A stretch of DNA of 64,000 nucleotides from Prochlorococcus sp. MIT 1307. GTDB taxonomy: Bacteria; Cyanobacteriota; Cyanobacteriia; PCC-6307; Cyanobiaceae. Both the position numbers and the translations under genes were made by a program. The notes under the pieces were generated by a model. The model saw only the letters and a program-made list of their open reading frames with translations. It had not been told where the DNA came from and ran no database searches. The stretch is taken from positions 1 through 64,000 of the forward strand of contig NZ_CP139301.1 of NCBI RefSeq assembly GCF_034092395.1, given 5' to 3'. Positions 1-64,000 of this stretch are shown here, one piece after another. Within the stretch, counting starts at the first letter, position 1. Every line of letters starts with the position of its first letter.

Positions 1-302
1 ACGGTATTGAACTTTTCCTGAGGATGGTATGCATTAACTATGTTTTGACTTTATGGAGAATGGGGGGATGAGCATCATCAAAAAATTGTAGGGATTTGAT
101 GATTAAGTAACTCTTCGTTTCAGCCGATTTTTATAAGAGCTGCCTTTATAAAGATAAATCTTCTTAAAAGTTTGGGCTAAATCAAGTGGAGGCAAGGGCT
201 TCTCTTAAGAGAAACTTTTTAGAGCTCCCTTCTTCACTCTTTCTTGAGAAATGAGATTTTGCCAAGAAGTGCTTAGATTCAACCTCCTATTCAAAAAGGG
301 CA
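1..302. other. Leader region of dnaA
   Basis: No gene is visible here. The stretch is AT-rich and lies directly upstream of dnaA, so it should hold the dnaA promoter and leader. I saw no cluster of TTATCCACA-type DnaA boxes, so nothing marks it as a replication origin. Confidence 0.5.
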
Positions 303-1685
303 GTGCCAAAGGGCAATGAGCTGTGGAGCAAGGTCCAGGAAGCCCTTCAGCAAAATTTAAGTAAGCCCACTTTTGAAACTTGGATTCGACCTGCTCGATG
401 CAGGAACTTTTGTGAAGGAGAACTGACTCTTGAGGCCCCTAATAGCTTTTCGAGTGATTGGTTGCGGAAAAACTATGCTCAGACAATTCAAGAGGTTGCG
501 ACTGAAATTTATGGCAAGCCTATTCGGGTAATTGTTAAAGCCCAAGAAGAGGAAGAGCTTCCTAAAGCAACTATGCCTTCTGGAATATTGGGATCACCTT
601 CTCTTTCCCCTCCTAAGGAGCCCAGCCCTGTATTGAATGGTCCCAAAAGGGTGCTTCCGGGATTGAACATGAGATATGTCTTTAACAAATTTGTTGTTGG
701 ACCTAATAGTCGGATGGCACATGCGGCTGCTTTGGCTGTGTCGGAGTCTCCGGGCCGTGAATTTAATCCTTTGTTTATCTGTGGTGGGGTTGGCCTTGGT
801 AAAACTCACCTAATGCAGGCGATTGGTCATTATCGATTGGAAATAGACCCAAATGCCAAGGTCTCATATGTCTCAACAGAGACCTTCACAAATGATTTGA
901 TTCTTGCAATTAGAAAAGACGGTATGCAGGCATTTAGAGATAGATATAGGGCTGCTGATTTGATCCTTGTTGATGACATTCAGTTTATTGAAGGAAAGGA
1001 ATACACACAAGAAGAGTTTTTTCACACCTTTAATGCTTTGCATGAAGCTGGTCGACAGATTGTTATTGCTAGTGATCGACCTCCTAGTCAGATTCCTCGC
1101 CTTCAAGAACGTTTGATCTCTAGATTTTCAATGGGATTAATTGCTGATATACAAGCTCCTGATTTAGAAACCAGAATGGCGATTTTGCAAAAGAAGGCAG
1201 AACAGGAACGGATGAAACTACCTAGAGAATTGATTCAATTCATTGCAGGAAGATTTACCTCGAATATTCGTGAACTTGAAGGTGCGTTGACGAGGGCAGT
1301 TGCCTTTGCTTCCATTACTGGTCTGCCAATGACCATAGAGTCAGTTGCTCCCATGCTTGATCCAAATGGTCAAGGAGTCGAAGTAACTCCTAAGCAGGTA
1401 ATTGACAAAGTATCTGAGGTGTTTGAAGTTTCCCCTGAAGAAATGAGAAGTACGAGTCGGCGGCGCCCTGTTAGTCAAGCACGTCAAGTTGGGATGTACT
1501 TAATGCGCAGTGGAACAGATCTGAGCTTGCCGCGTATAGGGGAGGTGTTTGGAGGGAAGGATCACACTACGGTTATGTATGCAATTGAGCAGGTTGAAAA
1601 AAAGTTGTCGAGTGATCCTCAGATAGCCAGTCAGGTACAGAGAGTAAGAGATTTATTACAGATTGACTCACGGAAGAGACGTTAA
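303..1685 (+). CDS. dnaA: Chromosomal replication initiator DnaA
   Basis: This is DnaA, the AAA+ ATPase that binds and opens the replication origin. The 460 residues match the usual family length. Residues 1-90 form the N-terminal interaction domain. The AAA+ core has Walker A GGVGLGKT at 161-168, Walker B LILVDD at 220-225 and IASD at 255-258. The C-terminal DNA-binding domain carries the DnaA signature [11 protein letters not shown] at 417-427. The start is a GTG; no ATG stands in frame nearby and the protein begins with the family's usual N-terminus. It converges with the glutathione S-transferase gene downstream. No dnaN neighbour is seen, as is usual in picocyanobacteria, where dnaA does not reliably mark the origin. 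Confidence 0.98.
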
Positions 1686-1766
1686 TCCCATTTTGCTTTT
1701 GGAGGTAGAGAAAACAATTCATATATCTACTTTAATGATAGGCCTCTTTGAGGCGGCCATAAAAGT

Positions 1767-3047
1767 TTATTGGTCAAACGATTTTGGACTGTCTTTGATG
1801 AAAGGCATTGGATTTTGATCGAAACGGTTTTTGGTATCTATAGCCGGACCTTGTTGTGAACTATCTAACTGAGCAGTTTTTTCGAGGGCTTTCCGAAATT
1901 TTCTTGCTGATAGTAATGGCATGTCTCTAGGCACTGAAATACGATCTTTTAAGTAGCGCAAACCTTGAGCACTGCCTTCTTGAGGTAAACAAGGCTCTCC
2001 TTTAATCATTAGCGTTAGTGCGGCCCGTAAAGGTTGATCAAATAAGTTGGACCCTAATGGATTTAAAGCTATAAGGTTTTGCCGATGCTTGAGAACTCTT
2101 GATAGGGCAACCGATTCTGGGTTTTGACTGTTCGATTCTTGTTCTGTAGAGAATGACATTTCAAACTCTCCTAGTCCTTCGCCTGAATCAATAGCTAATG
2201 AAAATTGCTTTTGCTTGGTGTTGGAATTGACCCAACATCCTCCCATTTGAGGTGGAAGATCGTGTGCATGGGTATGCATGTCTCCCTGCGTTCCTCTGTA
2301 TACCTCAAGAGCCTCTAAGGACTTGAACCACGTACCTATTTTGGGATGTTCTTCACGAAGATTTAGTCCTTTGTAGTAGGCAAGAGAGGCATTCATTCTT
2401 TCAAGATAAGGAATGAACACCACATCAGAGCTTCCTGGAAAGGACTTGCCAGAACTATGAAATACAGGGTCCAACCATGGCTCTTGATTAACTATTAATT
2501 GTCGCTCCATTTCTCTTGCGACTTCCTGAAAGTGCTCTTTGCGTTGGTTTTCTTGCCTTTGAATGAAAGCAGAGTTGCAAAGCCAAACACACCAAGCCTG
2601 AAACAGTTTTCGTTCAAGACTTCTTAATTCAAGACTTCTAGGAGCTGTCAATGGTGTTCCCAAAGGACCGAAAGTATCTTCAAGCTCTAACAGTATTTGG
2701 TCGCTTTCTGTATAAAGTCGGTTGTCAATCTCTAGCGCTGGAAGCATTCCTGAAGGTACCTTTTTTGTATACCAACTTTCTTTGTTTCCATAGCAACGCA
2801 TGGTGACTTTCCTTACTTTGTAAGGAATTCGCTTCCATTCCAGCCAAAGCCAGACTTTCTGGCAATATGGGCACCAAGCGTGATGATCTCTGTAGAAGGT
2901 AACCCTTAAATTTTCAATAGGTTGCCCAAAGAGACGTAATAAGGCATATGAGTTTGTAGGCCCCTGAATACGGTCAGAATCGTCAGAGACAAATTGTGAG
3001 AGCTCTTCCCAACTAAGAGGAGTAGACAAGTTCTGTTTAATACCCAT
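1767..3047 (-). CDS. Long glutathione S-transferase-like protein
   Basis: This 426-residue protein has an N-terminal thioredoxin-like GST domain at about residues 45-125. It contains CPYC at 59-62, the glutathione-contacting loop with Pro103, and the Glu-Ser-Asp stretch at 114-116. An all-helical GST C-domain follows to about 250, and then a further 170 residues that I do not recognise. The length is nearly twice that of an ordinary GST. It probably conjugates or reduces electrophiles with glutathione in the cytoplasm; the substrate is unknown. It is transcribed towards dnaA with a gap of about 80 bases. Long GSTs of this kind next to dnaA are, from memory, a feature of marine picocyanobacteria. 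Confidence 0.85.
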   Translation of the reverse strand: MGIKQNLSTPLSWEELSQFVSDDSDRIQGPTNSYALLRLFGQPIENLRVTFYRDHHAWCPYCQKVWLWLEWKRIPYKVRKVTMRCYGNKESWYTKKVPSGMLPALEIDNRLYTESDQILLELEDTFGPLGTPLTAPRSLELRSLERKLFQAWCVWLCNSAFIQRQENQRKEHFQEVAREMERQLIVNQEPWLDPVFHSSGKSFPGSSDVVFIPYLERMNASLAYYKGLNLREEHPKIGTWFKSLEALEVYRGTQGDMHTHAHDLPPQMGGCWVNSNTKQKQFSLAIDSGEGLGEFEMSFSTEQESNSQNPESVALSRVLKHRQNLIALNPLGSNLFDQPLRAALTLMIKGEPCLPQEGSAQGLRYLKDRISVPRDMPLLSARKFRKALEKTAQLDSSQQGPAIDTKNRFDQNPMPFIKDSPKSFDQ

Positions 3048-3190
3048 TTCGAAGAATTGATGAATGTGTGTGAATTTGTAGCTTGTTCTCTTTGACTTGG
3101 CTAAAGATGTTTCGCTTTGCCTTTATTTAGGCAATAAAAGGTATGGGAATATTTCCCTAATTATATAAAACTTCTATATTTAAATAGGGC

Positions 3191-3439
3191 TTAATTGATT
3201 CCCATCACTTTTATTCCTGTTACGAGTATACCCATCCCTACAACACAAGCATTCACAATGCCCATACCAACACCTCCAATTGTAATTACTCCCATTGATA
3301 CTCCTCCTATTGCAATTACTCCCATTGGGACTATCCCAATAGCAATGACACCTCTAGGGGCAATTCCAAAAGAAAATAGCTTAATTTTTAACTTGTCATG
3401 ATCATTTTTATATTTTTGAAGGTCTGTTTTGTCAGTCAC
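3191..3439 (-). CDS. Small glycine pentad-repeat protein
   Basis: This 82-residue protein has a charged 20-residue N-terminus rich in Asp and Lys. The rest, residues 25-82, is a run of five-residue units, each starting with Gly and otherwise hydrophobic: GIAPR, GVIAI, GIVPM, GVIAI, GGVSM, GVITI and so on. Alternate units end in Met and Ile, giving a ten-residue super-period. A second protein at 36030-36476 carries the same repeat, which supports this strand and frame over the open antisense frame. I do not know a function. A membrane-embedded or solenoid fold is possible, because the repeat resembles pentapeptide-repeat helices in period but not in consensus. Confidence 0.7.
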   Translation of the reverse strand: MTDKTDLQKYKNDHDKLKIKLFSFGIAPRGVIAIGIVPMGVIAIGGVSMGVITIGGVGMGIVNACVVGMGILVTGIKVMGIN

Positions 3440-3588
3440 CTTTGTTCTTAAATACTTTTCACCCTATCTCCTTTTCCCTCCTCTAATTATTTGTTGACCA
3501 ATAGTTAACATAGTTAAATTTTAGGTGGAATACTCATTGCTTAAATCTTTTTGACAGGTTCTTGTCACATTTAAGTTCTCAAGCTATT

Positions 3589-4356
3589 TCATTTATTCCT
3601 GATTCTCTCATGTCCCTTATTGAAAGCTATTCGCCAGCAATGTGAAAGTAGCCCTATTGAGAACAGTAGCTCAAAGATTTCTTGGTCATTTCGAATTTGT
3701 TTTATTGTTGAGGCATATGAGATATCAAAATAGAAATAGAATAATGCCACAAAGAGAAAGTAGAGGCTATAACGTTTTGTTGGGAAGGCATCGATATTTG
3801 GCCATACTTTCCAACCTACCCATCCAAGTAATATGCAAGATATTTCAAATGAAGGATCTAAAAGTATATGATGAAAGAATGCAGTATTATGTAAATTTGA
3901 CTCCCCCTGAATATTGATATCCCTTAAAGCATTGAACCCAAAACCTGTTATACGCTCACCCCAGCTTATTTCTTCACCTGCTACAAAAAAGCAAATTAAT
4001 GTAATTGCAAGCCATGCAAACCACTTAATGTTAATTCCAGAGCGCCTCCTTTTCCAGAGGACTAATGAGGAACAAACAAATGCAGTTGCAAAAGCTATAA
4101 ACTGAATCCATTCAAGTGGACCGTCTTCTGCTCTACACCAATCAAACCAACTAATACCTATTACATCTCTTCCATAAGGAAGTATATATACAAAACCATA
4201 AATAAATATCAAATAAATTACTGGGAAGATGTCAACCTTAGTTTCTAAATTTCCCCAAGGTGTCCTAACCACTTCGGGGGGTGCGGATGTGAAAGGGTTG
4301 AGAATTCTAGGTAGAGAAGCCACTAAGATGTTTTTTAGTATGTTTAAATCTGACAT
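3589..4356 (-). CDS. Multi-span membrane protein, unknown function
   Basis: The protein has about 255 residues and seven or so hydrophobic helices. It has three conserved-looking polar motifs: EDGPLEW at 77-83, GEEISWGERI at 127-136 and QGESNLHN at 150-157. I recall these motifs from a family of uncharacterised bacterial membrane proteins, but I cannot name it. Acidic and His residues inside the membrane segments suggest an enzyme or metal site rather than a plain anchor. I chose the inner ATG at 4356 because it leaves a promoter-sized gap to the divergent transporter gene; an ATG at 4410 would add 18 residues. Confidence 0.75.
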   Translation of the reverse strand: MSDLNILKNILVASLPRILNPFTSAPPEVVRTPWGNLETKVDIFPVIYLIFIYGFVYILPYGRDVIGISWFDWCRAEDGPLEWIQFIAFATAFVCSSLVLWKRRRSGINIKWFAWLAITLICFFVAGEEISWGERITGFGFNALRDINIQGESNLHNTAFFHHILLDPSFEISCILLGWVGWKVWPNIDAFPTKRYSLYFLFVALFYFYFDISYASTIKQIRNDQEIFELLFSIGLLSHCWRIAFNKGHERIRNK

Positions 4357-4437
4357 AAAGATTGCTCTTTTGGTTGAATTAAAAGTTCTGTTTAAAGCAA
4401 TACTTTGCATTTCTCATGAGAGGGAAGGGATACTGTG

Positions 4438-5817
4438 ATGCCAAATTTGCGGCCTGAAAAATTTATTAATAAACCGGTTGAAGTTATTTCCACTCCTAGA
4501 AAAGAGCATTCTTCTTCAAAGGCAAAGAGGACTTTCATTTGGCTTTGGTTTGGGCAGCTTGTTTCGAATCTTGGAACCCAAACAAGTCTTTATGCTATTG
4601 GGCTTTGGTACTTTTCTAAAACTCAAGAGTTATCTGATTTTGCACTGGTTGCCTTAGTTGTTCAATTAGCAAGAATCTTAGTTCTTCCTCTTCTGTCTAA
4701 GCGTTTGGCTACATGGTCAAGGAAGCGAGTGATGTTGATTGCCAATGGAATAGGGGCTGTTTGTACACTTGCTCTTGCCATGCTTCTTCTTCGAAGTAGC
4801 AGCATGGCGCCATTGCTAGCAGTTTTATCTATACAAGCTTTTGCCGCAATGGCAGAAGCCACTTTGATATTGAGTTTTTCTTCGTTAATTCCAGTTTTGA
4901 TTGCTGATAAAGAAATACTCGTTCGAGCTAATGGGCTTTTTGCTACTACGGACAGTTTGGTTTTAACTATGGCCCCTTTTTTGGGAAGTTGGTTATCAGG
5001 CTTACTTGGATTACAAGGTGTTTTGAGCTTGGATGGGTGTAGTTTTTTTCTTGCACTTATTTGTGTTTTAAAGGCTCCATGGTCAAGCAATTTTGTTGGC
5101 CATTCGGATGGGATCCATCAATGGAGCAATTTGAGCTTTTTACAAAATTGGAAGCGATTTAATTCTTTATGGCTGACTATGCCCTTAGCGCGAGTCATTT
5201 TTGTGATTAGTACTGCTGTTGCCTTTTCTTATGCGGCTACTGAGGTTCTTTTCCCTGCTTGGGTTGCTGTAGCTTTTGGCACTAAACAGATGGCCATTGT
5301 TTTGATTGTTGCAGCTTTGGGCTATTTGATTGGCTTTTTAGCATGGCGGCAAAAGATTGGTCTTTATTGGAACCGTGTTTGGGTAATTGTGCTCTTGATT
5401 CAATCTTTGATTTTGATGGGAGCTGGGCTGCAGATTTTTTCTGATAATCAATTGATTTGGTTCATGGGATTATTTTTCTTCTCTTCTGGGTTGCCAATAG
5501 TGATGTCATCTATTCAGCAATTTTGGAGTGAATTGGTGCCAGCAGAAGAGTTGCCAGAGATTTTTGCTTTGCGCTATATATTTGAATGGACCGCAAGATT
5601 AATTGCTTTTCTAACTGTTTCAATTGCTGTGGATAATTTCTTGACGCCAGCTTTGCATTGGCCCCATTTGCCTTTTTGGATACAAACTTCTCTTGGGATA
5701 GGTGAGGGGCGTTCTATTGCTGTGGCTTTAGGGGGGGTTGGATGGGTGCTCGCTTTATCGATATGGAGCCAATCTGAGAATATAAAATCTAGGAAAGCTA
5801 GGGCTGGTTGCTCTTGA
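4438..5817 (+). CDS. MFS transporter, first gene of the polyketide/glycolipid operon
   Basis: This is a major facilitator protein of 459 residues with about 12 hydrophobic helices, after a soluble N-terminal stretch of about 30 residues. The SLxTQTSLYAIGLW region and the loop with RLATWSRKRVM, close to the MFS loop 2-3 signature, place it nearest the MFS branch that includes EntS and LplT. That branch exports siderophores or moves lysolipids. A purine-rich ribosome site at 4421-4430 sits 7 bases before this ATG; a GTG three bases earlier is the alternative. The next gene begins 15 bases after the stop, so it is probably co-transcribed with the glycosyltransferase and polyketide synthase. It could export or flip their product; the substrate is inferred only from context. 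Confidence 0.88.
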   Translation: MPNLRPEKFINKPVEVISTPRKEHSSSKAKRTFIWLWFGQLVSNLGTQTSLYAIGLWYFSKTQELSDFALVALVVQLARILVLPLLSKRLATWSRKRVMLIANGIGAVCTLALAMLLLRSSSMAPLLAVLSIQAFAAMAEATLILSFSSLIPVLIADKEILVRANGLFATTDSLVLTMAPFLGSWLSGLLGLQGVLSLDGCSFFLALICVLKAPWSSNFVGHSDGIHQWSNLSFLQNWKRFNSLWLTMPLARVIFVISTAVAFSYAATEVLFPAWVAVAFGTKQMAIVLIVAALGYLIGFLAWRQKIGLYWNRVWVIVLLIQSLILMGAGLQIFSDNQLIWFMGLFFFSSGLPIVMSSIQQFWSELVPAEELPEIFALRYIFEWTARLIAFLTVSIAVDNFLTPALHWPHLPFWIQTSLGIGEGRSIAVALGGVGWVLALSIWSQSENIKSRKARAGCS

Positions 5818-5832
5818 TGAAAGACTGGGCCT

Positions 5833-6951
5833 ATGAAGGTTTTAATTCTTACTTCTAGCGGTGGCACAGCTCATGATGCCGCAGCCTATTCAATTAAAAA
5901 TTGGCTGAGGTATTGGGACCCCACTGGGTCAGTTTTAGTCGAACATTTACTAGAGAAATCTAGTTTTATAATGCGTTCAAGTGTAAAATTTTATAATTGG
6001 ATTCAGAAATATTGGCCATGGCTTCATCAGATCTATTGGCGCCTAGTTGAATTTGAAGATTTTCTTAAGCCAGGAACGGTTATTTTTGGTCGAAGTTATT
6101 TCATTCGCTTGCTTCGAGATTTTTCTCCAGAACTAATTATTTCTACGCACCCTCATATCAATCGAGGTCATTTTGATCTAGCAAAGAGAGTTATTGGCCC
6201 TTCACTACGAACAATCACCTGCTGCACTGAGATATATGGTGGCTTTGGTTTTAGCCGTAATTGGTTAACGAGAAAGGCAGATGTTTTTTGGGCGCTAACT
6301 CCAGAAGTCGCAGAAGAGGTTTTTAAAAGAGGATACAAAAATATGCGGTTAGAAATACTTGGCCCTTTATTTGATCCATCTTTTGAGGATCTCCTTGATT
6401 TTCCTTTGCAAGAATTAGAAGGTTTGCAATTACCACTCCTTATTCTTGGAAGTGGTGCTAATGGAGCTAATAATCATTTGAATTTGTTAAATACATTACT
6501 TCCGTTATCTGGTCAGATCCGTGTAGTTGCTTTATGTGGTAAGCGTGAGAGCCTTAAAAAAGATGTGCACAAATGGGCTTCACTTCATCCTGCATTAGAA
6601 GTTGAGGCTCTTGGATTTCAATCTCCTGAAGAAATGGCTAAGCTTTATCTTCAGGCTTGGGCACTGGTTGCTAGACCTGGAGCGCGAACTGCTACTGAGG
6701 CCTTAGCAACAGGTTGTGTGCTGATATTTAATGGATTCAGTACCACGATGCCTCAGGAGCTACTTGCTCGACGTTATTTTTCTAATTACGGCATAGATGT
6801 TGCTATTAATAGACCTGAAAAGCTTTTGCATATTCTCAAAGGTTGGTTAGATCACCCTCAAAATTATTCTCGACTTAAAGATCTTTATCGTTTAAACCTC
6901 TTAAAAGGAAATCGAGAGGGAATTAGACAATTGATCATGGAGTCTGCTTAA
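5833..6951 (+). CDS. MGDG-synthase-like glycosyltransferase (GT28 fold)
   Basis: This 372-residue protein has the two-domain GT-B layout of the MurG/MGDG synthase family, which transfers sugar from a UDP-sugar to a lipid. The N-terminal domain starts with TSSGGTAHDAAA at 7-18, matching the SSxGxGH loop of MGDG synthases, and has STHP at 104-107. The C-domain begins at LILGSGANGANN around 203-214. Its donor-binding loop is RPGARTATEALATG at 281-294. The usual acceptor is diacylglycerol, but the position directly before a polyketide synthase suggests another lipid. Its stop overlaps the ATG of the synthase by one base, so the two are translationally coupled. Cyanobacteria normally make MGDG by an unrelated route (MgdA plus MgdE), so this is probably not a housekeeping enzyme. 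Confidence 0.85.
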   Translation: MKVLILTSSGGTAHDAAAYSIKNWLRYWDPTGSVLVEHLLEKSSFIMRSSVKFYNWIQKYWPWLHQIYWRLVEFEDFLKPGTVIFGRSYFIRLLRDFSPELIISTHPHINRGHFDLAKRVIGPSLRTITCCTEIYGGFGFSRNWLTRKADVFWALTPEVAEEVFKRGYKNMRLEILGPLFDPSFEDLLDFPLQELEGLQLPLLILGSGANGANNHLNLLNTLLPLSGQIRVVALCGKRESLKKDVHKWASLHPALEVEALGFQSPEEMAKLYLQAWALVARPGARTATEALATGCVLIFNGFSTTMPQELLARRYFSNYGIDVAINRPEKLLHILKGWLDHPQNYSRLKDLYRLNLLKGNREGIRQLIMESA

Positions 6952-9900
6952 TGCCTGTTCGCGAACCGATTGCAATTGTTGGCATTGGTTGCCGCCTTCC
7001 TGGCGGGATTGATACTCCTGAGAAATTTTGGGAAATTCTTTCTGAAGGTAAAGAGGTTGTAACCGATATCCCCTCTGAAAGATGGGATATTGACTTTCAC
7101 TTTGACTCAGACCCCAAAAGACCTCTCACTCAGCATGTTCGTCGTGGTGGTTTTTTGGAAAATATTGATTACTTTGATCCAGGTTTTTTTGGAATTACTC
7201 CACGTGAAGCTATTTGCTTGGATCCTCAGCAGAGAATGTTGCTTGAGGTTGCTTGGCGCTCAATGGAAGATGGGGGACAACCTGTTGAATTATTACGTGG
7301 CCGACCAGTTGGAGTATTTATCGGCATATCAAGTGCCGATTACAGCTCACTTTTATGGGCATCTAAAGAAGACTATGCAACTCCTGATAATGAGCCTTTT
7401 ATTTTACCTGGGAATACAGGATGTATCGCGGCCAATAGAATTTCGTATTTTCTAGATCTGAAGGGCCCCAGTTTTACTGTTGATACCGCTTGTTCCTCTT
7501 CATTGGTTGCTGTTCACCTTGCTTGTGAAAGCCTTTGGAGAGGAGAGTCTGAGTTGGCGATTGCAGGTGGGGTACAAGCTCTTATTCACCCTGGAATTCA
7601 GATGAGCTTTTGTAAGGCGGGGTTGCTGTCTCCTGATGGTCGATGTAAGAGCTTTGATGCTGATGCAAATGGCTATGTTCGGTCCGAAGGCGCAGGAGTA
7701 GTGCTATTAAAACCATTATCTGATGCAATTCGATGTCGAGATCAAATTCATGCTGTCATTCGAGGCTCGGCTGTTAACTCAGATGGTCGCAGCCAAGGGA
7801 TTGCGGCACCAAGTCAACGCTCACAAGCTGCTTGCATAAGGGATGCCTTTCAAAAAGCAGGAATAGACCCAGTAGACACTCAATATGTTGAGGCTCATGG
7901 TACAGGTACCCGTCAAGGAGACCCAATTGAGTTGAGGGCCTTAGGCTCTGTTGTTGGATCAAAACGCTCGAGGGAGCAACCTTGTCGTGTTGGCTCGGTG
8001 AAAACTAATCTTGGGCACGGGGAGACAGTGGCTGGTATTACAGGGCTAATTAAGGCGGCTTTATGTATAAGAGAAGGTAAGTTGCCACCAAGCTTGCACT
8101 TCTGCTCTCCCAACCCATCAGTAAATCTCTTTGATTTGGGCTTGCAAGTGCAATCTAGTCTTGAGGCTTTCCCTCAGCCTTTAGCACCATTAGTGGTGGG
8201 TGTTAGCTCGTTTGGGTTTGGTGGAACTAATTCTCATGTGGTATTAAGTGATTCACCTCAGCCTGAACTCCATAACAAGGAAGATATATCTGTAGAACCA
8301 CCTCTCAACATTCTCTGCCTTTCGGCTCGTAGTAAACCTGCATTGAATGAATTAATTCAACGTTATGGAGAATTCATTACTAAAAACCCGCAATTAAATC
8401 TAAATGACATTTGTGCTAGTACTAATATTGGTAGGAGTTCTTTTCCATATCGCTTCATTGCAGTAGCAGCTGATTTTGATGATCTAATTGCACAACTTGA
8501 AGGGAAAGTTGCACCGGCATGGAGAGGAGAGCTCTCCTTAAGTTTAAAGGAGAATCATTCAATTGCTTCTTTCCCAAAAGAACTTCAACTTGGATTGATA
8601 GCAACTGAAGGACGAGATAAGCTCGAAGCTCTTGCTATTGCTATTGGCAAAGGTTACAAGGTTGATTGGAATCTTTTTTACTCACAATTCCCTCATAAAT
8701 GGATTGCTTTACCTGGGCATCCGTTTTTTAGGCAAAGGTATTGGTGGAGTCGAATTGAAGACAAGTCTTCAATTACCAGCCTTTGGTTAGATCATTTAGA
8801 TAAGAACCCTTCTAAAGAGAGAGGTTTGACTAATGATCACTCTTTAGCAAAGCTTCAAAAACTTAATTTGCCTGGCGCTGTTGAACACTATCAAGGCTTT
8901 TTGGATTCTTCTAAATATTTTGATTTGACCGACCATCGTATTCGAGACGTTGTTGTCTTTCCAGCCGCAGGATACTTGGCATTAGCGTTGAAATTGCAAC
9001 AAGAAAGTTGTCAATTGTTGAAATTGCGATCTTTTCAACTGAATAAACCTTTGAAGGCATCTGGTAAATCAACGCAATTCCATGCACTTCTTGATCAAGG
9101 AAGATTGCAATTCTTCAGCAATGACTCTGCTCAAGATGAGTGGAAGTGTCATGGTCAATTGTTAGTTGTCTGTGGAGAGAACATAGCTTTTGAGTCAATT
9201 CCTTCGATTCCGCCAAGATCAAGGGACTCTCAATCTATAGACATAAAAGCTTTTTATAAAGGCTTAGGAAAAATCGGGTTAAATTATGGCACTTTTTATC
9301 AATCCATCACTTCACTTGAGGCAATTCCAGGGCAATCATGGGCTGAGATCGTCAGGCAAGGGAAGGCTCCAGATCGGTGCTTAATTGATGGCTGTTTTCA
9401 GACAGTGGCTGCTTGTGTTGATGGGTCATTAGCTAATAGTCAACTTTTTTTGCCTGTTGGTCTTGATGAAATCAATCTTTCGAAATGGCCATTGCCTGAT
9501 CAATTTCAGTGCCATGCCGCTTTAAGAACTTTGGAAGGCAATGAAAGCACTCTTGTTGCTGATTTGATTCTTGATTCTAATGGCGAATCCTTTGGCCAAA
9601 TTATTGGGTTAAAGCTTAGACGTTTAACACGCTCATTGATTGATCTCCTTTTTCCACCGAAGGAAGTTTTATTTGATGGACCAGATCTATTTCAAACCTC
9701 TTGGACCTCTTTCCAAAATGATTCGGAAAATTTGCCTTTCTCAACTGACCAGAAGATTTGTTTACTAGGTATGAATAAATCAAGGGCAACTGGATTGAGT
9801 GATTGGGCTAATAGTAAAAATTTAGAATTCCAAACCTTAGAAAATGAAGCAGATTTGGACTTTGAATCTGCCATGGTTGTTTATTGGCCAGATACCTCTC

Positions 9901-12900
9901 ATGGGGAACCTGAATTTGCGGTAAATAAATTGCTTCAGTTAATTCAGCATTTAAATATTCATCAGGTCAAATCATTCTTGTTGATTTTGGAGGGGGATGG
10001 ACCAGTAAATAGTTCTATGACCTCATTTATGCGGACTACATCCTTGGAAATCCCTTCATGTCCATTTACCGTACTGCATCTACCTAAAGAGTTAGAAAAT
10101 AAACTAGAGGTGGATTCCTGGAATCAAATTTGGAGTTCTGTTGAGAAAACATCAGAGCTCCGGTGGAGTGATGGTGAATTGCAAATACCACAACTAACTC
10201 ACATGGATGATGAACGTTTCCGGATAGCAACTCATGGCATTGGGCGTTTAGAGGACCTACATAAAAAAAGGGTTGTTGAGACGTCACTTTTACCTAATGA
10301 AGTAGAAATAGCGGTTGAATCGACTGGCCTTAATTTTCGTGATGTTCTTAATGCTTTAGGCCTGCTTAAAGAGCATGTAGCTTCTTTAGGAATTGAAGAT
10401 GAGAAAAACTTGCCATTTGGGGGGGAAGCCGTTGGTCGTGTAATTGCATTGGGATCAAATGTTGACTCATCTCTTATGGGTAGGAGAGTTATTGCTTCCC
10501 TTACAGTTGGAAGTCTTGCAAGTCATGTCATAGCGAACTCGGACTTTTGTGTTCCTTTGCCAAATGGCATGACTATTGAGGAAGGAGCAAGCTTTACGAC
10601 AGCATTTCTTACAGCCATTTATGCTTTGAATAACCTTGCAAAGCTAAAGCCGGATGAGTTTGTTCTTATTCATGCCGCTGCAGGTGGGGTTGGTCAAGCT
10701 GCGTTGCAAGTTGCCAAACGAGTAGGTGCCCGCATCCTTGCGACAGCAAGCGCTCCTAAACAATCAGCTCTTTTACTCCAAGGAGTTGAGGCTGTCTATG
10801 ATTCTCGAAGTATTGAATTTGCTGATCAGGTTCTCGACCATACAAATGGTCGAGGGGTTGATGTTGTCATTAACAGTCTTAAAGGCGAGTGGGTAGAGGC
10901 TAGTTTTCGCTCTCTTGTTAAGGGTGGGCGTTTTATAGAGCTAGGAAAGATAGATGTTTGGAGTAAGCCTGAGGCTTTTAGGCGCCGTCCCGATGTTAAT
11001 TACTTACCCTTTGATTTGTTGGATGTAGCAGCAGCGCATCCAAAGATCTTGCGAAGTTTATTAATTCAGCTGGTGAAAGATTTTGAAAGAGGATTGTTTC
11101 AGCCTCTTCCTCTAGAAGTTTGGCCTTTAGAAAAATGTGAGGATGCTTTTAGATATATGGCACAGGCTCGTCATATAGGTAAGGTGGTCATCAATCAGCC
11201 TAATAAAGCTGAGCCTATTGCGATTTCCTCTAATGCAACCTACCTAGTTACAGGTGCATTTGGTGGAATTGGCAAGAAATTAATTTCATGGCTAGCACAG
11301 AAAGGTGCTAGCTCACTGATATTGGTTAGTCGCTCAGCGAACAGTCCTGGAGCGAGTGCATTTAAGATTTTAGCAGAACTCGAGGAGGCAGGAGTAAACT
11401 GTACTTGTATCTCCTATGACTTGTCGACAAGCCGATTTGAATCGACTCGTACAGAGGACTCACTTGTTCAAACTATTAAATCATTACCGAAAGATAAGCC
11501 GTTACGAGGAATTTTTCATGCTGCAGGAGTCCTTAATGATACTTCCTTTAGCAATCTCAACTCTGATATCTTGAATTTTGTTATGGCACCGAAGCTTGAG
11601 GGATGGCGCCATATTGAAAAGTTGGTTGGAAAGACTTCGAAATTAGAATTTATTATAGGATTCTCATCAGTTGCGGCATTGCTTGGCTCACCTGGACAAG
11701 TGGCTTATGCGGCTGCTAATGGAGCAATGGAAGGTTATTGCAATCCTAATGAGTCAAGACCAGTACGTTTGTCAATACAGTGGGGTCCTTGGCATGGAGA
11801 TGGAATGGCTTCCGGATTGGAACGCCGCTTTGAAAGAGTTGGTATTCGTATGATTGAGTCATCTAAAGCTTTAAATGTACTTGAGAAGCTTTTATATAGA
11901 GGGAAGGGCGGTGTTGTGTCTGTTCTTGATAACGATTGGGAGAAGCTTTCTTCTCAAGCTTCTCCTAGGCAACATAGTTGGTTTTCTACTCTATTGAAAA
12001 ATTCAGGCCCTTCTCCATCAGAGAAACTATGGAAAAAATTAGAACATCGCACTGAGGTCGAACGTCAACTGTTTTTGATGGAGGAACTACGCAAGCTTTT
12101 GATAAGTGTAATGGCGGCAGAAGTAGACGAAGAGTCGTTTGATTCTTCGTCTATAGATTCGAGTGATTCTTTATTTGATCTGGGATTGGATTCATTAATG
12201 GCTGTTGAGTTCGCGTCGATTGTGCAAGCTGAGTTAGGGATTCGTTTAGACCTTGATGCGTTTTCTGAAGACCCAAGTCTAGATGGACTTGCGACGGTGT
12301 CATTAAGGCAGATAACACCTCATACAAACCAATACTTTAATGATGGCTTAGATTTATCGAAAGAAGCCAGATTAGATTCGCGTTGGACATGTCCTAGTAC
12401 TTCAAAAGAAGAGGCTCCAGGTAAGAAAATTCTCATTACAGGTAGCTCAGGATTTCTTGGAGCTTATCTTTTGGCAGGCCAGTTGCGACGTTGGCCCGAT
12501 ATTAGAGTTAATTGTTTAGTACGCGCGACATCGAAAGAACATGGAATGGAGCGGATTAAATCTAATTTGTGCCGTTTTGATCTTTGGGATTCGGTTTGGG
12601 AGAAAAGACTAGAACCCGTTATTGGAGATTTATCTTTACCTTCTTTTGGGCTTGATTCAGAAACCTTTTCAGGACTGGCAAGGGACCTAGGCGGAATTCT
12701 TCACAATGGCGCTCAGTTGAGTCAGATGGCGCCTTATGCACAGCTTTCTGCTACTAACGTAGGAGGAACAAAGGAAGTTTTAAGGCTCGCTGCTTTAGAC
12801 AATCCGATTTGTGTCGAATTCATTTCTAGTGTATCTGTATTTGAATCAGCAGCATATAGAAATCGTGAGCTGCTAGAAGACCAAGATCTAAACAATTGGA

Positions 12901-13532
12901 AGGGTATTCATATTGGCTATTCACAAACAAAATGGGTTAGTGAGCGGTTGGTCTTGGAGGCAGGGAAGGCAGGGTTGCCGGTTTCAGTGTATAGACCTCC
13001 TTTGATAGGAGGCCACTCTAAAACTGGGTACTGGAATCAAGGTGATTTGCTTCAGAGGTTGCTTCAGGGGTGCTTGGTTCTTGGCAAAGTTCCACAGCTG
13101 GAATGGGAGCTTGATTTGGTACCAGTTGACTACGTTTCTGATGCTGTTTCTGCTTTGGCTTGGAGTTCCGAAGCCAAAGGACGCTGTTTTCATTTGCAGC
13201 ATCCACGTCCGCTAATGCTTAATGATCTCCTTAATCAACTCCTCTCTGAGGGTGAGGCTCTCGAGCAAGTCCCGATGGAGCAGTGGTTGCATGCTATTGA
13301 TTCGCACCCTAAAAACCCACTATATCCATTACGCACATTCTTTAAGAAGAGATGGGGAAGAGAGCAGCTTACATATCCTGAACTTAATGCTCTAGGGGTG
13401 AGAGCACGCCCAAGTTGTCGAATTACTCAATCTATACTTGAGTCCATGAATGTGCACTGCCCTGATTTTCAGGACTTGATTAAGCCTTGGGCTAGAACTC
13501 TCCTAGGGAGTTCTAGCCCAAGTGTTACATGA
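6951..13532 (+). CDS. Reducing type I polyketide synthase KS-DH-ER-KR-ACP-reductase, no AT
   Basis: This 2193-residue megasynthase is read in one frame. Ketosynthase: residues 1-430, with Cys181 in DTACSSS, His316 in EAHGTGT and His356 in KTNLGHGE. No acyltransferase follows: only about 150 residues lie between the KS end and the post-AT-type linker at 572-598 (DWNLF...LPGHPF...RYWW), and no GHSxG is present. Dehydratase: His662 in DHRIRD and Asp813 in DGCFQ. Enoylreductase: about 1100-1420, with HAAAGGVGQAA at 1241-1251. Ketoreductase: VTGAFGGIG at 1433-1441, Ser1573, Tyr1586 and an LND loop suggesting B-type stereochemistry. Carrier protein: Ser1748 in GLDSLM. Thioester reductase: TGSSGFLG at 1830-1837 and Tyr1990/Lys1994, expected to release an aldehyde or alcohol using NAD(P)H. 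A full reducing loop implies a saturated chain. Malonyl loading must come in trans, for example from FabD. It is coupled at both ends to glycosyltransferase genes. Confidence 0.95.
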   Translation: MPVREPIAIVGIGCRLPGGIDTPEKFWEILSEGKEVVTDIPSERWDIDFHFDSDPKRPLTQHVRRGGFLENIDYFDPGFFGITPREAICLDPQQRMLLEVAWRSMEDGGQPVELLRGRPVGVFIGISSADYSSLLWASKEDYATPDNEPFILPGNTGCIAANRISYFLDLKGPSFTVDTACSSSLVAVHLACESLWRGESELAIAGGVQALIHPGIQMSFCKAGLLSPDGRCKSFDADANGYVRSEGAGVVLLKPLSDAIRCRDQIHAVIRGSAVNSDGRSQGIAAPSQRSQAACIRDAFQKAGIDPVDTQYVEAHGTGTRQGDPIELRALGSVVGSKRSREQPCRVGSVKTNLGHGETVAGITGLIKAALCIREGKLPPSLHFCSPNPSVNLFDLGLQVQSSLEAFPQPLAPLVVGVSSFGFGGTNSHVVLSDSPQPELHNKEDISVEPPLNILCLSARSKPALNELIQRYGEFITKNPQLNLNDICASTNIGRSSFPYRFIAVAADFDDLIAQLEGKVAPAWRGELSLSLKENHSIASFPKELQLGLIATEGRDKLEALAIAIGKGYKVDWNLFYSQFPHKWIALPGHPFFRQRYWWSRIEDKSSITSLWLDHLDKNPSKERGLTNDHSLAKLQKLNLPGAVEHYQGFLDSSKYFDLTDHRIRDVVVFPAAGYLALALKLQQESCQLLKLRSFQLNKPLKASGKSTQFHALLDQGRLQFFSNDSAQDEWKCHGQLLVVCGENIAFESIPSIPPRSRDSQSIDIKAFYKGLGKIGLNYGTFYQSITSLEAIPGQSWAEIVRQGKAPDRCLIDGCFQTVAACVDGSLANSQLFLPVGLDEINLSKWPLPDQFQCHAALRTLEGNESTLVADLILDSNGESFGQIIGLKLRRLTRSLIDLLFPPKEVLFDGPDLFQTSWTSFQNDSENLPFSTDQKICLLGMNKSRATGLSDWANSKNLEFQTLENEADLDFESAMVVYWPDTSHGEPEFAVNKLLQLIQHLNIHQVKSFLLILEGDGPVNSSMTSFMRTTSLEIPSCPFTVLHLPKELENKLEVDSWNQIWSSVEKTSELRWSDGELQIPQLTHMDDERFRIATHGIGRLEDLHKKRVVETSLLPNEVEIAVESTGLNFRDVLNALGLLKEHVASLGIEDEKNLPFGGEAVGRVIALGSNVDSSLMGRRVIASLTVGSLASHVIANSDFCVPLPNGMTIEEGASFTTAFLTAIYALNNLAKLKPDEFVLIHAAAGGVGQAALQVAKRVGARILATASAPKQSALLLQGVEAVYDSRSIEFADQVLDHTNGRGVDVVINSLKGEWVEASFRSLVKGGRFIELGKIDVWSKPEAFRRRPDVNYLPFDLLDVAAAHPKILRSLLIQLVKDFERGLFQPLPLEVWPLEKCEDAFRYMAQARHIGKVVINQPNKAEPIAISSNATYLVTGAFGGIGKKLISWLAQKGASSLILVSRSANSPGASAFKILAELEEAGVNCTCISYDLSTSRFESTRTEDSLVQTIKSLPKDKPLRGIFHAAGVLNDTSFSNLNSDILNFVMAPKLEGWRHIEKLVGKTSKLEFIIGFSSVAALLGSPGQVAYAAANGAMEGYCNPNESRPVRLSIQWGPWHGDGMASGLERRFERVGIRMIESSKALNVLEKLLYRGKGGVVSVLDNDWEKLSSQASPRQHSWFSTLLKNSGPSPSEKLWKKLEHRTEVERQLFLMEELRKLLISVMAAEVDEESFDSSSIDSSDSLFDLGLDSLMAVEFASIVQAELGIRLDLDAFSEDPSLDGLATVSLRQITPHTNQYFNDGLDLSKEARLDSRWTCPSTSKEEAPGKKILITGSSGFLGAYLLAGQLRRWPDIRVNCLVRATSKEHGMERIKSNLCRFDLWDSVWEKRLEPVIGDLSLPSFGLDSETFSGLARDLGGILHNGAQLSQMAPYAQLSATNVGGTKEVLRLAALDNPICVEFISSVSVFESAAYRNRELLEDQDLNNWKGIHIGYSQTKWVSERLVLEAGKAGLPVSVYRPPLIGGHSKTGYWNQGDLLQRLLQGCLVLGKVPQLEWELDLVPVDYVSDAVSALAWSSEAKGRCFHLQHPRPLMLNDLLNQLLSEGEALEQVPMEQWLHAIDSHPKNPLYPLRTFFKKRWGREQLTYPELNALGVRARPSCRITQSILESMNVHCPDFQDLIKPWARTLLGSSSPSVT

Positions 13533-14710
13533 GTAGTTGGGTTTCTTCTGCACTGTTGCTTGTGTTGGCTTTACAAGCTTTTCTTGTGATTTTGTTTTCT
13601 TGGCAAATTAGATGTCGACGTCTTGAGCGATTAAAATGGCATAAATCACCAATGGGTGGTTGGCCGACTGCTGAGATTGTTTTGTGCTTGCGCGGCGCGG
13701 ATGAAAGGCTACCAGAAATGTTGGAATCAATCGCAAAGCAAGAATATCTTGGGGATTGGCGACTACAAATTGTGGTTGACTCCGTTAAAGACCCATCCTG
13801 GAAAATTGTCAATGAATTTATTGCACTACAGTTCCAAAACGCTCGCTCTAATGTTGCTTGGAAAGAAGTACGACTTCAAGTACTACGAGAAAGGCCATTA
13901 ATGGGCTCACTGAAATGTGCATCACTTCTACAAGCCTTTGATTCTTTAGATTCTGATTCTGCTGTGATTGCGATAGTTGATGCAGATGCTGTTGTTAGCC
14001 ATAAGTGGTTGTCTCAGCTTGTGTTGTCATGTTGCCAACCTGGGGTCGGAGCAGTGTCGGGTAATCGCTGGTTTATTCCAGATCAATTTACTTTGATGAG
14101 CTGGAGCCGATCTGTGTGGAATGCAGGTGCGTTAGTTCTTATGACCTTGCTTGCTATCCCTTGGGGTGGATCTTTAGCAGTGCGACGAGAAGTAGTCGAG
14201 GCAGGTGAATGGAAGAAATTACTTGGTTCTGGCCTTTGTGAGGATACTGGTTTGCTAGAACCTTTAAGGAAATTAGACCTTCGCTTTGTCTTTAGACCTG
14301 AATTATTGGTAGTGAATAGAGAGACGAGTACAAATCTTTTTTCTTTGACCAAATGGATTGGACGTCAATTGCTAACGGCACGCCTTCATCATTCCGCTTG
14401 GCCATTAGTAGCATTACACGGTTTTAGTACATTTCTGTTGCTTTTGGCAGCAATCTTTCATAATGAATGGCAAGCTGTTTTGATTTATGAGTTGGGCTGT
14501 TTGGGTTTGTTGGTATGGATTGAGATCATTGCTATGCAACGCCCGCCATTGTCGGTATGGAAGTGGGCAATTGCCTTGTTCCCTGGTCAGATTATTAATG
14601 GAGTTGCGACCATACATGCGTTCTTTGCAAGGAAGGTGGAGTGGAGCGGAGTTATCTATAAAGTTGCTTTAAAGCCTCGAGGTGTAATGCTTATGGACTC
14701 TTCAGAATAA
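13529..14710 (+). CDS. Membrane GT2-family glycosyltransferase, ceramide-glucosyltransferase-like
   Basis: The protein has 393 residues with a membrane anchor at 8-27, a GT-A catalytic domain, and two or more C-terminal membrane helices after residue 290. Metal and nucleotide ligands are visible: DAD at 151-153 and the GLCED loop with Glu238 and Asp239. A RQLLTARLH stretch stands where these enzymes carry (Q/R)xxRW; here the Trp is replaced by His. This layout matches the ceramide glucosyltransferase/HpnI group (GT21-like), which glycosylates lipids at the membrane face. Its ATG overlaps the stop of the polyketide synthase by four bases (ATGA), so it is translationally coupled. It overlaps the convergent START-like gene by 20 bases at its end. 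Confidence 0.88.
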   Translation: MSSWVSSALLLVLALQAFLVILFSWQIRCRRLERLKWHKSPMGGWPTAEIVLCLRGADERLPEMLESIAKQEYLGDWRLQIVVDSVKDPSWKIVNEFIALQFQNARSNVAWKEVRLQVLRERPLMGSLKCASLLQAFDSLDSDSAVIAIVDADAVVSHKWLSQLVLSCCQPGVGAVSGNRWFIPDQFTLMSWSRSVWNAGALVLMTLLAIPWGGSLAVRREVVEAGEWKKLLGSGLCEDTGLLEPLRKLDLRFVFRPELLVVNRETSTNLFSLTKWIGRQLLTARLHHSAWPLVALHGFSTFLLLLAAIFHNEWQAVLIYELGCLGLLVWIEIIAMQRPPLSVWKWAIALFPGQIINGVATIHAFFARKVEWSGVIYKVALKPRGVMLMDSSE

Positions 14711-15278
14711 GTTCGCGAAGTATCAACATAGAATTCTTCATGTTTTTATCGAAATGCTTGTTAAACAATGGCTTTAGGAATCCTGGTAAGGCTGGTTCTA
14801 CTTTGATCCTATGTGCAATCAGAGTTCCTTTCCTTACTGGAATTAGGAACCAATTACCTTCAAGTGTATGAATAAAATCTCCTCGTAGAAGCTTATAAGT
14901 CAGCATGCTTTTTGGGTGCTCTTTTATTTCTATTAAAGCCTTGATTTTTAAACCAAAGGTGTAAGGACCTTTATACGTTTGCTTTATCTGAAGCTTCTGA
15001 TTACTTTGATTAATTATCTCGACCTCTTGGATATCAGGCATCTGGAGAGCAGTGCTTTCATAACGTGTGAGCACATCCCAGGCCTTGTTAGGAGGAACTG
15101 CAACTATCATTGAAGTAGTAGTTTCTCCTTCAATTCTGCGCAGGACCGGCTCATCACTTTGGGCTTTAGAGGAAGTTATCCCTATGGGGAGGCTTAAGGT
15201 CAGTACTAAGAAAAGAACACTTTTTAAGGAATTCCTTCGCCATTGTTCGTTTTGTCCAAATCCAGTAACTACAGTCAT
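14691..15278 (-). CDS. Secreted or anchored START-like (SRPBCC) lipid-binding protein
   Basis: This protein of about 195 residues has a basic N-terminus, a hydrophobic signal-like stretch (SVLFLVLTLSLPIG) and then an SRPBCC/polyketide-cyclase fold. The family pattern is recognisable in VPPNKAWDVLTRYESTALQMPD near the start of the fold and the long C-terminal helix with NMKNSMLILREL. SRPBCC proteins hold hydrophobic ligands in a deep pocket; some are cyclases or lipid carriers. Sitting between glycosyltransferase and hydrolase genes, it might bind the lipid product outside the cytoplasmic membrane. This is inference. The ATG at 15278 is preferred; an upstream start at 15326 would add 16 residues and overlap the divergent hydrolase frame. 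Confidence 0.8.
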   Translation of the reverse strand: MTVVTGFGQNEQWRRNSLKSVLFLVLTLSLPIGITSSKAQSDEPVLRRIEGETTTSMIVAVPPNKAWDVLTRYESTALQMPDIQEVEIINQSNQKLQIKQTYKGPYTFGLKIKALIEIKEHPKSMLTYKLLRGDFIHTLEGNWFLIPVRKGTLIAHRIKVEPALPGFLKPLFNKHFDKNMKNSMLILRELILKSP

Positions 15279-16436
15279 GGTGAGATTTTTCAGGCAGAAA
15301 GATGTCGCTCTTCTTTTGACCCTCAAATATCATCTCGCACTTACTTTATAAGTGGTTTTGATCCAAGAGGAGCGGCCCATTACAAGCGTTTGTTTCAGCT
15401 TGAACTTAGGACACTTGGTTGGCGACTGGGAAAAAGCTTTAGTACTGAGTTCATGACACGTTGGACATTGGACCAAACTGATGGGGGGCTTACTTCTTCC
15501 CCCTCTGATTTTTGTTTTCTTCATTGGGATGACATTGCTAGGAGCAATTGGCCACGAAGCCCTTTGCTGATCTTGTGGCAATACGCTGGAGTTGCATGGT
15601 TTTATTTGTTTAGAGGCCGCTTATTTCACCTGGCAAATCTTTGTCCTGGGGTTGCTTTATGTGGAGCCTATCCTTTGCTTTTCATCGCATTCTCCTTTTG
15701 TTTGGCTTGTTTGTCTATACCTTTAACTATTGCTGCCTTAAAGGTTTTTACGGGCCTTCAGTTAATTCAACTTTTTAGCGGTGTATTGGTAGGTTTAGGT
15801 GTTTTATACTTCGCTTGGAAACTTGGCAATAAACTTGGTATTGCTTGGCTTACTCGTTCTATATTATTTACTCATCGACTTGGTCAATTACGTGATGTTG
15901 ATTTGCGCCAGAGAATAAAGGAATTTGCTGATCAATTGATGATGCTAGAAATAAAAGAGCCTTCATTAGATATTACATTAGTTGGCCATAGCAGCGGATC
16001 TTTTGTATTGGCAATGCTTGCAGCTGAATTACATCGTCGTCCTGATGCAGCGTTTTTGCTAACTCGAATCAAGTTGCTCACTTTGGGACAGAATATTGCA
16101 AATCTAGCTGTATATCCTAAGGCCCAGTTTTTTCGCGATGACTTGCAGGAATTGACTACTGCACCACGTATCCCTTGGCGTGATGTCACTTCTAGCCAAG
16201 ACTTTCTTTGTTATGCCGGAGTTAATCCTTATAGTAGTTGTGGACTCCCTATCCCTATTGGTGAACCTTATCCACAGATGGAGACTGTTGATTTTGCAAA
16301 AGCGCGAGGCCTTACCAAAATGTGGGATTTGATGAGTAATCAATTTGACCTTCATTTTGATTATCTTCGCAATATCTCTACTGGAGTAGGGCTATTCGAA
16401 CAACTAACTTTAAGGACTAAGCTCTCAGAATTGTGA
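15243..16436 (+). CDS. Alpha/beta hydrolase with two membrane helices
   Basis: The frame gives up to 397 residues. It opens with YFISGFDPRGAAHY near residue 34-47, a typical first strand and oxyanion region. Two hydrophobic helices lie at about 105-165. The nucleophile elbow GHSSG is at 248-252 with Ser250. This suggests a membrane-bound lipase, esterase or thioesterase. The start is uncertain: no ATG or GTG precedes the conserved part, only TTG at 15243 or 15252 and rarer codons further in, and the 5' end overlaps the divergent START-like gene. The P450 gene follows 9 bases after the stop. It could trim or transfer the acyl product of the polyketide operon. Confidence 0.82.
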   Translation: MFVLSKSSNYSHGEIFQAERCRSSFDPQISSRTYFISGFDPRGAAHYKRLFQLELRTLGWRLGKSFSTEFMTRWTLDQTDGGLTSSPSDFCFLHWDDIARSNWPRSPLLILWQYAGVAWFYLFRGRLFHLANLCPGVALCGAYPLLFIAFSFCLACLSIPLTIAALKVFTGLQLIQLFSGVLVGLGVLYFAWKLGNKLGIAWLTRSILFTHRLGQLRDVDLRQRIKEFADQLMMLEIKEPSLDITLVGHSSGSFVLAMLAAELHRRPDAAFLLTRIKLLTLGQNIANLAVYPKAQFFRDDLQELTTAPRIPWRDVTSSQDFLCYAGVNPYSSCGLPIPIGEPYPQMETVDFAKARGLTKMWDLMSNQFDLHFDYLRNISTGVGLFEQLTLRTKLSEL

Positions 16437-16445
16437 TGTCTTTTT

Positions 16446-17873
16446 ATGGTTGATAATTATCCAGAAGAGCCATTGCAACCTCCTTGGCCTAAACCAAAAC
16501 CTTATACATCTAATATTTTTAGAAGATTAGCTAGAGGTTGGAAATCTTGGTTTGGACTTCTGAATGAGTGGGATTTTCGAGTTTCTCTTGGCGAGTTGAA
16601 TTTGCTTGGTAAACGGGTTTTTCTAGTGAATGATCCTTTGTTGGTTCGAAAAGTTTTAGTCGATGAAGTGGATCTATTTCCGAAGCATCCATATACTCTT
16701 TGGATTCTTGAACCTTTAATTGGACGAGCCATTTTTTCTGTTAATGGGGAAGAATGGGCTATTCAACGCCGATTAATTGATCAGGCATTTCAGGTCGCAA
16801 ATCTCAAGAAAGCATTTCCTGCAATGACTGCCGCAACAAGTTCGTTGTTGCATCGCCTTGAAATGAATGGTGTAGATAGCTTTGTCGACATAGATAAAGA
16901 GATGACAATGGTTGCTGCCGATGTAATCATTCGCACCATACTTAGTCGGCCGATCGAAGGAGATGAGGCAACTGATATTTTTAAAGCATTTTCTCGCTAT
17001 CAGCGACATGCTGGCAGAGCATTGGTATTGAGATTTTTGAGGCTCCCTAAAAGTTTAATCCAACTAAGTTTGAAAGATGATGCAAAGGTGATTAGAAATT
17101 GGATTCAAGCTTTTATTCATGAGCGATTAGAGCAAAACAAGGTAGATGAACGAAATCCTTTAGAAAAAATTGATTTTCTCGATACTTTGATAATGGCTGA
17201 AGATCCAAAAACTAAAAAAAAATTTTCAGAGCAGGATCTTGTCGACCAGGTTTGTTTTTTGTTTCTTGCTGGTCATGAAACATCAGCAAGCTCATTAGGC
17301 ATCGCGGCTTGGTTATTAGCTCGTTCTCCTGAAGTTCAAAAGCAAATGCGGGTTGAGGTTATGTCTGTGGTCTGTGATAGGCCAATTCATTCAATGCTTA
17401 GGTTTGATGAACTACGTCAACTTCCTTACAGTGAAGCAGTATTTAATGAAGCACTTAGGCTTTATCCTCCTGTAAGTTTTTTTATTCGAGACAGAGACAA
17501 AAAAGACGGAGAATTAGCCACCTCTGAAGGGAGACGACGCTGCCCTGTGGGTTCGCTCTTAACACTTTCTCCGTGGGTGATTCAGCGTCATGATAAATAT
17601 TGGCCAGAGCCTCACCAATTCAAACCAGAACGCTTCTTAAAGAATTCATCTTCATTGCAGCGCAATGCATTTTTACCTTTTGGGATGGGGCCGCGTAAAT
17701 GTCCAGGGGCTTCATTTGCGAAACAAGAGGCACTCTTGGTGTTGGCTGAATTGGTAAGGCGTTATGAATTGCTTCCTGTGACTGATCAGGATCCAGACTT
17801 TGTAGGATTATTGACAGTAAGGTCACAAAATGGCATCCGCTTGAGACTGCGCGAGTTAGAACATAAGACTTAA
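16446..17873 (+). CDS. Cytochrome P450
   Basis: This is a complete P450 of 475 residues. The I-helix oxygen-binding motif is AGHETSAS, the K-helix ExxR is in NEALRLYPP, and the haem loop FGMGPRKCPGA has the cysteine ligand at 419. The N-terminus is soluble and proline-rich (PPWPKPKPY). The closest style is the bacterial fatty-acid or terpenoid hydroxylase group related to CYP110/CYP120, but the subfamily cannot be set by eye. Such enzymes hydroxylate a hydrophobic substrate using electrons from ferredoxin; no redox partner gene is nearby. It follows the hydrolase by 9 bases and overlaps the convergent porin gene by 18 bases. A role in tailoring the polyketide lipid is inferred from position only. 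Confidence 0.93.
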   Translation: MVDNYPEEPLQPPWPKPKPYTSNIFRRLARGWKSWFGLLNEWDFRVSLGELNLLGKRVFLVNDPLLVRKVLVDEVDLFPKHPYTLWILEPLIGRAIFSVNGEEWAIQRRLIDQAFQVANLKKAFPAMTAATSSLLHRLEMNGVDSFVDIDKEMTMVAADVIIRTILSRPIEGDEATDIFKAFSRYQRHAGRALVLRFLRLPKSLIQLSLKDDAKVIRNWIQAFIHERLEQNKVDERNPLEKIDFLDTLIMAEDPKTKKKFSEQDLVDQVCFLFLAGHETSASSLGIAAWLLARSPEVQKQMRVEVMSVVCDRPIHSMLRFDELRQLPYSEAVFNEALRLYPPVSFFIRDRDKKDGELATSEGRRRCPVGSLLTLSPWVIQRHDKYWPEPHQFKPERFLKNSSSLQRNAFLPFGMGPRKCPGASFAKQEALLVLAELVRRYELLPVTDQDPDFVGLLTVRSQNGIRLRLRELEHKT

Positions 17874-19832
17874 TTTTGCTCCAAACCGGGTGCGTAAGGA
17901 CTTTAGTAGCTGTCCCATATCCATTAGTCCTGCGGCATTACTGGCATATATATCTATATTCAATGAGTCGTTCGCCAGCCATCGCAATGACAAAGTACCA
18001 TTGGTTTGGCTCTTGTCAGAGAGGACAAAGTTTCCTTCGGGAATCAGCTGAAAGTTTTTGCTTAGTTGAACATTCGCACTCATTCCTATACCCCAGGGAT
18101 TACTAATTCCGCTCCATGCTCCCTTGGTGTTGAGATTTAATGCTAACCAGTTGTTGGCTTCCCAGGTTTGAATTGATTCAGCAAAAACATATCCCTGATT
18201 ACTAGCAGGGTCCTTATTTCGCCCTAAAGTAACCCTTCCTGCTACCCATAAAGGCGCTCCTCGCAGAGGAGATAAGGAAACAGCTTTTCCACCAATACGC
18301 CAATTCCATCCTTTGTCAGTTGCATACGTTGTGGCCAGATCATTTGTCTGAGGAACGTTATTAAACCATCCGACATTTGTTAGTTGTAGTTGAAAGATAT
18401 TTGAAATAGAACTTCTAATAGAGCCAAAAAAGTTCTCTTCATTATCGACATTGGCCCATAGTTGAGTAGTGCCATCAGGCGGGACAAGAGCTGTATTTAC
18501 AGTTACACCACCTGAAGCAAGAGAAAGTTGGCGACGACTTAATTCGTTTTGTGGTGTATCGGGTGCGTCGTAGGTGTAATGAAAGCGAGCGGAGTACCCA
18601 AGGCGGTTGGATGATGGCAATGTTAGTAACGCCGTTGCAGGAGTAGCACCCCAGCCATTAGTTAGTGTTCCCTCCAAACTAATCCTTGGATTGAGATTCC
18701 ATGCAAGACCTCCGCTATAGATGGGGACTCTTTTGAAGTTGAGGTTGGAATCAAAACTGTTCGTACCAGGGCCAAAAGGCATTAAGGCCGAGCTAAAAAG
18801 CCCTATCTCTGGTATTGGTTGCCAAAGCCCACCACCTGCAAGCCATACATTATTCCCATAAAACTCACCTGCCCCTCCTTGCCCGTCTCCTTGAGTCGCA
18901 GGAAGGAAACTTACACCAGGGGTAATTGTGGTTTGCCATTTTGCTGAGCTGTTCCATGTAAGTGGAAGAGCTACTGACCCAACAAGATTTCGAGTGAAAA
19001 CAAGTTTTCCTGAATCGTTGAAAATGTTAGGACTTGCGCCATCTTGCCCTTTGCTGCCTCCACTACCTACCTCCCAGGCTTCAATAGAACCAATAAATGC
19101 CAACTTCCTCCCTCGTACATTGTTTTGGTTAGATTGAAAGGCATTGCTATTAATGAAGTTCCATTGAAAAGCCGCTCCATAACTCCTCCAAAAGTTACCT
19201 GGGAGCTTTGCACGATTAACTATTGATGAATAGAGTGGGTCATCAGCTTCAGAAACAAAGCCTGATATTTGTAGCCTTTCAGACACCCCATAATCGACTC
19301 GAGCCGCGTAATTTTGATTGCCTGTACCGCCTGCCTCGCCTCCTGTAAATGGTGAAATTTGATAAGCACTAAAACGTGCTCCTTCCATCTCAGTTACTTG
19401 ATTAGCAGTTGGTACTGCCATCCCAAGGCGAAGAGGAGGTAAATAGTCTTCAGGGCGAGGCTTTATTGCATTGAGCATGGCTTGTGCTTCTTCAAAACTT
19501 TTAGGAGATTTTGATTTTATTTTTGTTGGGAAGGGGAGTTTGGAATTAGGAAGAACTTTCCAAATGAGGTTTTTTTTAGGAGAGCTTCCTTTGAGTGAAA
19601 TTGGGGTCCAAAGAAGGGATGAATTTTTCTTAGTCAACAACTTTGAATTTACAGTTGAATTTTGAGCTTTATTTTTTGAATCTTTAAGTTTTGATTGTTG
19701 AGCATCGTTTCCTAGATGTTGCTCTAATGAGAATGGTGACCAAATTTCTTCGGCATTTGCTATTTGAGTGTGGAGGATTTGAAGAAGCAAGAGGGACTTC
19801 AGACACCTTCTTTTTAGTAGTAAGATATTCAT
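17856..19832 (-). CDS. Outer-membrane beta-barrel protein, unknown substrate
   Basis: The protein has 658 residues. It starts with a signal peptide (LLLLQILHTQIANA, cleavage near residue 27), followed by a Ser/Lys-rich linker to about 110. Long alternating, aromatic- and Gly-rich strands follow (NYAARVDYGVSERL, ISLEGTLTNGW), and it ends in Phe (KLSLMF), the usual outer-membrane insertion signal. This describes a barrel of roughly 20 strands. I do not recognise a transport family. It lies 7 bases upstream of the galE stop in the same direction, so galE and this gene may share a transcript. A role in surface glycolipid or polysaccharide display is possible but unproven. Confidence 0.78.
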   Translation of the reverse strand: MNILLLKRRCLKSLLLLQILHTQIANAEEIWSPFSLEQHLGNDAQQSKLKDSKNKAQNSTVNSKLLTKKNSSLLWTPISLKGSSPKKNLIWKVLPNSKLPFPTKIKSKSPKSFEEAQAMLNAIKPRPEDYLPPLRLGMAVPTANQVTEMEGARFSAYQISPFTGGEAGGTGNQNYAARVDYGVSERLQISGFVSEADDPLYSSIVNRAKLPGNFWRSYGAAFQWNFINSNAFQSNQNNVRGRKLAFIGSIEAWEVGSGGSKGQDGASPNIFNDSGKLVFTRNLVGSVALPLTWNSSAKWQTTITPGVSFLPATQGDGQGGAGEFYGNNVWLAGGGLWQPIPEIGLFSSALMPFGPGTNSFDSNLNFKRVPIYSGGLAWNLNPRISLEGTLTNGWGATPATALLTLPSSNRLGYSARFHYTYDAPDTPQNELSRRQLSLASGGVTVNTALVPPDGTTQLWANVDNEENFFGSIRSSISNIFQLQLTNVGWFNNVPQTNDLATTYATDKGWNWRIGGKAVSLSPLRGAPLWVAGRVTLGRNKDPASNQGYVFAESIQTWEANNWLALNLNTKGAWSGISNPWGIGMSANVQLSKNFQLIPEGNFVLSDKSQTNGTLSLRWLANDSLNIDIYASNAAGLMDMGQLLKSLRTRFGAKLSLMF

Positions 19833-19839
19833 TTAATCT

Positions 19840-20895
19840 TTAAGACCGAAAGCCATTTGGATTTGAAGATTGCCAATTCCAACTATCTTTGCAACTTTCA
19901 AATAGAGATTTAGAGGTTTTCCATTTCAAAGTTTTTAGAGCTTTTGAAGGATCCGCAACTGAAATTGCAGTGTCTCCTTTTCGACGCCCTATTATCTCGT
20001 AGGGGATGCTTTTTCCTGTAGCCTTTTCAAATGAATTGACTACCTCAAGCACAGAATAGCCTTCTCCAGTTCCAAGATTTAAAGTGAGATGCTTGTGCTC
20101 TTTTTTTAGTAGAGAATTAAGAGCTGCGCTATGTCCCCTGGCGAGGTCCATAACATGTATATAGTCACGAATGCATGTTCCATCAATTGTGGGCCAATCA
20201 TTCCCATATATTCTTAAAACTTTTCGGCTCCCACTAGCTACTTGGCTGATAATTGGGAAGAGGTTGTTGGGCGTTTCTTTTGGATCTTCTCCAATTAGCC
20301 CGCTTGGATGTGCCCCTATAGGATTGAAATAACGTAGGCATGCAATGTGCCACTCGGCATCCATCTTGGATATATCTGAGAGCATTTTTTCAACTGCTGC
20401 TTTGGTGTTGCCATAGGGATTAATTGGCTGAATAGTTGCAGTTTCTGGAATTGGTATTGACTTTGGCTGGCCGTAAAGAGTTGCACTACTACTAAAAATT
20501 AGATTTCTGCAGTTATATTCATGCATCGTTGAAAGAAGGCAAGATGTTCCGTTGACGTTTACTTGCCAATAACTAATAGGGTTCTGGAGAGATTCATTAA
20601 CTGATTTGAGTCCTGCAAAGTGGATTACAGCGTCAATTCTTCTGCCTTCTCTAATTGCATCAGAAAAAACCTTCTCTAAGGTTTTTTGGTTACGGATGTC
20701 TCCATGAATTACTTGAAGTCTTTCAATTGACTCTTTTTTTGTTAGCTTGGTAATCTCTTTAACACGTTGAAGTGAGATAGGGGAACTATTTACAAATGAG
20801 TCAATGATTACAAGGTCATATCCCTGTTCAATTAAAACTATGCAGGAGTGGGTTCCTATAAAGCCTGCTCCTCCTGTAATAAGGAGTCTTGCCAT
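19840..20895 (-). CDS. galE: UDP-glucose 4-epimerase
   Basis: This 351-residue short-chain dehydrogenase/reductase interconverts UDP-glucose and UDP-galactose. The NAD loop GGAGFIGTH is at 8-16, the catalytic serine is in SSSATLYG at 135-142, and Tyr161/Lys165 form the YxxxK pair in PYGNTK. The C-terminal GalE region has LNLGTGEGYSVLEV and the RRKGDT motif that binds the nucleotide. It supplies UDP-galactose for galactolipids and wall sugars. The position behind a cluster with two glycosyltransferases fits a donor-supply role. It diverges from hisS across 250 bases. Confidence 0.95.
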   Translation of the reverse strand: MARLLITGGAGFIGTHSCIVLIEQGYDLVIIDSFVNSSPISLQRVKEITKLTKKESIERLQVIHGDIRNQKTLEKVFSDAIREGRRIDAVIHFAGLKSVNESLQNPISYWQVNVNGTSCLLSTMHEYNCRNLIFSSSATLYGQPKSIPIPETATIQPINPYGNTKAAVEKMLSDISKMDAEWHIACLRYFNPIGAHPSGLIGEDPKETPNNLFPIISQVASGSRKVLRIYGNDWPTIDGTCIRDYIHVMDLARGHSAALNSLLKKEHKHLTLNLGTGEGYSVLEVVNSFEKATGKSIPYEIIGRRKGDTAISVADPSKALKTLKWKTSKSLFESCKDSWNWQSSNPNGFRS

Positions 20896-21148
20896 TTTAT
20901 TAGAACTTGATCTTTAAGCCAAAAGAACACATCTCAAAAGCTTGGTCTAAAAAGACAACTATTTTGAGATCTGGTAATTGGTTTTGTGTCAATTCCCCTA
21001 ATGGATTTTATTTATATAAACAGACAGTATTAGAGTATTGAGATTATATATTGATTTGTGGTCGGGGGAATAATTGGAACATACATAGTTTGATTAGTGG
21101 CTAACCATTATTTCTATAAGGCAAAATAAATTTGTACGTATTTCTCTC

Positions 21149-22420
21149 GTGAATCAGCTTCAGAGTCTAAGGGGTATGGTTGATATCCTTCCAATGCAGA
21201 TACAGCATTGGCAAGCAGTTGAATTGGTTGCTCGCGAGCAGTTCCATAGGGCTGGCTTTAAGGAGATCCGAACACCTCTTTTAGAAGTTACGGAACTCTT
21301 CTCTAGAAGTATTGGTGAGGCTACTGATGTAGTTGGTAAGGAAATGTATACCTTTTCTGATCGAGGAAATAGATCCTGCACATTAAGGCCAGAAGGTACG
21401 GCCTCAGTGGTAAGGGCAGTTGTAGAACATGGCCTCTTATCTAAAGGCCTGCAAAGATTCTGGTATGGCGGACCAATGTTCCGTTATGAAAGACCACAGG
21501 CTGGTCGTCAGCGTCAATTCCATCAAATTGGAGTGGAATGCTTAGGAATTGATTCACCAAGGTGTGATGTTGAAGTGATTGCAATGGCATGGGATCTATT
21601 GCATTCGTTAGGGTTGAATGATCTAGTCCTAGAGCTCAACTCTCTTGGTACACCTGAGGATCGTAAAAAATATCGTGTTCAATTATTGGATTGGCTACAC
21701 GATCGACGTGATCAGCTTGACGTTGATTCTCAAAAACGGTTGCAAACTAATCCACTGCGGATACTGGACAGTAAAGATCCAAAAACTTGCTCACTTTTGA
21801 AAGATGCACCTTTGTTGGAAGACTCTTTGTGCAATGAAAGCTCTATTCGCTTTGAGTCTTTAAAGCATACCCTTGAGGTACTTGGAATTCCCTTTGCGCT
21901 GAACCCTCGTTTAGTTCGCGGTCTTGATTACTACTGTCACACGGCTTTTGAAATTACCAGCAGGCATCTAGGCGCCCAAGCTACTGTTTGTGGTGGTGGG
22001 CGTTATGACGGTTTGGTTGAGCAACTTGGCGGGCCTGCAAGTTCTGGTATTGGTTGGGCTATTGGTATGGAGCGCTTAGTTTTACTGCTGGATGATAGTT
22101 TTAAGGCAGCTTCTTCTCCTGATGTTTACTTTGTAAACAAAGGAGAAGAAGCTGAAATCAAGGCATTGGACATTGCTCGAAGACTAAGAGCGGCTGGCTT
22201 GGCCGTAGAATTAGATAGTTCTAGAGCATCTTTTGGAAAGCAATTTAGAAGAGCAGATCGGTGTGGTGCTAAATGGGCAATTATTTTGGGTGATGATGAG
22301 ATGAGTAATGGAGAGGTGCGGCTTAAAAAACTTCACTCCACTAATGATCCTTCTATTGTCAAAGAGTTAGTCACTTCTTCTTCTGATCTGGATGGGCTAT
22401 TGGCTTTTTTACGTAGTTAA
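21149..22420 (+). CDS. hisS: Histidyl-tRNA synthetase
   Basis: This 423-residue class II synthetase charges tRNA-His in the cytoplasm. Motif 2 is seen as [13 protein letters not shown], followed by the [17 protein letters not shown] loop. The His-specific motif is [14 protein letters not shown] and motif 3 is [11 protein letters not shown]. The anticodon-binding domain fills the last 90 residues. The length is normal. The start is GTG at 21149, which gives the family's usual N-terminus (LRGMVDILP follows). The UDP-glucose dehydrogenase gene begins 21 bases after the stop, so the two may be co-transcribed. Confidence 0.98.
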
Positions 22421-22441
22421 TTCTCTGATTAACCTGAAGCG

Positions 22442-23866
22442 ATGATGATTTCTCCTGCTAAGTCTATTTGTTGTATTGGTGCCGGCTATGTCGGTGGGCC
22501 AACTATGGCCGTAATTGCCGACCGATGTCCTGATATAGAAGTGACAGTTGTTGACCTTAATGAGGATCGAATTACAGCTTGGAATGATCCTGATCTAACG
22601 AAACTGCCAATTTATGAGCCAGGCCTGGATGCTGTTATTGCTAGAGCTCGAGGCCGCAATCTTTTTTTTTCAACCTCGGTTAGTGAAGCTATTTCTTCTG
22701 CAGATATGGTTTTTATCTCGGTTAACACGCCAACTAAAAAGAAAGGTATTGGGGCTGGACAAGCAAGTGATTTGCGATGGGTAGAAGCTTGTGCGAGGCA
22801 AGTGGTGGAATGTGCGAAAGGTCACACTGTAGTTATTGAGAAGAGTACTTTGCCAGTGCGAACAGCTGCCGCGATTAAAGCCATACTCGATATTCCTCAA
22901 CGACAACCTAATAGTGGTGAACCATCTCCAACTTTTTCTGTTCTTTCAAATCCAGAGTTTCTGGCAGAAGGAACGGCGATACGTGATCTTGAACAACCTG
23001 ATCGTGTTCTTATTGGTGGTGAGGACAAAGATGCAGTTGAGGCTTTAGCAGCTATTTATAGCAATTGGGTACCCACAAACAAAATCCTGCGTACCAAATT
23101 ATGGAGTAGTGAACTGTCGAAGCTCACTGCAAACGCTTTTCTTGCTCAACGTATAAGTTCAATTAATTCAGTTGCAGCTTTATGTGAGGCAACTGGTGCT
23201 GATGTCCGTGAAGTAGCACTTGCCATTGGAACGGATAGGCGAATTGGTTCTGAATTCCTGCATGCTGGCCCTGGATTTGGAGGTAGTTGTTTCAAGAAAG
23301 ACATCTTGAACCTGGTCTACTTGTGTCACCATTTCAATTTGCCAGAGGTCGCTAATTATTGGAATCAAGTTGTAGCGCTTAATGCCTGGCAGCAAAACCG
23401 CATCGCTGACCTCGTAGTCCAAACTTTGTTTGGCACTGTTACGGGAAAAAGATTGGCGATACTCGGATTTGCTTTTAAAGCTGATACGAACGACACGCGA
23501 GAGTCACCTGCTATTCGTATTGCACATGATTTGCTTGAAGAAGGCGCTCAGTTGGCTATACATGATCCGAAAGTTGCCCCTGAGCAGATTTCTGTAGACC
23601 TTCAAAAAAAACCATGTCACCCTCTTTCAGATCTCAAGGGAGAAGGGACGTGGCATTTTTCAACTACTATTGAAGATGCTGTACAAGGCGTAGATGCTGT
23701 TTTGATTCTGACTGAATGGGAGCAATATCGAAATTTAAATTGGCTTAAATTGGCTAGTCTTATGAGAGCACCGGCCTGGGTTTTTGATACACGATCGGTT
23801 GTTACTCCAACTGAGATTGCTGATGCAGGATTAAGGGTCTGGCGTCTCGGAGAAGGATCTGAGTGA
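22442..23866 (+). CDS. UDP-glucose 6-dehydrogenase
   Basis: This 474-residue enzyme oxidises UDP-glucose to UDP-glucuronate with two NAD+. It has the N-terminal Rossmann motif GAGYVGGPT at 13-21, the central motif FLAEGTAIRD and the catalytic Cys283 in GFGGSCFKKD. The style (GYVGGPTMAVIA, VNTPTKKKG) is that of the animal-type UGDH clade, not the shorter E. coli type. UDP-glucuronate is a precursor of acidic polysaccharides and glucuronolipids. A terminator at 23891-23923 closes this unit. Confidence 0.95.
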   Translation: MMISPAKSICCIGAGYVGGPTMAVIADRCPDIEVTVVDLNEDRITAWNDPDLTKLPIYEPGLDAVIARARGRNLFFSTSVSEAISSADMVFISVNTPTKKKGIGAGQASDLRWVEACARQVVECAKGHTVVIEKSTLPVRTAAAIKAILDIPQRQPNSGEPSPTFSVLSNPEFLAEGTAIRDLEQPDRVLIGGEDKDAVEALAAIYSNWVPTNKILRTKLWSSELSKLTANAFLAQRISSINSVAALCEATGADVREVALAIGTDRRIGSEFLHAGPGFGGSCFKKDILNLVYLCHHFNLPEVANYWNQVVALNAWQQNRIADLVVQTLFGTVTGKRLAILGFAFKADTNDTRESPAIRIAHDLLEEGAQLAIHDPKVAPEQISVDLQKKPCHPLSDLKGEGTWHFSTTIEDAVQGVDAVLILTEWEQYRNLNWLKLASLMRAPAWVFDTRSVVTPTEIADAGLRVWRLGEGSE

Positions 23867-23890
23867 AGCATTTGGCAATCCAAAACTTTT

Positions 23891-23923
23891 AACACCCTAA
23901 TAAAAAATATTCGGTGTTTTTTT
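23891..23923 (+). terminator. Rho-independent terminator after UDP-glucose dehydrogenase
   Basis: A 6-bp stem AACACC (23891-23896) and GGTGTT (23913-23918) is followed by a run of T. It sits 25 bases after the stop codon. The loop is long (16 bases) and AT-rich. Confidence 0.6.
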
Positions 23924-24317
23924 ATTAGTAGCTATAGAAATATGGATGACTACCTTATAATCATGATGGCTTGATACGTCCCCTTTTCTTCACTCAATAT
24001 GTGGATGTTCTTCCTGATTTCCTTTTTTCAAACTCGAATTTTAATACCTGAGAATACATCTTGGCACTGAGCGTTTAATTTCGATGAGCATTTGTACTTT
24101 TTATAAGTTTTGCCATCAAATTTAGGATTTGCTTGCGTTTATCCTTTCATTGGCTAGAAACTACTAATTGCCGCTGAAAAAATAAGAAGTATTAAACTTA
24201 AAGGGAATCTAGTTGCCTTTTTGCATAGTTAAAAATCAACCAACAGTTTTCCAAAGGTACTAAATGTATACTTTCATCTAGATGCCCTAGCACTTAGTTA
24301 ACTTAGAATTACTCCTC
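23924..24317. other. Gene-free AT-rich spacer
   Basis: Both strands are broken by frequent stops and the longest readable frames are under about 25 codons. I see no RNA gene. The 3' end presumably holds the promoter of the small gene at 24318. Confidence 0.5.
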
Positions 24318-24575
24318 ATGACTATTATTCCTGCTCTGTTTGTTATCATTGTAATTGGTATTATTTTACTTGAGCGTTATAAAAAACTTAGACCAAGTCC
24401 GATAAAGTTAAGAAAGAAGTTCTCAAACATTACTGCTTGGATGGAGATGTCACGAGAAGAAAGGCATGCTTGGGATGAAAAACATAAAAAGACTTCGATG
24501 GAAAAGAAGAAAATGCTTTTAGGTCAAATCAGGAAAGAATATGTAGCTTTAAGTAAAAGAAAATCAATGAGTTGA
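24318..24575 (+). CDS. Small one-helix membrane protein with basic tail
   Basis: The 85 residues comprise a hydrophobic helix at 3-18 and then a strongly basic, probably helical tail rich in Lys, Arg and Met. The tail contains WMEMSREERHAWDEKHKK. This layout suggests an inner-membrane anchor with a cytoplasmic basic domain that could touch nucleic acid or lipid head groups. I do not recognise a family. It stands alone between gene-free spacers. Confidence 0.65.
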   Translation: MTIIPALFVIIVIGIILLERYKKLRPSPIKLRKKFSNITAWMEMSREERHAWDEKHKKTSMEKKKMLLGQIRKEYVALSKRKSMS

Positions 24576-24774
24576 TGAATTTTGCGAGGTAATTCTATTT
24601 GCAACCCTTGCTTTAATAAATAAATTTGAAGCTATTTATATTTTCTTGCGAATTTATGAGATAGATTCTCCACTCTTTTTGGAAGCTACTATTTATATGC
24701 CTACGAAAACAAAATCTAGCCAATGAGTTTTAATCATGCCATGCAGATTTCGCTGTTAAATATTAATAAATTCA

Positions 24775-24810
24775 AAACCAGTATCTCGCCTTAAGGTGAG
24801 ATACTGGTTT
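24775..24810. repeat. 36-bp near-perfect palindrome
   Basis: The two 18-base halves (24775-24792 and 24793-24810) are reverse complements except for one position that can pair G-U, with no free loop. The outer arm reads AAACCAGTATCTC. It lies 64 bases before the TauE-type gene and about 200 bases after the previous gene. It could be a terminator (it ends GGTTT but lacks a long T run) or an operator. Confidence 0.75.
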
Positions 24811-24873
24811 GATGGCTGAATTCAAAAGGTCATCTATGTCATCAAAGTAATAAGGCTTATTGTCTTTTCAATC

Positions 24874-25647
24874 ATGGGCATTGAAGAGCTTGTAAAACAG
24901 TTAACTCTTCTTTTCATAGCCTTTGGGGCTAATTTTCTTTCGGCTTTCGCTGGAGGCGGAGCAGGTCTTGTTCAATTGCCAGCTTTAATTCTTATAGGCC
25001 TTCCTTTTTCAACGGCCCTGGCTACGCACAAATTGGCAAGTGTTGCACTGGGCTTAGGAGCAGGTCTTCGTCATGCACAAGAAAAAAATCTCAAAAATTA
25101 CTTGATCATTTTGATCCTTGGTTTTGGCCTCCCAGGTGTTTGGCTAGGTGCACGTATAGCACTAGCTATACCTTCCCAGTTAGGGACTATTATTCTTGGC
25201 TTTTTTACATTTGGAATTGGTATTTATTCAATAAAAAGCCCTGATCTTGGATTGAACAGTCAACTCATACGAATTAGCAGCTTTAAATTTCTGATAGGCG
25301 GAGGAGGGTTGTTTTTGATTGGAATTCTCAATGGCTCTCTTTCTTCAGGGACTGGCCTATTGGTGACTCTATGGCTCGTGAGATGGTTTGGATTGTCTTA
25401 TTCCCAAGCAGTTGGTTATACACTCATTTTGGTCGGCCTTTTTTGGAATGGAACTGGTGCTTTTGTCCTTGGGGTGAAAGGGGATATTCAATGGGAATGG
25501 CTGCCAATGTTGATTGTCGGTTCGTTTCTTGGAGGGTACGCCGGCGCTCAAGTGTCTATATCTAAAGGAAATCAAGTTGTTAAGGGTGCTTTTGAGACTC
25601 TCTCTCTCCTAATGGGAGCCTCTCTCTTGATGCGTGGGATGCTATGA
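24874..25647 (+). CDS. TauE/SafE-family anion exporter
   Basis: This 257-residue integral membrane protein has about eight helices. It has the two-fold TauE/SafE pattern: a first repeat with LSAFAGGGAGLVQLPALIL and a second with NGSLSSGTGLLVTLWLV, each with the Gly-rich half-helix typical of the family. These proteins move sulfite, sulfoacetate or other organosulfur anions across the inner membrane. Helices end with GGYAGAQVSI. The substrate is not readable. No sulfur gene is next to it. Confidence 0.88.
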   Translation: MGIEELVKQLTLLFIAFGANFLSAFAGGGAGLVQLPALILIGLPFSTALATHKLASVALGLGAGLRHAQEKNLKNYLIILILGFGLPGVWLGARIALAIPSQLGTIILGFFTFGIGIYSIKSPDLGLNSQLIRISSFKFLIGGGGLFLIGILNGSLSSGTGLLVTLWLVRWFGLSYSQAVGYTLILVGLFWNGTGAFVLGVKGDIQWEWLPMLIVGSFLGGYAGAQVSISKGNQVVKGAFETLSLLMGASLLMRGML

Positions 25648-25774
25648 GACTCTTTATTTCGTTGATCAACGAAGGTGGGAGTTTACAAAGCCGTTAATTT
25701 TTTAGTGATTATGAACTTGTTGAGTGGTTTATGATTCAAGCTCGTTTAAGTAAAGGAAGCCCCTCCTCAAAGCA

Positions 25775-25957
25775 ATGTCTCTAACCCCTTTGTTTGCCAT
25801 TTATGGACAACCAGGCGTCCCAATGGACTTTTTGCTCCTGACCTTTTTCCATGCTTTGTTCGTAATTCCATTTCATATAGTCCTTTTTCGCTGGAGAGCC
25901 AACAGTGGCTACACCAGTTTTTATGCCAAGGATTATTATGTTGTGAAAGATGCTTGA
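25775..25957 (+). CDS. Small membrane protein, unknown
   Basis: The protein has 60 residues with one hydrophobic helix at about 18-38 (FLLLTFFHALFVIPFHIVLF) and a polar, Tyr-rich end. A strong hairpin terminator stands 24 bases after the stop in the same direction. This favours this frame over an overlapping antisense frame of similar length. No family was recognised. Confidence 0.62.
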   Translation: MSLTPLFAIYGQPGVPMDFLLLTFFHALFVIPFHIVLFRWRANSGYTSFYAKDYYVVKDA

Positions 25958-25981
25958 CCATTAAGTTTGGTATTGCATCTC

Positions 25982-26010
25982 AAAGGACAGGCTTTAAAAC
26001 CTGTCCTTTT
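25982..26010 (+). terminator. Terminator with 10-bp perfect stem
   Basis: The stem AAAGGACAGG (25982-25991) pairs with CCTGTCCTTT (26000-26009) over an 8-base loop and runs into T-rich sequence. It ends the small gene at 25775-25957. Confidence 0.8.
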
Positions 26011-26435
26011 ATTTGAAAATGTAGAACTTCCCAACTATTCGCTTTTGTTTTGACAAATGATTTTTTTGATTTCTCTAGACCTGGACTTGGGAAACCCCTA
26101 AACTAGATTTATACTCAAGTTTATCCTAGGCATTATGATTAATGAATATTGCAGTCAATGCTTTATAAGTGAAATTTGTTTCGGCATCTAATTTTTTGGG
26201 TTTCTAATATAGGGTCTTATTGAATAGATCGACACTATCATAGAAGAATATTGATATATTCCTAGGAAGGTGATTTTTGTATAAACCTTAGAAGGATTAA
26301 CTTGAATCCGAATTCAATATAAATCAAATGCTTTTAAAAAACATTGCAGACATTAGCCTTGATTAATTACTAACTAAGTATTGGAAGAGATCTATATCGT
26401 CATAAAATCATTTACCTGCTTCTCTTTTTTTATGT
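26011..26435. other. Gene-free spacer
   Basis: There is no convincing frame on either strand and no RNA gene that I can recognise. The right end lies behind the PsbN stop codon. Confidence 0.5.
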
Positions 26436-26576
26436 TTAATCATCATCAGCTTCCCATGGGTCTATAAGTTTTTTGGATGGAGGACCAAAAGAAAAATATA
26501 TCCCAATGCCTGTTAGCCCTAAAACACCAATCAAGATTGCAAGTATTAAAGAGAAAGCTGGTGAGGATGTTTCCAT
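26436..26576 (-). CDS. psbN: PsbN, photosystem II biogenesis protein
   Basis: The protein has 46 residues. It starts METSSPAF, has one membrane helix and ends with the PsbN hallmark FGPPSKKLIDPW plus an acidic tail (EADDD). PsbN is a thylakoid one-helix protein needed for repair or assembly of photosystem II and is not a stable subunit. In cyanobacteria psbN usually lies divergently beside psbH, but no psbH frame exists on the + strand to the right. It is therefore displaced, or this is an extra copy. The Trp in DPW, instead of the usual Phe, is a small departure. Confidence 0.85.
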   Translation of the reverse strand: METSSPAFSLILAILIGVLGLTGIGIYFSFGPPSKKLIDPWEADDD

Positions 26577-27043
26577 TAAAGTTTTTTAAGTAGATGAGCC
26601 TTTAAAGCTTGGTTCATATGATGAATATACATAAGTGCTCTTAATTTTAAGCCTCATGCCCAGCCAGGTTTTATTCAGGCCCTATTTGAAAACCTTTTAG
26701 CTCATCCTCCCTGCTTTTTCAGCTACCTTTGAATCGGGCTTTTTCCTGTAGGTGAAGTCTTATGAAGTTTTTGTAGTTGATATAGCTTTTTAGAACGGTG
26801 CGTTTTCCTAAGCATTCAGGAAAAAATTCTTGCTTGAATACTTGGCTTGATTCTCAATGGGGTAGTTGTGCATGTGAATTTGGATGGTTAGGTCTTTTGA
26901 AAGCTTTGCGATGAAATTATTTCTAAATTATTTAAAGAGCCTTTTTGGCTCGTCAACTCTAAGTACTGGAAATATTTCTTTTCCCCCTTTCTGATGAGCT
27001 TGAAAGCTTAGGCTGGGTAAGGTTTGGGAGAAAAACGTTGAAT
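26577..27043. other. Gene-free spacer to the right of psbN
   Basis: I looked for psbH on the + strand and did not find it. A short hairpin GAGCC-TTTTT-GGCTC lies at 26937-26951. Otherwise only broken frames are seen. Confidence 0.5.
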
Positions 27044-27190
27044 GTGTCTCCGTCTTGGCCTCTTATAGGACTAGTACTTATTTTGATAGGCCTTTTGGTC
27101 AAATTTGAAGTCCAGGTGATTGACTCGGACGATCAAGAAGACATCAAAGGCTCAAAGGAAGTTAAGGGACAGAATGGTATCAATAGTTAA
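27044..27190 (+). CDS. Small one-helix protein with acidic tail
   Basis: A 48-codon frame starting with GTG encodes a helix WPLIGLVLILIGLLVKF followed by an acidic and Lys-rich tail (DSDDQEDIKGSKE). A TTG two codons earlier is an alternative start. The hydrophobic-then-polar layout looks coding and is common among tiny picocyanobacterial proteins, but no family is recognised. Confidence 0.5.
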   Translation: MSPSWPLIGLVLILIGLLVKFEVQVIDSDDQEDIKGSKEVKGQNGINS

Positions 27191-27319
27191 GCAGCCTTGG
27201 GATACTAATGATTTTGAAAACCTTCTCCTAATCTTGCGATAGAAGGACTAGAAACATTTGCAATATTTAAGAAGTTGAGTTCAATAATTGACTCGAAGGA
27301 TTTTAGATCTTTTTAAAGA

Positions 27320-27880
27320 TCAATCATGTCCCCCATTGCACCTCATTACTTTGTTAGCAAGATCTTTTTCATTAGCATTTGCATTGAGAGATGTTTGTTG
27401 GATGCATTCATTTTGGCTTCGGGTCCACTTTGCAATTGGAGCAAGCATTGCGACTCCAACAATCAGAGCAAATGTGCTCATAGCTGATAAAGCGGGATAA
27501 ACAATTTTCTTTATGGGTAAGTTTTGCTCTTTTAATTTGCGTTCTTCTTCACGGATTGCCCTCTCTTCAGACCTACGTTCTTGATTGATTTTGGCTTGCT
27601 CCTCAGCATTACGCTTTTCTTCACGGATTGCTCTTTCTTCAGATCTGCGTTCTTGATCGATTTTGGCTTGTGCTTCTAGTCTTCTGGTTTCTGCAATTTT
27701 TGCTTGCATTTCTGATTTGCTTTGCCAATCGGCCAACCTTCTAGAAAGCCATTCTGCGATGCTTATCACTGCTGCTATAGCTGCTACAAAAATATTTCGC
27801 AATGATTCCAAAACCTCTCGGAGCCCCTTTGATGGGGGGTTGGTTTTTTTGAATGAATCAGGGAGGTCTTCTTTTTCCAT
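27320..27880 (-). CDS. Membrane protein with repeated coiled coil
   Basis: The protein has 186 residues. A first hydrophobic segment (IFVAAIAAVISIAEWL) lies near residues 30-45. A highly charged coiled coil follows at about 50-122, made of two near-identical 24-residue units (QAKIDQERRSEERAIREE and QAKINQERRSEERAIREE) and a decayed third. A second membrane helix (IVYPALSAMSTFALIVGVAML) follows, then a short tail with two Cys. The DNA shows the same tandem duplication with a 72-base period around 27546-27672. It is probably a structural membrane protein; no family is recognised. Confidence 0.78.
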   Translation of the reverse strand: MEKEDLPDSFKKTNPPSKGLREVLESLRNIFVAAIAAVISIAEWLSRRLADWQSKSEMQAKIAETRRLEAQAKIDQERRSEERAIREEKRNAEEQAKINQERRSEERAIREEERKLKEQNLPIKKIVYPALSAMSTFALIVGVAMLAPIAKWTRSQNECIQQTSLNANANEKDLANKVMRCNGGHD

Positions 27881-28633
27881 ATTTCTTTTTAGTCCGACTA
27901 CAACTACTTATGGTTTTATCTTTGAAAAACCGAATAAACAAGTCCCTCACGACCTGTTTGACAACTTACTCTCCGCTCGCTCTTGAAGGGATTTCCTGTT
28001 GAGCACATTAAGGCAAGTAAGTCCTGACCGACGATTTGAGCGTTTCTAGTGTAAATTTTTTGTTTTTAGCCAGTTAGCATTTCAATATTTGAGAAGTTGA
28101 CCTTAACGTATGTTTAATACTCGATTCCTTGAGATTTATTTCTCGTCAGACTTTCTTGCCCTTGAATAAGAACGCTCAAAAGAAAATTTAATAAGTAATC
28201 CAACTCATCGCATTTTGTCTTCGGATGTAGTTTCCTGCTATTAGAACCAGACCTTCAAATTATTCATATGCTCAATCTGCTTTTTAGAGCAATACTTCAG
28301 GGTGCGGGTGCCCACTATGGTGAGAGTATTGGCTTATCACCTATTGCGTTAGCTTCGACTAAGAAACCTCAAGCATCTTTGGATTCAAAGATCAAACTCT
28401 GTACTAAATAATGCTGCACTTCAATTTGACTTCACTAAAGTGTTCCATTTTTATGTGAACTGTACTCCTCTTACGAAGAGTGAGAAAGCTTAGAGTCATT
28501 TTTTCTACGTTATAACTGTTTACAGAACACCTCTTCCCTTCTTGATATTTAGCTTTTGTTGCTAAATCAATTTAGCTTTAGAAGTCCTAGCTAAGCTTAA
28601 AGAGAGATCATTCATTATGTTTAATTTTGTAGT
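27881..28633. other. Long sparse spacer with one weak frame
   Basis: Most of this 750-base stretch has no readable gene. A frame at 28268-28411 on the + strand would give 47 residues beginning MLNLLFRAILQGAGAHYG. It has an ATG and a plausible composition but no terminator, partner or known family, so I do not call it. Confidence 0.4.
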
Positions 28634-28810
28634 ATGTACAGTTTTGACCCTGCAATTAACTATGGCCCTAATGATGCAGGGGTGAGTGCTTTTTCGATTG
28701 CAATTGTTTTGGTAGGGATCTTGGTTGGCTCCTGGTTGCTAGGAGCTGCTTATGGATTTATAGCTAATTCAATTAAGTCTATAAATGAACCAGAAAATAA
28801 AGAAAAATAA
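28634..28810 (+). CDS. Small one-helix membrane protein
   Basis: The protein has 58 residues. The start MYSFDPAINYGPNDAGVS is polar, one helix follows (IAIVLVGILVGSWLLGAAYGF), and the tail is short and charged (NEPENKEK). The sharp change from polar to hydrophobic to charged makes it likely to be coding. No family is recognised; small thylakoid-type proteins have this layout. Confidence 0.65.
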   Translation: MYSFDPAINYGPNDAGVSAFSIAIVLVGILVGSWLLGAAYGFIANSIKSINEPENKEK

Positions 28811-29479
28811 TTCTTTTACTTTCGTATCGCTTTTAAAGATAATTTAGTGAGAGGAAACGGTTTCTTCACAGATTAAATCTTACCCCTCTTACAAAAAATC
28901 TAACTCTTTGAGGAAAAATTTAAGCTTACTTTGTCTAGTGCTTTTGAGATTTATCAGGATGCATCAATAGATTTTAAACTAGCTGCTCTTAATATTACTT
29001 TCCAAGATAAAATCTTTAGCAATAAGAACTATGGCTGGGAAAGTTAAGTAAGTATTTTTTGCGTTGAGAACCTTTTTGATCCATCCATCCATTATTAAGC
29101 TTGAAGAAAACTCCTAAGACAAAACAGGAATAAGATTAGCTGGATTTTCAGACTTCTTTAAATAGAGGTCCCTTGGTATGCGAGAAGCTTTGATTTGAAA
29201 CTAAGTGTCAAAGGAGTTTAGGTCAATTCCTTTTTAAATGAGTGAAGAGAGGAGGAATTACATGGATAGGTAGTTTTTCTTAGTTGTTAATTCCTTTTGG
29301 AGGCGACTTAGCGCATTTAGTGTTCAATAATCAAGATTAGTAAACTCAAATCTATATCTAGTGTTACGTGTAGCCTTTTGCCCCCTTGAAGTCTGTAATG
29401 TCCTTCCATGACCGGGTGGTGGGGATCAGTCGGTCTTAAAAACATCATCACCCTTTTTTTTATCGATTGATCAAAAGCT
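28811..29479. other. Gene-free spacer with a GC-rich patch
   Basis: No gene was found. Just before the gene at 29480 a GC-rich patch (29410-29435) has arms GACCG and CGGTC that could form a hairpin in the leader of that gene. Nothing else stands out. Confidence 0.4.
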
Positions 29480-29653
29480 ATGAACCTTGGATTTCTCTTT
29501 CTTAAATCAGTTTCTACTGGGGTTATTACTTCAGAGGAGTTGGACTGGGTAACTAGACATCAGCCTGATTTCTCAAGACTTGAAGAGGCTACAGCTTTAA
29601 AGCTTGGTAGACTTTTAGATGGAGGATTGATTCACTTAGGCTGCCGTATTTAA
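29480..29653 (+). CDS. Small soluble protein, probably conserved in picocyanobacteria
   Basis: The protein has 57 residues. It has a short hydrophobic start (NLGFLFLKSV) and then a helical body with SEELDWVTRHQPDFSRLEEA and ALKLGRLLDGGLIHLGC. It reads as one compact helical domain. I recall similar short proteins in marine cyanobacteria, but cannot name a family or function. A terminator lies 76 bases downstream. Confidence 0.7.
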   Translation: MNLGFLFLKSVSTGVITSEELDWVTRHQPDFSRLEEATALKLGRLLDGGLIHLGCRI

Positions 29654-29729
29654 TTTTGTCTACCCCTTGCGTACCTTTTTGTTTGTCTTCCGATGGGGGA
29701 GGGGGGGCTTTATTTTTAATTTATTTCCA

Positions 29730-29760
29730 ATAGTGGCTTGAAAAAAAAACAAGCCACTAT
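29730..29760 (+). terminator. Terminator-like hairpin, 11-bp stem
   Basis: ATAGTGGCTTG (29730-29740) pairs perfectly with CAAGCCACTAT (29750-29760) across a nine-A loop. It lies behind the gene at 29480-29653. The A-rich loop and lack of a long T run are unusual. Confidence 0.6.
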
Positions 29761-30427
29761 ATTTCTCGAATTAGATGGAGTTAAGAACTCCTGCCATGAA
29801 ATATCAGACTATGAAGTACTGCTTACCGTTTGAAGAGTGTTCCTGATTTGGTTCCCAATAGATTCTTTGCTGGATGAGATGCATTTTTACTGATTTCTTT
29901 AGCCAATTAATCCAAGAAGCTTTTCTGTCTAGAAGGTACAGAAATATTATCTAGCATTTTATTCCAATGTAATGGATGCTTCCATCGAATAAACAAACCT
30001 ATATAGACAAGGTAAGCGCATCCTTCTAGAGGATGCTGACAGATTTTTAGGACTTGCTCCATGCTTCAATGTGTTTTTGTTCTTTTCTTTTGTCATAGAG
30101 GCAACCGATAAGATTGTCATTGGGATTAGACAGGTTGCTTAAAACTTGAAATAAAAATTGGTCAGTTAGCTTGGTGAAACTTCTTTAGAGCTAACTAGCT
30201 CTTTGGATTTTGTTGGGATGACCTTGCTCTAGATTATGTTGTTTTAGTTGGAAAAGAGACTTAGTAAGCTTTTTAAACTTTAGTTGTTAATGATATTTTG
30301 AATATTTAACTTGTAAAGGTTTTATTTTATGCATAACTTGCAAAACTTCTCTATCCCTTATTAGGTAAAGCGGGAAGAGAAAGATTAAGCTTTAATGTTT
30401 ATTTTTTTGTTGGACTGTACAAATCTT
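29761..30427. other. Sparse spacer with a possible gene remnant
   Basis: Apart from the possible remnant at 30047-30184 on the - strand, both strands are dense in stops and no RNA gene is recognised. Confidence 0.4.
30047..30184 (-). pseudogene. Possible remnant of a small gene lacking a start codon
   Basis: A 45-codon open stretch reads SFTKLTDQFLFQVLSNL, then NPNDNLIGCLYDKRKEQKH, and ends WSKS. The composition looks like a genuine small helical protein. No ATG, GTG or TTG stands in frame, and a stop codon lies directly before it. Either the start was lost or the resemblance is chance. Confidence 0.3.
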
Positions 30428-30595
30428 TTAGCTGGAACGAAGAATGTGGTCAATGGAATTTGGGTGTTCATGAACAAATTTAATTGTCTCCATAGCAACT
30501 TGCCGAGCTTCAAAAGAATCATTTGCATAGGCACAGAATTCGCACCTATTTCTTTGACCATCGCGATAGCTGATGGTGTAACCGTGGCGGCTCAT
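30428..30595 (-). CDS. Small conserved-looking protein with CxxC
   Basis: The protein has 55 residues: MSRHGYTISYRDGQRNRC, then EFCAYANDSFEARQVAME and a His-rich end HEHPNSIDHILRSS. A single Cys pair CEFC and several His could bind a metal. The composition is clearly coding and I recall near-identical peptides from marine Synechococcus and Prochlorococcus, but no function is known to me. It stands alone on this strand. Confidence 0.75.
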   Translation of the reverse strand: MSRHGYTISYRDGQRNRCEFCAYANDSFEARQVAMETIKFVHEHPNSIDHILRSS

Positions 30596-30971
30596 TAGCC
30601 CAGCCATTCAAGTGATTAAATAAATCTTTGCTCAGCACCAGGAACAATTGCCACAAATTTTTTAATTGGTGAGGGTATCAACAATAAGCAATTCTTTAAC
30701 AGCTTTACAACAAGCTATAGAGCTTTAGAAAATTTTGTGCCATACCAAGACTTTTCAGCGCCCCATTCTGATTTTTGGTCGGATTGAAAGCGATTTCAGA
30801 TCTCACCTTTAAAGGAAAGATCGTTTTCATGATTTGAGGTTCATTGTGGGTTGGAGGCTCTTTTTCAGCTAGAAATTTGTACGTAGATGACCAATCAAGG
30901 CTTGATTTTTTTTATGGTCTTTGCCTTGTGCTTATCTCTTGGTAAATTGCTTCTTTCGAGGTTTTATTTTT
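30596..30971. other. Spacer upstream of rpsU
   Basis: I see no gene. It should contain the promoter of rpsU, but I cannot point to convincing -35 and -10 boxes. Confidence 0.4.
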
Positions 30972-31148
30972 TTGACTCAGGTTACCGTCGGAGAAAATGA
31001 GGGTATTGAATCTGCTCTCCGACGCTTTAAGCGTCAGGTTTCTAAAGCTGGAATTTTTGCTGATTTCAAGCGACTGCGTCATCATGAGACGCCTATTGAA
31101 AAATACAAAAGAAAACTTCAGCAGCGTCGTAGAAGTCGTAGAAGATGA
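30972..31148 (+). CDS. rpsU: 30S ribosomal protein S21
   Basis: The 58 residues are [18 protein letters not shown], then [10 protein letters not shown] and a very basic end [14 protein letters not shown]21 sits on the small subunit near the 3' end of 16S rRNA and helps base-pairing with messenger leaders. The family N-terminus shows that the true start is the TTG at 30972. An ATG at 30921 in the same frame would add 17 hydrophobic residues foreign to S21. It converges with the DUF2237 gene. Confidence 0.93.
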
Positions 31149-31165
31149 GATAGAAGAGTCAATAT

Positions 31166-31567
31166 TTAATTTCTATCTATATCCTCGTGGGCATATTTGA
31201 GAAGAACTTCTATCCCTATAACAGCCAAGGCACTGATTTCAGTGGACTTTAGACGAACTAAAGGAGCCATTCCATCTTCATATGCCTGCTTCCATCTCGG
31301 TGCACATAAACACCAGTGATCGCCAGCTTTAAGGCCTGGGAAACCGTATTCAGGTGATGGTGTGCTTAAGTCGTTTCCTTGAGCCTTGCTGTAAGTAAGG
31401 AACGATTCAGTTATTACGCAACAGACAGTGTGCTGCCCTATATCGTAAGAATCAGTTTTACAGAACCCGTCTCTATACCAACCGGTCATGGGTTTGCAGC
31501 TACACAGTTGGAGTGGTTCTCCTAAAACATTTAAAACTTTAGACACGGTTTTGTTTTTGATTATCAT
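31166..31567 (-). CDS. DUF2237 family protein
   Basis: The 133 residues match DUF2237 nearly end to end: VLNVLGEPLQLCSCKPMTGW, then RDGFC, DIGQHTVCCVITE, AQGNDLSTP, GFPGLKAGDHWCLC and RWKQAYEDG. The family has several conserved Cys and is found in bacteria and plastids; no activity is known. The length is typical. It is transcribed away from the membrane protein at 31800. Confidence 0.95.
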   Translation of the reverse strand: MIIKNKTVSKVLNVLGEPLQLCSCKPMTGWYRDGFCKTDSYDIGQHTVCCVITESFLTYSKAQGNDLSTPSPEYGFPGLKAGDHWCLCAPRWKQAYEDGMAPLVRLKSTEISALAVIGIEVLLKYAHEDIDRN

Positions 31568-31684
31568 TGCATCTTCGAATCTTTTCCTTTCTCAAAAGCC
31601 ATTCTTAGGAAGACTTTATTTATATAGTTTTGATATAGGTCACTTCTCCACACCTCTAGCTGTTTGAGGGAAAGTCGTATTTTT

Positions 31685-31732
31685 ATGCAACTATGAGGAA
31701 GCGCGACAAGTATCTCTTCCTCATAGTTGCAT
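31685..31732. repeat. 17-bp perfect inverted repeat in divergent promoter region
   Basis: The left arm at 31685-31701 (ATGCAACTATGAGGAAG) is an exact reverse complement of the right arm at 31716-31732, with a 14-base loop. It lies between two divergent genes, so termination is not the obvious role. An operator, a small RNA or a mobile-element scar are options. Confidence 0.8.
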
Positions 31733-31799
31733 AGGAATGTAGTTGTGAGTCTTTATAGAGATTCGATGTGACATGCTCCTAGAAAGAGGAACTGTAAGA

Positions 31800-32339
31800 A
31801 TGAATGAAAAGTTTTTTTGTAAACGAGGTGGAAAAGTGAATAGAATTTCTATCCCTTTAATGTCAACAGGAAAAATTGCACTCAAGGCGAGTATTCTGAC
31901 ATTATTCGCTTTTATTCTGTTAGCAGCCCTTGGTATTTTAAATGAACCAAACGAAGCAATAGAACTAATAATGCAACAAAGACCTCTGCCAAAACTTTAC
32001 TTCCCTACCTTTTTTGTTTTGGGTTTAATTTTGCCAATTGCATATAGATTATTTGCTGTTAGCCAAATATTAAAGAGCTTAGTAATTTCACCATATCTAA
32101 TACTTATGTTTGGCCAGATATTTTCTGAGTTGATTTTAATTATTTTAGTAGGTAAAGGTATAGGTGTGATTATTGGATTTATCTTTACTGGTTTAAGATT
32201 AATACAGCTCAGTCAATTTTTCCGGTTATCATATCGCTCATTAATTTTGAATTCCTTCTTGGTTATTCAGATGCTAATATGGATTATTAATATGATCCAT
32301 ATTAGCTTGAATAGATTGATACCTTTGATCTTACTATGA
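31800..32339 (+). CDS. Multi-span membrane protein, unknown
   Basis: The protein has about 179 residues. A basic N-terminus is followed by four or five hydrophobic helices (ILTLFAFILLAALGIL, YFPTFFVLGLILPIAY, ILMFGQIFSELILIILVG, then a C-terminal pair). I see no catalytic motif. The ATG at 31800 has a purine-rich AGAAAGAGGA site just upstream; an ATG at 31773 would add nine residues. I do not recognise a family. It lies 57 bases before a glutathione S-transferase gene in the same direction. Confidence 0.68.
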   Translation: MNEKFFCKRGGKVNRISIPLMSTGKIALKASILTLFAFILLAALGILNEPNEAIELIMQQRPLPKLYFPTFFVLGLILPIAYRLFAVSQILKSLVISPYLILMFGQIFSELILIILVGKGIGVIIGFIFTGLRLIQLSQFFRLSYRSLILNSFLVIQMLIWIINMIHISLNRLIPLILL

Positions 32340-32396
32340 AGACCTAGTAATTTTTAAAAAGATACAGCCCCAAAGAATTAAATCAGGCCTGACAAG

Positions 32397-33062
32397 ATGG
32401 AGAGAAACATTCTATATACTTTTCGTCGATGCCCTTATGCAATGAGGGCTCGATGGGCAATTCTATTCACTAACCTAACTGTAGAATGGAGAGAAGTATC
32501 CTTAAGTCAAAAGCCAGAGGAACTACTAGAAATATCTCCAAAAGCAACTGTCCCTGTTTTGCTGACAAAGGATGGAAAGGTAATTGAAGAGAGTATTGAG
32601 ATAATGAAATGGGCCCTTCAAAAGAATGATAAGCATAATGTGCTTTTTAGTGGCGATATACAAGCCCAAAAACAGATCAAATATATACTAAAGACAAATG
32701 ATTGTATTTTCAAATACCATCTTGACCGCTATAAGTATTCAGATCGCTTTGTAGCTGCTGATAAACAGTTCCATAAGTATAGAGCAAGACAAATCTTGTT
32801 AGAGTGGAATGAAATGCTGGCTCAAGATAAAAATAGTTCTTGGCTAGTTCAAGGCCGTGAATCTTTAGCAGATTGGGCTATATGGCCTTTTGTTAGGCAA
32901 TATAGAATTGCAAATCCTGATTTTTTTGATGAAGATAGTGAAATAGAACTAATAAAAAAATGGCTTGTTAAATTTACAGAGGATCCAAAATTCTCTATAT
33001 TAATGTTGAAATCAAGTTCTTGGATCCCTGGAGATAAAAAAAAATCATTTCCCCCACCATAA
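32397..33062 (+). CDS. Glutathione S-transferase
   Basis: The 221 residues have the normal GST length. The thioredoxin-like domain has CPYA at 12-15, TVPVL with cis-Pro53 and the EES glutathione-binding turn at 64-66. The helical domain follows from about 85. CPYA in place of CPYC points to a Cys-type (omega/beta-like) enzyme with one active Cys, suited to thiol reduction of glutathionyl groups. It is unrelated in detail to the longer protein at 1767. Its stop faces the dehydrogenase gene. Confidence 0.9.
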   Translation: MERNILYTFRRCPYAMRARWAILFTNLTVEWREVSLSQKPEELLEISPKATVPVLLTKDGKVIEESIEIMKWALQKNDKHNVLFSGDIQAQKQIKYILKTNDCIFKYHLDRYKYSDRFVAADKQFHKYRARQILLEWNEMLAQDKNSSWLVQGRESLADWAIWPFVRQYRIANPDFFDEDSEIELIKKWLVKFTEDPKFSILMLKSSSWIPGDKKKSFPPP

Positions 33063-33131
33063 CTGCTAAATAAATAAAATTTAGATATAACTTTTTTATT
33101 TTTAAATCTATGGAGCAGAGGGTTTAGCCTT

Positions 33132-34028
33132 TTATTTATGTCCCTTGCTGAAGAATCTTTTTATTACTGAGATATCATCATTCGTATACCCCTGATTGAT
33201 CAATTCTTCTTCTATATCTCTGACTTTTGATGTTATAGGAAGATCTAGGCCTGATTCTTGAGCAGTTCTCAATGCTATGCATAAATCTTTATGATGAAGA
33301 CCTAGTTTGAATCCCAATGGATATTTATCTTCTAACATTCCTTGAGAACGGTTTTTTAAGGCCCAGGAGTTGGCAGCACCTTTTTGTAATGCTTCTATAA
33401 CCATATTCATTGGTAAACCTAATTTTTGACCTAAAGTAATAGCTTCTGCTACTGCCACATAGCAACCAGCAACTAATATTTGATTTATAGCTTTTACTTC
33501 TTGACCTTTTCCAGCTGTTCCAAATGCATACAGATTACTTGCTATTGAACTAAGAATTGATTCTAATTCTTTCAGTAGGATTTTATTGCATCCTAGAAAC
33601 ATTGTTAATGTTCCAGCTTTAGCTCCTTCTGTACCTCCGGAAACTGGAGCATCTATATAAGTAATATTTTTTTTTGCAAGTCTAATTGAATTCGCCTTTG
33701 CTTTATGCGGGCTAATAGTAGACAAATCAATTATAGTAGATCCTTTTTTAAGGCCTTTCTCAACTCCATTTGAACCGAAGAGAATCATTTCAACTGCTTG
33801 GTCATCACTTACGCAAATGAATAAGAGATCAGATCTTTCAGCTAGATCCTTAGGACTTTTAAAGATCTTTGCACTTTTGAGGTTACCTCTATTTTTTGAT
33901 ATTGCCGTCCTGTTATATATATTTAATTGAAATCCAGCCGATATTAGCCTTTCCGCTATTGGTTGACCAATGGAACCTAGGCCAATGAAGCCTATGATTC
34001 TGGTTGAATCGATAACATTAGAATTCAT
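33132..34028 (-). CDS. 3-hydroxyisobutyrate dehydrogenase family oxidoreductase
   Basis: This beta-hydroxyacid dehydrogenase has 298 residues. It has the Rossmann motif GLGSIGQP at 16-23, a substrate-binding loop DAPVSGGTEGAKAGT around 126-140 and catalytic Lys178 in GKGQEVKAINQ. Arg at 40 after the second strand (YNRT) suggests NADP. Relatives include tartronate semialdehyde reductase and glyoxylate/succinic semialdehyde reductase (GLYR). In photosynthetic cells glyoxylate detoxification is the likeliest role, but the substrate cannot be read from sequence. Confidence 0.92.
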   Translation of the reverse strand: MNSNVIDSTRIIGFIGLGSIGQPIAERLISAGFQLNIYNRTAISKNRGNLKSAKIFKSPKDLAERSDLLFICVSDDQAVEMILFGSNGVEKGLKKGSTIIDLSTISPHKAKANSIRLAKKNITYIDAPVSGGTEGAKAGTLTMFLGCNKILLKELESILSSIASNLYAFGTAGKGQEVKAINQILVAGCYVAVAEAITLGQKLGLPMNMVIEALQKGAANSWALKNRSQGMLEDKYPLGFKLGLHHKDLCIALRTAQESGLDLPITSKVRDIEEELINQGYTNDDISVIKRFFSKGHK

Positions 34029-34242
34029 TTTTTATCTTCTGTGAGATTAACAATAAGGTTTTAAATAAACCTCATAGTCTATATATCAATCAATATATTG
34101 TTAATAGTTAATAGATTCATCCTCAACTCTGGCTGCTCAAATTTCAATTCGTATGGACCTGAATTGATGAGAGGTGTGCTGTACTTACAAATCTTGCTAA
34201 TGAAGTTTGCAGGAAGATGAAGTTTATGGACCTGTTTAGAGG

Positions 34243-34269
34243 AAAAAAAAGCCCTTATTGTAAGGGCTT
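34243..34269 (-). terminator. Terminator of the DUF4278 gene
   Basis: Read on the - strand, AAGCCCTTA pairs with TAAGGGCTT over a three-base loop, followed by a run of eight T. It lies 20 bases after the stop of the DUF4278 gene. Confidence 0.85.
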
Positions 34270-34288
34270 CGATCAATTTACATATGAA

Positions 34289-34462
34289 TTATTTAGTGTA
34301 ATGGACCCCTCGATAGCTCAGGGTAGGATGTAGTTCGCGTTGTGCTTCGTTTCTGCAGGTGTTGTAATGCTTGCGCCTGTATGTAAGTTCAACGCATTGT
34401 TTGTTAGTAAGGGGCTCTTTGTGCTGGACATAATCATGTCCGCGATAAAGAAGTGTGCTCAT
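34289..34462 (-). CDS. DUF4278 small protein
   Basis: The 57 residues are MSTLLYRGHDYVQHK, then QCVELTYRRKHYNTC and a closing copy HPTLSYRGVHYTK. The doubled (L)xYRGxxY pattern is the mark of DUF4278, a tiny protein family nearly confined to cyanobacteria with no known activity. Three motif copies are visible here: LLYRGHDY, LTYRRKHY and LSYRGVHY. A strong terminator follows, which confirms the gene. Confidence 0.85.
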   Translation of the reverse strand: MSTLLYRGHDYVQHKEPLTNKQCVELTYRRKHYNTCRNEAQRELHPTLSYRGVHYTK

Positions 34463-34864
34463 AATTCAGAGTCCGAATAGCGGCCCAAGTCCCCGTTCCT
34501 TGGCTTGGGTCGAACTGCGCCTTGCTTTGTAGCAAGGTGAACGTTTTTGTAGCGGTTGCTACATAAATATTATGAACCTGAGTTATGCCGTTTGCATTGA
34601 AAGGACACAAAACTTTTTTTGTTGCAGTCGAGCACGAGTGCAAGCATTGTCAGCTTTATCACTGAAGTGAGGGGAGTCTATGCTTTTTTTTTGTGGAGAG
34701 AGAAATCTTTGGTGGTTTGGTTAGTGAGTTTGTCCAACCTCATGATTTGTAAGGATCGTCACTAAGTGTTCCCAGACTGCGATGTCAGCGTCAATCCCCT
34801 TTTTTACTCATTGCTTAAGCTTTCTCAGAGGTTAAAAGGGTTCAGTTCTTTGGATGGGGATTCA
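34463..34864. other. Spacer between two small genes
   Basis: This presumably holds the promoter of the DUF4278 gene and that of the next + strand gene. No further gene is supported. Confidence 0.4.
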
Positions 34865-35020
34865 ATGAATGAATCTAAACAATCTGTGTCATCGATGCCT
34901 AGGGGGATCACCGAGGTGAAAATTGTTGAACGAGAGTGGGGAATTGAGAGATGTTTTAAAACCCTAGATGGGAAAGACCACTGTATTCCAGCATCTTTTG
35001 ATTACTGGCTTTTTCGCTGA
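34865..35020 (+). CDS. Small soluble protein, unknown
   Basis: The protein has about 51 residues: MNESKQSVSSMPRGITEVKI, then EREWGIERCFKTLDGKDHC and a C-terminal SFDYWLF. A hairpin terminator begins 7 bases after the stop. The frame stays open upstream to an ATG at 34766, but that extension looks non-coding. No family is recognised. Confidence 0.55.
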   Translation: MNESKQSVSSMPRGITEVKIVEREWGIERCFKTLDGKDHCIPASFDYWLFR

Positions 35021-35026
35021 AATTAA

Positions 35027-35063
35027 AAGGGGGCGCGCGATCAAGGCCCCCCCTTCTTTTTTC
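35027..35063 (+). terminator. GC-rich terminator
   Basis: AAGGGGG (35027-35033) pairs with CCCCCTT (35049-35055), followed by a T-rich tract. It ends the small gene at 34865. Confidence 0.75.
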
Positions 35064-35403
35064 TTCAAAACAGATAAAGCCCTAAATAGCAATTTTCTCA
35101 ATACCCCCAATCGAATAGCTTCTTTTTAGGACTTTGATAGCTCAGCTTTCTGGAATCATTTAAAAGCGATCGGAGGAAGTGCTTTAAGAGTTCTATTCAA
35201 AATTCAATTGATTGAGGATTTGTGGAGAACAAATTTTCTGCTTATACAAAAGTCATTCTTTTCAACAGGGAATGGTTGTGTTTTTTATAAAACGTCAGTA
35301 ATAGATCCATTTAGCTATTAAGACTCATGTCGAAACATTCATCTTTTCTTCTTGATGGGGAATACCTGCGATATTTTTACATGTCTTTAATTCGTATTTA
35401 TCA
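35064..35403. other. Gene-free spacer
   Basis: No supported gene or RNA was seen. The right end should hold the promoter of the small gene at 35404. Confidence 0.45.
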
Positions 35404-35526
35404 ATGGGAATGGATGCATTTAGCCTGACTGCTCCTGTCTTTGGAGTTATCGGTGCAGCCTTGATCGCTATCTTCGTTGCAGGTGGTTCATCTGATACTG
35501 ATGGTCAAGGAACCAACATGTCCTGA
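35404..35526 (+). CDS. 40-residue membrane peptide
   Basis: The protein begins MGMDAFSLTAPVFGVIGAAL, so one helix covers residues 8-26, and it ends in a polar tail (GGSSDTDGQGTNMS). An ATG two codons in is an alternative start. An ideal terminator follows 26 bases after the stop, so this is very likely an expressed gene. The size and layout recall small thylakoid subunits, but it matches none that I know. Confidence 0.7.
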   Translation: MGMDAFSLTAPVFGVIGAALIAIFVAGGSSDTDGQGTNMS

Positions 35527-35552
35527 ACCTTGAGTTGTGTGGTTATTCTTTA

Positions 35553-35578
35553 GGCAGCGTTTCGACGCTGCCTTTTTT
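35553..35578 (+). terminator. Terminator with UUCG tetraloop
   Basis: GGCAGCGT (35553-35560) and ACGCTGCC (35565-35572) form a perfect 8-bp stem closed by TTCG, followed by six T. It is a textbook intrinsic terminator. Confidence 0.93.
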
Positions 35579-36029
35579 ATGGTTATTGCAATTTTGGAGT
35601 TTCTAGGATCGACTCCAACCCTTGCCATAACTATGACACAACCTTAATCACTAAAAGATTCAAAATTTCTTAGAGCTATTTCAAGAAGTCGTATTAGCTA
35701 GTCTGTTGTTTGTATCTTTGGAATTAGATAAAGCTTCAATTATCTAAAAATTTAATTCGAGAGCTACAAGTAAAAAGTTGGATTTTCTCATATTGATCTT
35801 TTGCTAAAGAATGGTTTATTTAAATAAAAAAGCCTGCCGTGACAGGCTTTTTGGAGAACTTGAGAGGTGTTTCCTTGTTGCCACTGCTCAAGAGCTCTTC
35901 TCCTCACTCATTAATATTTACGCATGAGATCTATTTTGCAAGTCACCTTATCTGTCAAACATCAGCTTAAGAATATTTTTTTGCAATGTCAGATCAAGCT
36001 TTTGAGAAACTTATGAATCTCAAGAGAAA
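35579..36029. other. Spacer containing a bidirectional terminator
   Basis: No gene is seen. A perfect 10-bp hairpin AAAAAGCCTG (35826-35835) and CAGGCTTTTT (35843-35852) has T-rich sequence on both strands, so it could stop transcripts from either side. No coding frame ends just before it on the + strand, so a small RNA upstream is possible. Confidence 0.55.
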
Positions 36030-36476
36030 TCATTGGTGGTTAACTCCGTGGGTTGCACATGGCATCCAGAGCTGCCCCATCTTATGAACACCTAGACATC
36101 CAAGCTTTTTGGCTTCAGCTTCTGCAATAGATCTGGTTGGATAGGCGTAAATATTCTTACTGGATGAGGGACCATCGTTATTAATAGGCTGTTGAAGAGC
36201 TGCTCCTTCTGGGCTCCATACCCTGAGCCCCATTGTTGTTATTCCTGCTGAAAATATTCCCATTCCCACTATCGATGCGTTGACGACTCCCATTGCTACT
36301 ACACCAACAGATACAACTCCCATAGGAACAATTCCAATAGTCACAATACCCATAGGAACAATTCCAATGGAAATGATTCCTAGGGGAGCGATGCCTATCG
36401 CAATTTTTTTAGGTTTACTTCCACAATGAGCAGAACCTTGTGACCCTTGTTGATTGGGCTTATTTGGAATTGTCAT
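36030..36476 (-). CDS. Glycine pentad-repeat protein fused to DUF3721
   Basis: The protein has 148 residues. A polar Gln/Gly/Lys N-terminus leads into pentad repeats at 28-84 (GIAPL, GIISI, GIVPM, GIVTI, GIVPM, GVVSV, GVVAM and so on), the same as in the protein at 3191. After a linker, residues 110-145 form a DUF3721 unit: AYPTRSIAEAEAKKLGC then GVHKMGQLWMPC. DUF3721 is a short Cys-containing module of unknown function found in marine cyanobacteria. The gene follows another DUF3721 gene by 9 bases, so the two form an operon. A metal or thiol role for HKMG...WMPC is only a guess. Confidence 0.8.
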   Translation of the reverse strand: MTIPNKPNQQGSQGSAHCGSKPKKIAIGIAPLGIISIGIVPMGIVTIGIVPMGVVSVGVVAMGVVNASIVGMGIFSAGITTMGLRVWSPEGAALQQPINNDGPSSSKNIYAYPTRSIAEAEAKKLGCLGVHKMGQLWMPCATHGVNHQ

Positions 36477-36485
36477 ATTGAAACT

Positions 36486-36779
36486 TTAGTGGTTGTGGCT
36501 TTCACCAAGATGTTTATGTTTTTGACAGGGCATCCATTGACTACCCATTTTGTGCGCTCCAGTGCAATTAAAGGCTTTTGCTGCTTTTTCCGCTTCTGAT
36601 TTGGTTTTGAAAAGCGCTGGTGTTCTAACTTGTTCCTTAGGAGTTTCGTTTGGTTGTATTTGAGACGAACAACCAACTAAAGAAATTTGAACTAACGCAA
36701 GCCCTATTGGGAAAAGAGTTGGTAGCTTTCTCAATTTCTTAAAATGTCCAATTCCATAATTTAAAAAAAAAAATTGCAT
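36486..36779 (-). CDS. DUF3721 lipoprotein
   Basis: The protein has 97 residues. A signal sequence ends in the lipobox LVGC with Cys37, so it should be lipid-anchored outside the cytoplasmic membrane. After a short linker comes DUF3721: KTKSEAEKAAKAFNC then GAHKMGSQWMPCQKH, with a His-rich end (KHLGESHNH). It is the first gene of a two-gene unit with the pentad-repeat/DUF3721 fusion. The shared module suggests that the two act on the same ligand or bind each other. Confidence 0.82.
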   Translation of the reverse strand: MQFFFLNYGIGHFKKLRKLPTLFPIGLALVQISLVGCSSQIQPNETPKEQVRTPALFKTKSEAEKAAKAFNCTGAHKMGSQWMPCQKHKHLGESHNH

Positions 36780-36788
36780 TTGTCATTA

Positions 36789-37040
36789 TTAAAACCAGGC
36801 TTTTCCTAAACCAAGATATAGAAACTGCCAATTACTTATCTCAAACTTTTTAGGATTATGCATAAAGTACTGTTGGCACAAATTTATGTTGTTTGCGGTA
36901 AGGTTTTCCCTAACTGCCAAATCAACAAAATTCTTGTCCCGACAAGGAAAAGTGACAGTGATGCCAGCCCAACACATAAAGGACAATGTGGAAAACCCAT
37001 TCGCCTTTGAGAGATAATCAATTACTAGCCAGGAATTCAA
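36789..37040 (-). CDS. Weak hypothetical frame
   Basis: An 83-codon frame lies 9 bases upstream of the DUF3721 lipoprotein in the same direction. It includes MCWAGITVTFPCRDKNFVDL and HNPKKFEISNWQFLYLG. The composition is fairly protein-like, but there is no motif, signal or recognised family. It could be the leader gene of that operon or a chance frame. Confidence 0.3.
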   Translation of the reverse strand: MNSWLVIDYLSKANGFSTLSFMCWAGITVTFPCRDKNFVDLAVRENLTANNINLCQQYFMHNPKKFEISNWQFLYLGLGKAWF

Positions 37041-37071
37041 GATAATGCAGCAGGCCTCTTTGCCTTGTTCT

Positions 37072-37275
37072 TCAAGAGTTTCTCTTTAGATGATGAAGTA
37101 CTAAAACATCATTATTAAAATTATCTCCTAGCCATTCCTTGTATTCGGCTAATACGCAAATCTTATCTTTGCCTTCTAAAACCTCGATTCTAGTGATTGC
37201 GTGCGCAACGATTTCTGCAAGAATTTCTGATTTATGCAGATTTTTATCTAATGGATAACGCCAGTGAGGTCCCAT
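37072..37275 (-). CDS. Small soluble protein, unknown
   Basis: The protein has 67 residues: MGPHWRYPLDKNLHKSE, then a helical stretch ILAEIVAHAITRIEVLEG and KEWLGDNFNNDVLVLHH. A good ribosome site (GAGGTGAC) precedes the ATG by about 9 bases. No known family. Confidence 0.6.
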   Translation of the reverse strand: MGPHWRYPLDKNLHKSEILAEIVAHAITRIEVLEGKDKICVLAEYKEWLGDNFNNDVLVLHHLKRNS

Positions 37276-37486
37276 AGTGAAGTCACCTCTGATTGATCTA
37301 CTTAAGACTTAGCAACGAACTTTGTCATTGCCATGAGTGAAAGAACTTGATTATTTACTTTTCAGCAAACCTAAAAGTGGGAAAGTTTGTTTGACTGGTC
37401 AAGAAAGAATAATTCGGTAGCAGATTCGCCTCTATTGCAACCTGACTTTTTGTGTGCTGCCCATATATAAGTATAAATAAGGGGTT

Positions 37487-37506
37487 AAGGCAACCTTGCC
37501 TTTTTT
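37487..37506 (+). terminator. Terminator-like hairpin without a visible gene
   Basis: AAGGC (37487-37491) pairs with GCCTT (37498-37502) and runs into six T. No + strand gene ends before it, so it may end a small RNA from the 37300-37486 stretch. Confidence 0.5.
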
Positions 37507-37540
37507 GTCAGAATGCTTTCTTTGACTTTGATTCGCGTTT

Positions 37541-37729
37541 TTAGGGCTTTCCGACTTGCCATAACCCAATGACAAATAGGAATGTAAGAAGATTAAGTCC
37601 GAAGAAAATCAGATTTCTAGCTTCTCGTTTGGTTATAGGAATTCCTAGCTTTTCAGGATTTAGCTGATCTCCAGATTTTTGGAGCCCTCTAATAATATCT
37701 TGCATATTATTTGGTTCTTCTTGACCCAT
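37541..37729 (-). CDS. Small one-helix membrane protein
   Basis: The protein has 62 residues: a polar helical N-terminus (QDIIRGLQKSGDQLNPEKLG), then IPITKREARNLIFFG and a membrane helix LNLLTFLFVIGLW. It starts 5 bases after the stop of the 41-residue gene, so the two form an operon. I recall short proteins of this layout in marine picocyanobacteria; function unknown. Confidence 0.7.
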   Translation of the reverse strand: MGQEEPNNMQDIIRGLQKSGDQLNPEKLGIPITKREARNLIFFGLNLLTFLFVIGLWQVGKP

Positions 37730-37734
37730 TGGTC

Positions 37735-37860
37735 TTACCTTCCAAGGGGGCCCCTTCTTTTTTGTCTGCTTTTTGCTGCTTGCAAGCCAAAGTACATGGC
37801 TAAAACAAAAAAAAGTAAGGCAAGGCTTGGTGTGCTCTGACTAAAAAATTCAATCAACAT
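37735..37860 (-). CDS. 41-residue membrane peptide
   Basis: The protein starts MLIEFFSQSTPSLALLF, so the helix runs to about residue 28, and it ends in a basic tail (SRQKRRGPLGR). It lies 5 bases upstream of the next small membrane gene. The positive-inside tail suggests a defined membrane orientation. Family unknown. Confidence 0.6.
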   Translation of the reverse strand: MLIEFFSQSTPSLALLFFVLAMYFGLQAAKSRQKRRGPLGR

Positions 37861-38084
37861 AATCGATCTTCAACTCCCTTTCATAATCGCTTTGAACTGT
37901 TCAAATTCTTTGGATTGTTCTATCAGCATAGATGATTGGGAGATTTTTTGGCTGGGAAGGAAACTTTTTCAAGTTGATTTTTCTAGATACCTTCCTTATC
38001 CTTTTTGTTTCCGCTATAAGACAATTGTTAATACCTCTTCCGCCTAATCTAACCTTCTAGGTGTTGAAGTAATAACAGAAGATA

Positions 38085-38282
38085 ATGTCTACTCAATTTT
38101 CACCTTTTCTGCCAATGACAAAAACTAATTTTGCTTCTGAACCTCAATGGTTCAAGGGAAGTAGAGAACGAGGTTATAGAGGAAGGCTTTACAGTGAAAA
38201 ACATATTCCTGAGCTATTGCGTTTAAAGAAGATTCAAGACCTATGGGATTCGGAAGAGAACAATGAAAGCATTGCAGCCTAA
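38085..38282 (+). CDS. Small soluble protein, unknown
   Basis: The protein has 65 residues: MSTQFSPFLPMTKTNFASE, then a basic stretch WFKGSRERGYRGRLYSEKH and an acidic end (DLWDSEENNE). It is followed after two bases by a one-helix membrane gene, so the two are very likely co-translated. No family is recognised. Confidence 0.68.
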   Translation: MSTQFSPFLPMTKTNFASEPQWFKGSRERGYRGRLYSEKHIPELLRLKKIQDLWDSEENNESIAA

Positions 38283-38284
38283 TT

Positions 38285-38476
38285 ATGGAACCCTTCAAAT
38301 TTTGGCAAAACTTATCTGATGACAACAAGTCATTGGTGAAATCTATAGGTTTAGCATCCTTAGGTCTTTATGTTTTGTTGCAGCTGGCTACTTTGCTCTT
38401 GCCTTTAATGCTTTTAATAGCCATTGTCCTTTGGACTTATAAGACATTCGTAGGAAACAATCCTAAAATTCTTTAA
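38285..38476 (+). CDS. Small membrane protein
   Basis: The protein has 63 residues: an amphipathic start (MEPFKFWQNLSDDNKSLV) and then a hydrophobic region of about 35 residues, enough for one long or two short helices (LASLGLYVLLQLATLLLPL, MLLIAIVLWTY). Coupled to the preceding gene. A similar layout is seen in the protein at 38962. Function unknown. Confidence 0.68.
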   Translation: MEPFKFWQNLSDDNKSLVKSIGLASLGLYVLLQLATLLLPLMLLIAIVLWTYKTFVGNNPKIL

Positions 38477-38961
38477 ATGGATTTATTTATGTTGACAGTA
38501 ATGTTCAATTTATTTGGCTTGGAGCGTCTTTTGTCGGGAGAGTTACTTTCGTAACTACCTTTCTCATGGCTTCTGCTCGTGGCGGCTTACAAGAACTTGT
38601 TAAGATCCTTTGGTTAATTATGAAGCCTTAAGGAAGAGCAAAGGAATCAGATAACGTGTCCAAGAACTCCAGTTTCGGCGATTTGAGACATTCTGCTAAA
38701 TTTTTTGGTATTCTCGACTACGCTTCTAAAAAGGAACGTACTTTTCTTAGCCTTAATTTCATTGAAGTTTTAAAAGATGTATTTTTACACTTATGGTCCA
38801 ACCAATTCTTATTTTTATAGTAAAAACCCTTTTTACTATAAAAATAAAAGTTTTCATCATGAATGATTGGAAATGGCTTGTATCGCCTAGAGATAACTAT
38901 ATAGATAGCCTACTTCTAGGAAAGGAGAAAAGTGCAATTAAATTAGGATTTATTTAAGCTA
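38477..38961. other. Spacer with a long AT-rich hairpin
   Basis: Only short frames occur, for example one starting MASARGGLQELVKILWLI near 38567 that I do not call. The stretch contains the 18-bp hairpin listed separately. Confidence 0.45.
38809..38847. repeat. 18-bp perfect AT-rich hairpin
   Basis: Bases 38809-38826 and 38830-38847 are perfect reverse complements (core TTTTTATAGTAAAAA) over a CCC loop. It contains only two G-C pairs. It could be a bidirectional terminator or a protein-binding site. Confidence 0.8.
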
Positions 38962-39159
38962 ATGAAAAGGATATTCGGACGCTTTATCGTTTCTGACTGG
39001 AGGGACCTTTCACCTCAGAAAAGGTTGAACATAAAGAGAATATTTATAGCGTTTTTATTTGCTTATGGAATCTTTGTTTTTCTTAATCGATATGCACTAA
39101 CGATTTTTGTCTGGCTAACGATTTACTTTGCCTACACAAAGTTCGAGAAGACGAAATAG
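38962..39159 (+). CDS. Small two-helix membrane protein
   Basis: The protein has 65 residues: a basic, amphipathic start (KRIFGRFIVSDWRDLSPQKR) and hydrophobic segments IFIAFLFAYGIFVFL and ALTIFVWLTIYFAY. The arrangement echoes the protein at 38285 (polar WxxLS segment, then hydrophobic C-terminus), so the two could be distant paralogues. No family is recognised. Confidence 0.62.
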   Translation: MKRIFGRFIVSDWRDLSPQKRLNIKRIFIAFLFAYGIFVFLNRYALTIFVWLTIYFAYTKFEKTK

Positions 39160-39227
39160 CCATTTCTTTTTGCTCATGATTGGATTCTACGAAAACAGAT
39201 GCCTATTGTTGTTGGATCCTTGTTGGT

Positions 39228-39449
39228 TTAACAATGAGGGATCTGTGATTCCTTTTCATTGCGCCTTATAGAAGTATTCCGATAACAGCATCTCTCAATT
39301 ATTGGTAGGATTCCTTCTTCTAGTTCTTGCAGAAGTTCATCTCTAAAATTAATGATATTTTCATTCGTTGGATGCTCATACCCAGCCTCCTGTGTATCCC
39401 AAAAGATGGCAAGGATTGTTCTGTGGAATAGTGGATGGCGTAATGACAT
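39228..39449 (-). CDS. Hypothetical small protein
   Basis: The protein has 73 residues: LRHPLFHRTILAIFWDTQ, then a helical acidic stretch (FRDELLQELEEGILPIIERCC). The composition is protein-like and no better frame competes. No family, partner or terminator was found. Confidence 0.5.
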   Translation of the reverse strand: MSLRHPLFHRTILAIFWDTQEAGYEHPTNENIINFRDELLQELEEGILPIIERCCYRNTSIRRNEKESQIPHC

Positions 39450-39819
39450 TTTGAGGTTTTCTTATACCGTTTATTGAATTTTAAGAGCTAAGTAAGTATT
39501 TTTGTGGCAAGAATTAGAAATAAGACGCTTTATACTCAAAAAAAACAGCTAACTCTTCTTTTTTATTCTTCAGCCTCCCAACACTGCCTTTAAGACATAG
39601 AATATTTTAACTGGTTGTTGAAAGCCCCCCGTCGGCAAGATCCTTATCTATCAAATGATAAAAAATATTTACTTGGGTAGATCCACAATCTGATTTTAAA
39701 AACTAAAATTCAAAATACTGTGCTGATATCTATTACTTGTCAAAACAAAAAAACACACATTTAACTTACGCGTAATCATGTTTTAATCTCTAGACGCTTA
39801 AGAAATTAATAAGACTTGA
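39450..39819. other. Gene-free AT-rich spacer
   Basis: I see no supported gene, hairpin or RNA. Confidence 0.45.
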
Positions 39820-40296
39820 CTAGCTCGATTTTGGATCAATCCAAATGCAATTCTCTTTAATTTTTAATGGCTTACCGTTTCGATTCTGATAAACTGTATA
39901 CATTACAAGTGATTTTAAATTGATAGTTTTCTTGATGATAGATTTTCTCTGGGGATTATTATCAAAATAATTGATCTGTTTTATCATTAGTTTGTTCCCT
40001 TTTAGCCTGGAGAAGAGCTCTTCCATAGAATTAAAATAAAGAGCTTCTTCAACTCTTCTGGTTATTGGCTTGAATGAATTAGTAAGAAGGTCGAAATAGT
40101 AAAGAGATCCATTATTTTTATGGAAAACAAACTTACTAGGTTGGGCAATACTAGGATTCAATCCACATTTAAGTGCTTGGTATGGGCCTGAAGAAATAGG
40201 TCGTCTATTAGAACAAGCTGCAACAGATAGAGCTAATCCCAACATAAATAAAAAATGTTTTTTCACAAGCCTCCCTTCCTTTGTAAGTATTGCCAT
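39820..40296 (-). CDS. Small lipoprotein, unknown
   Basis: The protein has 158 residues. A basic start and hydrophobic stretch end in a lipobox, SVAAC, with Cys28. The mature part has a Tyr- and Asn-rich beta-like region (FHKNNGSLYYFDLLTN) and ends ENCIWIDPKS. The CG pair near the start and C near the end could form a disulfide. It is probably anchored in the periplasm. It is next to the DUF1651-like gene in the same direction, 50 bases away. No family is recognised. Confidence 0.68.
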   Translation of the reverse strand: MAILTKEGRLVKKHFLFMLGLALSVAACSNRRPISSGPYQALKCGLNPSIAQPSKFVFHKNNGSLYYFDLLTNSFKPITRRVEEALYFNSMEELFSRLKGNKLMIKQINYFDNNPQRKSIIKKTINLKSLVMYTVYQNRNGKPLKIKENCIWIDPKSS

Positions 40297-40346
40297 ATTT
40301 ACAGATAATTTAGGAATTAAGGACTTTCTAAGAATTCCCCAAGAGA

Positions 40347-40580
40347 TTATGCAGCTTGATCTCTCTCTTCAACAACTCTCCAACCTAGTTTGCTTAGATG
40401 ACTCCATTGATCTAAAGCTTTAGCTGCGTAAGTTCTTTTTTTATATCTAAATTGCTTGGAGCCAACTCCATCGACCACCCACAATCCTATATATCCTTCA
40501 TGTATCGGATTCATCGGATCTTTTTCAAAAAACAAAAGACTCCTACCCCCTGGGGCAATTAACCAGCCTTCTGGATACAT
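40347..40580 (-). CDS. DUF1651-like protein
   Basis: The 77 residues resemble DUF1651, a family almost restricted to Prochlorococcus and Synechococcus. The pattern is an opening GWLIAPGGR, a central hydrophobic strand (YIGLWVVDG), then KKRTYAAKALDQW and the closing LGWRVVE. The family occurs in many copies in accessory islands and has no known function. The match is by eye and partial. Confidence 0.65.
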   Translation of the reverse strand: MYPEGWLIAPGGRSLLFFEKDPMNPIHEGYIGLWVVDGVGSKQFRYKKRTYAAKALDQWSHLSKLGWRVVEERDQAA

Positions 40581-41050
40581 AAAATTTCCATTAGTATCTA
40601 AAAACTAGTTAACTACCACTCTGCTGAGTGTCAAGCATTGCCTATTCAGTGACATTGATAAATAAACACTATATTGAATCTTTAGCCTTTGAGGCTTTTC
40701 TACCTTGTAACTCTTGTACTTAAGTTCTTTTTCTGATGGGCGATTAACTACTAAAAGCTCTGTTAGGCTTTATTACACTTGGTATTTCTTGTATCGTCTT
40801 CAATTGATTCCAATTTCTAGGCAGGCTTCTAAATGGAACAGCTGCTTTGATAGCACAGTTGTATGGGGCAACGAAGCACCAGAATTAAAGGTTTGGGACA
40901 AAAACTAACTAATTCAAATTACTTATATAGGATATTAATGTGGAAATGAACCTATAGCAGGAGAGAAAAGAGTACCTTTAAGATATTCTGGAGGGAAGGT
41001 AGTCAACTAATGTTAACTTTCTGACCATACTCTTATCAAGACAGCAAAAA
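40581..41050. other. Spacer with one rejected frame
   Basis: A + strand frame at 40714-40908 is open for 64 codons, but its composition is not convincing and it has no supporting signals. I call no gene here. Confidence 0.4.
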
Positions 41051-41626
41051 ATGCGCATCTTGATCTTTTTTTTCTGGATTCTGACTGGAATTGCTACAGG
41101 TGTTGTTGCTTCTGACAAAGGTCATGGCTTTGGATCTTGGTTGTTCGCTGGCTTGTTGCTAGGCCCGCTTGGCTTAATAGCTGTAGCAGGTTTATCTGAT
41201 CAAAAACTCAGGGAATACATCAGAAGAACAATGGAACCCCCATCCATTCGAACCAATCAGAATACTCAAAAACTTTTGGAAGAAATCAATCTAAAAGTAG
41301 ATTCAACACCTAAGCTTCTAAGCGAAAGCCAAAGTAATTTTGATGAGCAAAATCAGGGATACTTAAAAGATAAATATATAGGAGATTTTTTATTAAATAA
41401 GAGAGCTACTAAAGACCAAATCTGGAGAAAAATTTTTGAAATGCTTGAATTTCATAGGCCAGATATAGCTACTTTGTCTGATCCAGTTAAATCAAATTTA
41501 AACTTGTCTTTAACAGGTGGCAGAGCTTATATTATTTGTAGATCAGATGGAGCTAAAATTGCCTTAGCATATACAAAAGATAGCCCTGATAATCATTACC
41601 TATATTGGCAGCTAAGGATTTATTGA
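41051..41626 (+). CDS. Membrane-anchored protein, unknown C-domain
   Basis: The protein has 191 residues. The N-terminal 50 residues form a two-helix hairpin (LIFFFWILTGIATGVVAS and GSWLFAGLLLGPLGLIAVAG) around a Gly-rich turn with DKGHGFG, a unit I have seen at the start of other bacterial membrane proteins. A flexible polar linker follows to about 120, then a compact C-terminal domain ending YLYWQLRIY. It lies before prepilin peptidase in the same direction but 324 bases away. No function is assigned. Confidence 0.7.
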   Translation: MRILIFFFWILTGIATGVVASDKGHGFGSWLFAGLLLGPLGLIAVAGLSDQKLREYIRRTMEPPSIRTNQNTQKLLEEINLKVDSTPKLLSESQSNFDEQNQGYLKDKYIGDFLLNKRATKDQIWRKIFEMLEFHRPDIATLSDPVKSNLNLSLTGGRAYIICRSDGAKIALAYTKDSPDNHYLYWQLRIY

Positions 41627-41950
41627 ACTTATAAAAAATTAAAATTACAATAAGTATTTATGATTCGCATTTTACACCTTAAAATTTCTAAGGACGTACC
41701 AACTATTAAAGTAAATATAATAAATCTAAATTAAATTCTCCAAGACTTTTTTTCTCCTAAGGGGGGGGATAGACAGAATAAATATCGATTTTGAAATAGA
41801 TTAACATGAGTCCTTTTGAGAATATTTTTCTAAAGCTTAAATTTTTACACCAATCTAGTTGTTACTAAGAGTGTTTTCCTTGTAGAAGTTAGACCAAAGA
41901 TTTGGTTCAAATTTAGCAATAACCTGAATTTATATTTAAGACGAAATTTA
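41627..41950. other. AT-rich spacer before prepilin peptidase
   Basis: There is no gene. A run of eight or nine G at about 41761-41768 stands out in otherwise AT-rich sequence. The promoter of the prepilin peptidase gene should be at the right end. Confidence 0.45.
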
Positions 41951-42832
41951 ATGCTACTATATAAAAAAGTGAATCTATTTAGAAGATTCAAAGCAATGCT
42001 TTCGGAGCAGATCATTCTTATAAAAAACACTTTTTCATTTTTAATGGGGTGTTGTTTTGGTAGTTTCATAAATGTGGTAATTTATCGCCTCCCTCTTGGA
42101 AAATCTCTAATATTTCCTAGAAGTTACTGCATAGAATGTAAATATAGAATTCGTTGGTTTGAGAATATCCCCTTACTTAGTTGGCTGTTTTTAAGAGGGA
42201 TGTGCAGAAATTGTAATAAACCAATATCAATAATATATCCTTTGGTGGAATTAACCTCTGGCCTTTTATTTTTATTAAACAATTACTCTTTTTCTTCAGG
42301 CCTTTTGTCAAGCTCGTATTTTATTATAAATATATTTGGGTGGATATTTCTGTCATTACTTCTTGTATTATCTATTCTTGACATTAAATATTTTTGGCTG
42401 CCTGATTCTATTTGTAAAATTGGAATACTAGCTGGTATTTTTTCTAAACTGATAATAGGAATAATATATGAGGTTTCAACAACAGTTCTTTTGACAATGG
42501 TTTTTGAGTCAGTCGCTGCTGCATTTTTAGGTTATATGATTTTTCAATTAATTAGCGCTATTGGGTTGCGAATTTTTCAAAAACCTGCGATGGGAAAGGG
42601 AGATTCAAAGCTTGCCGCATTAATAGGCTCTTGGCTTGGGTTCATAGGACTTGGCATTAGTACATGGCTTGCATTTAACCTTGCAGGCATATTCGTAGTA
42701 ATCGGGTTAGTTACTCGGAAACTTAAAAGAAATCAAAAAATTCCATTTGGAACCTTTCTTGCATTTTCTGCAATATTAGTATGGCACTTTGGAAATGACA
42801 CTTTTATTAAACTGATATCACTAGCCTCTTAA
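41951..42832 (+). CDS. pilD: Prepilin peptidase PilD
   Basis: This 293-residue membrane aspartyl protease cleaves prepilin leaders after Gly and methylates the new N-terminus. The N-terminal methylase part has GSFINVVIYRLP and two zinc pairs, C60xxC63 and C85xxC88. The catalytic aspartates are Asp144 in LDIKYFWLPD and Asp218 in the GKGD motif at 215-218. About eight helices are present. An ATG at 41996 (MLSEQIIL) is an equally good start. It stands at the left edge of the pilus locus and converges with pilC. Confidence 0.95.
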   Translation: MLLYKKVNLFRRFKAMLSEQIILIKNTFSFLMGCCFGSFINVVIYRLPLGKSLIFPRSYCIECKYRIRWFENIPLLSWLFLRGMCRNCNKPISIIYPLVELTSGLLFLLNNYSFSSGLLSSSYFIINIFGWIFLSLLLVLSILDIKYFWLPDSICKIGILAGIFSKLIIGIIYEVSTTVLLTMVFESVAAAFLGYMIFQLISAIGLRIFQKPAMGKGDSKLAALIGSWLGFIGLGISTWLAFNLAGIFVVIGLVTRKLKRNQKIPFGTFLAFSAILVWHFGNDTFIKLISLAS

Positions 42833-42973
42833 AGTTATTATAAGCATAGATGATAAATCTTTTTTAATGTTATCTATAATATAAAAACTAGAATTTACTA
42901 TATAAAGATAATCTAATAAATGGTATCGCATTATTATCAGAGTAACGCAACTAAATAGTAAAAATCCAAAGTT

Positions 42974-44335
42974 TTAGCCAACTGTCTGCATCATGCTAAA
43001 CATTGGTAAATACATTGCTATTAAGATTAGGCCAACAAAAACAGCAACAAAGACGATCATCAACGGTTCCATTATCGAGGTCAAAGCTTTAACACTGTCT
43101 GAAACTTCATCTTCATAAAATTCAGCTAGTTTTGTTATCATTTGACTTAGCTCACCTGTTTCTTCTCCAATACGGAACATTGAGGTAAACATTATAGGTA
43201 TTACTTGCTCTTGATCTAATACCCTATAAATTGGATTGCCAGTTTGAATATCTTTATACATCTTATCTATAATTCGCATAAATACTCTATTTGTCACGGT
43301 CCTTTTAGCTATGCTTAATGACTCTAGGATAGGGACCCCAGCAGAATTTAGAGATGATAATGTTCGCGAAAAATTTGCTAAGCAAGACTTAGTAACTAGG
43401 TCTTTAGTTAGTGGGAATTGTAATAGGGCTTTGTCATACCACCACATTACATAAGGCTTATTAGAAAAGTATCTATAGAAAAGATAAAGTGCTAATCCAG
43501 TCGGAACAGCTTTAAAATAAAATTGAGTTGACTTTAGCTGGTTAGAAAGATCAACTAGTATTTTTGTAATCGCTGGTAAAGTCGCTCCAGACTCCTCATA
43601 TATATCTACAAATATCGGTATTACAAAAATCATCATTATAAATACAACTACTACTGTAAGTGTTGCGATTGCGACAGGATATGCCATTGCGCTTTGTATT
43701 TGTCCTTTTATTTTTGATAAACTTTCTAATAACTTAGCTTCGCGATCTAATGTGTCTGGCAATAATCCAGCAGTTTCTCCTGCTGAAACAAGGGCCCTAT
43801 ACATTTCATTAAATACTTCAGGATATTTATCTAGCATTTCAGTCATTGTTGAACCTTTACTTATCCCTATGGCTATTTCTCTAAATACATATTTTATTGA
43901 TGTGTGCTCTGATGTCTCAGAAATAATTTTCAATGACTCTAATAATGGTAATCCAGTTCGAATCATTGATGATAATTGCTTTGTTGCTATAGCTAAATCT
44001 TTTGTTGGGGGAGCTTTTACCCTTCTACCTTCCATTGAATTAGGCCTTCTTAACTGATCTTGTCTTGCTCGCAACGCAGTCATATCACCTTCTAAGTATT
44101 CCTTTCTTTCCTGAATCTTTAGGTCTACATAAGTTTTTAAAGTAGCGATCTTACTTTTTTGTCGCTTTCGTATTGACTTCTTTTTTACAGGTAGAACATT
44201 TTTCATCTTCTTTTGTATTGTATTATTTTCATTTTCTGACGTCTGCTTGGAATTATTTAGAACGACTTTTCTTTTGTACCGAGCTTTTTCCATTAAGGCT
44301 CTAAGTTTCTGATTCTCAATATATTTGTAGCTCAC
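42974..44335 (-). CDS. pilC: Type IV pilus platform protein PilC
   Basis: This 453-residue inner-membrane protein has two T2SF/PilC repeat domains, the first with TGLPLLESLKIISETS and the second with AGVPILESLSIAKRT, and three membrane helices. It ends with the typical MEPLMIVFVAVFVGLILIAM segment. The N-terminal 110 residues are very basic and precede the first domain. PilC is turned by PilB and PilT to add or remove pilins. Third gene of the pilB-pilT-pilC unit, 32 bases after pilT. Confidence 0.95.
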   Translation of the reverse strand: MSYKYIENQKLRALMEKARYKRKVVLNNSKQTSENENNTIQKKMKNVLPVKKKSIRKRQKSKIATLKTYVDLKIQERKEYLEGDMTALRARQDQLRRPNSMEGRRVKAPPTKDLAIATKQLSSMIRTGLPLLESLKIISETSEHTSIKYVFREIAIGISKGSTMTEMLDKYPEVFNEMYRALVSAGETAGLLPDTLDREAKLLESLSKIKGQIQSAMAYPVAIATLTVVVVFIMMIFVIPIFVDIYEESGATLPAITKILVDLSNQLKSTQFYFKAVPTGLALYLFYRYFSNKPYVMWWYDKALLQFPLTKDLVTKSCLANFSRTLSSLNSAGVPILESLSIAKRTVTNRVFMRIIDKMYKDIQTGNPIYRVLDQEQVIPIMFTSMFRIGEETGELSQMITKLAEFYEDEVSDSVKALTSIMEPLMIVFVAVFVGLILIAMYLPMFSMMQTVG

Positions 44336-44367
44336 AATAATTAATTTAGAAAGGAATAAAATTTCAT

Positions 44368-45453
44368 TTATATGTTTAAGTCAATATTGCTAGAAGAGTT
44401 TAGTTCGTCTAGCAAACCCTTCATAACATTAGGTCGATTACATTTATATACAGCTTCATCTGTCGTTATTACTCCTTTGGATACAAGTTGAGACAAACAC
44501 TGCTCTAGGGTTTGCATTCCATACTTTCCTCCTATTTGAAGTTGTGAGTATACTTGTGATGATTTTGACTCACGAATTAAATTAGCTATTGCATTATTAT
44601 TAACTAGGATTTCAGCGGCTAGAGAGCGTCTATTATCTGTGGTTTTACAAAGTGTTTGTGATATTACGCCTATCAAGGAAGATGACAACTGAACCCTTAC
44701 TTGCATTTGTTGAGAAGTAGGAAATACATCAATAATCCTATCTATTGTTTGAGAAGCTGAAGCAGTATGAAGTGTACCCATAACAAGATGACCAGTTTCA
44801 GCAGCTGTTATGGCTAAACTTATTGTTTCTAAATCTCTCATTTCACCTACCAGAATAATATCCGGGTCTTCACGTAATGCAGAACGAAGTGCTTTGGAAA
44901 AAGAATGAGTATCCTCTCCTACTTCCCTTTGCCTAACTAAGCAATTTTTGTTTTCATAGATAAATTCAATTGGATCTTCTATCGTCAGGATATGATGAGC
45001 ATGGTTAGTATTAATCCAGTCAATAGAGCTGGCTAAAGTTGTAGTCTTTCCAGAACCTGTGGGCCCAGTAACAAGCATCAAGCCTCTAGGTCTATTCAAA
45101 AGTTGTTGAACACTATCGGGTAGACCTATTTTAGAAAAACTAGGTATATTTGTACTTAATGCTCTCATTACGCATGAAATTTTACCCCGGTCTAAAAAGA
45201 TATTGATTCTGAACCTTGCTATCCCAGGGAGACCATAACTACAATCAAATTCCTTTTCTTTATCAAAAGTTTCTAGTTTTTGCTCACCAAGAATATTTTC
45301 GAGCTGCTCTCTTAATTCTGAACTTGATAATGGAGTGTTAGATGCAGGTAATATTTGGCCCTGGATTCGAAAGAATGGAATACTGTCTCCAGTCAGGTGA
45401 AGGTCAGAGCCATTTCTTTTGACTAATTCCGACATTAGGCCTGTAAGTTTCAT
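44368..45453 (-). CDS. pilT: Pilus retraction ATPase PilT
   Basis: This 361-residue hexameric ATPase powers pilus retraction. Walker A GPTGSGKTT is at 130-138, the Walker B region is DPDIILVGEMRD, the His box is GHLVMGTLHTASA, and the PilT-specific AIRNLIRE motif appears as AIANLIRE. Its ATG overlaps the pilB stop by four bases. Presence of PilT implies a retractable pilus, suited to DNA uptake or twitching. Confidence 0.96.
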   Translation of the reverse strand: MKLTGLMSELVKRNGSDLHLTGDSIPFFRIQGQILPASNTPLSSSELREQLENILGEQKLETFDKEKEFDCSYGLPGIARFRINIFLDRGKISCVMRALSTNIPSFSKIGLPDSVQQLLNRPRGLMLVTGPTGSGKTTTLASSIDWINTNHAHHILTIEDPIEFIYENKNCLVRQREVGEDTHSFSKALRSALREDPDIILVGEMRDLETISLAITAAETGHLVMGTLHTASASQTIDRIIDVFPTSQQMQVRVQLSSSLIGVISQTLCKTTDNRRSLAAEILVNNNAIANLIRESKSSQVYSQLQIGGKYGMQTLEQCLSQLVSKGVITTDEAVYKCNRPNVMKGLLDELNSSSNIDLNI

Positions 45454-47282
45454 TGTTCTTCAGTGGAAGGTTCGTCTAACAAGCAGACGCGCTCTACTTC
45501 TGCAATGGTAGTCATTTGATTTTTGACTAAATTCATTCCATAGATTAATAGACTTCTGCCTGCCTTTGTAAATGCATTGTCCCTAATTTCATCAGCGTTT
45601 GACTGTTTCATAATTAGATCGCGAATTAAATCATTAACTTTCATTACCTCATAAATGCCAACACGCCCTTTGTAACCACTGCCACCACAAATAGAACATC
45701 TTTTACTTGCTTTACCTGAAGCAACATTCTTTTTAAGAAAACGTGCTTGCTTAATACCCAGGTTTAAGGCCAAGTCATCCTTGCCATGCTGTAGATTTCT
45801 GACAGTACTACAAGATACACAAACTTTTCTCACTAATCTTTGTGCCACAACTCCAACAATAGAAGATCCAATTAGATACGGGGGGATTTCCATTTCTGCT
45901 AGCCTTGTTATAGCAGTAGCAGTGTCGTTAGCATGCATTGTTGTGAATACCATATGACCAGTTAAGGCTGCTTCCATTGCAGCTTGAGCAGTCTCTTTAT
46001 CTCTTGTTTCACCTACTAATATAATGTCAGGATCTTGTCTCATAAGAGATCTTAAGGCTCTAGAAAAGTCTAGACCTTTTTCTCTAATTACTTGAACCTG
46101 ATGAATGCCATCAAGAGTATATTCAACAGGGTCTTCTACAGTACTGATATTTACACCTGGCGTATTTAATTCACTTAACATAGAATAGAGTGTAGTAGAC
46201 TTACCACTGCCTGTAGGGCCAACCACAATTACAATTCCATAGGGTGATTTTGCCATTTCCTGTATAAGGTTTAATTCTTCTTTTTCGGTAATTAAATTAG
46301 AAAGATTGAGCACTGAACTATCACTTTCTAATGCTCTTAGCACAACTTTCTCGCCCCATTTACCAGGAAGTGTACTAACTCTAAAATCTGATTTTCTACC
46401 CCTTAACAAACAACGTATTCGACCATCTTGTGGAAGACGTTTTTCAGATATGTCAAGCCTACTCATGATCTTTATTCTGCTAACTATAGGATTTATATGA
46501 GACTTAGGAAAAGAAAAAGCCTCTTTCAAAACCCCATCAATTCTATAGCGAATACGTAATCGATCTTCTAGTGGCTCAGCATGAATATCGGAACCCTTTA
46601 AAGAAAAGCATTTACTTAAGATTGACGCCACTCCTGCAATAACAGGGTCTTTTGACTCTGTTAGTTCTTCTCCGAAAAACCTATCATTTTCAATATCAGG
46701 ATCCTCTCCTATATTTGCTGTCGCGAGTTTAATAAGTGCCTCATCATTTTCTTCGTCGATAAGATCTAGAGAAAAATCTTCATCTTCATCTTCATCTTCA
46801 TCTTCTGATTGAAAGCTATTAGAGAGTGATTCTGAATTTTGATTATCAGGCTCTAATTGCATAACCTCGGTATTTTCTACAAATGGATTATTAAACTCCT
46901 CTGAATCTTTATTATAATAATTCTTATATTGACCTTCATTGACTTCTGGAAGAGAGTTGAATTCAGACTTTATTGTGTTGTTTTGATTAAAAACCTTTTG
47001 GCTTGATTCTGTGGCTCTAGATTGCTGATCTTCGAACCACTTTTCCCATTCATGTGATGTTATCTGCTTCAGATTAACTTTTAACTGGTATTCACTTTTG
47101 ATTCTTTTAATGACCTGCTTAACTTTTATATAATCAGGATTCATCGCACCTAAATCTATCAGTTCATGATTAATGTTAATTGCAATGATACCTGCATCTT
47201 CGCATAACTTGGGAGTCAAAAAATCCTCAATATTTTCTTTCTGCTTAGTCTTATTATTCTCGCTAAGTTGAAATTTTGACAT
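45450..47282 (-). CDS. pilB: Pilus assembly ATPase PilB
   Basis: This 610-residue ATPase powers pilus extension. The N-terminal domain (1-150) is polar and divergent, followed by an acidic tract of alternating Glu and Asp at 160-168, coded by hexanucleotide repeats near 46771-46800. The motor has Walker A GPTGSGKST at 355-363, Walker B DPDIILVGETRD, and the two zinc pairs CVSC and CSICGG typical of PilB and absent from PilT. First gene of the pilB-pilT-pilC unit; it starts 120 bases from the divergent pilP-like gene. Confidence 0.96.
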   Translation of the reverse strand: MSKFQLSENNKTKQKENIEDFLTPKLCEDAGIIAININHELIDLGAMNPDYIKVKQVIKRIKSEYQLKVNLKQITSHEWEKWFEDQQSRATESSQKVFNQNNTIKSEFNSLPEVNEGQYKNYYNKDSEEFNNPFVENTEVMQLEPDNQNSESLSNSFQSEDEDEDEDEDFSLDLIDEENDEALIKLATANIGEDPDIENDRFFGEELTESKDPVIAGVASILSKCFSLKGSDIHAEPLEDRLRIRYRIDGVLKEAFSFPKSHINPIVSRIKIMSRLDISEKRLPQDGRIRCLLRGRKSDFRVSTLPGKWGEKVVLRALESDSSVLNLSNLITEKEELNLIQEMAKSPYGIVIVVGPTGSGKSTTLYSMLSELNTPGVNISTVEDPVEYTLDGIHQVQVIREKGLDFSRALRSLMRQDPDIILVGETRDKETAQAAMEAALTGHMVFTTMHANDTATAITRLAEMEIPPYLIGSSIVGVVAQRLVRKVCVSCSTVRNLQHGKDDLALNLGIKQARFLKKNVASGKASKRCSICGGSGYKGRVGIYEVMKVNDLIRDLIMKQSNADEIRDNAFTKAGRSLLIYGMNLVKNQMTTIAEVERVCLLDEPSTEEQ

Positions 47283-47339
47283 AGTTTGAATCGATTACTT
47301 CGATTTTCTAATAAATCAACCCTTATCAACATAGTGAGG

Positions 47340-47368
47340 CTGACCTCTCTAGTCAATCTAGCTATACT
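47340..47368 (+). promoter_or_regulatory. Candidate promoter of the pilP-pilQ operon
   Basis: CTGACC (47340-47345) and TATACT (47363-47368) are spaced by 17 bases. A start point near 47375 would give a leader of about 35 bases to the ATG at 47409, which has a GGAG ribosome site. The assignment is by eye. Confidence 0.45.
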
Positions 47369-47408
47369 AACTAATAACACTTTATGCATGCAGCCTTTGG
47401 AGAGTCTT

Positions 47409-47927
47409 ATGGAAAGCTGTCTATCCAGGAGACTCCCTAGGCAGCCTATTAGAAATGGATTCTTGATCTTACTGATTTCGTTAATAGCAGGTACGTCAAC
47501 AGGAATTGCCAATACAAATGATTCCCATCAAAAAAGCAAAATAGTCAGCCAACACTCCCTCCCAATCAAAGAAACCTTTACAGTCTCAGCCCCTCCGCCC
47601 GAAGTCCTTTTACCAATGCCAATAGGTGAAGTTGAATTAGCTTCACAAAAAGTCAAAAGTTCAAGGAATCCCTTTGAGAAACCTTCAACCCTTGAATCAA
47701 CCAATCTAGACATTTTAAACTCATCAATTCAATTTAATGGCATAGCACAATCAGGAAATTCATTGGTAGCAATGATAAAAACACCAAAAGGCCACCAAAC
47801 CTATGCGGTTGGAGATCCATTAGGAAATGGTCTTACCATTACATCTATTTCGAGCACTGATATAACGGTCGACCTTTCCGATGGCTATAGAAATTACAGA
47901 TTATCTTTAAAGTCTCTGAAAGAATAA
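47409..47927 (+). CDS. PilP-like pilus alignment protein
   Basis: With the ATG at 47409 the protein has 172 residues. It has a signal-anchor helix (NGFLILLISLIAGTS), a Pro-rich linker and a C-terminal beta domain with FNGIAQSGNSLVAMI, GHQTYAVGDPLGNGL and ITSISSTDITVDLSDG. This is the layout of PilP or GspC homology regions, which connect the inner-membrane PilNO platform to the secretin. The frame is open up to 47286, but an earlier start would leave no room for a promoter between it and pilB. It leads the pilM/N/O/Q operon, with 1 base to pilM. Order P-M-N-O-Q differs from the classical M-N-O-P-Q. Confidence 0.72.
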   Translation: MESCLSRRLPRQPIRNGFLILLISLIAGTSTGIANTNDSHQKSKIVSQHSLPIKETFTVSAPPPEVLLPMPIGEVELASQKVKSSRNPFEKPSTLESTNLDILNSSIQFNGIAQSGNSLVAMIKTPKGHQTYAVGDPLGNGLTITSISSTDITVDLSDGYRNYRLSLKSLKE

Positions 47928-47928
47928 A

Positions 47929-49512
47929 ATGGACAGGAAGAAGTTCGCATCTAAATTTCTATCTATTATAGAAAAGCTTGAGTTGTTTTATAATAGTTTA
48001 AATAAAAACTTAAATACTAATAAATTGAGCATAAAATTTGAGTCATTAGTAAGAAAAAAGATCAGAATTTCCGAAGTGTTAAACCTAGAAAGACTTAGAG
48101 TAAAAGTAATATCTTTACGCAGGAAAAAATTTAAACTACCTACTTACCTTACAGCTGATAGCTTTTCAGAAGGACTAAGGTTGTTTGTTACAAGTAAATT
48201 TGCTGGTGCCTCTCAAACTGGTATCTCTAAAGTCAACGAAAAAGGAGAAACATCCAGAAGAAAAGACAATAAGCAAAATCCAGCATTAGGAGAACAAGAA
48301 AACTTCAAGGTTTCAGCTCTGAAATCAAAGAAATCCAGTTTCAAGAGCAAATTACCTCATTTATCTGGAATTAACATTAATAAATATTCAAGAAATATTC
48401 AGAAGTCAATAGAAAATATATTAAATAAGTTTTTGAATAACAATAATACTAAAATTTTAAGTAGTAATTTTTTCAATAGTTTATTATTTAAATCTAGTAA
48501 TTTTAAAAAAATATTTAAGAGGTTTGCAATTAATAATTCTTTAATAAATCAAAAACAATTAGGTAAAACAGTTCGTATAGATAAGAATAGTCAAACCATT
48601 GGAGTCGCAGTTTATAGTGATCACCTACTAACCGTGGCAAATATTAGCATTAATGCGAACAATCAAATAGTAGTAAGAGGATTAGTTGAAGTGCCAATTC
48701 AAGGTAGCATAATTGGTGATAGTCTTGTAGAAGATATAAATGAGTTGGCTGATATAGTATTAGACTTAATTGGGTTGTTAAAAATAGACAAGTCACCTTT
48801 ACTTGTCATTTTATCCTCCTCGTTTTTTAAGGTCCATACTTTTTATTCATCAGAGTTAAAGCAAATTTCTAATACTGATTACAAGGTTCAGTCAAAGAGT
48901 CCGTATCTTCCCAACGATACATTTGTTGAGTTTTCTAGAATGTCTAGGAAAACAGATAAAAATAAATTGGTAAGAACTATCTATGCAAGAAGGAAGTCAA
49001 TAGAAAGTTGGACGAATATGTTGGAAATTATCAATTCGCCAATAATAGGCTTAACACCTGCAGCTCCTCATGTTTTTGATAAATTAACAAATAAATTATC
49101 AGATAGATTGACAATATTAATTGATATAGAAATTACATCAACAAGTGTTTTGATAGGAAGAAAGTCCGCTGATTTGACTTCTCACCTGTTACCTTATGGA
49201 TGTAGTTTATATCTTTCACAAGATAATGAGAACCTAAGTGAAAATTATTTCGCAAGGGTTCTTTCTTCAATACAATTGATAATGTCGGAGCGCGATGAAG
49301 CATTACCCTCTTATATATTTGTTATTGGGCATGGACTAGATAACTTAATTAGGAAAGATAACTTACTTCCAAAAATGTTTAAACGTGCTTCCGAAATGAA
49401 TATAGCCGATTATACTTATAACCCAAAACGAATGGACATCCATGAATTAAATTCTAAATCTATCCACTCAACAATAGATACATTATCTAGCGTACTTTCA
49501 TCATGCCTGTAA
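47929..49512 (+). CDS. Divergent PilM-like protein with long basic N-terminus
   Basis: The protein has 527 residues. Position before pilN and the actin-like pattern from about 210 onward (TIGVAVYSDHLLTVANISI, then a ribonuclease-H-like core with LTILIDIEITSTSVLIG) identify it as the PilM equivalent. The first 200 residues are extremely Lys/Asn/Ser-rich and have no counterpart in ordinary PilM (about 350 residues). The phosphate loops are weak. PilM binds the PilN N-terminus under the membrane. The stop overlaps the pilN start by 10 bases. Confidence 0.72.
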   Translation: MDRKKFASKFLSIIEKLELFYNSLNKNLNTNKLSIKFESLVRKKIRISEVLNLERLRVKVISLRRKKFKLPTYLTADSFSEGLRLFVTSKFAGASQTGISKVNEKGETSRRKDNKQNPALGEQENFKVSALKSKKSSFKSKLPHLSGININKYSRNIQKSIENILNKFLNNNNTKILSSNFFNSLLFKSSNFKKIFKRFAINNSLINQKQLGKTVRIDKNSQTIGVAVYSDHLLTVANISINANNQIVVRGLVEVPIQGSIIGDSLVEDINELADIVLDLIGLLKIDKSPLLVILSSSFFKVHTFYSSELKQISNTDYKVQSKSPYLPNDTFVEFSRMSRKTDKNKLVRTIYARRKSIESWTNMLEIINSPIIGLTPAAPHVFDKLTNKLSDRLTILIDIEITSTSVLIGRKSADLTSHLLPYGCSLYLSQDNENLSENYFARVLSSIQLIMSERDEALPSYIFVIGHGLDNLIRKDNLLPKMFKRASEMNIADYTYNPKRMDIHELNSKSIHSTIDTLSSVLSSCL

Positions 49513-50225
49513 ATTATAACTTTGCTTTTAAAAATTCCAAACTAAGGAGATGGGAGAGACCAGCTCCAGATAATTTATTGCTTTCTAATGCAAGCCTTAA
49601 GAAGAAGATAATATATTTATATCAATTCTTTAGAAGCAATCCAGAATTGTTTTATCCACCAGGCCTTATACTTATAGCAACTGTAACTATACAAATCATC
49701 ACTTTCTATCCAACAAATAATATTAGTAAGTTAGAAAGTCAACATCAAGAATATACTAAAGTTACACGACAACTTTCAGGCCTTGATATGCGCATAAATA
49801 CAATGAAGAAGCATTTAAACAATATTAAAGTATTTTATTCGCAGTCAACACCTGTATATTTATTTGCTTTTTACTTGCAAAACTCAATTCCACAAGGAGT
49901 TCAATTGAATAATTATTTTGTTAGTGAAACTGGTTTTGATATCAGAGCAAGTGCTTTTGGAATAGAACAAATAAATGAGATGATAACACTACTTGTTGAG
50001 TCTCCAATTATTAGCAAGAATACTTTAGTTATAAAGAAAATAAATACCACTGATAGCGATATTAGTAATTCCACCGCTAATACTAATGTTTCTGTAGAGA
50101 TACAAGGAAGAATACTTAAACTTGATCTCGAAAAACGAAAGCAACTATATAAGGAATCACTTGCTCATGGCTTATTAAGAAAGCTAATGAGATTTAACGA
50201 CTTAAATCAACTTATTCGCTCATAG
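49503..50225 (+). CDS. PilN-like pilus protein
   Basis: The protein has 240 residues. A cytoplasmic start is followed by one membrane helix (PPGLILIATVTIQIITF) near 55-72, a coiled coil and a ferredoxin-like domain (FYLQNSIPQGVQLNNYFV, then FDIRASAFGIEQINEM). This is the bitopic PilN design. The usual PilN N-terminal PilM-binding motif (INLLP) is not obvious, matching the divergence of the PilM partner. It overlaps pilM by 10 bases and precedes pilO by two. Confidence 0.78.
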   Translation: MPVNYNFAFKNSKLRRWERPAPDNLLLSNASLKKKIIYLYQFFRSNPELFYPPGLILIATVTIQIITFYPTNNISKLESQHQEYTKVTRQLSGLDMRINTMKKHLNNIKVFYSQSTPVYLFAFYLQNSIPQGVQLNNYFVSETGFDIRASAFGIEQINEMITLLVESPIISKNTLVIKKINTTDSDISNSTANTNVSVEIQGRILKLDLEKRKQLYKESLAHGLLRKLMRFNDLNQLIRS

Positions 50226-50227
50226 AT

Positions 50228-51130
50228 ATGTCCAAAACTAAAAATAAAAATTCATTTATATCTTACATAAAGAAGTTAAATGAAATAGATATTAATTCCC
50301 TACTCGCATCCTTAAAGAATATAAATATAGAAGACTTGAAAAAGATCGATATAAAGCAACTTGCAGGAAAATTAAAGAAATCTCCTTACTTTAAGCCATC
50401 AATTGGAATCATTAGCGCATCAGTACTTTTTACTACTCTTCTTTTGCCTAGTATCCAGACAATGATTTCTAGATTCAATACTTTTAGCCAGTATAAAATT
50501 GAAGCAAATAATCTACAAAACAAACAACTTAAACTTAAAAATCGCACTAGCAAATTGGAAAGAGTATCTTCAAAAATGAATGAAATAAATAATTCATTCC
50601 TTAATAAAGAAAACCTAATCTTTGTAAGTAAGCTAATTAATCAGACAGCAATAAAATCCAATGTTAAGATTATTTCTTTCTTGCCTATAGACGTTGCTAG
50701 GTCTTCAAAATTATGTAAAGAAGAAAACAAACTACAATCTTCACGTAAAAGATCTAGGAGAAGAGGAAGGAATAATAGAAACAAGGGAAATCTAAGCAAT
50801 AAGAAAGGTCCATTTCAATCAAACTTATATGAGGTAAATCTAAGATCTGATTATTTAAATACAATAGAATTTATTAAACTTATACAGTATTATGATGTGA
50901 CAGTAAATCCGCAATGTCTGGAAATCACGTCCAGACCCTTAGAGAACAAGGTCAATAGACCTGGCAGCTCAAAAAATGCAAAAGTTGATAATCCAACAAT
51001 AATTACACCTTTATCTCAGTCTGGTCAACCATTAATGTCGTCCAGACAAGTTAATCAATTAAATGGTATTGGTTCAAATGGTATTGTTGAATCTAGATTG
51101 ATATTAAAAATACCTTCTCATTCCAGGTGA
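50228..51130 (+). CDS. PilO-like pilus protein
   Basis: The protein has 300 residues. The cytoplasmic start is Lys- and Ile-rich, a membrane helix (IGIISASVLFTTLLLP) lies near 58-74, a coiled coil follows, and then a C-domain with LYEVNLRSDYLNTIEFIKLI. A basic insert RKRSRRRGRNNRNKG lies around 175-190. It pairs with PilN in known systems. Longer than usual PilO (about 210) because of the basic insert and a polar C-terminal extension. Confidence 0.75.
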   Translation: MSKTKNKNSFISYIKKLNEIDINSLLASLKNINIEDLKKIDIKQLAGKLKKSPYFKPSIGIISASVLFTTLLLPSIQTMISRFNTFSQYKIEANNLQNKQLKLKNRTSKLERVSSKMNEINNSFLNKENLIFVSKLINQTAIKSNVKIISFLPIDVARSSKLCKEENKLQSSRKRSRRRGRNNRNKGNLSNKKGPFQSNLYEVNLRSDYLNTIEFIKLIQYYDVTVNPQCLEITSRPLENKVNRPGSSKNAKVDNPTIITPLSQSGQPLMSSRQVNQLNGIGSNGIVESRLILKIPSHSR

Positions 51131-51145
51131 TAATTTTATTACTTA

Positions 51146-51180
51146 TTCTTCTGCTTTAACTTCAAATTAAAGCAGAAGAA
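51146..51180. repeat. 14-bp hairpin between pilO and pilQ
   Basis: TTCTTCTGCTTTAA (51146-51159) pairs perfectly with 51167-51180 over a 7-base loop. There is no T run, so partial termination, RNA processing or message stability are options in this otherwise tight operon. Confidence 0.7.
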
Positions 51181-51282
51181 GAAACAAGATACAATTACCT
51201 TATTTCTTCTTAATAGATCTATACTGCTTACTGGCTAAAATAAGTTATCTTGCTAAGATGAGGCTAATAATACATATATTGT

Positions 51283-52974
51283 GTGTCCAAGAGCAAATCC
51301 CAAGCCATCACAATCTGCATATTAGGAATTAGCATTCTTGCAGGAACAATTTCCTACTCAAAAGAATTGTCAAGTGTGAATAAGGTAGATCCTTCTACCG
51401 AAGTAAATCCAGAAACTGTTTCAGATAAGATTGAGAGGGCTTCAAACAATAATCAGAAATTTTCCAGTAACCAAAATGATGATTCAGAACAATATCCAAT
51501 TGTAAACCCTAATTTATTAGAAATTGAAGGGCCCGATGTTACCCTTGTCTTCAAAAAGACTCAAGCAAAGGAAATTTTCGAATATTTGGCACAAATTGCA
51601 AATTACGGATTTGTATGGGTAAGGGATAACCCAACAAATAAGAAAGATTTAGAAAGTCAACGCCTAATTACACTCACTCTTAATGATGTGAGCTATCAAA
51701 GGGCATTTAATGCCTTATTGCTTGCAAGCGGACTTCAAGCCAAATTATATAATAATGTACTTTATATAGGCCCTAATGTAAGGAATACAGTTTTTCCAAG
51801 CAGGAGTACTGGTGTTTACCAATTAAACCAAATAAGTGCTAGTTCAGCAGCTGATTATTTGGCAAATTTAGGAGCTAGTGTTACCAAAACATATACTATT
51901 AAGACGTCTGTAACACAAGGAGCAACACAATCCCAAGCAGTACAGGGAGGCTCGACTTCTTCTACCACCACTGACCAATCGGAGACATCTGTAAAAGTTT
52001 ATGGTGCCACAATCGGCCCCTTGGTTGGATTAATTGCCACTACAGATGAACGACTGCAAACTGTCACCATGGTTGGAGAGAAGACTCTTATTGATTTGGC
52101 TTCAGTATTCTTGCAAAGGTTGGATAAGAGGCAAAAGCAAGTCGCACTGAGTGTAAGAGTGCTCGATGTCAACTTAACTGATAAGGACTCTTTTACTAAT
52201 ACCTGGGGAACTACTTTTTCAAGAGGATCACCATTCATCATTGGAAAAGGAGGCCTAATTAAATCTGCAATTGGGACTTATACTCCTGAATTTGCAGCCC
52301 CTGAAAAAAACCCAGGACAGGCTTATCCTAGAAGAAATAGTTTCTTTGGCTTGTTAGAAGCAAGCATAGAGAAAGGTTCGACAAAAGTTTTAGCTAGCCC
52401 AACATTACTTTTAAGTGAATCATCTGGTACCGCAGGAGATGGTAAGGAAATTGGTAGAGAATTCGGTAATGAAGGTTTTGTGGAGGTTGGAGACAAAGTA
52501 GCGGTCGATGCCACTTATGCTGATGGTGCTTGTAACTTTACTTATGGCCTTGTAGGAGTAAAACTTGGAGCAAAGGTGTTAGGTATTGATCAGAATCAGT
52601 TTATAACTTTTACAATGTCACCAGTAGTGAGTGGCATTTCCAGCAGTTTGACAATAACTGGATGTGGAGAGGTTTCCATATTAAATACGCGTCGAGTAGA
52701 TACTGGAGCGGTCCGCATTAAAGATGGAGAAACTCTTGTATTAACAGGTGTAATACAAGACACTGATATAGAAAAACTTTATAAATACCCACTTTTAGGA
52801 GATATGCCTATACTTGGCCCGCTCTTTCGCTCAAAGAATAATGAATATAAAAAAAGAGAGTTAATTGTTTTAGCCACACCAAGAATTCTTAATGATAGTG
52901 GATCTAATGTGAATAGATATGATTTTGAGTTTAGTGATAAAGAATCTAATAAAATTATTGAAGAACTTGAGTAG
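51283..52974 (+). CDS. pilQ: Outer-membrane secretin PilQ
   Basis: The protein has 563 residues with a GTG start and a signal sequence (ITICILGISILAGTIS). The N-terminal secretin domain is seen in ITLTLNDVSYQRAFNALL. An N1-like domain with a Gln/Ser/Thr-rich insert covers 195-225. The C-terminal secretin pore has LASPTLLLSE, the GETLVLTGVI segment and YPLLGDMPILGPLF. PilQ forms the outer-membrane gate for the pilus. It is shorter than many PilQ proteins because AMIN domains are missing. 152 bases separate it from pilO. Confidence 0.93.
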   Translation: MSKSKSQAITICILGISILAGTISYSKELSSVNKVDPSTEVNPETVSDKIERASNNNQKFSSNQNDDSEQYPIVNPNLLEIEGPDVTLVFKKTQAKEIFEYLAQIANYGFVWVRDNPTNKKDLESQRLITLTLNDVSYQRAFNALLLASGLQAKLYNNVLYIGPNVRNTVFPSRSTGVYQLNQISASSAADYLANLGASVTKTYTIKTSVTQGATQSQAVQGGSTSSTTTDQSETSVKVYGATIGPLVGLIATTDERLQTVTMVGEKTLIDLASVFLQRLDKRQKQVALSVRVLDVNLTDKDSFTNTWGTTFSRGSPFIIGKGGLIKSAIGTYTPEFAAPEKNPGQAYPRRNSFFGLLEASIEKGSTKVLASPTLLLSESSGTAGDGKEIGREFGNEGFVEVGDKVAVDATYADGACNFTYGLVGVKLGAKVLGIDQNQFITFTMSPVVSGISSSLTITGCGEVSILNTRRVDTGAVRIKDGETLVLTGVIQDTDIEKLYKYPLLGDMPILGPLFRSKNNEYKKRELIVLATPRILNDSGSNVNRYDFEFSDKESNKIIEELE

Positions 52975-53029
52975 TTGATTATAATAGAGCAATATCTATT
53001 TTTTACTCAATACAAAATAGCCAGGATTA

Positions 53030-54505
53030 TTATTTTATATTTGTGCAGACAGACTCTGCTCCACTTGAGATTAAACCAAGCCACTTATTCTCATAATAAT
53101 TTTTAGACGTTTCACAGAAATTATGAAAAAACGAGATGCTATCAATAATTAATGATCCCATAGCAGTTTTGCTTCTTGTCATCCTATTGTAATCATCAAT
53201 AATCTCATAATAACTCCCTTCTCTTCCAATACATGATCCCTCTTGTGTATATGGTTTTGAAGCACTTAGAAGTATTATTTGTCCGACTGAGTTTGATTCA
53301 AGCGAATTACATATGTCATACCAAGGCTCGATTCTGGCAGCACCTATTGGTATGGTATCTAGAAACTGTAAAGCTTTATTTTTGTTCTCAATTGTGAGCT
53401 CTTGAGGACGAAGGTCTGGATAATCGAAAAGATATAGAGATGATTCACTAAATGCAATTATCTGAATAAAGATCTTTTTATCATCTACCATCAAATCTGA
53501 TGTAGGTAATTTATTAATATGTTGTTTAAGACTATCTATTGAAGATAAAAACAAACTCTTTCCATTAATCCTAGGAGAAATATATGGTCGGTCATTATCT
53601 TGAACCCATTCGCCATTGACTATTGAGCCATTAGGATGAAGGGCATATTCTTGATGCATAAAATATGAACGATCAATCATGTATGTTATTTTATTAGACT
53701 TCAAACATACTCCCAGCCAACAACAACTTCCTCCAACACAAAATGGTATTTGACTATCCTTACTTTCAGGAGAGATAAGACTGACTTGGCTTTCATCTTG
53801 AATTGAACTAAAGCCACCTGTTGAAGCCAGTGATCTAACTTTAGTATTAACGTCAACGCTTTGTGGGTCTTCGGCTTCGATTTGGAGCTCTATTGATTTT
53901 TTAAATTTATCTATGCAAAATGATATTCCCCTAATGGTTTTAATGTCACCCCACCCTTTTGGACAAACTATCTTCTCATATTTTGCAGACGATGTTATTC
54001 CATCTAACAAGATTGTTTCTTGAAATTCCTCAAATGAGGGAGAAACATAATAGCCTTTTTCATTATATTGCGGTCCATACCTTACAAGAGAATAGGGCAT
54101 CCTCTCATCATTATTACTTTCTCTAAGTGTATAAACTATCGGACATTCTACTTGATTTAAATTAAATTGAATACCTTCAGGAATATAATCCCTTTTTGCA
54201 AGTGCTTGATCGGGTAGTCTAATTCCAAATAAGAATTCTCCTTTATTAGGATATGTACAATTGCTATTTAGGCTCTTAACATCTGACTCATCATCGATAA
54301 TTCTCTTTCCTACTTTTACTTCATCTAAAATAAAATCAAGAGTATCATTTAATGAGCCACTTAACCCCATTTGGGTTTCATCTATTTTATTACCTTTTAG
54401 CCCTATTTGGACAATAGAAAATCCAACACCTATCATTGTTACTGAAATTGCTCCAGCAATAATTAATTCGACAATGGTAAATCCATTTTTATAAGATTTA
54501 TACAT
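53030..54505 (-). CDS. Minor pilin with possible von Willebrand A-like domain
   Basis: The protein has 491 residues. A short prepilin leader is cut after Gly8 (KNG|FTIVELI, Glu13 at +5), followed by the usual pilin helix. Residues to about 240 form a pilin-like domain. From about 275 on, the sequence resembles a von Willebrand A fold: a strand ending MIDRSY where a DxSxS metal site would be, FIQIIAFSESSLYLFD as the next core strand, and GQIILLSASKPY as a late strand. The metal site is incomplete. Such modular minor pilins sit at the pilus tip and bind ligands. Last gene of the four-gene minor pilin operon. Confidence 0.78.
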   Translation of the reverse strand: MYKSYKNGFTIVELIIAGAISVTMIGVGFSIVQIGLKGNKIDETQMGLSGSLNDTLDFILDEVKVGKRIIDDESDVKSLNSNCTYPNKGEFLFGIRLPDQALAKRDYIPEGIQFNLNQVECPIVYTLRESNNDERMPYSLVRYGPQYNEKGYYVSPSFEEFQETILLDGITSSAKYEKIVCPKGWGDIKTIRGISFCIDKFKKSIELQIEAEDPQSVDVNTKVRSLASTGGFSSIQDESQVSLISPESKDSQIPFCVGGSCCWLGVCLKSNKITYMIDRSYFMHQEYALHPNGSIVNGEWVQDNDRPYISPRINGKSLFLSSIDSLKQHINKLPTSDLMVDDKKIFIQIIAFSESSLYLFDYPDLRPQELTIENKNKALQFLDTIPIGAARIEPWYDICNSLESNSVGQIILLSASKPYTQEGSCIGREGSYYEIIDDYNRMTRSKTAMGSLIIDSISFFHNFCETSKNYYENKWLGLISSGAESVCTNIK

Positions 54506-54509
54506 GAAT

Positions 54510-55124
54510 TTAGGAAGAGCTACAATTGTTTGGGGTTAGTACATCGCTATCTAAAACTTGACTTACAGCCATATTTGACTTTATCCAATAGTTAGAGTTG
54601 AATTTACCTTTAACTATTTGCCCTGTTGGTGATTTAATAACAAGACAATTCAATATTTTGGGACTAGTTCTATGGTGTTTGGACCCTATTACAATGACAA
54701 TTGACTTATCTGAACTTATCCTTCCATTAGGTGTAACTTGGAAAGCCTTGTTTACGACTTGAAAAATAGAATTATTTATTGGTGGTATAAGAGCTCCTAT
54801 CTTAGATGAATTATTAGGATCACTTTGAGAAGTACAAGTAACTGAATAGCCATAATAATCTTTGTCATTAGGCACAGAGTTATAAGCAATTTGATTGATA
54901 TTGATAAAACAACTAGACCCCCACCTTCTTGCATCAAGCCGGACTATTCTAAAATATTCCCTAAGTTGACGTGTATAAGAATTAACTTTTTCAACCCTAA
55001 TCCAGTTCAATGAGCTTGGTACTATAAATCCTGAAAGTGTAGAAATCATACCAACTATTATAACTAGTTCAATAAGAGAAAATCCATTTTGACCTTGTCG
55101 AAATTTGTTTGCAGGATTTTTCAT
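54510..55124 (-). CDS. Minor pilin, GspH/FimT type
   Basis: The protein has 204 residues. The leader is cut after Gly14 (QNG|FSLIELVIIVGMI, Glu19 at +5). The early part (LREYFRIVRLDARRWGSSCF) matches the GspH/FimT pattern, in which a second helix is followed by a beta-rich head. Cys are present in the head and at the C-terminus (NNCSSS). FimT proteins prime pilus assembly, and some bind DNA for uptake. It lies four bases before the vWA-like pilin and one base after the PilV-like gene. Confidence 0.85.
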   Translation of the reverse strand: MKNPANKFRQGQNGFSLIELVIIVGMISTLSGFIVPSSLNWIRVEKVNSYTRQLREYFRIVRLDARRWGSSCFININQIAYNSVPNDKDYYGYSVTCTSQSDPNNSSKIGALIPPINNSIFQVVNKAFQVTPNGRISSDKSIVIVIGSKHHRTSPKILNCLVIKSPTGQIVKGKFNSNYWIKSNMAVSQVLDSDVLTPNNCSSS

Positions 55125-55125
55125 A

Positions 55126-55695
55126 TTAAATTAATTGCTCACACCAACTATGTGCTTCAGGCCCTAATGAGATACTTAGCCAATGAATATTTTTATCTCC
55201 CCATTCCACCCTATAGCCAATAGTAGCAATACTTTTATTCAAAGATTGATATCTAAAAGGTGAGTTAACCTCTAACTCTCTAGTGATAAGAACACTTTCT
55301 CCAGTAAATATTTTACTTCGCTTAGCATCTGGTCTCCACGATTGAATCATGCTGTTCCTGGAATTATTGTTTACGTTCCAACTCTCTAAACTTATTATTT
55401 TTTCTGTGAAGTCTTCACATTCAGATCCTGATAAGGAATATTTACCTTGACTTTCAATAAAATCCATGCTCCATAAATCAGACTTTAGTCTTTCTATATC
55501 TCTGTCAATTTCTTTATTAATGGAGCGTATTAGATTTGAGTCATAAACTGTGCTTAACCTTAATGATGAAAAGTAGATTCCATAAGTAATTACCCCAACT
55601 AATAAGGACATACTAATAATTGCGTCAACTAAGCCAAAACCATAATTCTTTTCAGCTTTCTTAATCTTTATTTGCTTATTGAATTTATTTTTCAT
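55126..55695 (-). CDS. Minor pilin, PilV/GspI-like, Asp at position +5
   Basis: The protein has 189 residues. The leader (19 residues, very basic) ends KNYG and is followed by FGLVDAIISMSLLVGVITYG. Position +5 is Asp24 instead of the near-universal Glu. The helix is normal and the head has paired Cys (SECEDF, EAHSWCEQL). Its place in the operon between the large pilin and the FimT-like pilin fits PilV/GspI. An acidic +5 still allows the N-terminal salt bridge. Confidence 0.82.
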   Translation of the reverse strand: MKNKFNKQIKIKKAEKNYGFGLVDAIISMSLLVGVITYGIYFSSLRLSTVYDSNLIRSINKEIDRDIERLKSDLWSMDFIESQGKYSLSGSECEDFTEKIISLESWNVNNNSRNSMIQSWRPDAKRSKIFTGESVLITRELEVNSPFRYQSLNKSIATIGYRVEWGDKNIHWLSISLGPEAHSWCEQLI

Positions 55696-55711
55696 AATTT
55701 AAATTAATGAA

Positions 55712-57901
55712 TTAACTATCAAATTCCCTTAGAGTATCCCAAAGGATAACAGATCTGCCTCTATAATATTGAACACCCCAATTAAATTCAGTACCGTGCC
55801 ATATACTTATTTTATCTATAAAGTCTTTCGAAAATGACCATGTTTTTTGTCCACTTCCATCAAAACACAAATTCTTAACCCATGCAGCGCCAGAAAAATT
55901 TCTTGCTTGATTAATATTTGATTTTTCTACCTTTATTCCAAAGGCATTTAACCACTCTTTTGCATATGAGCTATCAAGATTATCTTGAAGGTCTACATGT
56001 GTTGCGTTGCTCTCATAATTCATTTTTGCAAAGGCTCTGGGATAGGAATATTCTGAACTTGATTGAGTTGCTGGGTTTATATTCTGAATATCAAAGGTTC
56101 GTAAATAATAAGATTGACTTAAGCTGTTATAAATTAGGAATACTCTATTAGCTGAAGGATTTAGAAAAGACCCTGCAGGTAATGCACTTACTTTATAGCC
56201 AACACCTACTATTTCTATATTATTAGCTTCATCTTCATTTTTAAAGGATAAGTCTTTTTGGCCTAAATAAGGTATTAAGTTGGAGTTAGGTGTTAATATT
56301 ATATTAACCATTCTATTTTCCAATGAATTACTTAAGGTATCTTTAATCCATCCGTAGGAAGCTCTTGTGGTAACAATCATTCCAGCATTATTATTTCCTT
56401 TTTCGGAATTCGTAACCTGAACCCATTGGCTTTCTGGACGTACTGATATAAATGTCAATTTTGGACCATATACAAAAGCCGCAAAGGTATCTAAGGGATT
56501 TTCACCTGTGCTGTCTATTAGAAAACTACTTCCTGGTAATTTATTATTATCAATAGGATATTTATAATTAGCGAAGTCCTGGCTGGCCTTAAATTTAACT
56601 CCTCCAGTTATTTGATCAAGGTCATTGCATACGATTTTATTTCCATTGATGTTGGTTTTCTGTTTAAAAAGTATAGTTAAGTTTCCCCCTTTGCCAGATC
56701 CACAAGCATTTGCCCCATCTTTGTGGCAGAAGATGCCACCATTACTTATATCAATATCACCCATTATTTCCAAAATAACCTTTGAATCATCTGTTGTAGA
56801 CACCTCAAACTTAGAGCCTGGACCCTTAGCGTAAAGAGAGTGAATTCTATAGACTTTCTCTGAACTATTTTTAGAATTGAGCTTGCAATTTGTATTTATT
56901 TTCTGTATTTCTGCAGGTGTACAAATTAAGATCCCGATGTCATCTACATTTGAAAGTCTAGGTTGTTTTGGCATCCCTATAGGTTGTACCCAAATCCCAC
57001 CATCAACGTTTTCTGGAAGCGATGAACCAGTATATTTTGCATTCTCAAGAAACTTCCCACATTCATCACTATTTTCATATATATTTCTTCTCCATATTAT
57101 TGAACCTTTTGGAGTTGAAGAAAGTAAATTACCATCATTTGCTGTTGTAATAGATAAATTACCAAGAAATAGTGAGTCAATCTCATCTGATTCATTTTCA
57201 CCTATAGCCAAGAATCCGAAACCTGCTTCAGGGGTTTTACTGTTGACTTGTATATTTACTCTTACCTTATTGCTTGCTGTTTGTATATTGGTTTTATTCG
57301 AAGTCGCTATTCCTTCTATCAATATGGAGCTAACTCCATATTGTTCAGTACCTATATACTTTGTGGACCGAATATTAAAGGCTTGATTAAATTCTCTTGT
57401 AGAGTTTTTTAGATTTGCTCCGACAGAATCAGATACATTATCTAGTAGGGTCCCGTACGAATCCATTATTTCACCCCAATCTATTTCTTCCTTAGCTGCG
57501 CACATAGGAGCTTTTTGTCTACCAAGGCAGTTAGGTAATCCATCACACCATTCATCATCTGACCAATATTCTATTGAAGGATTTGTATCATTATATCTGT
57601 TGCATTCATTTGCTTTTTCAGAGCAGCTTTTAATATTAAGTAGCCATAAATAATGATAAAAACTATCTTCACTATTATCATTAAGTAAGCCTCTGACTGT
57701 AGTAATTCCTGAATAAGAAGACGATTTAGCAATAAGTTCTTGCCTTTTAATTCTTGATCCAGTAAGCCCTAAAATTGACGCTGCCATCAGTCCACTGACT
57801 CCGATTGCAATTCCAACACCAAGAATCAAGACCTGTGGTATAGCAAACCCATTTTTCTTTCTATTAAAACCATATGATTTATTTTTTGGTGTAAGACGCA
57901 T
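55712..57901 (-). CDS. Large minor pilin, PilX/GspK-like, no Glu at +5
   Basis: The protein has 729 residues. The leader ends KKNG (Gly18), and the mature helix begins FAIPQVLILGVGIAIGVSG with Gln23 at +5. Lack of Glu5 is the mark of GspK-type tip pilins. The head is exceptionally large, with many Cys (CNRYND, GLPNCLGRQKAPMC, CHKDGANACGSG) and beta-rich stretches, and ends near VILWDTLREF. It probably caps the pilus tip with the other three pilins of this operon and may carry the adhesive or DNA-binding surface. First gene of the operon, 84 bases after pilA. Confidence 0.8.
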   Translation of the reverse strand: MRLTPKNKSYGFNRKKNGFAIPQVLILGVGIAIGVSGLMAASILGLTGSRIKRQELIAKSSSYSGITTVRGLLNDNSEDSFYHYLWLLNIKSCSEKANECNRYNDTNPSIEYWSDDEWCDGLPNCLGRQKAPMCAAKEEIDWGEIMDSYGTLLDNVSDSVGANLKNSTREFNQAFNIRSTKYIGTEQYGVSSILIEGIATSNKTNIQTASNKVRVNIQVNSKTPEAGFGFLAIGENESDEIDSLFLGNLSITTANDGNLLSSTPKGSIIWRRNIYENSDECGKFLENAKYTGSSLPENVDGGIWVQPIGMPKQPRLSNVDDIGILICTPAEIQKINTNCKLNSKNSSEKVYRIHSLYAKGPGSKFEVSTTDDSKVILEIMGDIDISNGGIFCHKDGANACGSGKGGNLTILFKQKTNINGNKIVCNDLDQITGGVKFKASQDFANYKYPIDNNKLPGSSFLIDSTGENPLDTFAAFVYGPKLTFISVRPESQWVQVTNSEKGNNNAGMIVTTRASYGWIKDTLSNSLENRMVNIILTPNSNLIPYLGQKDLSFKNEDEANNIEIVGVGYKVSALPAGSFLNPSANRVFLIYNSLSQSYYLRTFDIQNINPATQSSSEYSYPRAFAKMNYESNATHVDLQDNLDSSYAKEWLNAFGIKVEKSNINQARNFSGAAWVKNLCFDGSGQKTWSFSKDFIDKISIWHGTEFNWGVQYYRGRSVILWDTLREFDS

Positions 57902-57985
57902 TTCAAATTTGCGAATTAAATTAAAAATAAGCTCTTATTAATTAATGAATTCCATCATCTCATTATTTGAATATTCTTTTGAGGC

Positions 57986-58636
57986 TTAGCAAGGCCGGTA
58001 TGGCTTACCATTTCCTTTGTCAGCAGCTTTAGCAGTGTATTCATAAATCTCTGAAACTGAATCGACTGGGTTAAAACAACCGATTACTGCGCTCCCATTG
58101 CTCGCATAAGCTTGACCATTTGGGTTAGCTCTTGCTTGAAAAATTGTGTCCCCAGCAACATCATTAATTTCGAATTCAACTAAGTAATTTCCAGATGATG
58201 TTACGAAGGAGGTTGCAGTATTAGGAAGTTGCGCAGGCATTGTACCCTTACAAACTTGACCGCCTAGAGTCAATTTACTTGCATGCGTACATTCCTGGAA
58301 CTTTGCATACTCTGAAATTTGCTCTGCATTTGTTGGAAGTGCCCCATACTCTGTTTGATAGGCCGTGGCAGCTTTAACTAGTGCTGCAATAATCCCAGTA
58401 GCTTCCTTCTGCTTGGCTTTATCAGCCGCAGTCATGAATTGGGGTATTGCTATAGAAGAAAGAATACCAATCATCATTACCACAACTATTAACTCAACAA
58501 GGGTGAATCCACTCTCGTCGTTTAGCTGGCTCAATGACAGATTCCTAATCTTATTGAGTCTGATTTGAGGGCTCAATAAGAAAGGCTTATCAATTAAGGA
58601 CCTACGATTAAAATGCTTTGTATTCATTTGGGTCAT
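57986..58636 (-). CDS. pilA: Major type IV pilin PilA
   Basis: The protein has 216 residues. The leader is unusually long (43 residues), cut after Gly43 in ESG|FTLVELIVVVMMIGILSS with Glu48 at +5. The conserved helix is followed by a head with DKAKQKEATGIIAALVKAA and two Cys pairs likely to form disulfides (ECTHASKLTLGGQVC; GCFNPVDS with the final PYRPC). This is the typical cyanobacterial PilA. A paralogue with the same head and a Gly-Asn tail lies at 61431-62753. An internal start could shorten the leader. Confidence 0.93.
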   Translation of the reverse strand: MTQMNTKHFNRRSLIDKPFLLSPQIRLNKIRNLSLSQLNDESGFTLVELIVVVMMIGILSSIAIPQFMTAADKAKQKEATGIIAALVKAATAYQTEYGALPTNAEQISEYAKFQECTHASKLTLGGQVCKGTMPAQLPNTATSFVTSSGNYLVEFEINDVAGDTIFQARANPNGQAYASNGSAVIGCFNPVDSVSEIYEYTAKAADKGNGKPYRPC

Positions 58637-58898
58637 TAGCTTTCCAATAATCCTTAACTATTCTAACACTAGCAAAAATAGAGTAAGTAGACTATCTCTC
58701 AATTTTATTATTGGCTATTAATCCGTAAAATATAGTCATATCAATCAATTAGAGGGAATCGAGAAGGTCTACTCTGATCCGGCATGAGTCGGAGCCGTTG
58801 CGTAGAACATATTGCAAGTGCACTAAGAACCTTCATCGAAAAAAGTTCGTTAATGAATTAGTATTAATAGTATGAATGCACTCAACCCAGGCTAAAGC

Positions 58899-59420
58899 GT
58901 GTTTCTATGTAATCGTCAGAACCAATTAATAGCAAGACTGGCTTCAAAAATAGACCAGAGAGGATTCTCATCAAATGAAATGGTTGTGGTTGTAGCAAGC
59001 ATTGGAATTCTTGCTACGATCACTATTCCATTGTTGACACCTATAATTGAAATTGCTGAGGTGTTAATTGCAGAAAAATATTTACTTGGTGCCGTAAAGG
59101 AATGCCAAATGGGATTAATTAATGGTGAAAAATATCCTATATATACTATGCCCCCTCAGTCGATAGGCCTTGGCTTTATTAGTACTAGAAAGTTTCAGTT
59201 TCTCAATAATGGAGCTGATGGTGAATGCTTGAGTCCTTCTAGTGGAAATATTCTTACTGCTGCTAGAGCAGGCACGAACCAGACCTTTTCAATTTATGAT
59301 CTAAATATTAATGTAGTAACAGGTGAAAAAAATACTGTAGGTGAAGTTCCTTCTTGGATTGACTGGTGGGAAGGAGTTTATTCACCATTAATTCAAGAGA
59401 ATGACCCTTTATTGCCTTGA
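58899..59420 (+). CDS. Divergent minor pilin
   Basis: The protein has 173 residues with a GTG start. The leader ends DQRG (Gly22), followed by FSSNEMVVVVASIGILATITI, so Glu27 is at +5. Polar Ser-Ser-Asn at +2 to +4 is unusual for a pilin helix. The head has two Cys (KECQMG, DGECLS) and a C-terminal Trp-rich end (WIDWWEGVY). It is transcribed alone, away from pilA, so it may be regulated separately. Confidence 0.78.
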   Translation: MFLCNRQNQLIARLASKIDQRGFSSNEMVVVVASIGILATITIPLLTPIIEIAEVLIAEKYLLGAVKECQMGLINGEKYPIYTMPPQSIGLGFISTRKFQFLNNGADGECLSPSSGNILTAARAGTNQTFSIYDLNINVVTGEKNTVGEVPSWIDWWEGVYSPLIQENDPLLP

Positions 59421-59705
59421 AGAATTTTTCTGGATAATCAAATGTGAGGAGTTTTTTTTAGAGAAGTAATTTTAATTTTGCCCATACTTGAAGATCTCTT
59501 TTTAGATTTATTCTATGATCAATTATCTTAACCAATTCTTTTAACTTATAAGGGAACCAACTTTTTTATTCAATTATTCATTAAACATATAATTAATCAA
59601 ATTATGAATTAGTTATTAGATCTAGTCTTTGGGCGCTTATCTAAAAAGATGGTTAATGTCTTTTCCCTAAAACTGACAGCAAGGGAGTCTTGAGAATGCT
59701 ATCCC

Positions 59706-60971
59706 TCAATTTTTTCTTGGTAATCGAAATTGCAGGTCTTCGGTTGCGAATTGCCAGTAATGGCGGGTGGAAAGAATCATTTTGTCGATGCTGCGAAGGT
59801 CAGCATCGAGCCAGGTCGCTCCGAGGTGAGATAGTTTCATTTCATGTTGGGCTATTCGCTCATTTCCACGAAATGCTTCTAGTTCAAGAGTTTCTCCAGT
59901 GGCTTTGCTCCATGCAACTGTGAAGAACCCTCCGACAAAGTCAAATAACTGACCTTCTGGAGCTGTGATTGTTACAGGGTGACCAGAACTGTTGTATGCC
60001 ACTGCATGACCGCTATTTAGCACATTGATGTAACCGGGTCCACGAGAGTTTTGATGATTCATTGCTAAAAGGTAATCCCAGTTGAGGCCTAAGTGGCCAT
60101 TAGGAATCTTTTCTAATTTTGAATGCTTTAACCAATCAAAATTTTCAAGTATTGGGTGAGGTTGTAAAGGTAATTGTTTTTGGCCAGCAATAACAGCAAT
60201 CATTTCTACAGGTGCAGTGCTTACTTTGATATGCCTTATTAGTTGCCAATTCAAAGATGGACTGTCAAAGACCAGTGACCATCTCCCTGGTTCGACTGGA
60301 AGAACAAAACTGCCGTCTTTATCCAAATCTAAACTCGTGGTCTTGCCATTAGGTCCAGTAGCGGTTACTGAAGCATCCCTTGGTATAACGGTTTTGTTTG
60401 GCCCAAGTATTTGACCTTTGATTGAAAGATCAGGGGCCAGTCCGACCCAGTTGGGCGCCTTATCGGCAATCAGTCCGCCTGGGGACCCGACCTTATCGAG
60501 AAAAAGTATTTTTTGAACTGACTTTCCTGCTGTTACTTGCCAACCGGGAGGTTTGAGCACTCTGAATGTATACACCTCACTCTCTTGGCTGATGTCCTGA
60601 TATTTAGTACTACCTAAGGCCATCTTGTAATTCGTATATCCATTTTTGTTGGAGTTGGCACTTACAATTTGCCCATTAGGCTTGGTCAATTCTGTGACTA
60701 CACCAGCCATCGGCAAATCTCCTAAGTCATAGCTCCCATTACGATTTCTATCGTGGAAGACATAGACAGAAATATTGAGACGTCCAGGCTTTAATTGGTT
60801 GAAGTTATTTGATTTGTATGGCTCCGCTTGCGCTGTAAATGGTTGGATTCCTGTGAATGTAAGAATAAATGTACTAATTAACTTGCTGATGAAAGAATAT
60901 CTTGTGGCATTAAAAAGCTTCAACTTATATAGGCTATAGAAATTGCTTTTTTGCATCGTCACTTTATTCAA
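59706..60971 (-). CDS. Secreted protein with SdrD-B-like domain
   Basis: The protein has 421 residues. A long basic signal sequence ends near AQAEP (about 50). The first domain has FHDRNRNGSYDLGDLPMAGV, the calcium-binding repeat of SdrD-B/Cna-B folds. A second carboxypeptidase-regulatory-like domain covers about 180-260 (SIKGQILGPNKT, LDKDGSFVLPVEPG). The C-terminal domain contains VTITAPEGQLFDFVGGFF and ends LQFRLPRKN; it resembles a carbohydrate-binding beta sandwich. It is probably a surface adhesin. Its location between pilin genes suggests attachment. Confidence 0.75.
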   Translation of the reverse strand: MNKVTMQKSNFYSLYKLKLFNATRYSFISKLISTFILTFTGIQPFTAQAEPYKSNNFNQLKPGRLNISVYVFHDRNRNGSYDLGDLPMAGVVTELTKPNGQIVSANSNKNGYTNYKMALGSTKYQDISQESEVYTFRVLKPPGWQVTAGKSVQKILFLDKVGSPGGLIADKAPNWVGLAPDLSIKGQILGPNKTVIPRDASVTATGPNGKTTSLDLDKDGSFVLPVEPGRWSLVFDSPSLNWQLIRHIKVSTAPVEMIAVIAGQKQLPLQPHPILENFDWLKHSKLEKIPNGHLGLNWDYLLAMNHQNSRGPGYINVLNSGHAVAYNSSGHPVTITAPEGQLFDFVGGFFTVAWSKATGETLELEAFRGNERIAQHEMKLSHLGATWLDADLRSIDKMILSTRHYWQFATEDLQFRLPRKN

Positions 60972-61430
60972 TATGTTTAACCTTATACCTTTTCTTGCTC
61001 TTCATTTTCTTGTTTTCAAAACTTTATTTTATATATGATTCATAGAAGCTTGTGATTAGCTCTTCTCATTTATTCATAAGGGTGATTTTGACTTGACAGA
61101 CTTTACTTCAGGCAATGTTTATCGGCTTTGATTTGTGTTTTAAAAACTGGCAACTCAGCTAACTGAAGCAAATGATTAAAACAACTATTGGCAGATGAAT
61201 TGTGAGAAAAGGTTTGATTAAATGATTGATGTAACTTGAATTGTTGATCAATCCCTCCACAAAATGCTTCACTGTAAAATCTATCAAGATAACTGCTCAT
61301 AGATATGCCTGACTTTATATCGTCATTATGTAGTCAATAAATGATGGTCCAAAGATCATTATCTAATTAGCAGGAGTCAATTTAAAAAACTCACGTGAAT
61401 TGGACCTAGGTAAAGACAACGAAAAGTTCC
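60972..61430. other. Spacer with one weak frame
   Basis: A - strand frame at 61103-61300 gives 65 residues (MSSYLDRFYSEAFCGGID then a Ser/Asn/His-rich part). It has an ATG but no good ribosome site and no family. Otherwise nothing is seen. Confidence 0.4.
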
Positions 61431-62753
61431 TCATCTAATCCAGGGAGGGATAGGTGATGGCTCTAGGTCTGAACCAGTTATTGGGCCCAGCCTTTCAGGT
61501 TCTGAACGAACTGGATCTTTTGCAGTCTCTGAAAGTTCTTGACCCGATTCAAGTACTGAAAGTTCTTGATCTGATTCAAGTACTGAAGGTGCTGGAAATG
61601 GAGTTTGTTCAAGTTGTGGTGAAGTGGGTGTCGTTTTCTGGTCAACATCCTTGCCCACTCCGGTCTGGGCGCTGAGAGATTTCGGCTTGTAGTCATCCCC
61701 GTTGCCGTTGCCGTTGCCGTTGCCATTTCCGTTGCCGTTGCCGTTGCCGTTGCCATTTCCGTTGCCGTTGCCGTTGCCGTTTCCATTGCCATTGCCATTG
61801 CCATTGCCATTGCCATTGCCATTGCCATTGCCATTGCCATTGCCGTTGCCGTTGCCGTTGCCATTTCCATTGCCATTTCCGTTGCCGTTGCCATTTCCGT
61901 TGCCATTTCCGTTGCCATTGCCATTGCCATTGCCATTGCCATTTCCGTTGCCATTGCCATTTCCGTTGCCATTGCCATTTCCGTTGCCATTGCCATTGCC
62001 ATTTCCGTTGCCATTGCCATTGCCATTTCCGTTGCCATTGCCATTGCCGTTGCCATTTCCGTTGCCATTGCCATTGCCATTGCCATTGCCGTTGCCATTT
62101 CCGTTGCCATTTCCGTTGCCATTGCCATTGCCATTTCCGTTGCCATTGCCGGATTCTGAATCAGCTTCACAAGTTATATAGGGTTTAGCTCCTTTTTCAT
62201 CGACTTTGGAAGAATATTCTTTGACAATAGCAATACCATCAATAGGGTTATAGCAACCAAGGACTGCACTTCCATCACTTGCATATTCCCCTCCATTTGG
62301 ATTGGCTTTTACTTGATAAATGGACTTGTTGTCATCAGTACTAATCTTTCTCATTTCAACTTTGTAATTTCCTGATGCTGAATAAAAAAGGGCATCATTT
62401 TTATTAACTGAAACAGGAGTTGAGCCTTTACAAACTGAACTGCCTTCTGTTTCAACATAGTTAGCGTTACATTTCTGGATTTTTACAAATTTTGAAAGCT
62501 GCCCCATATCTTCTGGAAGTCCTGCGTACAAGGCATAATTAGATTGAGCAGCTTTTATCATTGAATCAACGATCCCAGATGCTTCCTTTTGCTTGAATTT
62601 ATTAAGAACAGGCTTAAATTGGGGGACAGCTATCGAAGAAATGGCACCAAAAATCATTATTACAACAATAAATTCCAAATAAGTAAATCCTTCTTCTTCT
62701 GTTTTTTCTGAAAAGAAGGAGTTACTTATTTGTTTTAGAGATTGTTTTCTCAC
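61431..62753 (-). CDS. PilA paralogue with 75 Gly-Asn repeats and a Ser/Pro/Glu tail
   Basis: The protein has 440 residues. The leader ends EEEG (Gly22), then [21 protein letters not shown] with Glu27 at +5. Residues 23-200 align along their length with PilA at 57986, sharing [47 protein letters not shown] and a final ITC. Residues 202-352 are (Gly-Asn)75-Gly. The last 88 residues are polar, with a 9-residue tandem duplication ([18 protein letters not shown]), and end PIPPWIR. The tail replaces the normal pilin end, so it should project from the pilus as a long flexible, uncharged chain. It lies 32 bases after the secreted protein gene at 62786. Confidence 0.9.
61698..62150 (-). repeat. 453-bp hexanucleotide microsatellite coding (Gly-Asn)75
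   Basis: Units are variants of one hexamer, GGC or GGA (once GGG) plus AAC or AAT on the coding strand. The tract includes ten identical CCATTG units in a row at 61783-61842 (+ strand), and later a 24-base higher unit repeats. Hexamer gain or loss keeps the reading frame. All other frames over the tract are open as a by-product. Confidence 0.97.
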
Positions 62754-62785
62754 AGAGTCCTACTTCTTAGAGAGCTTTAGATTGA

Positions 62786-63610
62786 TTATTGTTCATTATT
62801 ATTATATTTTGCTTCAAATATAAAAGGAGCAGTTGAGATAGACTCGACTTTTATTCCGTCTCCATAGACTTCTAGGCTGTTCTTAAGAGTAAGATCAAAA
62901 TAACCATCAGAACTTTCTTTCAACGTTATTGGTGTTGACAATTCGAGCATATAAAACATATAAGTTACCTTGTCTCCATAGCTCTCAATAAAGTCAGTGT
63001 CTAAACCAATTGCAGTTATTTCATATCCATTGTAATTCATTTCACATCTTGAGAAGGTCCCACCATTGTTATCACAATAACCATTGTCTTTATTGTCCTT
63101 TCCCCGCCAATTTCTTAGCTTGGCTGCAAATTTAACTGGATCTCCTTTTTTTGTTGTTAAGTTCTTTTCATCAGAGCCTAGTGTTCTCCAGGTGGTTTCT
63201 CCGCTACGATATTTCCCTGAACTTATAAAACTATTTTTTAAAATCATAGTTAAATACTTATATTTCCCTGGCTTAACAACCTCCCTACCAGTTGTTGGAA
63301 GTTTATATTTAGAATCTTTTCCTAATTGATTTCTAAAAAGATTGCCATTGCCATTAAAAATAGTTATACATTCAGCTTCAGAATAATTTGCTGAACTACG
63401 AAAATCAGGGAAAGGACTTTTTTGACAAAGATCTACCCTATAAGTATCAATAACGTAGGAGCTAGGCTCTATTAAACAAGCAGTCTTATTTGGAATTTGT
63501 CCTGCACATTTTATAATTGTTGAAGCGGAATAAGTAGGTTGATTCTCAAAGCCTACTACCCCCCCCAAAATTGTGAGCAATGAAATGAATAAAGAGCTTT
63601 TTTTTATCAT
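62786..63610 (-). CDS. Secreted protein paired with the Gly-Asn pilin
   Basis: The protein has 274 residues. A signal peptide (LFISLLTILGGVVGF) leads to a mature domain with about six Cys (IIKCAGQIPNKTACL, DLCQKSP, AECITIF, GYCDNNG, SRCEMNY) and many beta-type segments (KYKYLTMILKNSF, VTYMFYMLELSTPITL). It has no pilin leader, so it is not itself a pilin. It is directly upstream of the Gly-Asn pilin in the same direction, so the two are probably co-expressed. A cap, chaperone or pilus-bound adhesin are options; no family is recognised. Confidence 0.8.
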   Translation of the reverse strand: MIKKSSLFISLLTILGGVVGFENQPTYSASTIIKCAGQIPNKTACLIEPSSYVIDTYRVDLCQKSPFPDFRSSANYSEAECITIFNGNGNLFRNQLGKDSKYKLPTTGREVVKPGKYKYLTMILKNSFISSGKYRSGETTWRTLGSDEKNLTTKKGDPVKFAAKLRNWRGKDNKDNGYCDNNGGTFSRCEMNYNGYEITAIGLDTDFIESYGDKVTYMFYMLELSTPITLKESSDGYFDLTLKNSLEVYGDGIKVESISTAPFIFEAKYNNNEQ

Positions 63611-63938
63611 GAAGACTTCGGAATTAATAGATTAAAACAAAAGCTGAACTTTTTGGTGGGTTTCATGAGGCCTGCTATTGGAATTATTTAACATAGTATT
63701 AGTCGACTTTTGGAAAGTACACAATTTTTTGCAAAGAAAAGATTAATCTGAAACTATTCTTTAGCGTTCCACTCTGCCTTTGCAGTTTTATATTTCAAGC
63801 AGTATCTTTCTTCTGAGATACGATTGAAGGCAATTATTTAACCAAGGGTATACAAAATAGTTTTTCAACTTACAGAACAAAGCGACAAGATATTTATTTG
63901 CACCTTAATGAGCAGTGAAACTCTAATTCCTGACTTGG
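63611..63938. other. Spacer between secreted protein and tRNA-Pro
   Basis: There is no gene. It should contain the promoter of the secreted protein/Gly-Asn pilin unit on the - strand. A short open frame begins at 63909 but runs into the tRNA and is not called. Confidence 0.45.
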
Positions 63939-63968
63939 TTGATATCGTCCCGCTTCTGCGCCTACAAT
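63939..63968 (+). promoter_or_regulatory. Promoter of tRNA-Pro
   Basis: The -35 box TTGATA (63939-63944) and -10 box TACAAT (63963-63968) are spaced by 18 bases. The tRNA begins 8 bases after the -10 box, as expected for a short leader. Confidence 0.75.
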
Positions 63969-63976
63969 CCAAACAA

Positions 63977-64000
63977 CGGGGCGTGGCGCAGTTTGGTAGC
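63977..64000 (+). tRNA. tRNA-Pro, 5' part cut by the window edge
   Basis: CGGGGCGTGGCGCAGTTTGG followed by TAGC has the acceptor arm, the GTGGCGCAG D-stem start and the GGTAGC D-loop of bacterial tRNA-Pro. The anticodon lies beyond the window, so the isoacceptor is unknown. Confidence 0.85.

Follow-up and report, generated by a model that had tools for sequence, protein, structure and literature searches.

Heterocyst glycolipids are the oxygen-barrier lipids of nitrogen-fixing cyanobacteria, and the system that most closely resembles the locus described here is the hgl island of Anabaena sp. PCC 7120 (HglE..B, HglT, HgdABC, DevBCA). Within that island, All5342 and All5343 are GT2 glycosyltransferases and All5341 (hglT) is a waaG homologue (PMC2211374); all5343 is among the genes required for proper synthesis or deposition of heterocyst glycolipids (PMC11804610), and DevBCA is their exporter (PMC6161253). 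An hgl island has been defined as a cluster of homologues of at least 7 of the 19 Anabaena hgl-island genes (PMC11804610). Related islands in non-heterocytous cyanobacteria make C24 1,3-diol ‘HG analogs’, which are PKS-made glycosylated alkyl diols of the kind that we predict below; these islands are of hgl/pfa descent, lack hglT and, like the cluster reported here, form a unit unrelated to N2 fixation (PMC11804610). They differ from our cluster, whose KS is unrelated to theirs and whose glycosyltransferases are its own, and Synechococcus and Prochlorococcus are unmentioned in the main text of that study.

The locus lies in the deep-living Prochlorococcus sp. MIT 1307, a unicellular picocyanobacterium without heterocysts, unlike Anabaena sp. 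PCC 7120. The window analysed is a stretch of 64,000 nucleotides that starts with dnaA at base 1 of the single-contig genome of 2,032,419 bases.

An eight-gene cluster beyond the four-gene block

Four intact open reading frames, W4 to W7, occupy positions 4438-14710, all on the plus strand. W4 and W5 are separated by 15 bp, W5 and W6 overlap by 1 bp (TAATG), and W6 and W7 overlap by 4 bp (ATGA), exactly as the preliminary description had given the genes and spacings (+15, -1, -4). Pfam searches confirm MFS_1, MGDG_synth, KS/DH/ER/KR/ACP/NAD_binding_4 and Glycos_transf_2 domains across the four proteins. The same description had called this a four-gene operon; the genes and junctions stand, but not the extent, as the conserved unit runs to about 19832. 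Beyond W7, most relatives carry a START protein on the opposite strand, the hydrolase W9, a cytochrome P450 and a convergent outer-membrane-like protein. The conserved cluster is thus one of eight genes (W4-W11), in which these last four either belong to the unit or are associated with it.

W4 (4435..5817, plus strand, ATG at 4438) is an MFS transporter (PF07690, 56 bits) and a putative exporter, with about 10 hydrophobic segments and a weak match to the macrolide-efflux MFS models of NCBIfam; it stands beside the PKS gene in most relatives. W5 (5833..6951, plus strand) is a GT28 lipid glycosyltransferase resembling MGDG synthase and UgtP. It scores 35.7 bits against a cut-off of 25 for MGDG_synth (PF06925), which places it in the family, and its profile matches include a processive DAG glucosyltransferase (9wde, 2.5e-22) and MGD1 (4wyi, 2e-16). 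The fold family and motifs are those of MGDG synthase and UgtP, but the W5 subfamily is confined to the cluster. W7 (13529..14710, plus strand) is a membrane GT2 glycosyltransferase, recognised by its Glycos_transf_2 domain and hydrophobic segments, for which no solved relative was found by sequence. Neither enzyme can be equated with HglT, which is a GT4 protein, since W5 is GT28 and W7 is GT2.

On the minus strand, W8 (14691..15326) encodes a START/polyketide_cyc-fold protein (PF03364, 35 bits) with a signal-peptide-like N-terminus and an N-terminal hydrophobic segment; its position is conserved in most relatives, and most orthologues also have a signal-peptide-like N-terminus. W9 (15243..16436, plus strand) is a membrane protein identified from its structural model and its occurrence. 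Of 16 carriers, 15 have it, as against none of 18 genomes without an intact cluster, a pattern that marks it as cluster-specific. The AF2 model has a pLDDT of 85 and contains an invariant GHSSG motif; Foldseek matches were weak, and VIA-align gave a Z of about 12 to thioesterases and esterases. The model makes the alpha/beta-hydrolase fold clear, and the thioesterase or esterase activity is putative. W10 (16446..17873, plus strand) is a cytochrome P450 (PF00067, 232 bits) with 46-74% identity to orthologues in the equivalent position. The convergent W11 (17856..19832, minus strand) is outer-membrane-barrel-like, as judged from a beta-rich, low-confidence model; it is present in 15 of 16 carriers but also in 5 of 18 genomes without an intact cluster, and is therefore associated with the cluster rather than diagnostic of it.

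Several further features of the window were observed. Beside the cluster, positions 3191-3439 (minus strand) encode an 82-aa protein of GLTT-type repeats (GVIAIG/MGVITIG). The stretch 25700-39800 has few ORFs of at least 150 aa, a low density of long ORFs for a streamlined genome, and is possibly a small-gene region or decayed DNA. Judged from ORF translations, 41951-58636 is an apparent type IV pilus/competence region, with a prepilin peptidase-like gene, PilT/PilB-like ATPases, PilC-/PilQ-like genes and several pilin-like genes. In a type IV pilus region, 61431-62753 (minus strand) encodes a 440-aa protein in which a pilin-like N-terminus is followed by a long, unusual, low-complexity (Gly-Asn)n repeat tail.

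A reducing synthase without its acyltransferase

W6 (6951..13532, plus strand, 2193 aa) is a reducing type I PKS that Pfam resolves into KS-DH-ER-KR-ACP-TR, which is a reducing cis-AT module (KS-AT-DH-ER-KR-ACP) in every part except the AT. The KS and KS-AT linker (aa 5-518) are encoded at 6963..8504, with the motifs DTACSSS, EAHGTGT and NLGHGE. After the site of the excised AT (8505..8648), where the post-AT linker YKVDWxxFY...LPGHPF is kept, come the DH (8880..9632; HxxxxxxxFP, DGCFQ), the ER (10293..11192; HAAAGGVGQ), the KR (11235..11795; S / YAAAN, LND) and the ACP (12141..12296; GLDSLM), all on the plus strand. The protein ends in a thioester reductase (TR; 12435..13145, plus strand; TGSSGFLG, YSQTK), as had been proposed earlier; on the NCBIfam model TIGR01746 it reaches 283.5 bits, where 213 is the cut-off. 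The nearest solved relative of this domain is the MxaA reductase of myxalamide biosynthesis (4u7w, 4.6e-68), from a different assembly line with another product.

The absence of the AT had been overlooked in the preliminary description. W6 gave no match to the acyltransferase family PF00698 in the Pfam search, and the W500-W600 interval comprises only about 100 residues (101), compared to about 390-413 in AT-bearing relatives, which rules out a domain that Pfam had simply missed. Since the linkers on either side, KS-AT and post-AT (VDWxxF...LPGHPF), both remain, the AT was removed cleanly; in one AT-less protein (L037) the junction is shorter than in the other members. Freshwater relatives of W6 retain the AT. 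In a KS tree, 17 AT-less proteins fall on one side of a branch with an SH-aLRT of 94, against the tool's mark of 95, and both outgroups are AT-bearing. A single loss of the AT is thus the simplest history, and a gain in the freshwater lines is rejected on the grounds of the AT-bearing outgroups.

The KS, ER, KR, ACP and TR motifs are retained among the AT-less proteins, and the DH proline has gone in five Synechococcus copies (HALCGYPLFA or HRLGGQPVFA). The reading frame is intact in 16 full-length AT-less relatives, and dN/dS is 0.12-0.17, with dS saturated in wider pairs. By these rates, the gene is under strong purifying selection.

Like AT-less (trans-AT) type I PKSs in general, W6 has no integral AT, keeps the linkers and would need a free malonyltransferase. 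No dedicated discrete AT gene is found in the cluster, and FabD (283 bits against a cut-off of 261) is the only PF00698/Acyl_transf_1 protein in the whole genome, which also has one PPTase; we infer that malonyl comes from FabD, no other donor being visible. What separates W6 from the trans-AT synthases is the lack of an AT gene in its cluster, the AT-bearing freshwater relatives and, perhaps, the type of its KS. Among solved structures, the closest single-stretch match is the cis-AT CurL, at 490 bits, compared to 396 and 381 for the trans-AT PksL and PksJ; ranked by summed score, 7zma comes top, next to CurL as the single-stretch best. This similarity suggests that W6 is an AT-deleted cis-AT synthase and not a classical trans-AT one.

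Distribution of the cluster and its relation to the hgl island

A search for the same genes found the block in dozens of picocyanobacterial genomes. In a sample of 400 genomes of the family, the PKS (match threshold 1e-100) was matched in 51 and W5 in 43, with both in 40, W5 only in 3, the PKS only in 11 and neither in 346 (among the last, G003 and G010). The Fisher p of 2.7e-41 for this association overstates independence, as the genomes share ancestry. In two of the three genomes with W5 only (G282 and G306), W5 carries stops; the third (G101) has an intact W5 next to a PKS that is cut after about 144 residues of the KS. An intact W5 without an intact PKS is therefore seen in 1 of 400 genomes, where a KS remnant is kept, so the preliminary description's concern that the glycosyltransferases might be conserved without the synthase is not borne out for W5. 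Given this and the recurrence of the block, the arrangement is not due to chance. The PKS-only cases comprise weak matches to other PKSs (G044, G054, G059), split forms and fragmented assemblies.

Named carriers include the Prochlorococcus single cells AG-363, AG-402, AG-409 and AG-439, the marine Synechococcus AG-673, and freshwater Cyanobium and Synechococcus. In a sample of 386 genomes drawn from the whole phylum, this family alone has full-length relatives. Verrucomicrobial relatives of W5 (L128, L129) have 35-39% identity and occur without this PKS. Neither the cluster nor a product was found described in the literature searched, mostly without subscription journals, which leaves the block unmatched to any known cluster; PMC11559063 makes no mention of polyketide or glycolipid.

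Some individual loci deserve separate mention. In G101 (L139, 8838-13419), the PKS remnant is directly followed by sugar-transferase/aminotransferase polysaccharide genes, so that the cluster is interrupted by an envelope-polysaccharide island. A short W5 remnant in AG-673-F03 (L130, 9998-10339) lies beside a 60% relative of W12, with relatives of hisS (W13) and UDP-glucose dehydrogenase (W14) downstream; W12-W14 also flank the cluster of the window, and L130 is likely a loss scar at an old site. The genome bins G137 (L034, L044) and G253 have two and three W5 copies, respectively, and G137 has two whole clusters. In a Verrucomicrobia MAG (L128, 7788-14861), the W5 relative (35%) overlaps a stand-alone KS, with a FabA/ACP fusion and a GT4 gene near, and this is possibly another lipid-glycosylation cluster.

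Two cousin clusters (L038, L041) have a split synthase, read in L038 as KS-KR-ACP-TR plus KS-AT-DH-ER-KR-ACP; from its domains, the KS-KR-ACP-TR protein would be expected to yield a 1,3-diol. Both carry FtsX and HlyD genes, which in L038 score above cut-off with the DevC and DevB models and just under it with DevA, and W5 was not found in either. In L040 (7233-8513), a Rieske oxygenase-type gene, perhaps an alternative hydroxylase, lies between two split PKS genes.

The gene set had been called different from that of hgl, which is only partly right, because W7 has a homologue in the hgl island. In a search of 146 cyanobacterial genomes across the phylum (E<=1e-25), all W7 matches outside its own family came from families f3, f7 or f17 (18 genomes), which are of heterocystous/hgl-island type, and they lay near an HglE-type synthase wherever an HglE match was listed. 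When an hgl GT2 served as the query for the reciprocal search, W7 was the sole match in each of five carriers, and five non-carriers gave none. Identity is about 34-40%, and the motifs LCLRGAD, SLKC(A/S)SL, VDAD, GNRW and PWGG(S/T)L are invariant or nearly so. From these comparisons, W7 is homologous to the hgl-island GT2 of the All5342/All5343 type, an assignment made by family and type, length and gene order rather than against the Anabaena sequence. In the islands that we fetched, the GT2 gene adjoins a GT4 gene (PF00534) that fits HglT, as judged from gene order and the listing of All5341 under waaG.

The remainder of the cluster departs from the hgl island. When hgl-island ORFs from four genomes (L156-L162, none of them Anabaena 7120) were compared by blastp with the 15 genes of positions 1-24000, clear matches were confined to W7 and PKS domains, with none for the GT4 HglT; the homologues fall short of the seven of 19 genes that define an island. 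W6 is not of HglE/PfaA type (TIGR02813, 309 bits against a cut-off of 1010), a search for HglE-type synthases at E<=1e-80 gave no match in G000, and the W6 KS is less similar to the KS of HglE (about 33% identity) than to the type I KSs of other cyanobacterial synthases (about 48-55%). The cluster thus has a modular type I KS, whose AT was lost, in place of the HglE type, a GT28 enzyme in place of the GT4 HglT, an MFS exporter with no DevBCA/HgdBC genes, and an additional P450, START protein and hydrolase. What it shares with the Anabaena island is a PKS with ACP-linked TR release, the homologous membrane GT2 and, by prediction, a sugar-alkyl alcohol product; in the split-type cousins, the DevBCA-type exporter is a further point in common. 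Membership of the hgl-island group is rejected on KS type and gene set; given the KS, the absent HglT and the MFS exporter, the cluster is not an hgl island, though it is similar in its working.

Predicted product, alternatives and significance

We consider it probable, from gene content and homology, that the product of the cluster is a glycolipid, placed in the envelope or exported, whose aglycone is a fatty alcohol or diol. A glycosylated long-chain product had been suggested from the outset and is still the best reading, strengthened by the co-occurrence of W5 with the PKS, by the homology of W7 to the hgl GT2, by the DevBCA-type exporter and expected 1,3-diol of the split cousins and by the cluster-specific W9; the compound itself is deduced. 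In the proposed pathway, FAS-II would supply an acyl starter and FabD would load malonyl onto the PKS ACP, a step suggested by the loss of the synthase's own AT and the lack of another AT in the genome. The KS, KR, DH and ER would then extend and reduce the presumed long chain over one or several cycles, and its release by the TR would leave an aldehyde or a primary alcohol. Hydroxylation by the P450 may follow, one or two sugars would be added by the GT28 enzyme, the membrane GT2 enzyme or both, and outward transport, perhaps into the envelope, would fall to the MFS pump together with the START and outer-membrane proteins.

Against the glycolipid, TR release may end at the aldehyde, and the exporter in the window is an MFS protein, not a Dev-type one. 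MFS pumps often export soluble metabolites, and the main alternative, unlikely but deserving serious attention, is a small, secreted glycosylated polyketide (an allelochemical, a signal or a siderophore-like compound) that the pump releases into the medium and that is not an envelope lipid. The weak similarity of W4 to macrolide-efflux pumps, the P450 as a tailoring gene and the patchy distribution, typical of natural-product clusters, are all consistent with such a compound, but a single fully reducing module would give a plain alkyl chain, both glycosyltransferases resemble lipid enzymes, with W7 belonging with the hgl-island GT2, and the split cousins come with DevBCA-type exporters.

It is distinctly improbable that the PKS, with W9 as a thioesterase or acyltransferase, makes a fatty alcohol, aldehyde or ester that stays unglycosylated, and that the glycosyltransferases act elsewhere, on an envelope glycan or a DAG lipid. 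The fold of W9 and the resemblance of W5 to DAG glycosyltransferases would fit such a division of labour; the loss or decay of W5 along with the PKS and the overlap between the glycosyltransferase and PKS genes speak against it. Hardly any weight can be given to the strongly disfavoured idea that the synthase is a degraded, non-functional relic: the AT is missing and in some relatives the PKS is truncated or W5 is riddled with stops (G101, G282, G306), but the intact frames, the catalytic motifs (the DH proline apart) and the low dN/dS all argue for function. Returning to the glycolipid, we tentatively put forward, with rather less than even confidence, a broader scenario in which picocyanobacteria including low-light Prochlorococcus have independently assembled an hgl-like envelope lipid from an hgl GT2 and a modular PKS; in the same scenario, the marine PKS, having discarded its AT, came to depend on the FabD of primary fatty-acid synthesis, so that a streamlined genome would hold a type I PKS coupled to FAS-II.

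Prochlorococcus is known for streamlined genomes and, prochlorosins apart, for a sparse secondary metabolism. That it maintains a megasynthase gene of 6.6 kb along with two lipid glycosyltransferases dedicated to it implies that this major phototroph of the ocean has a lipid not yet described, and the synthase offers a case of conversion from a cis-AT to an AT-less form in which the ancestral AT-bearing form survives in freshwater relatives. As cultured carriers exist, including Cyanobium and Synechococcus strains, the question is open to test now. If the glycolipid reading is true, heterocyst-type glycolipids arose twice, with the GT2 in common, and long-chain glycosides may not be biomarkers of heterocystous cyanobacteria alone; more speculatively, some of the long-chain alcohols used as marine biomarkers could stem, unrecognised, from such alcohols or diols.
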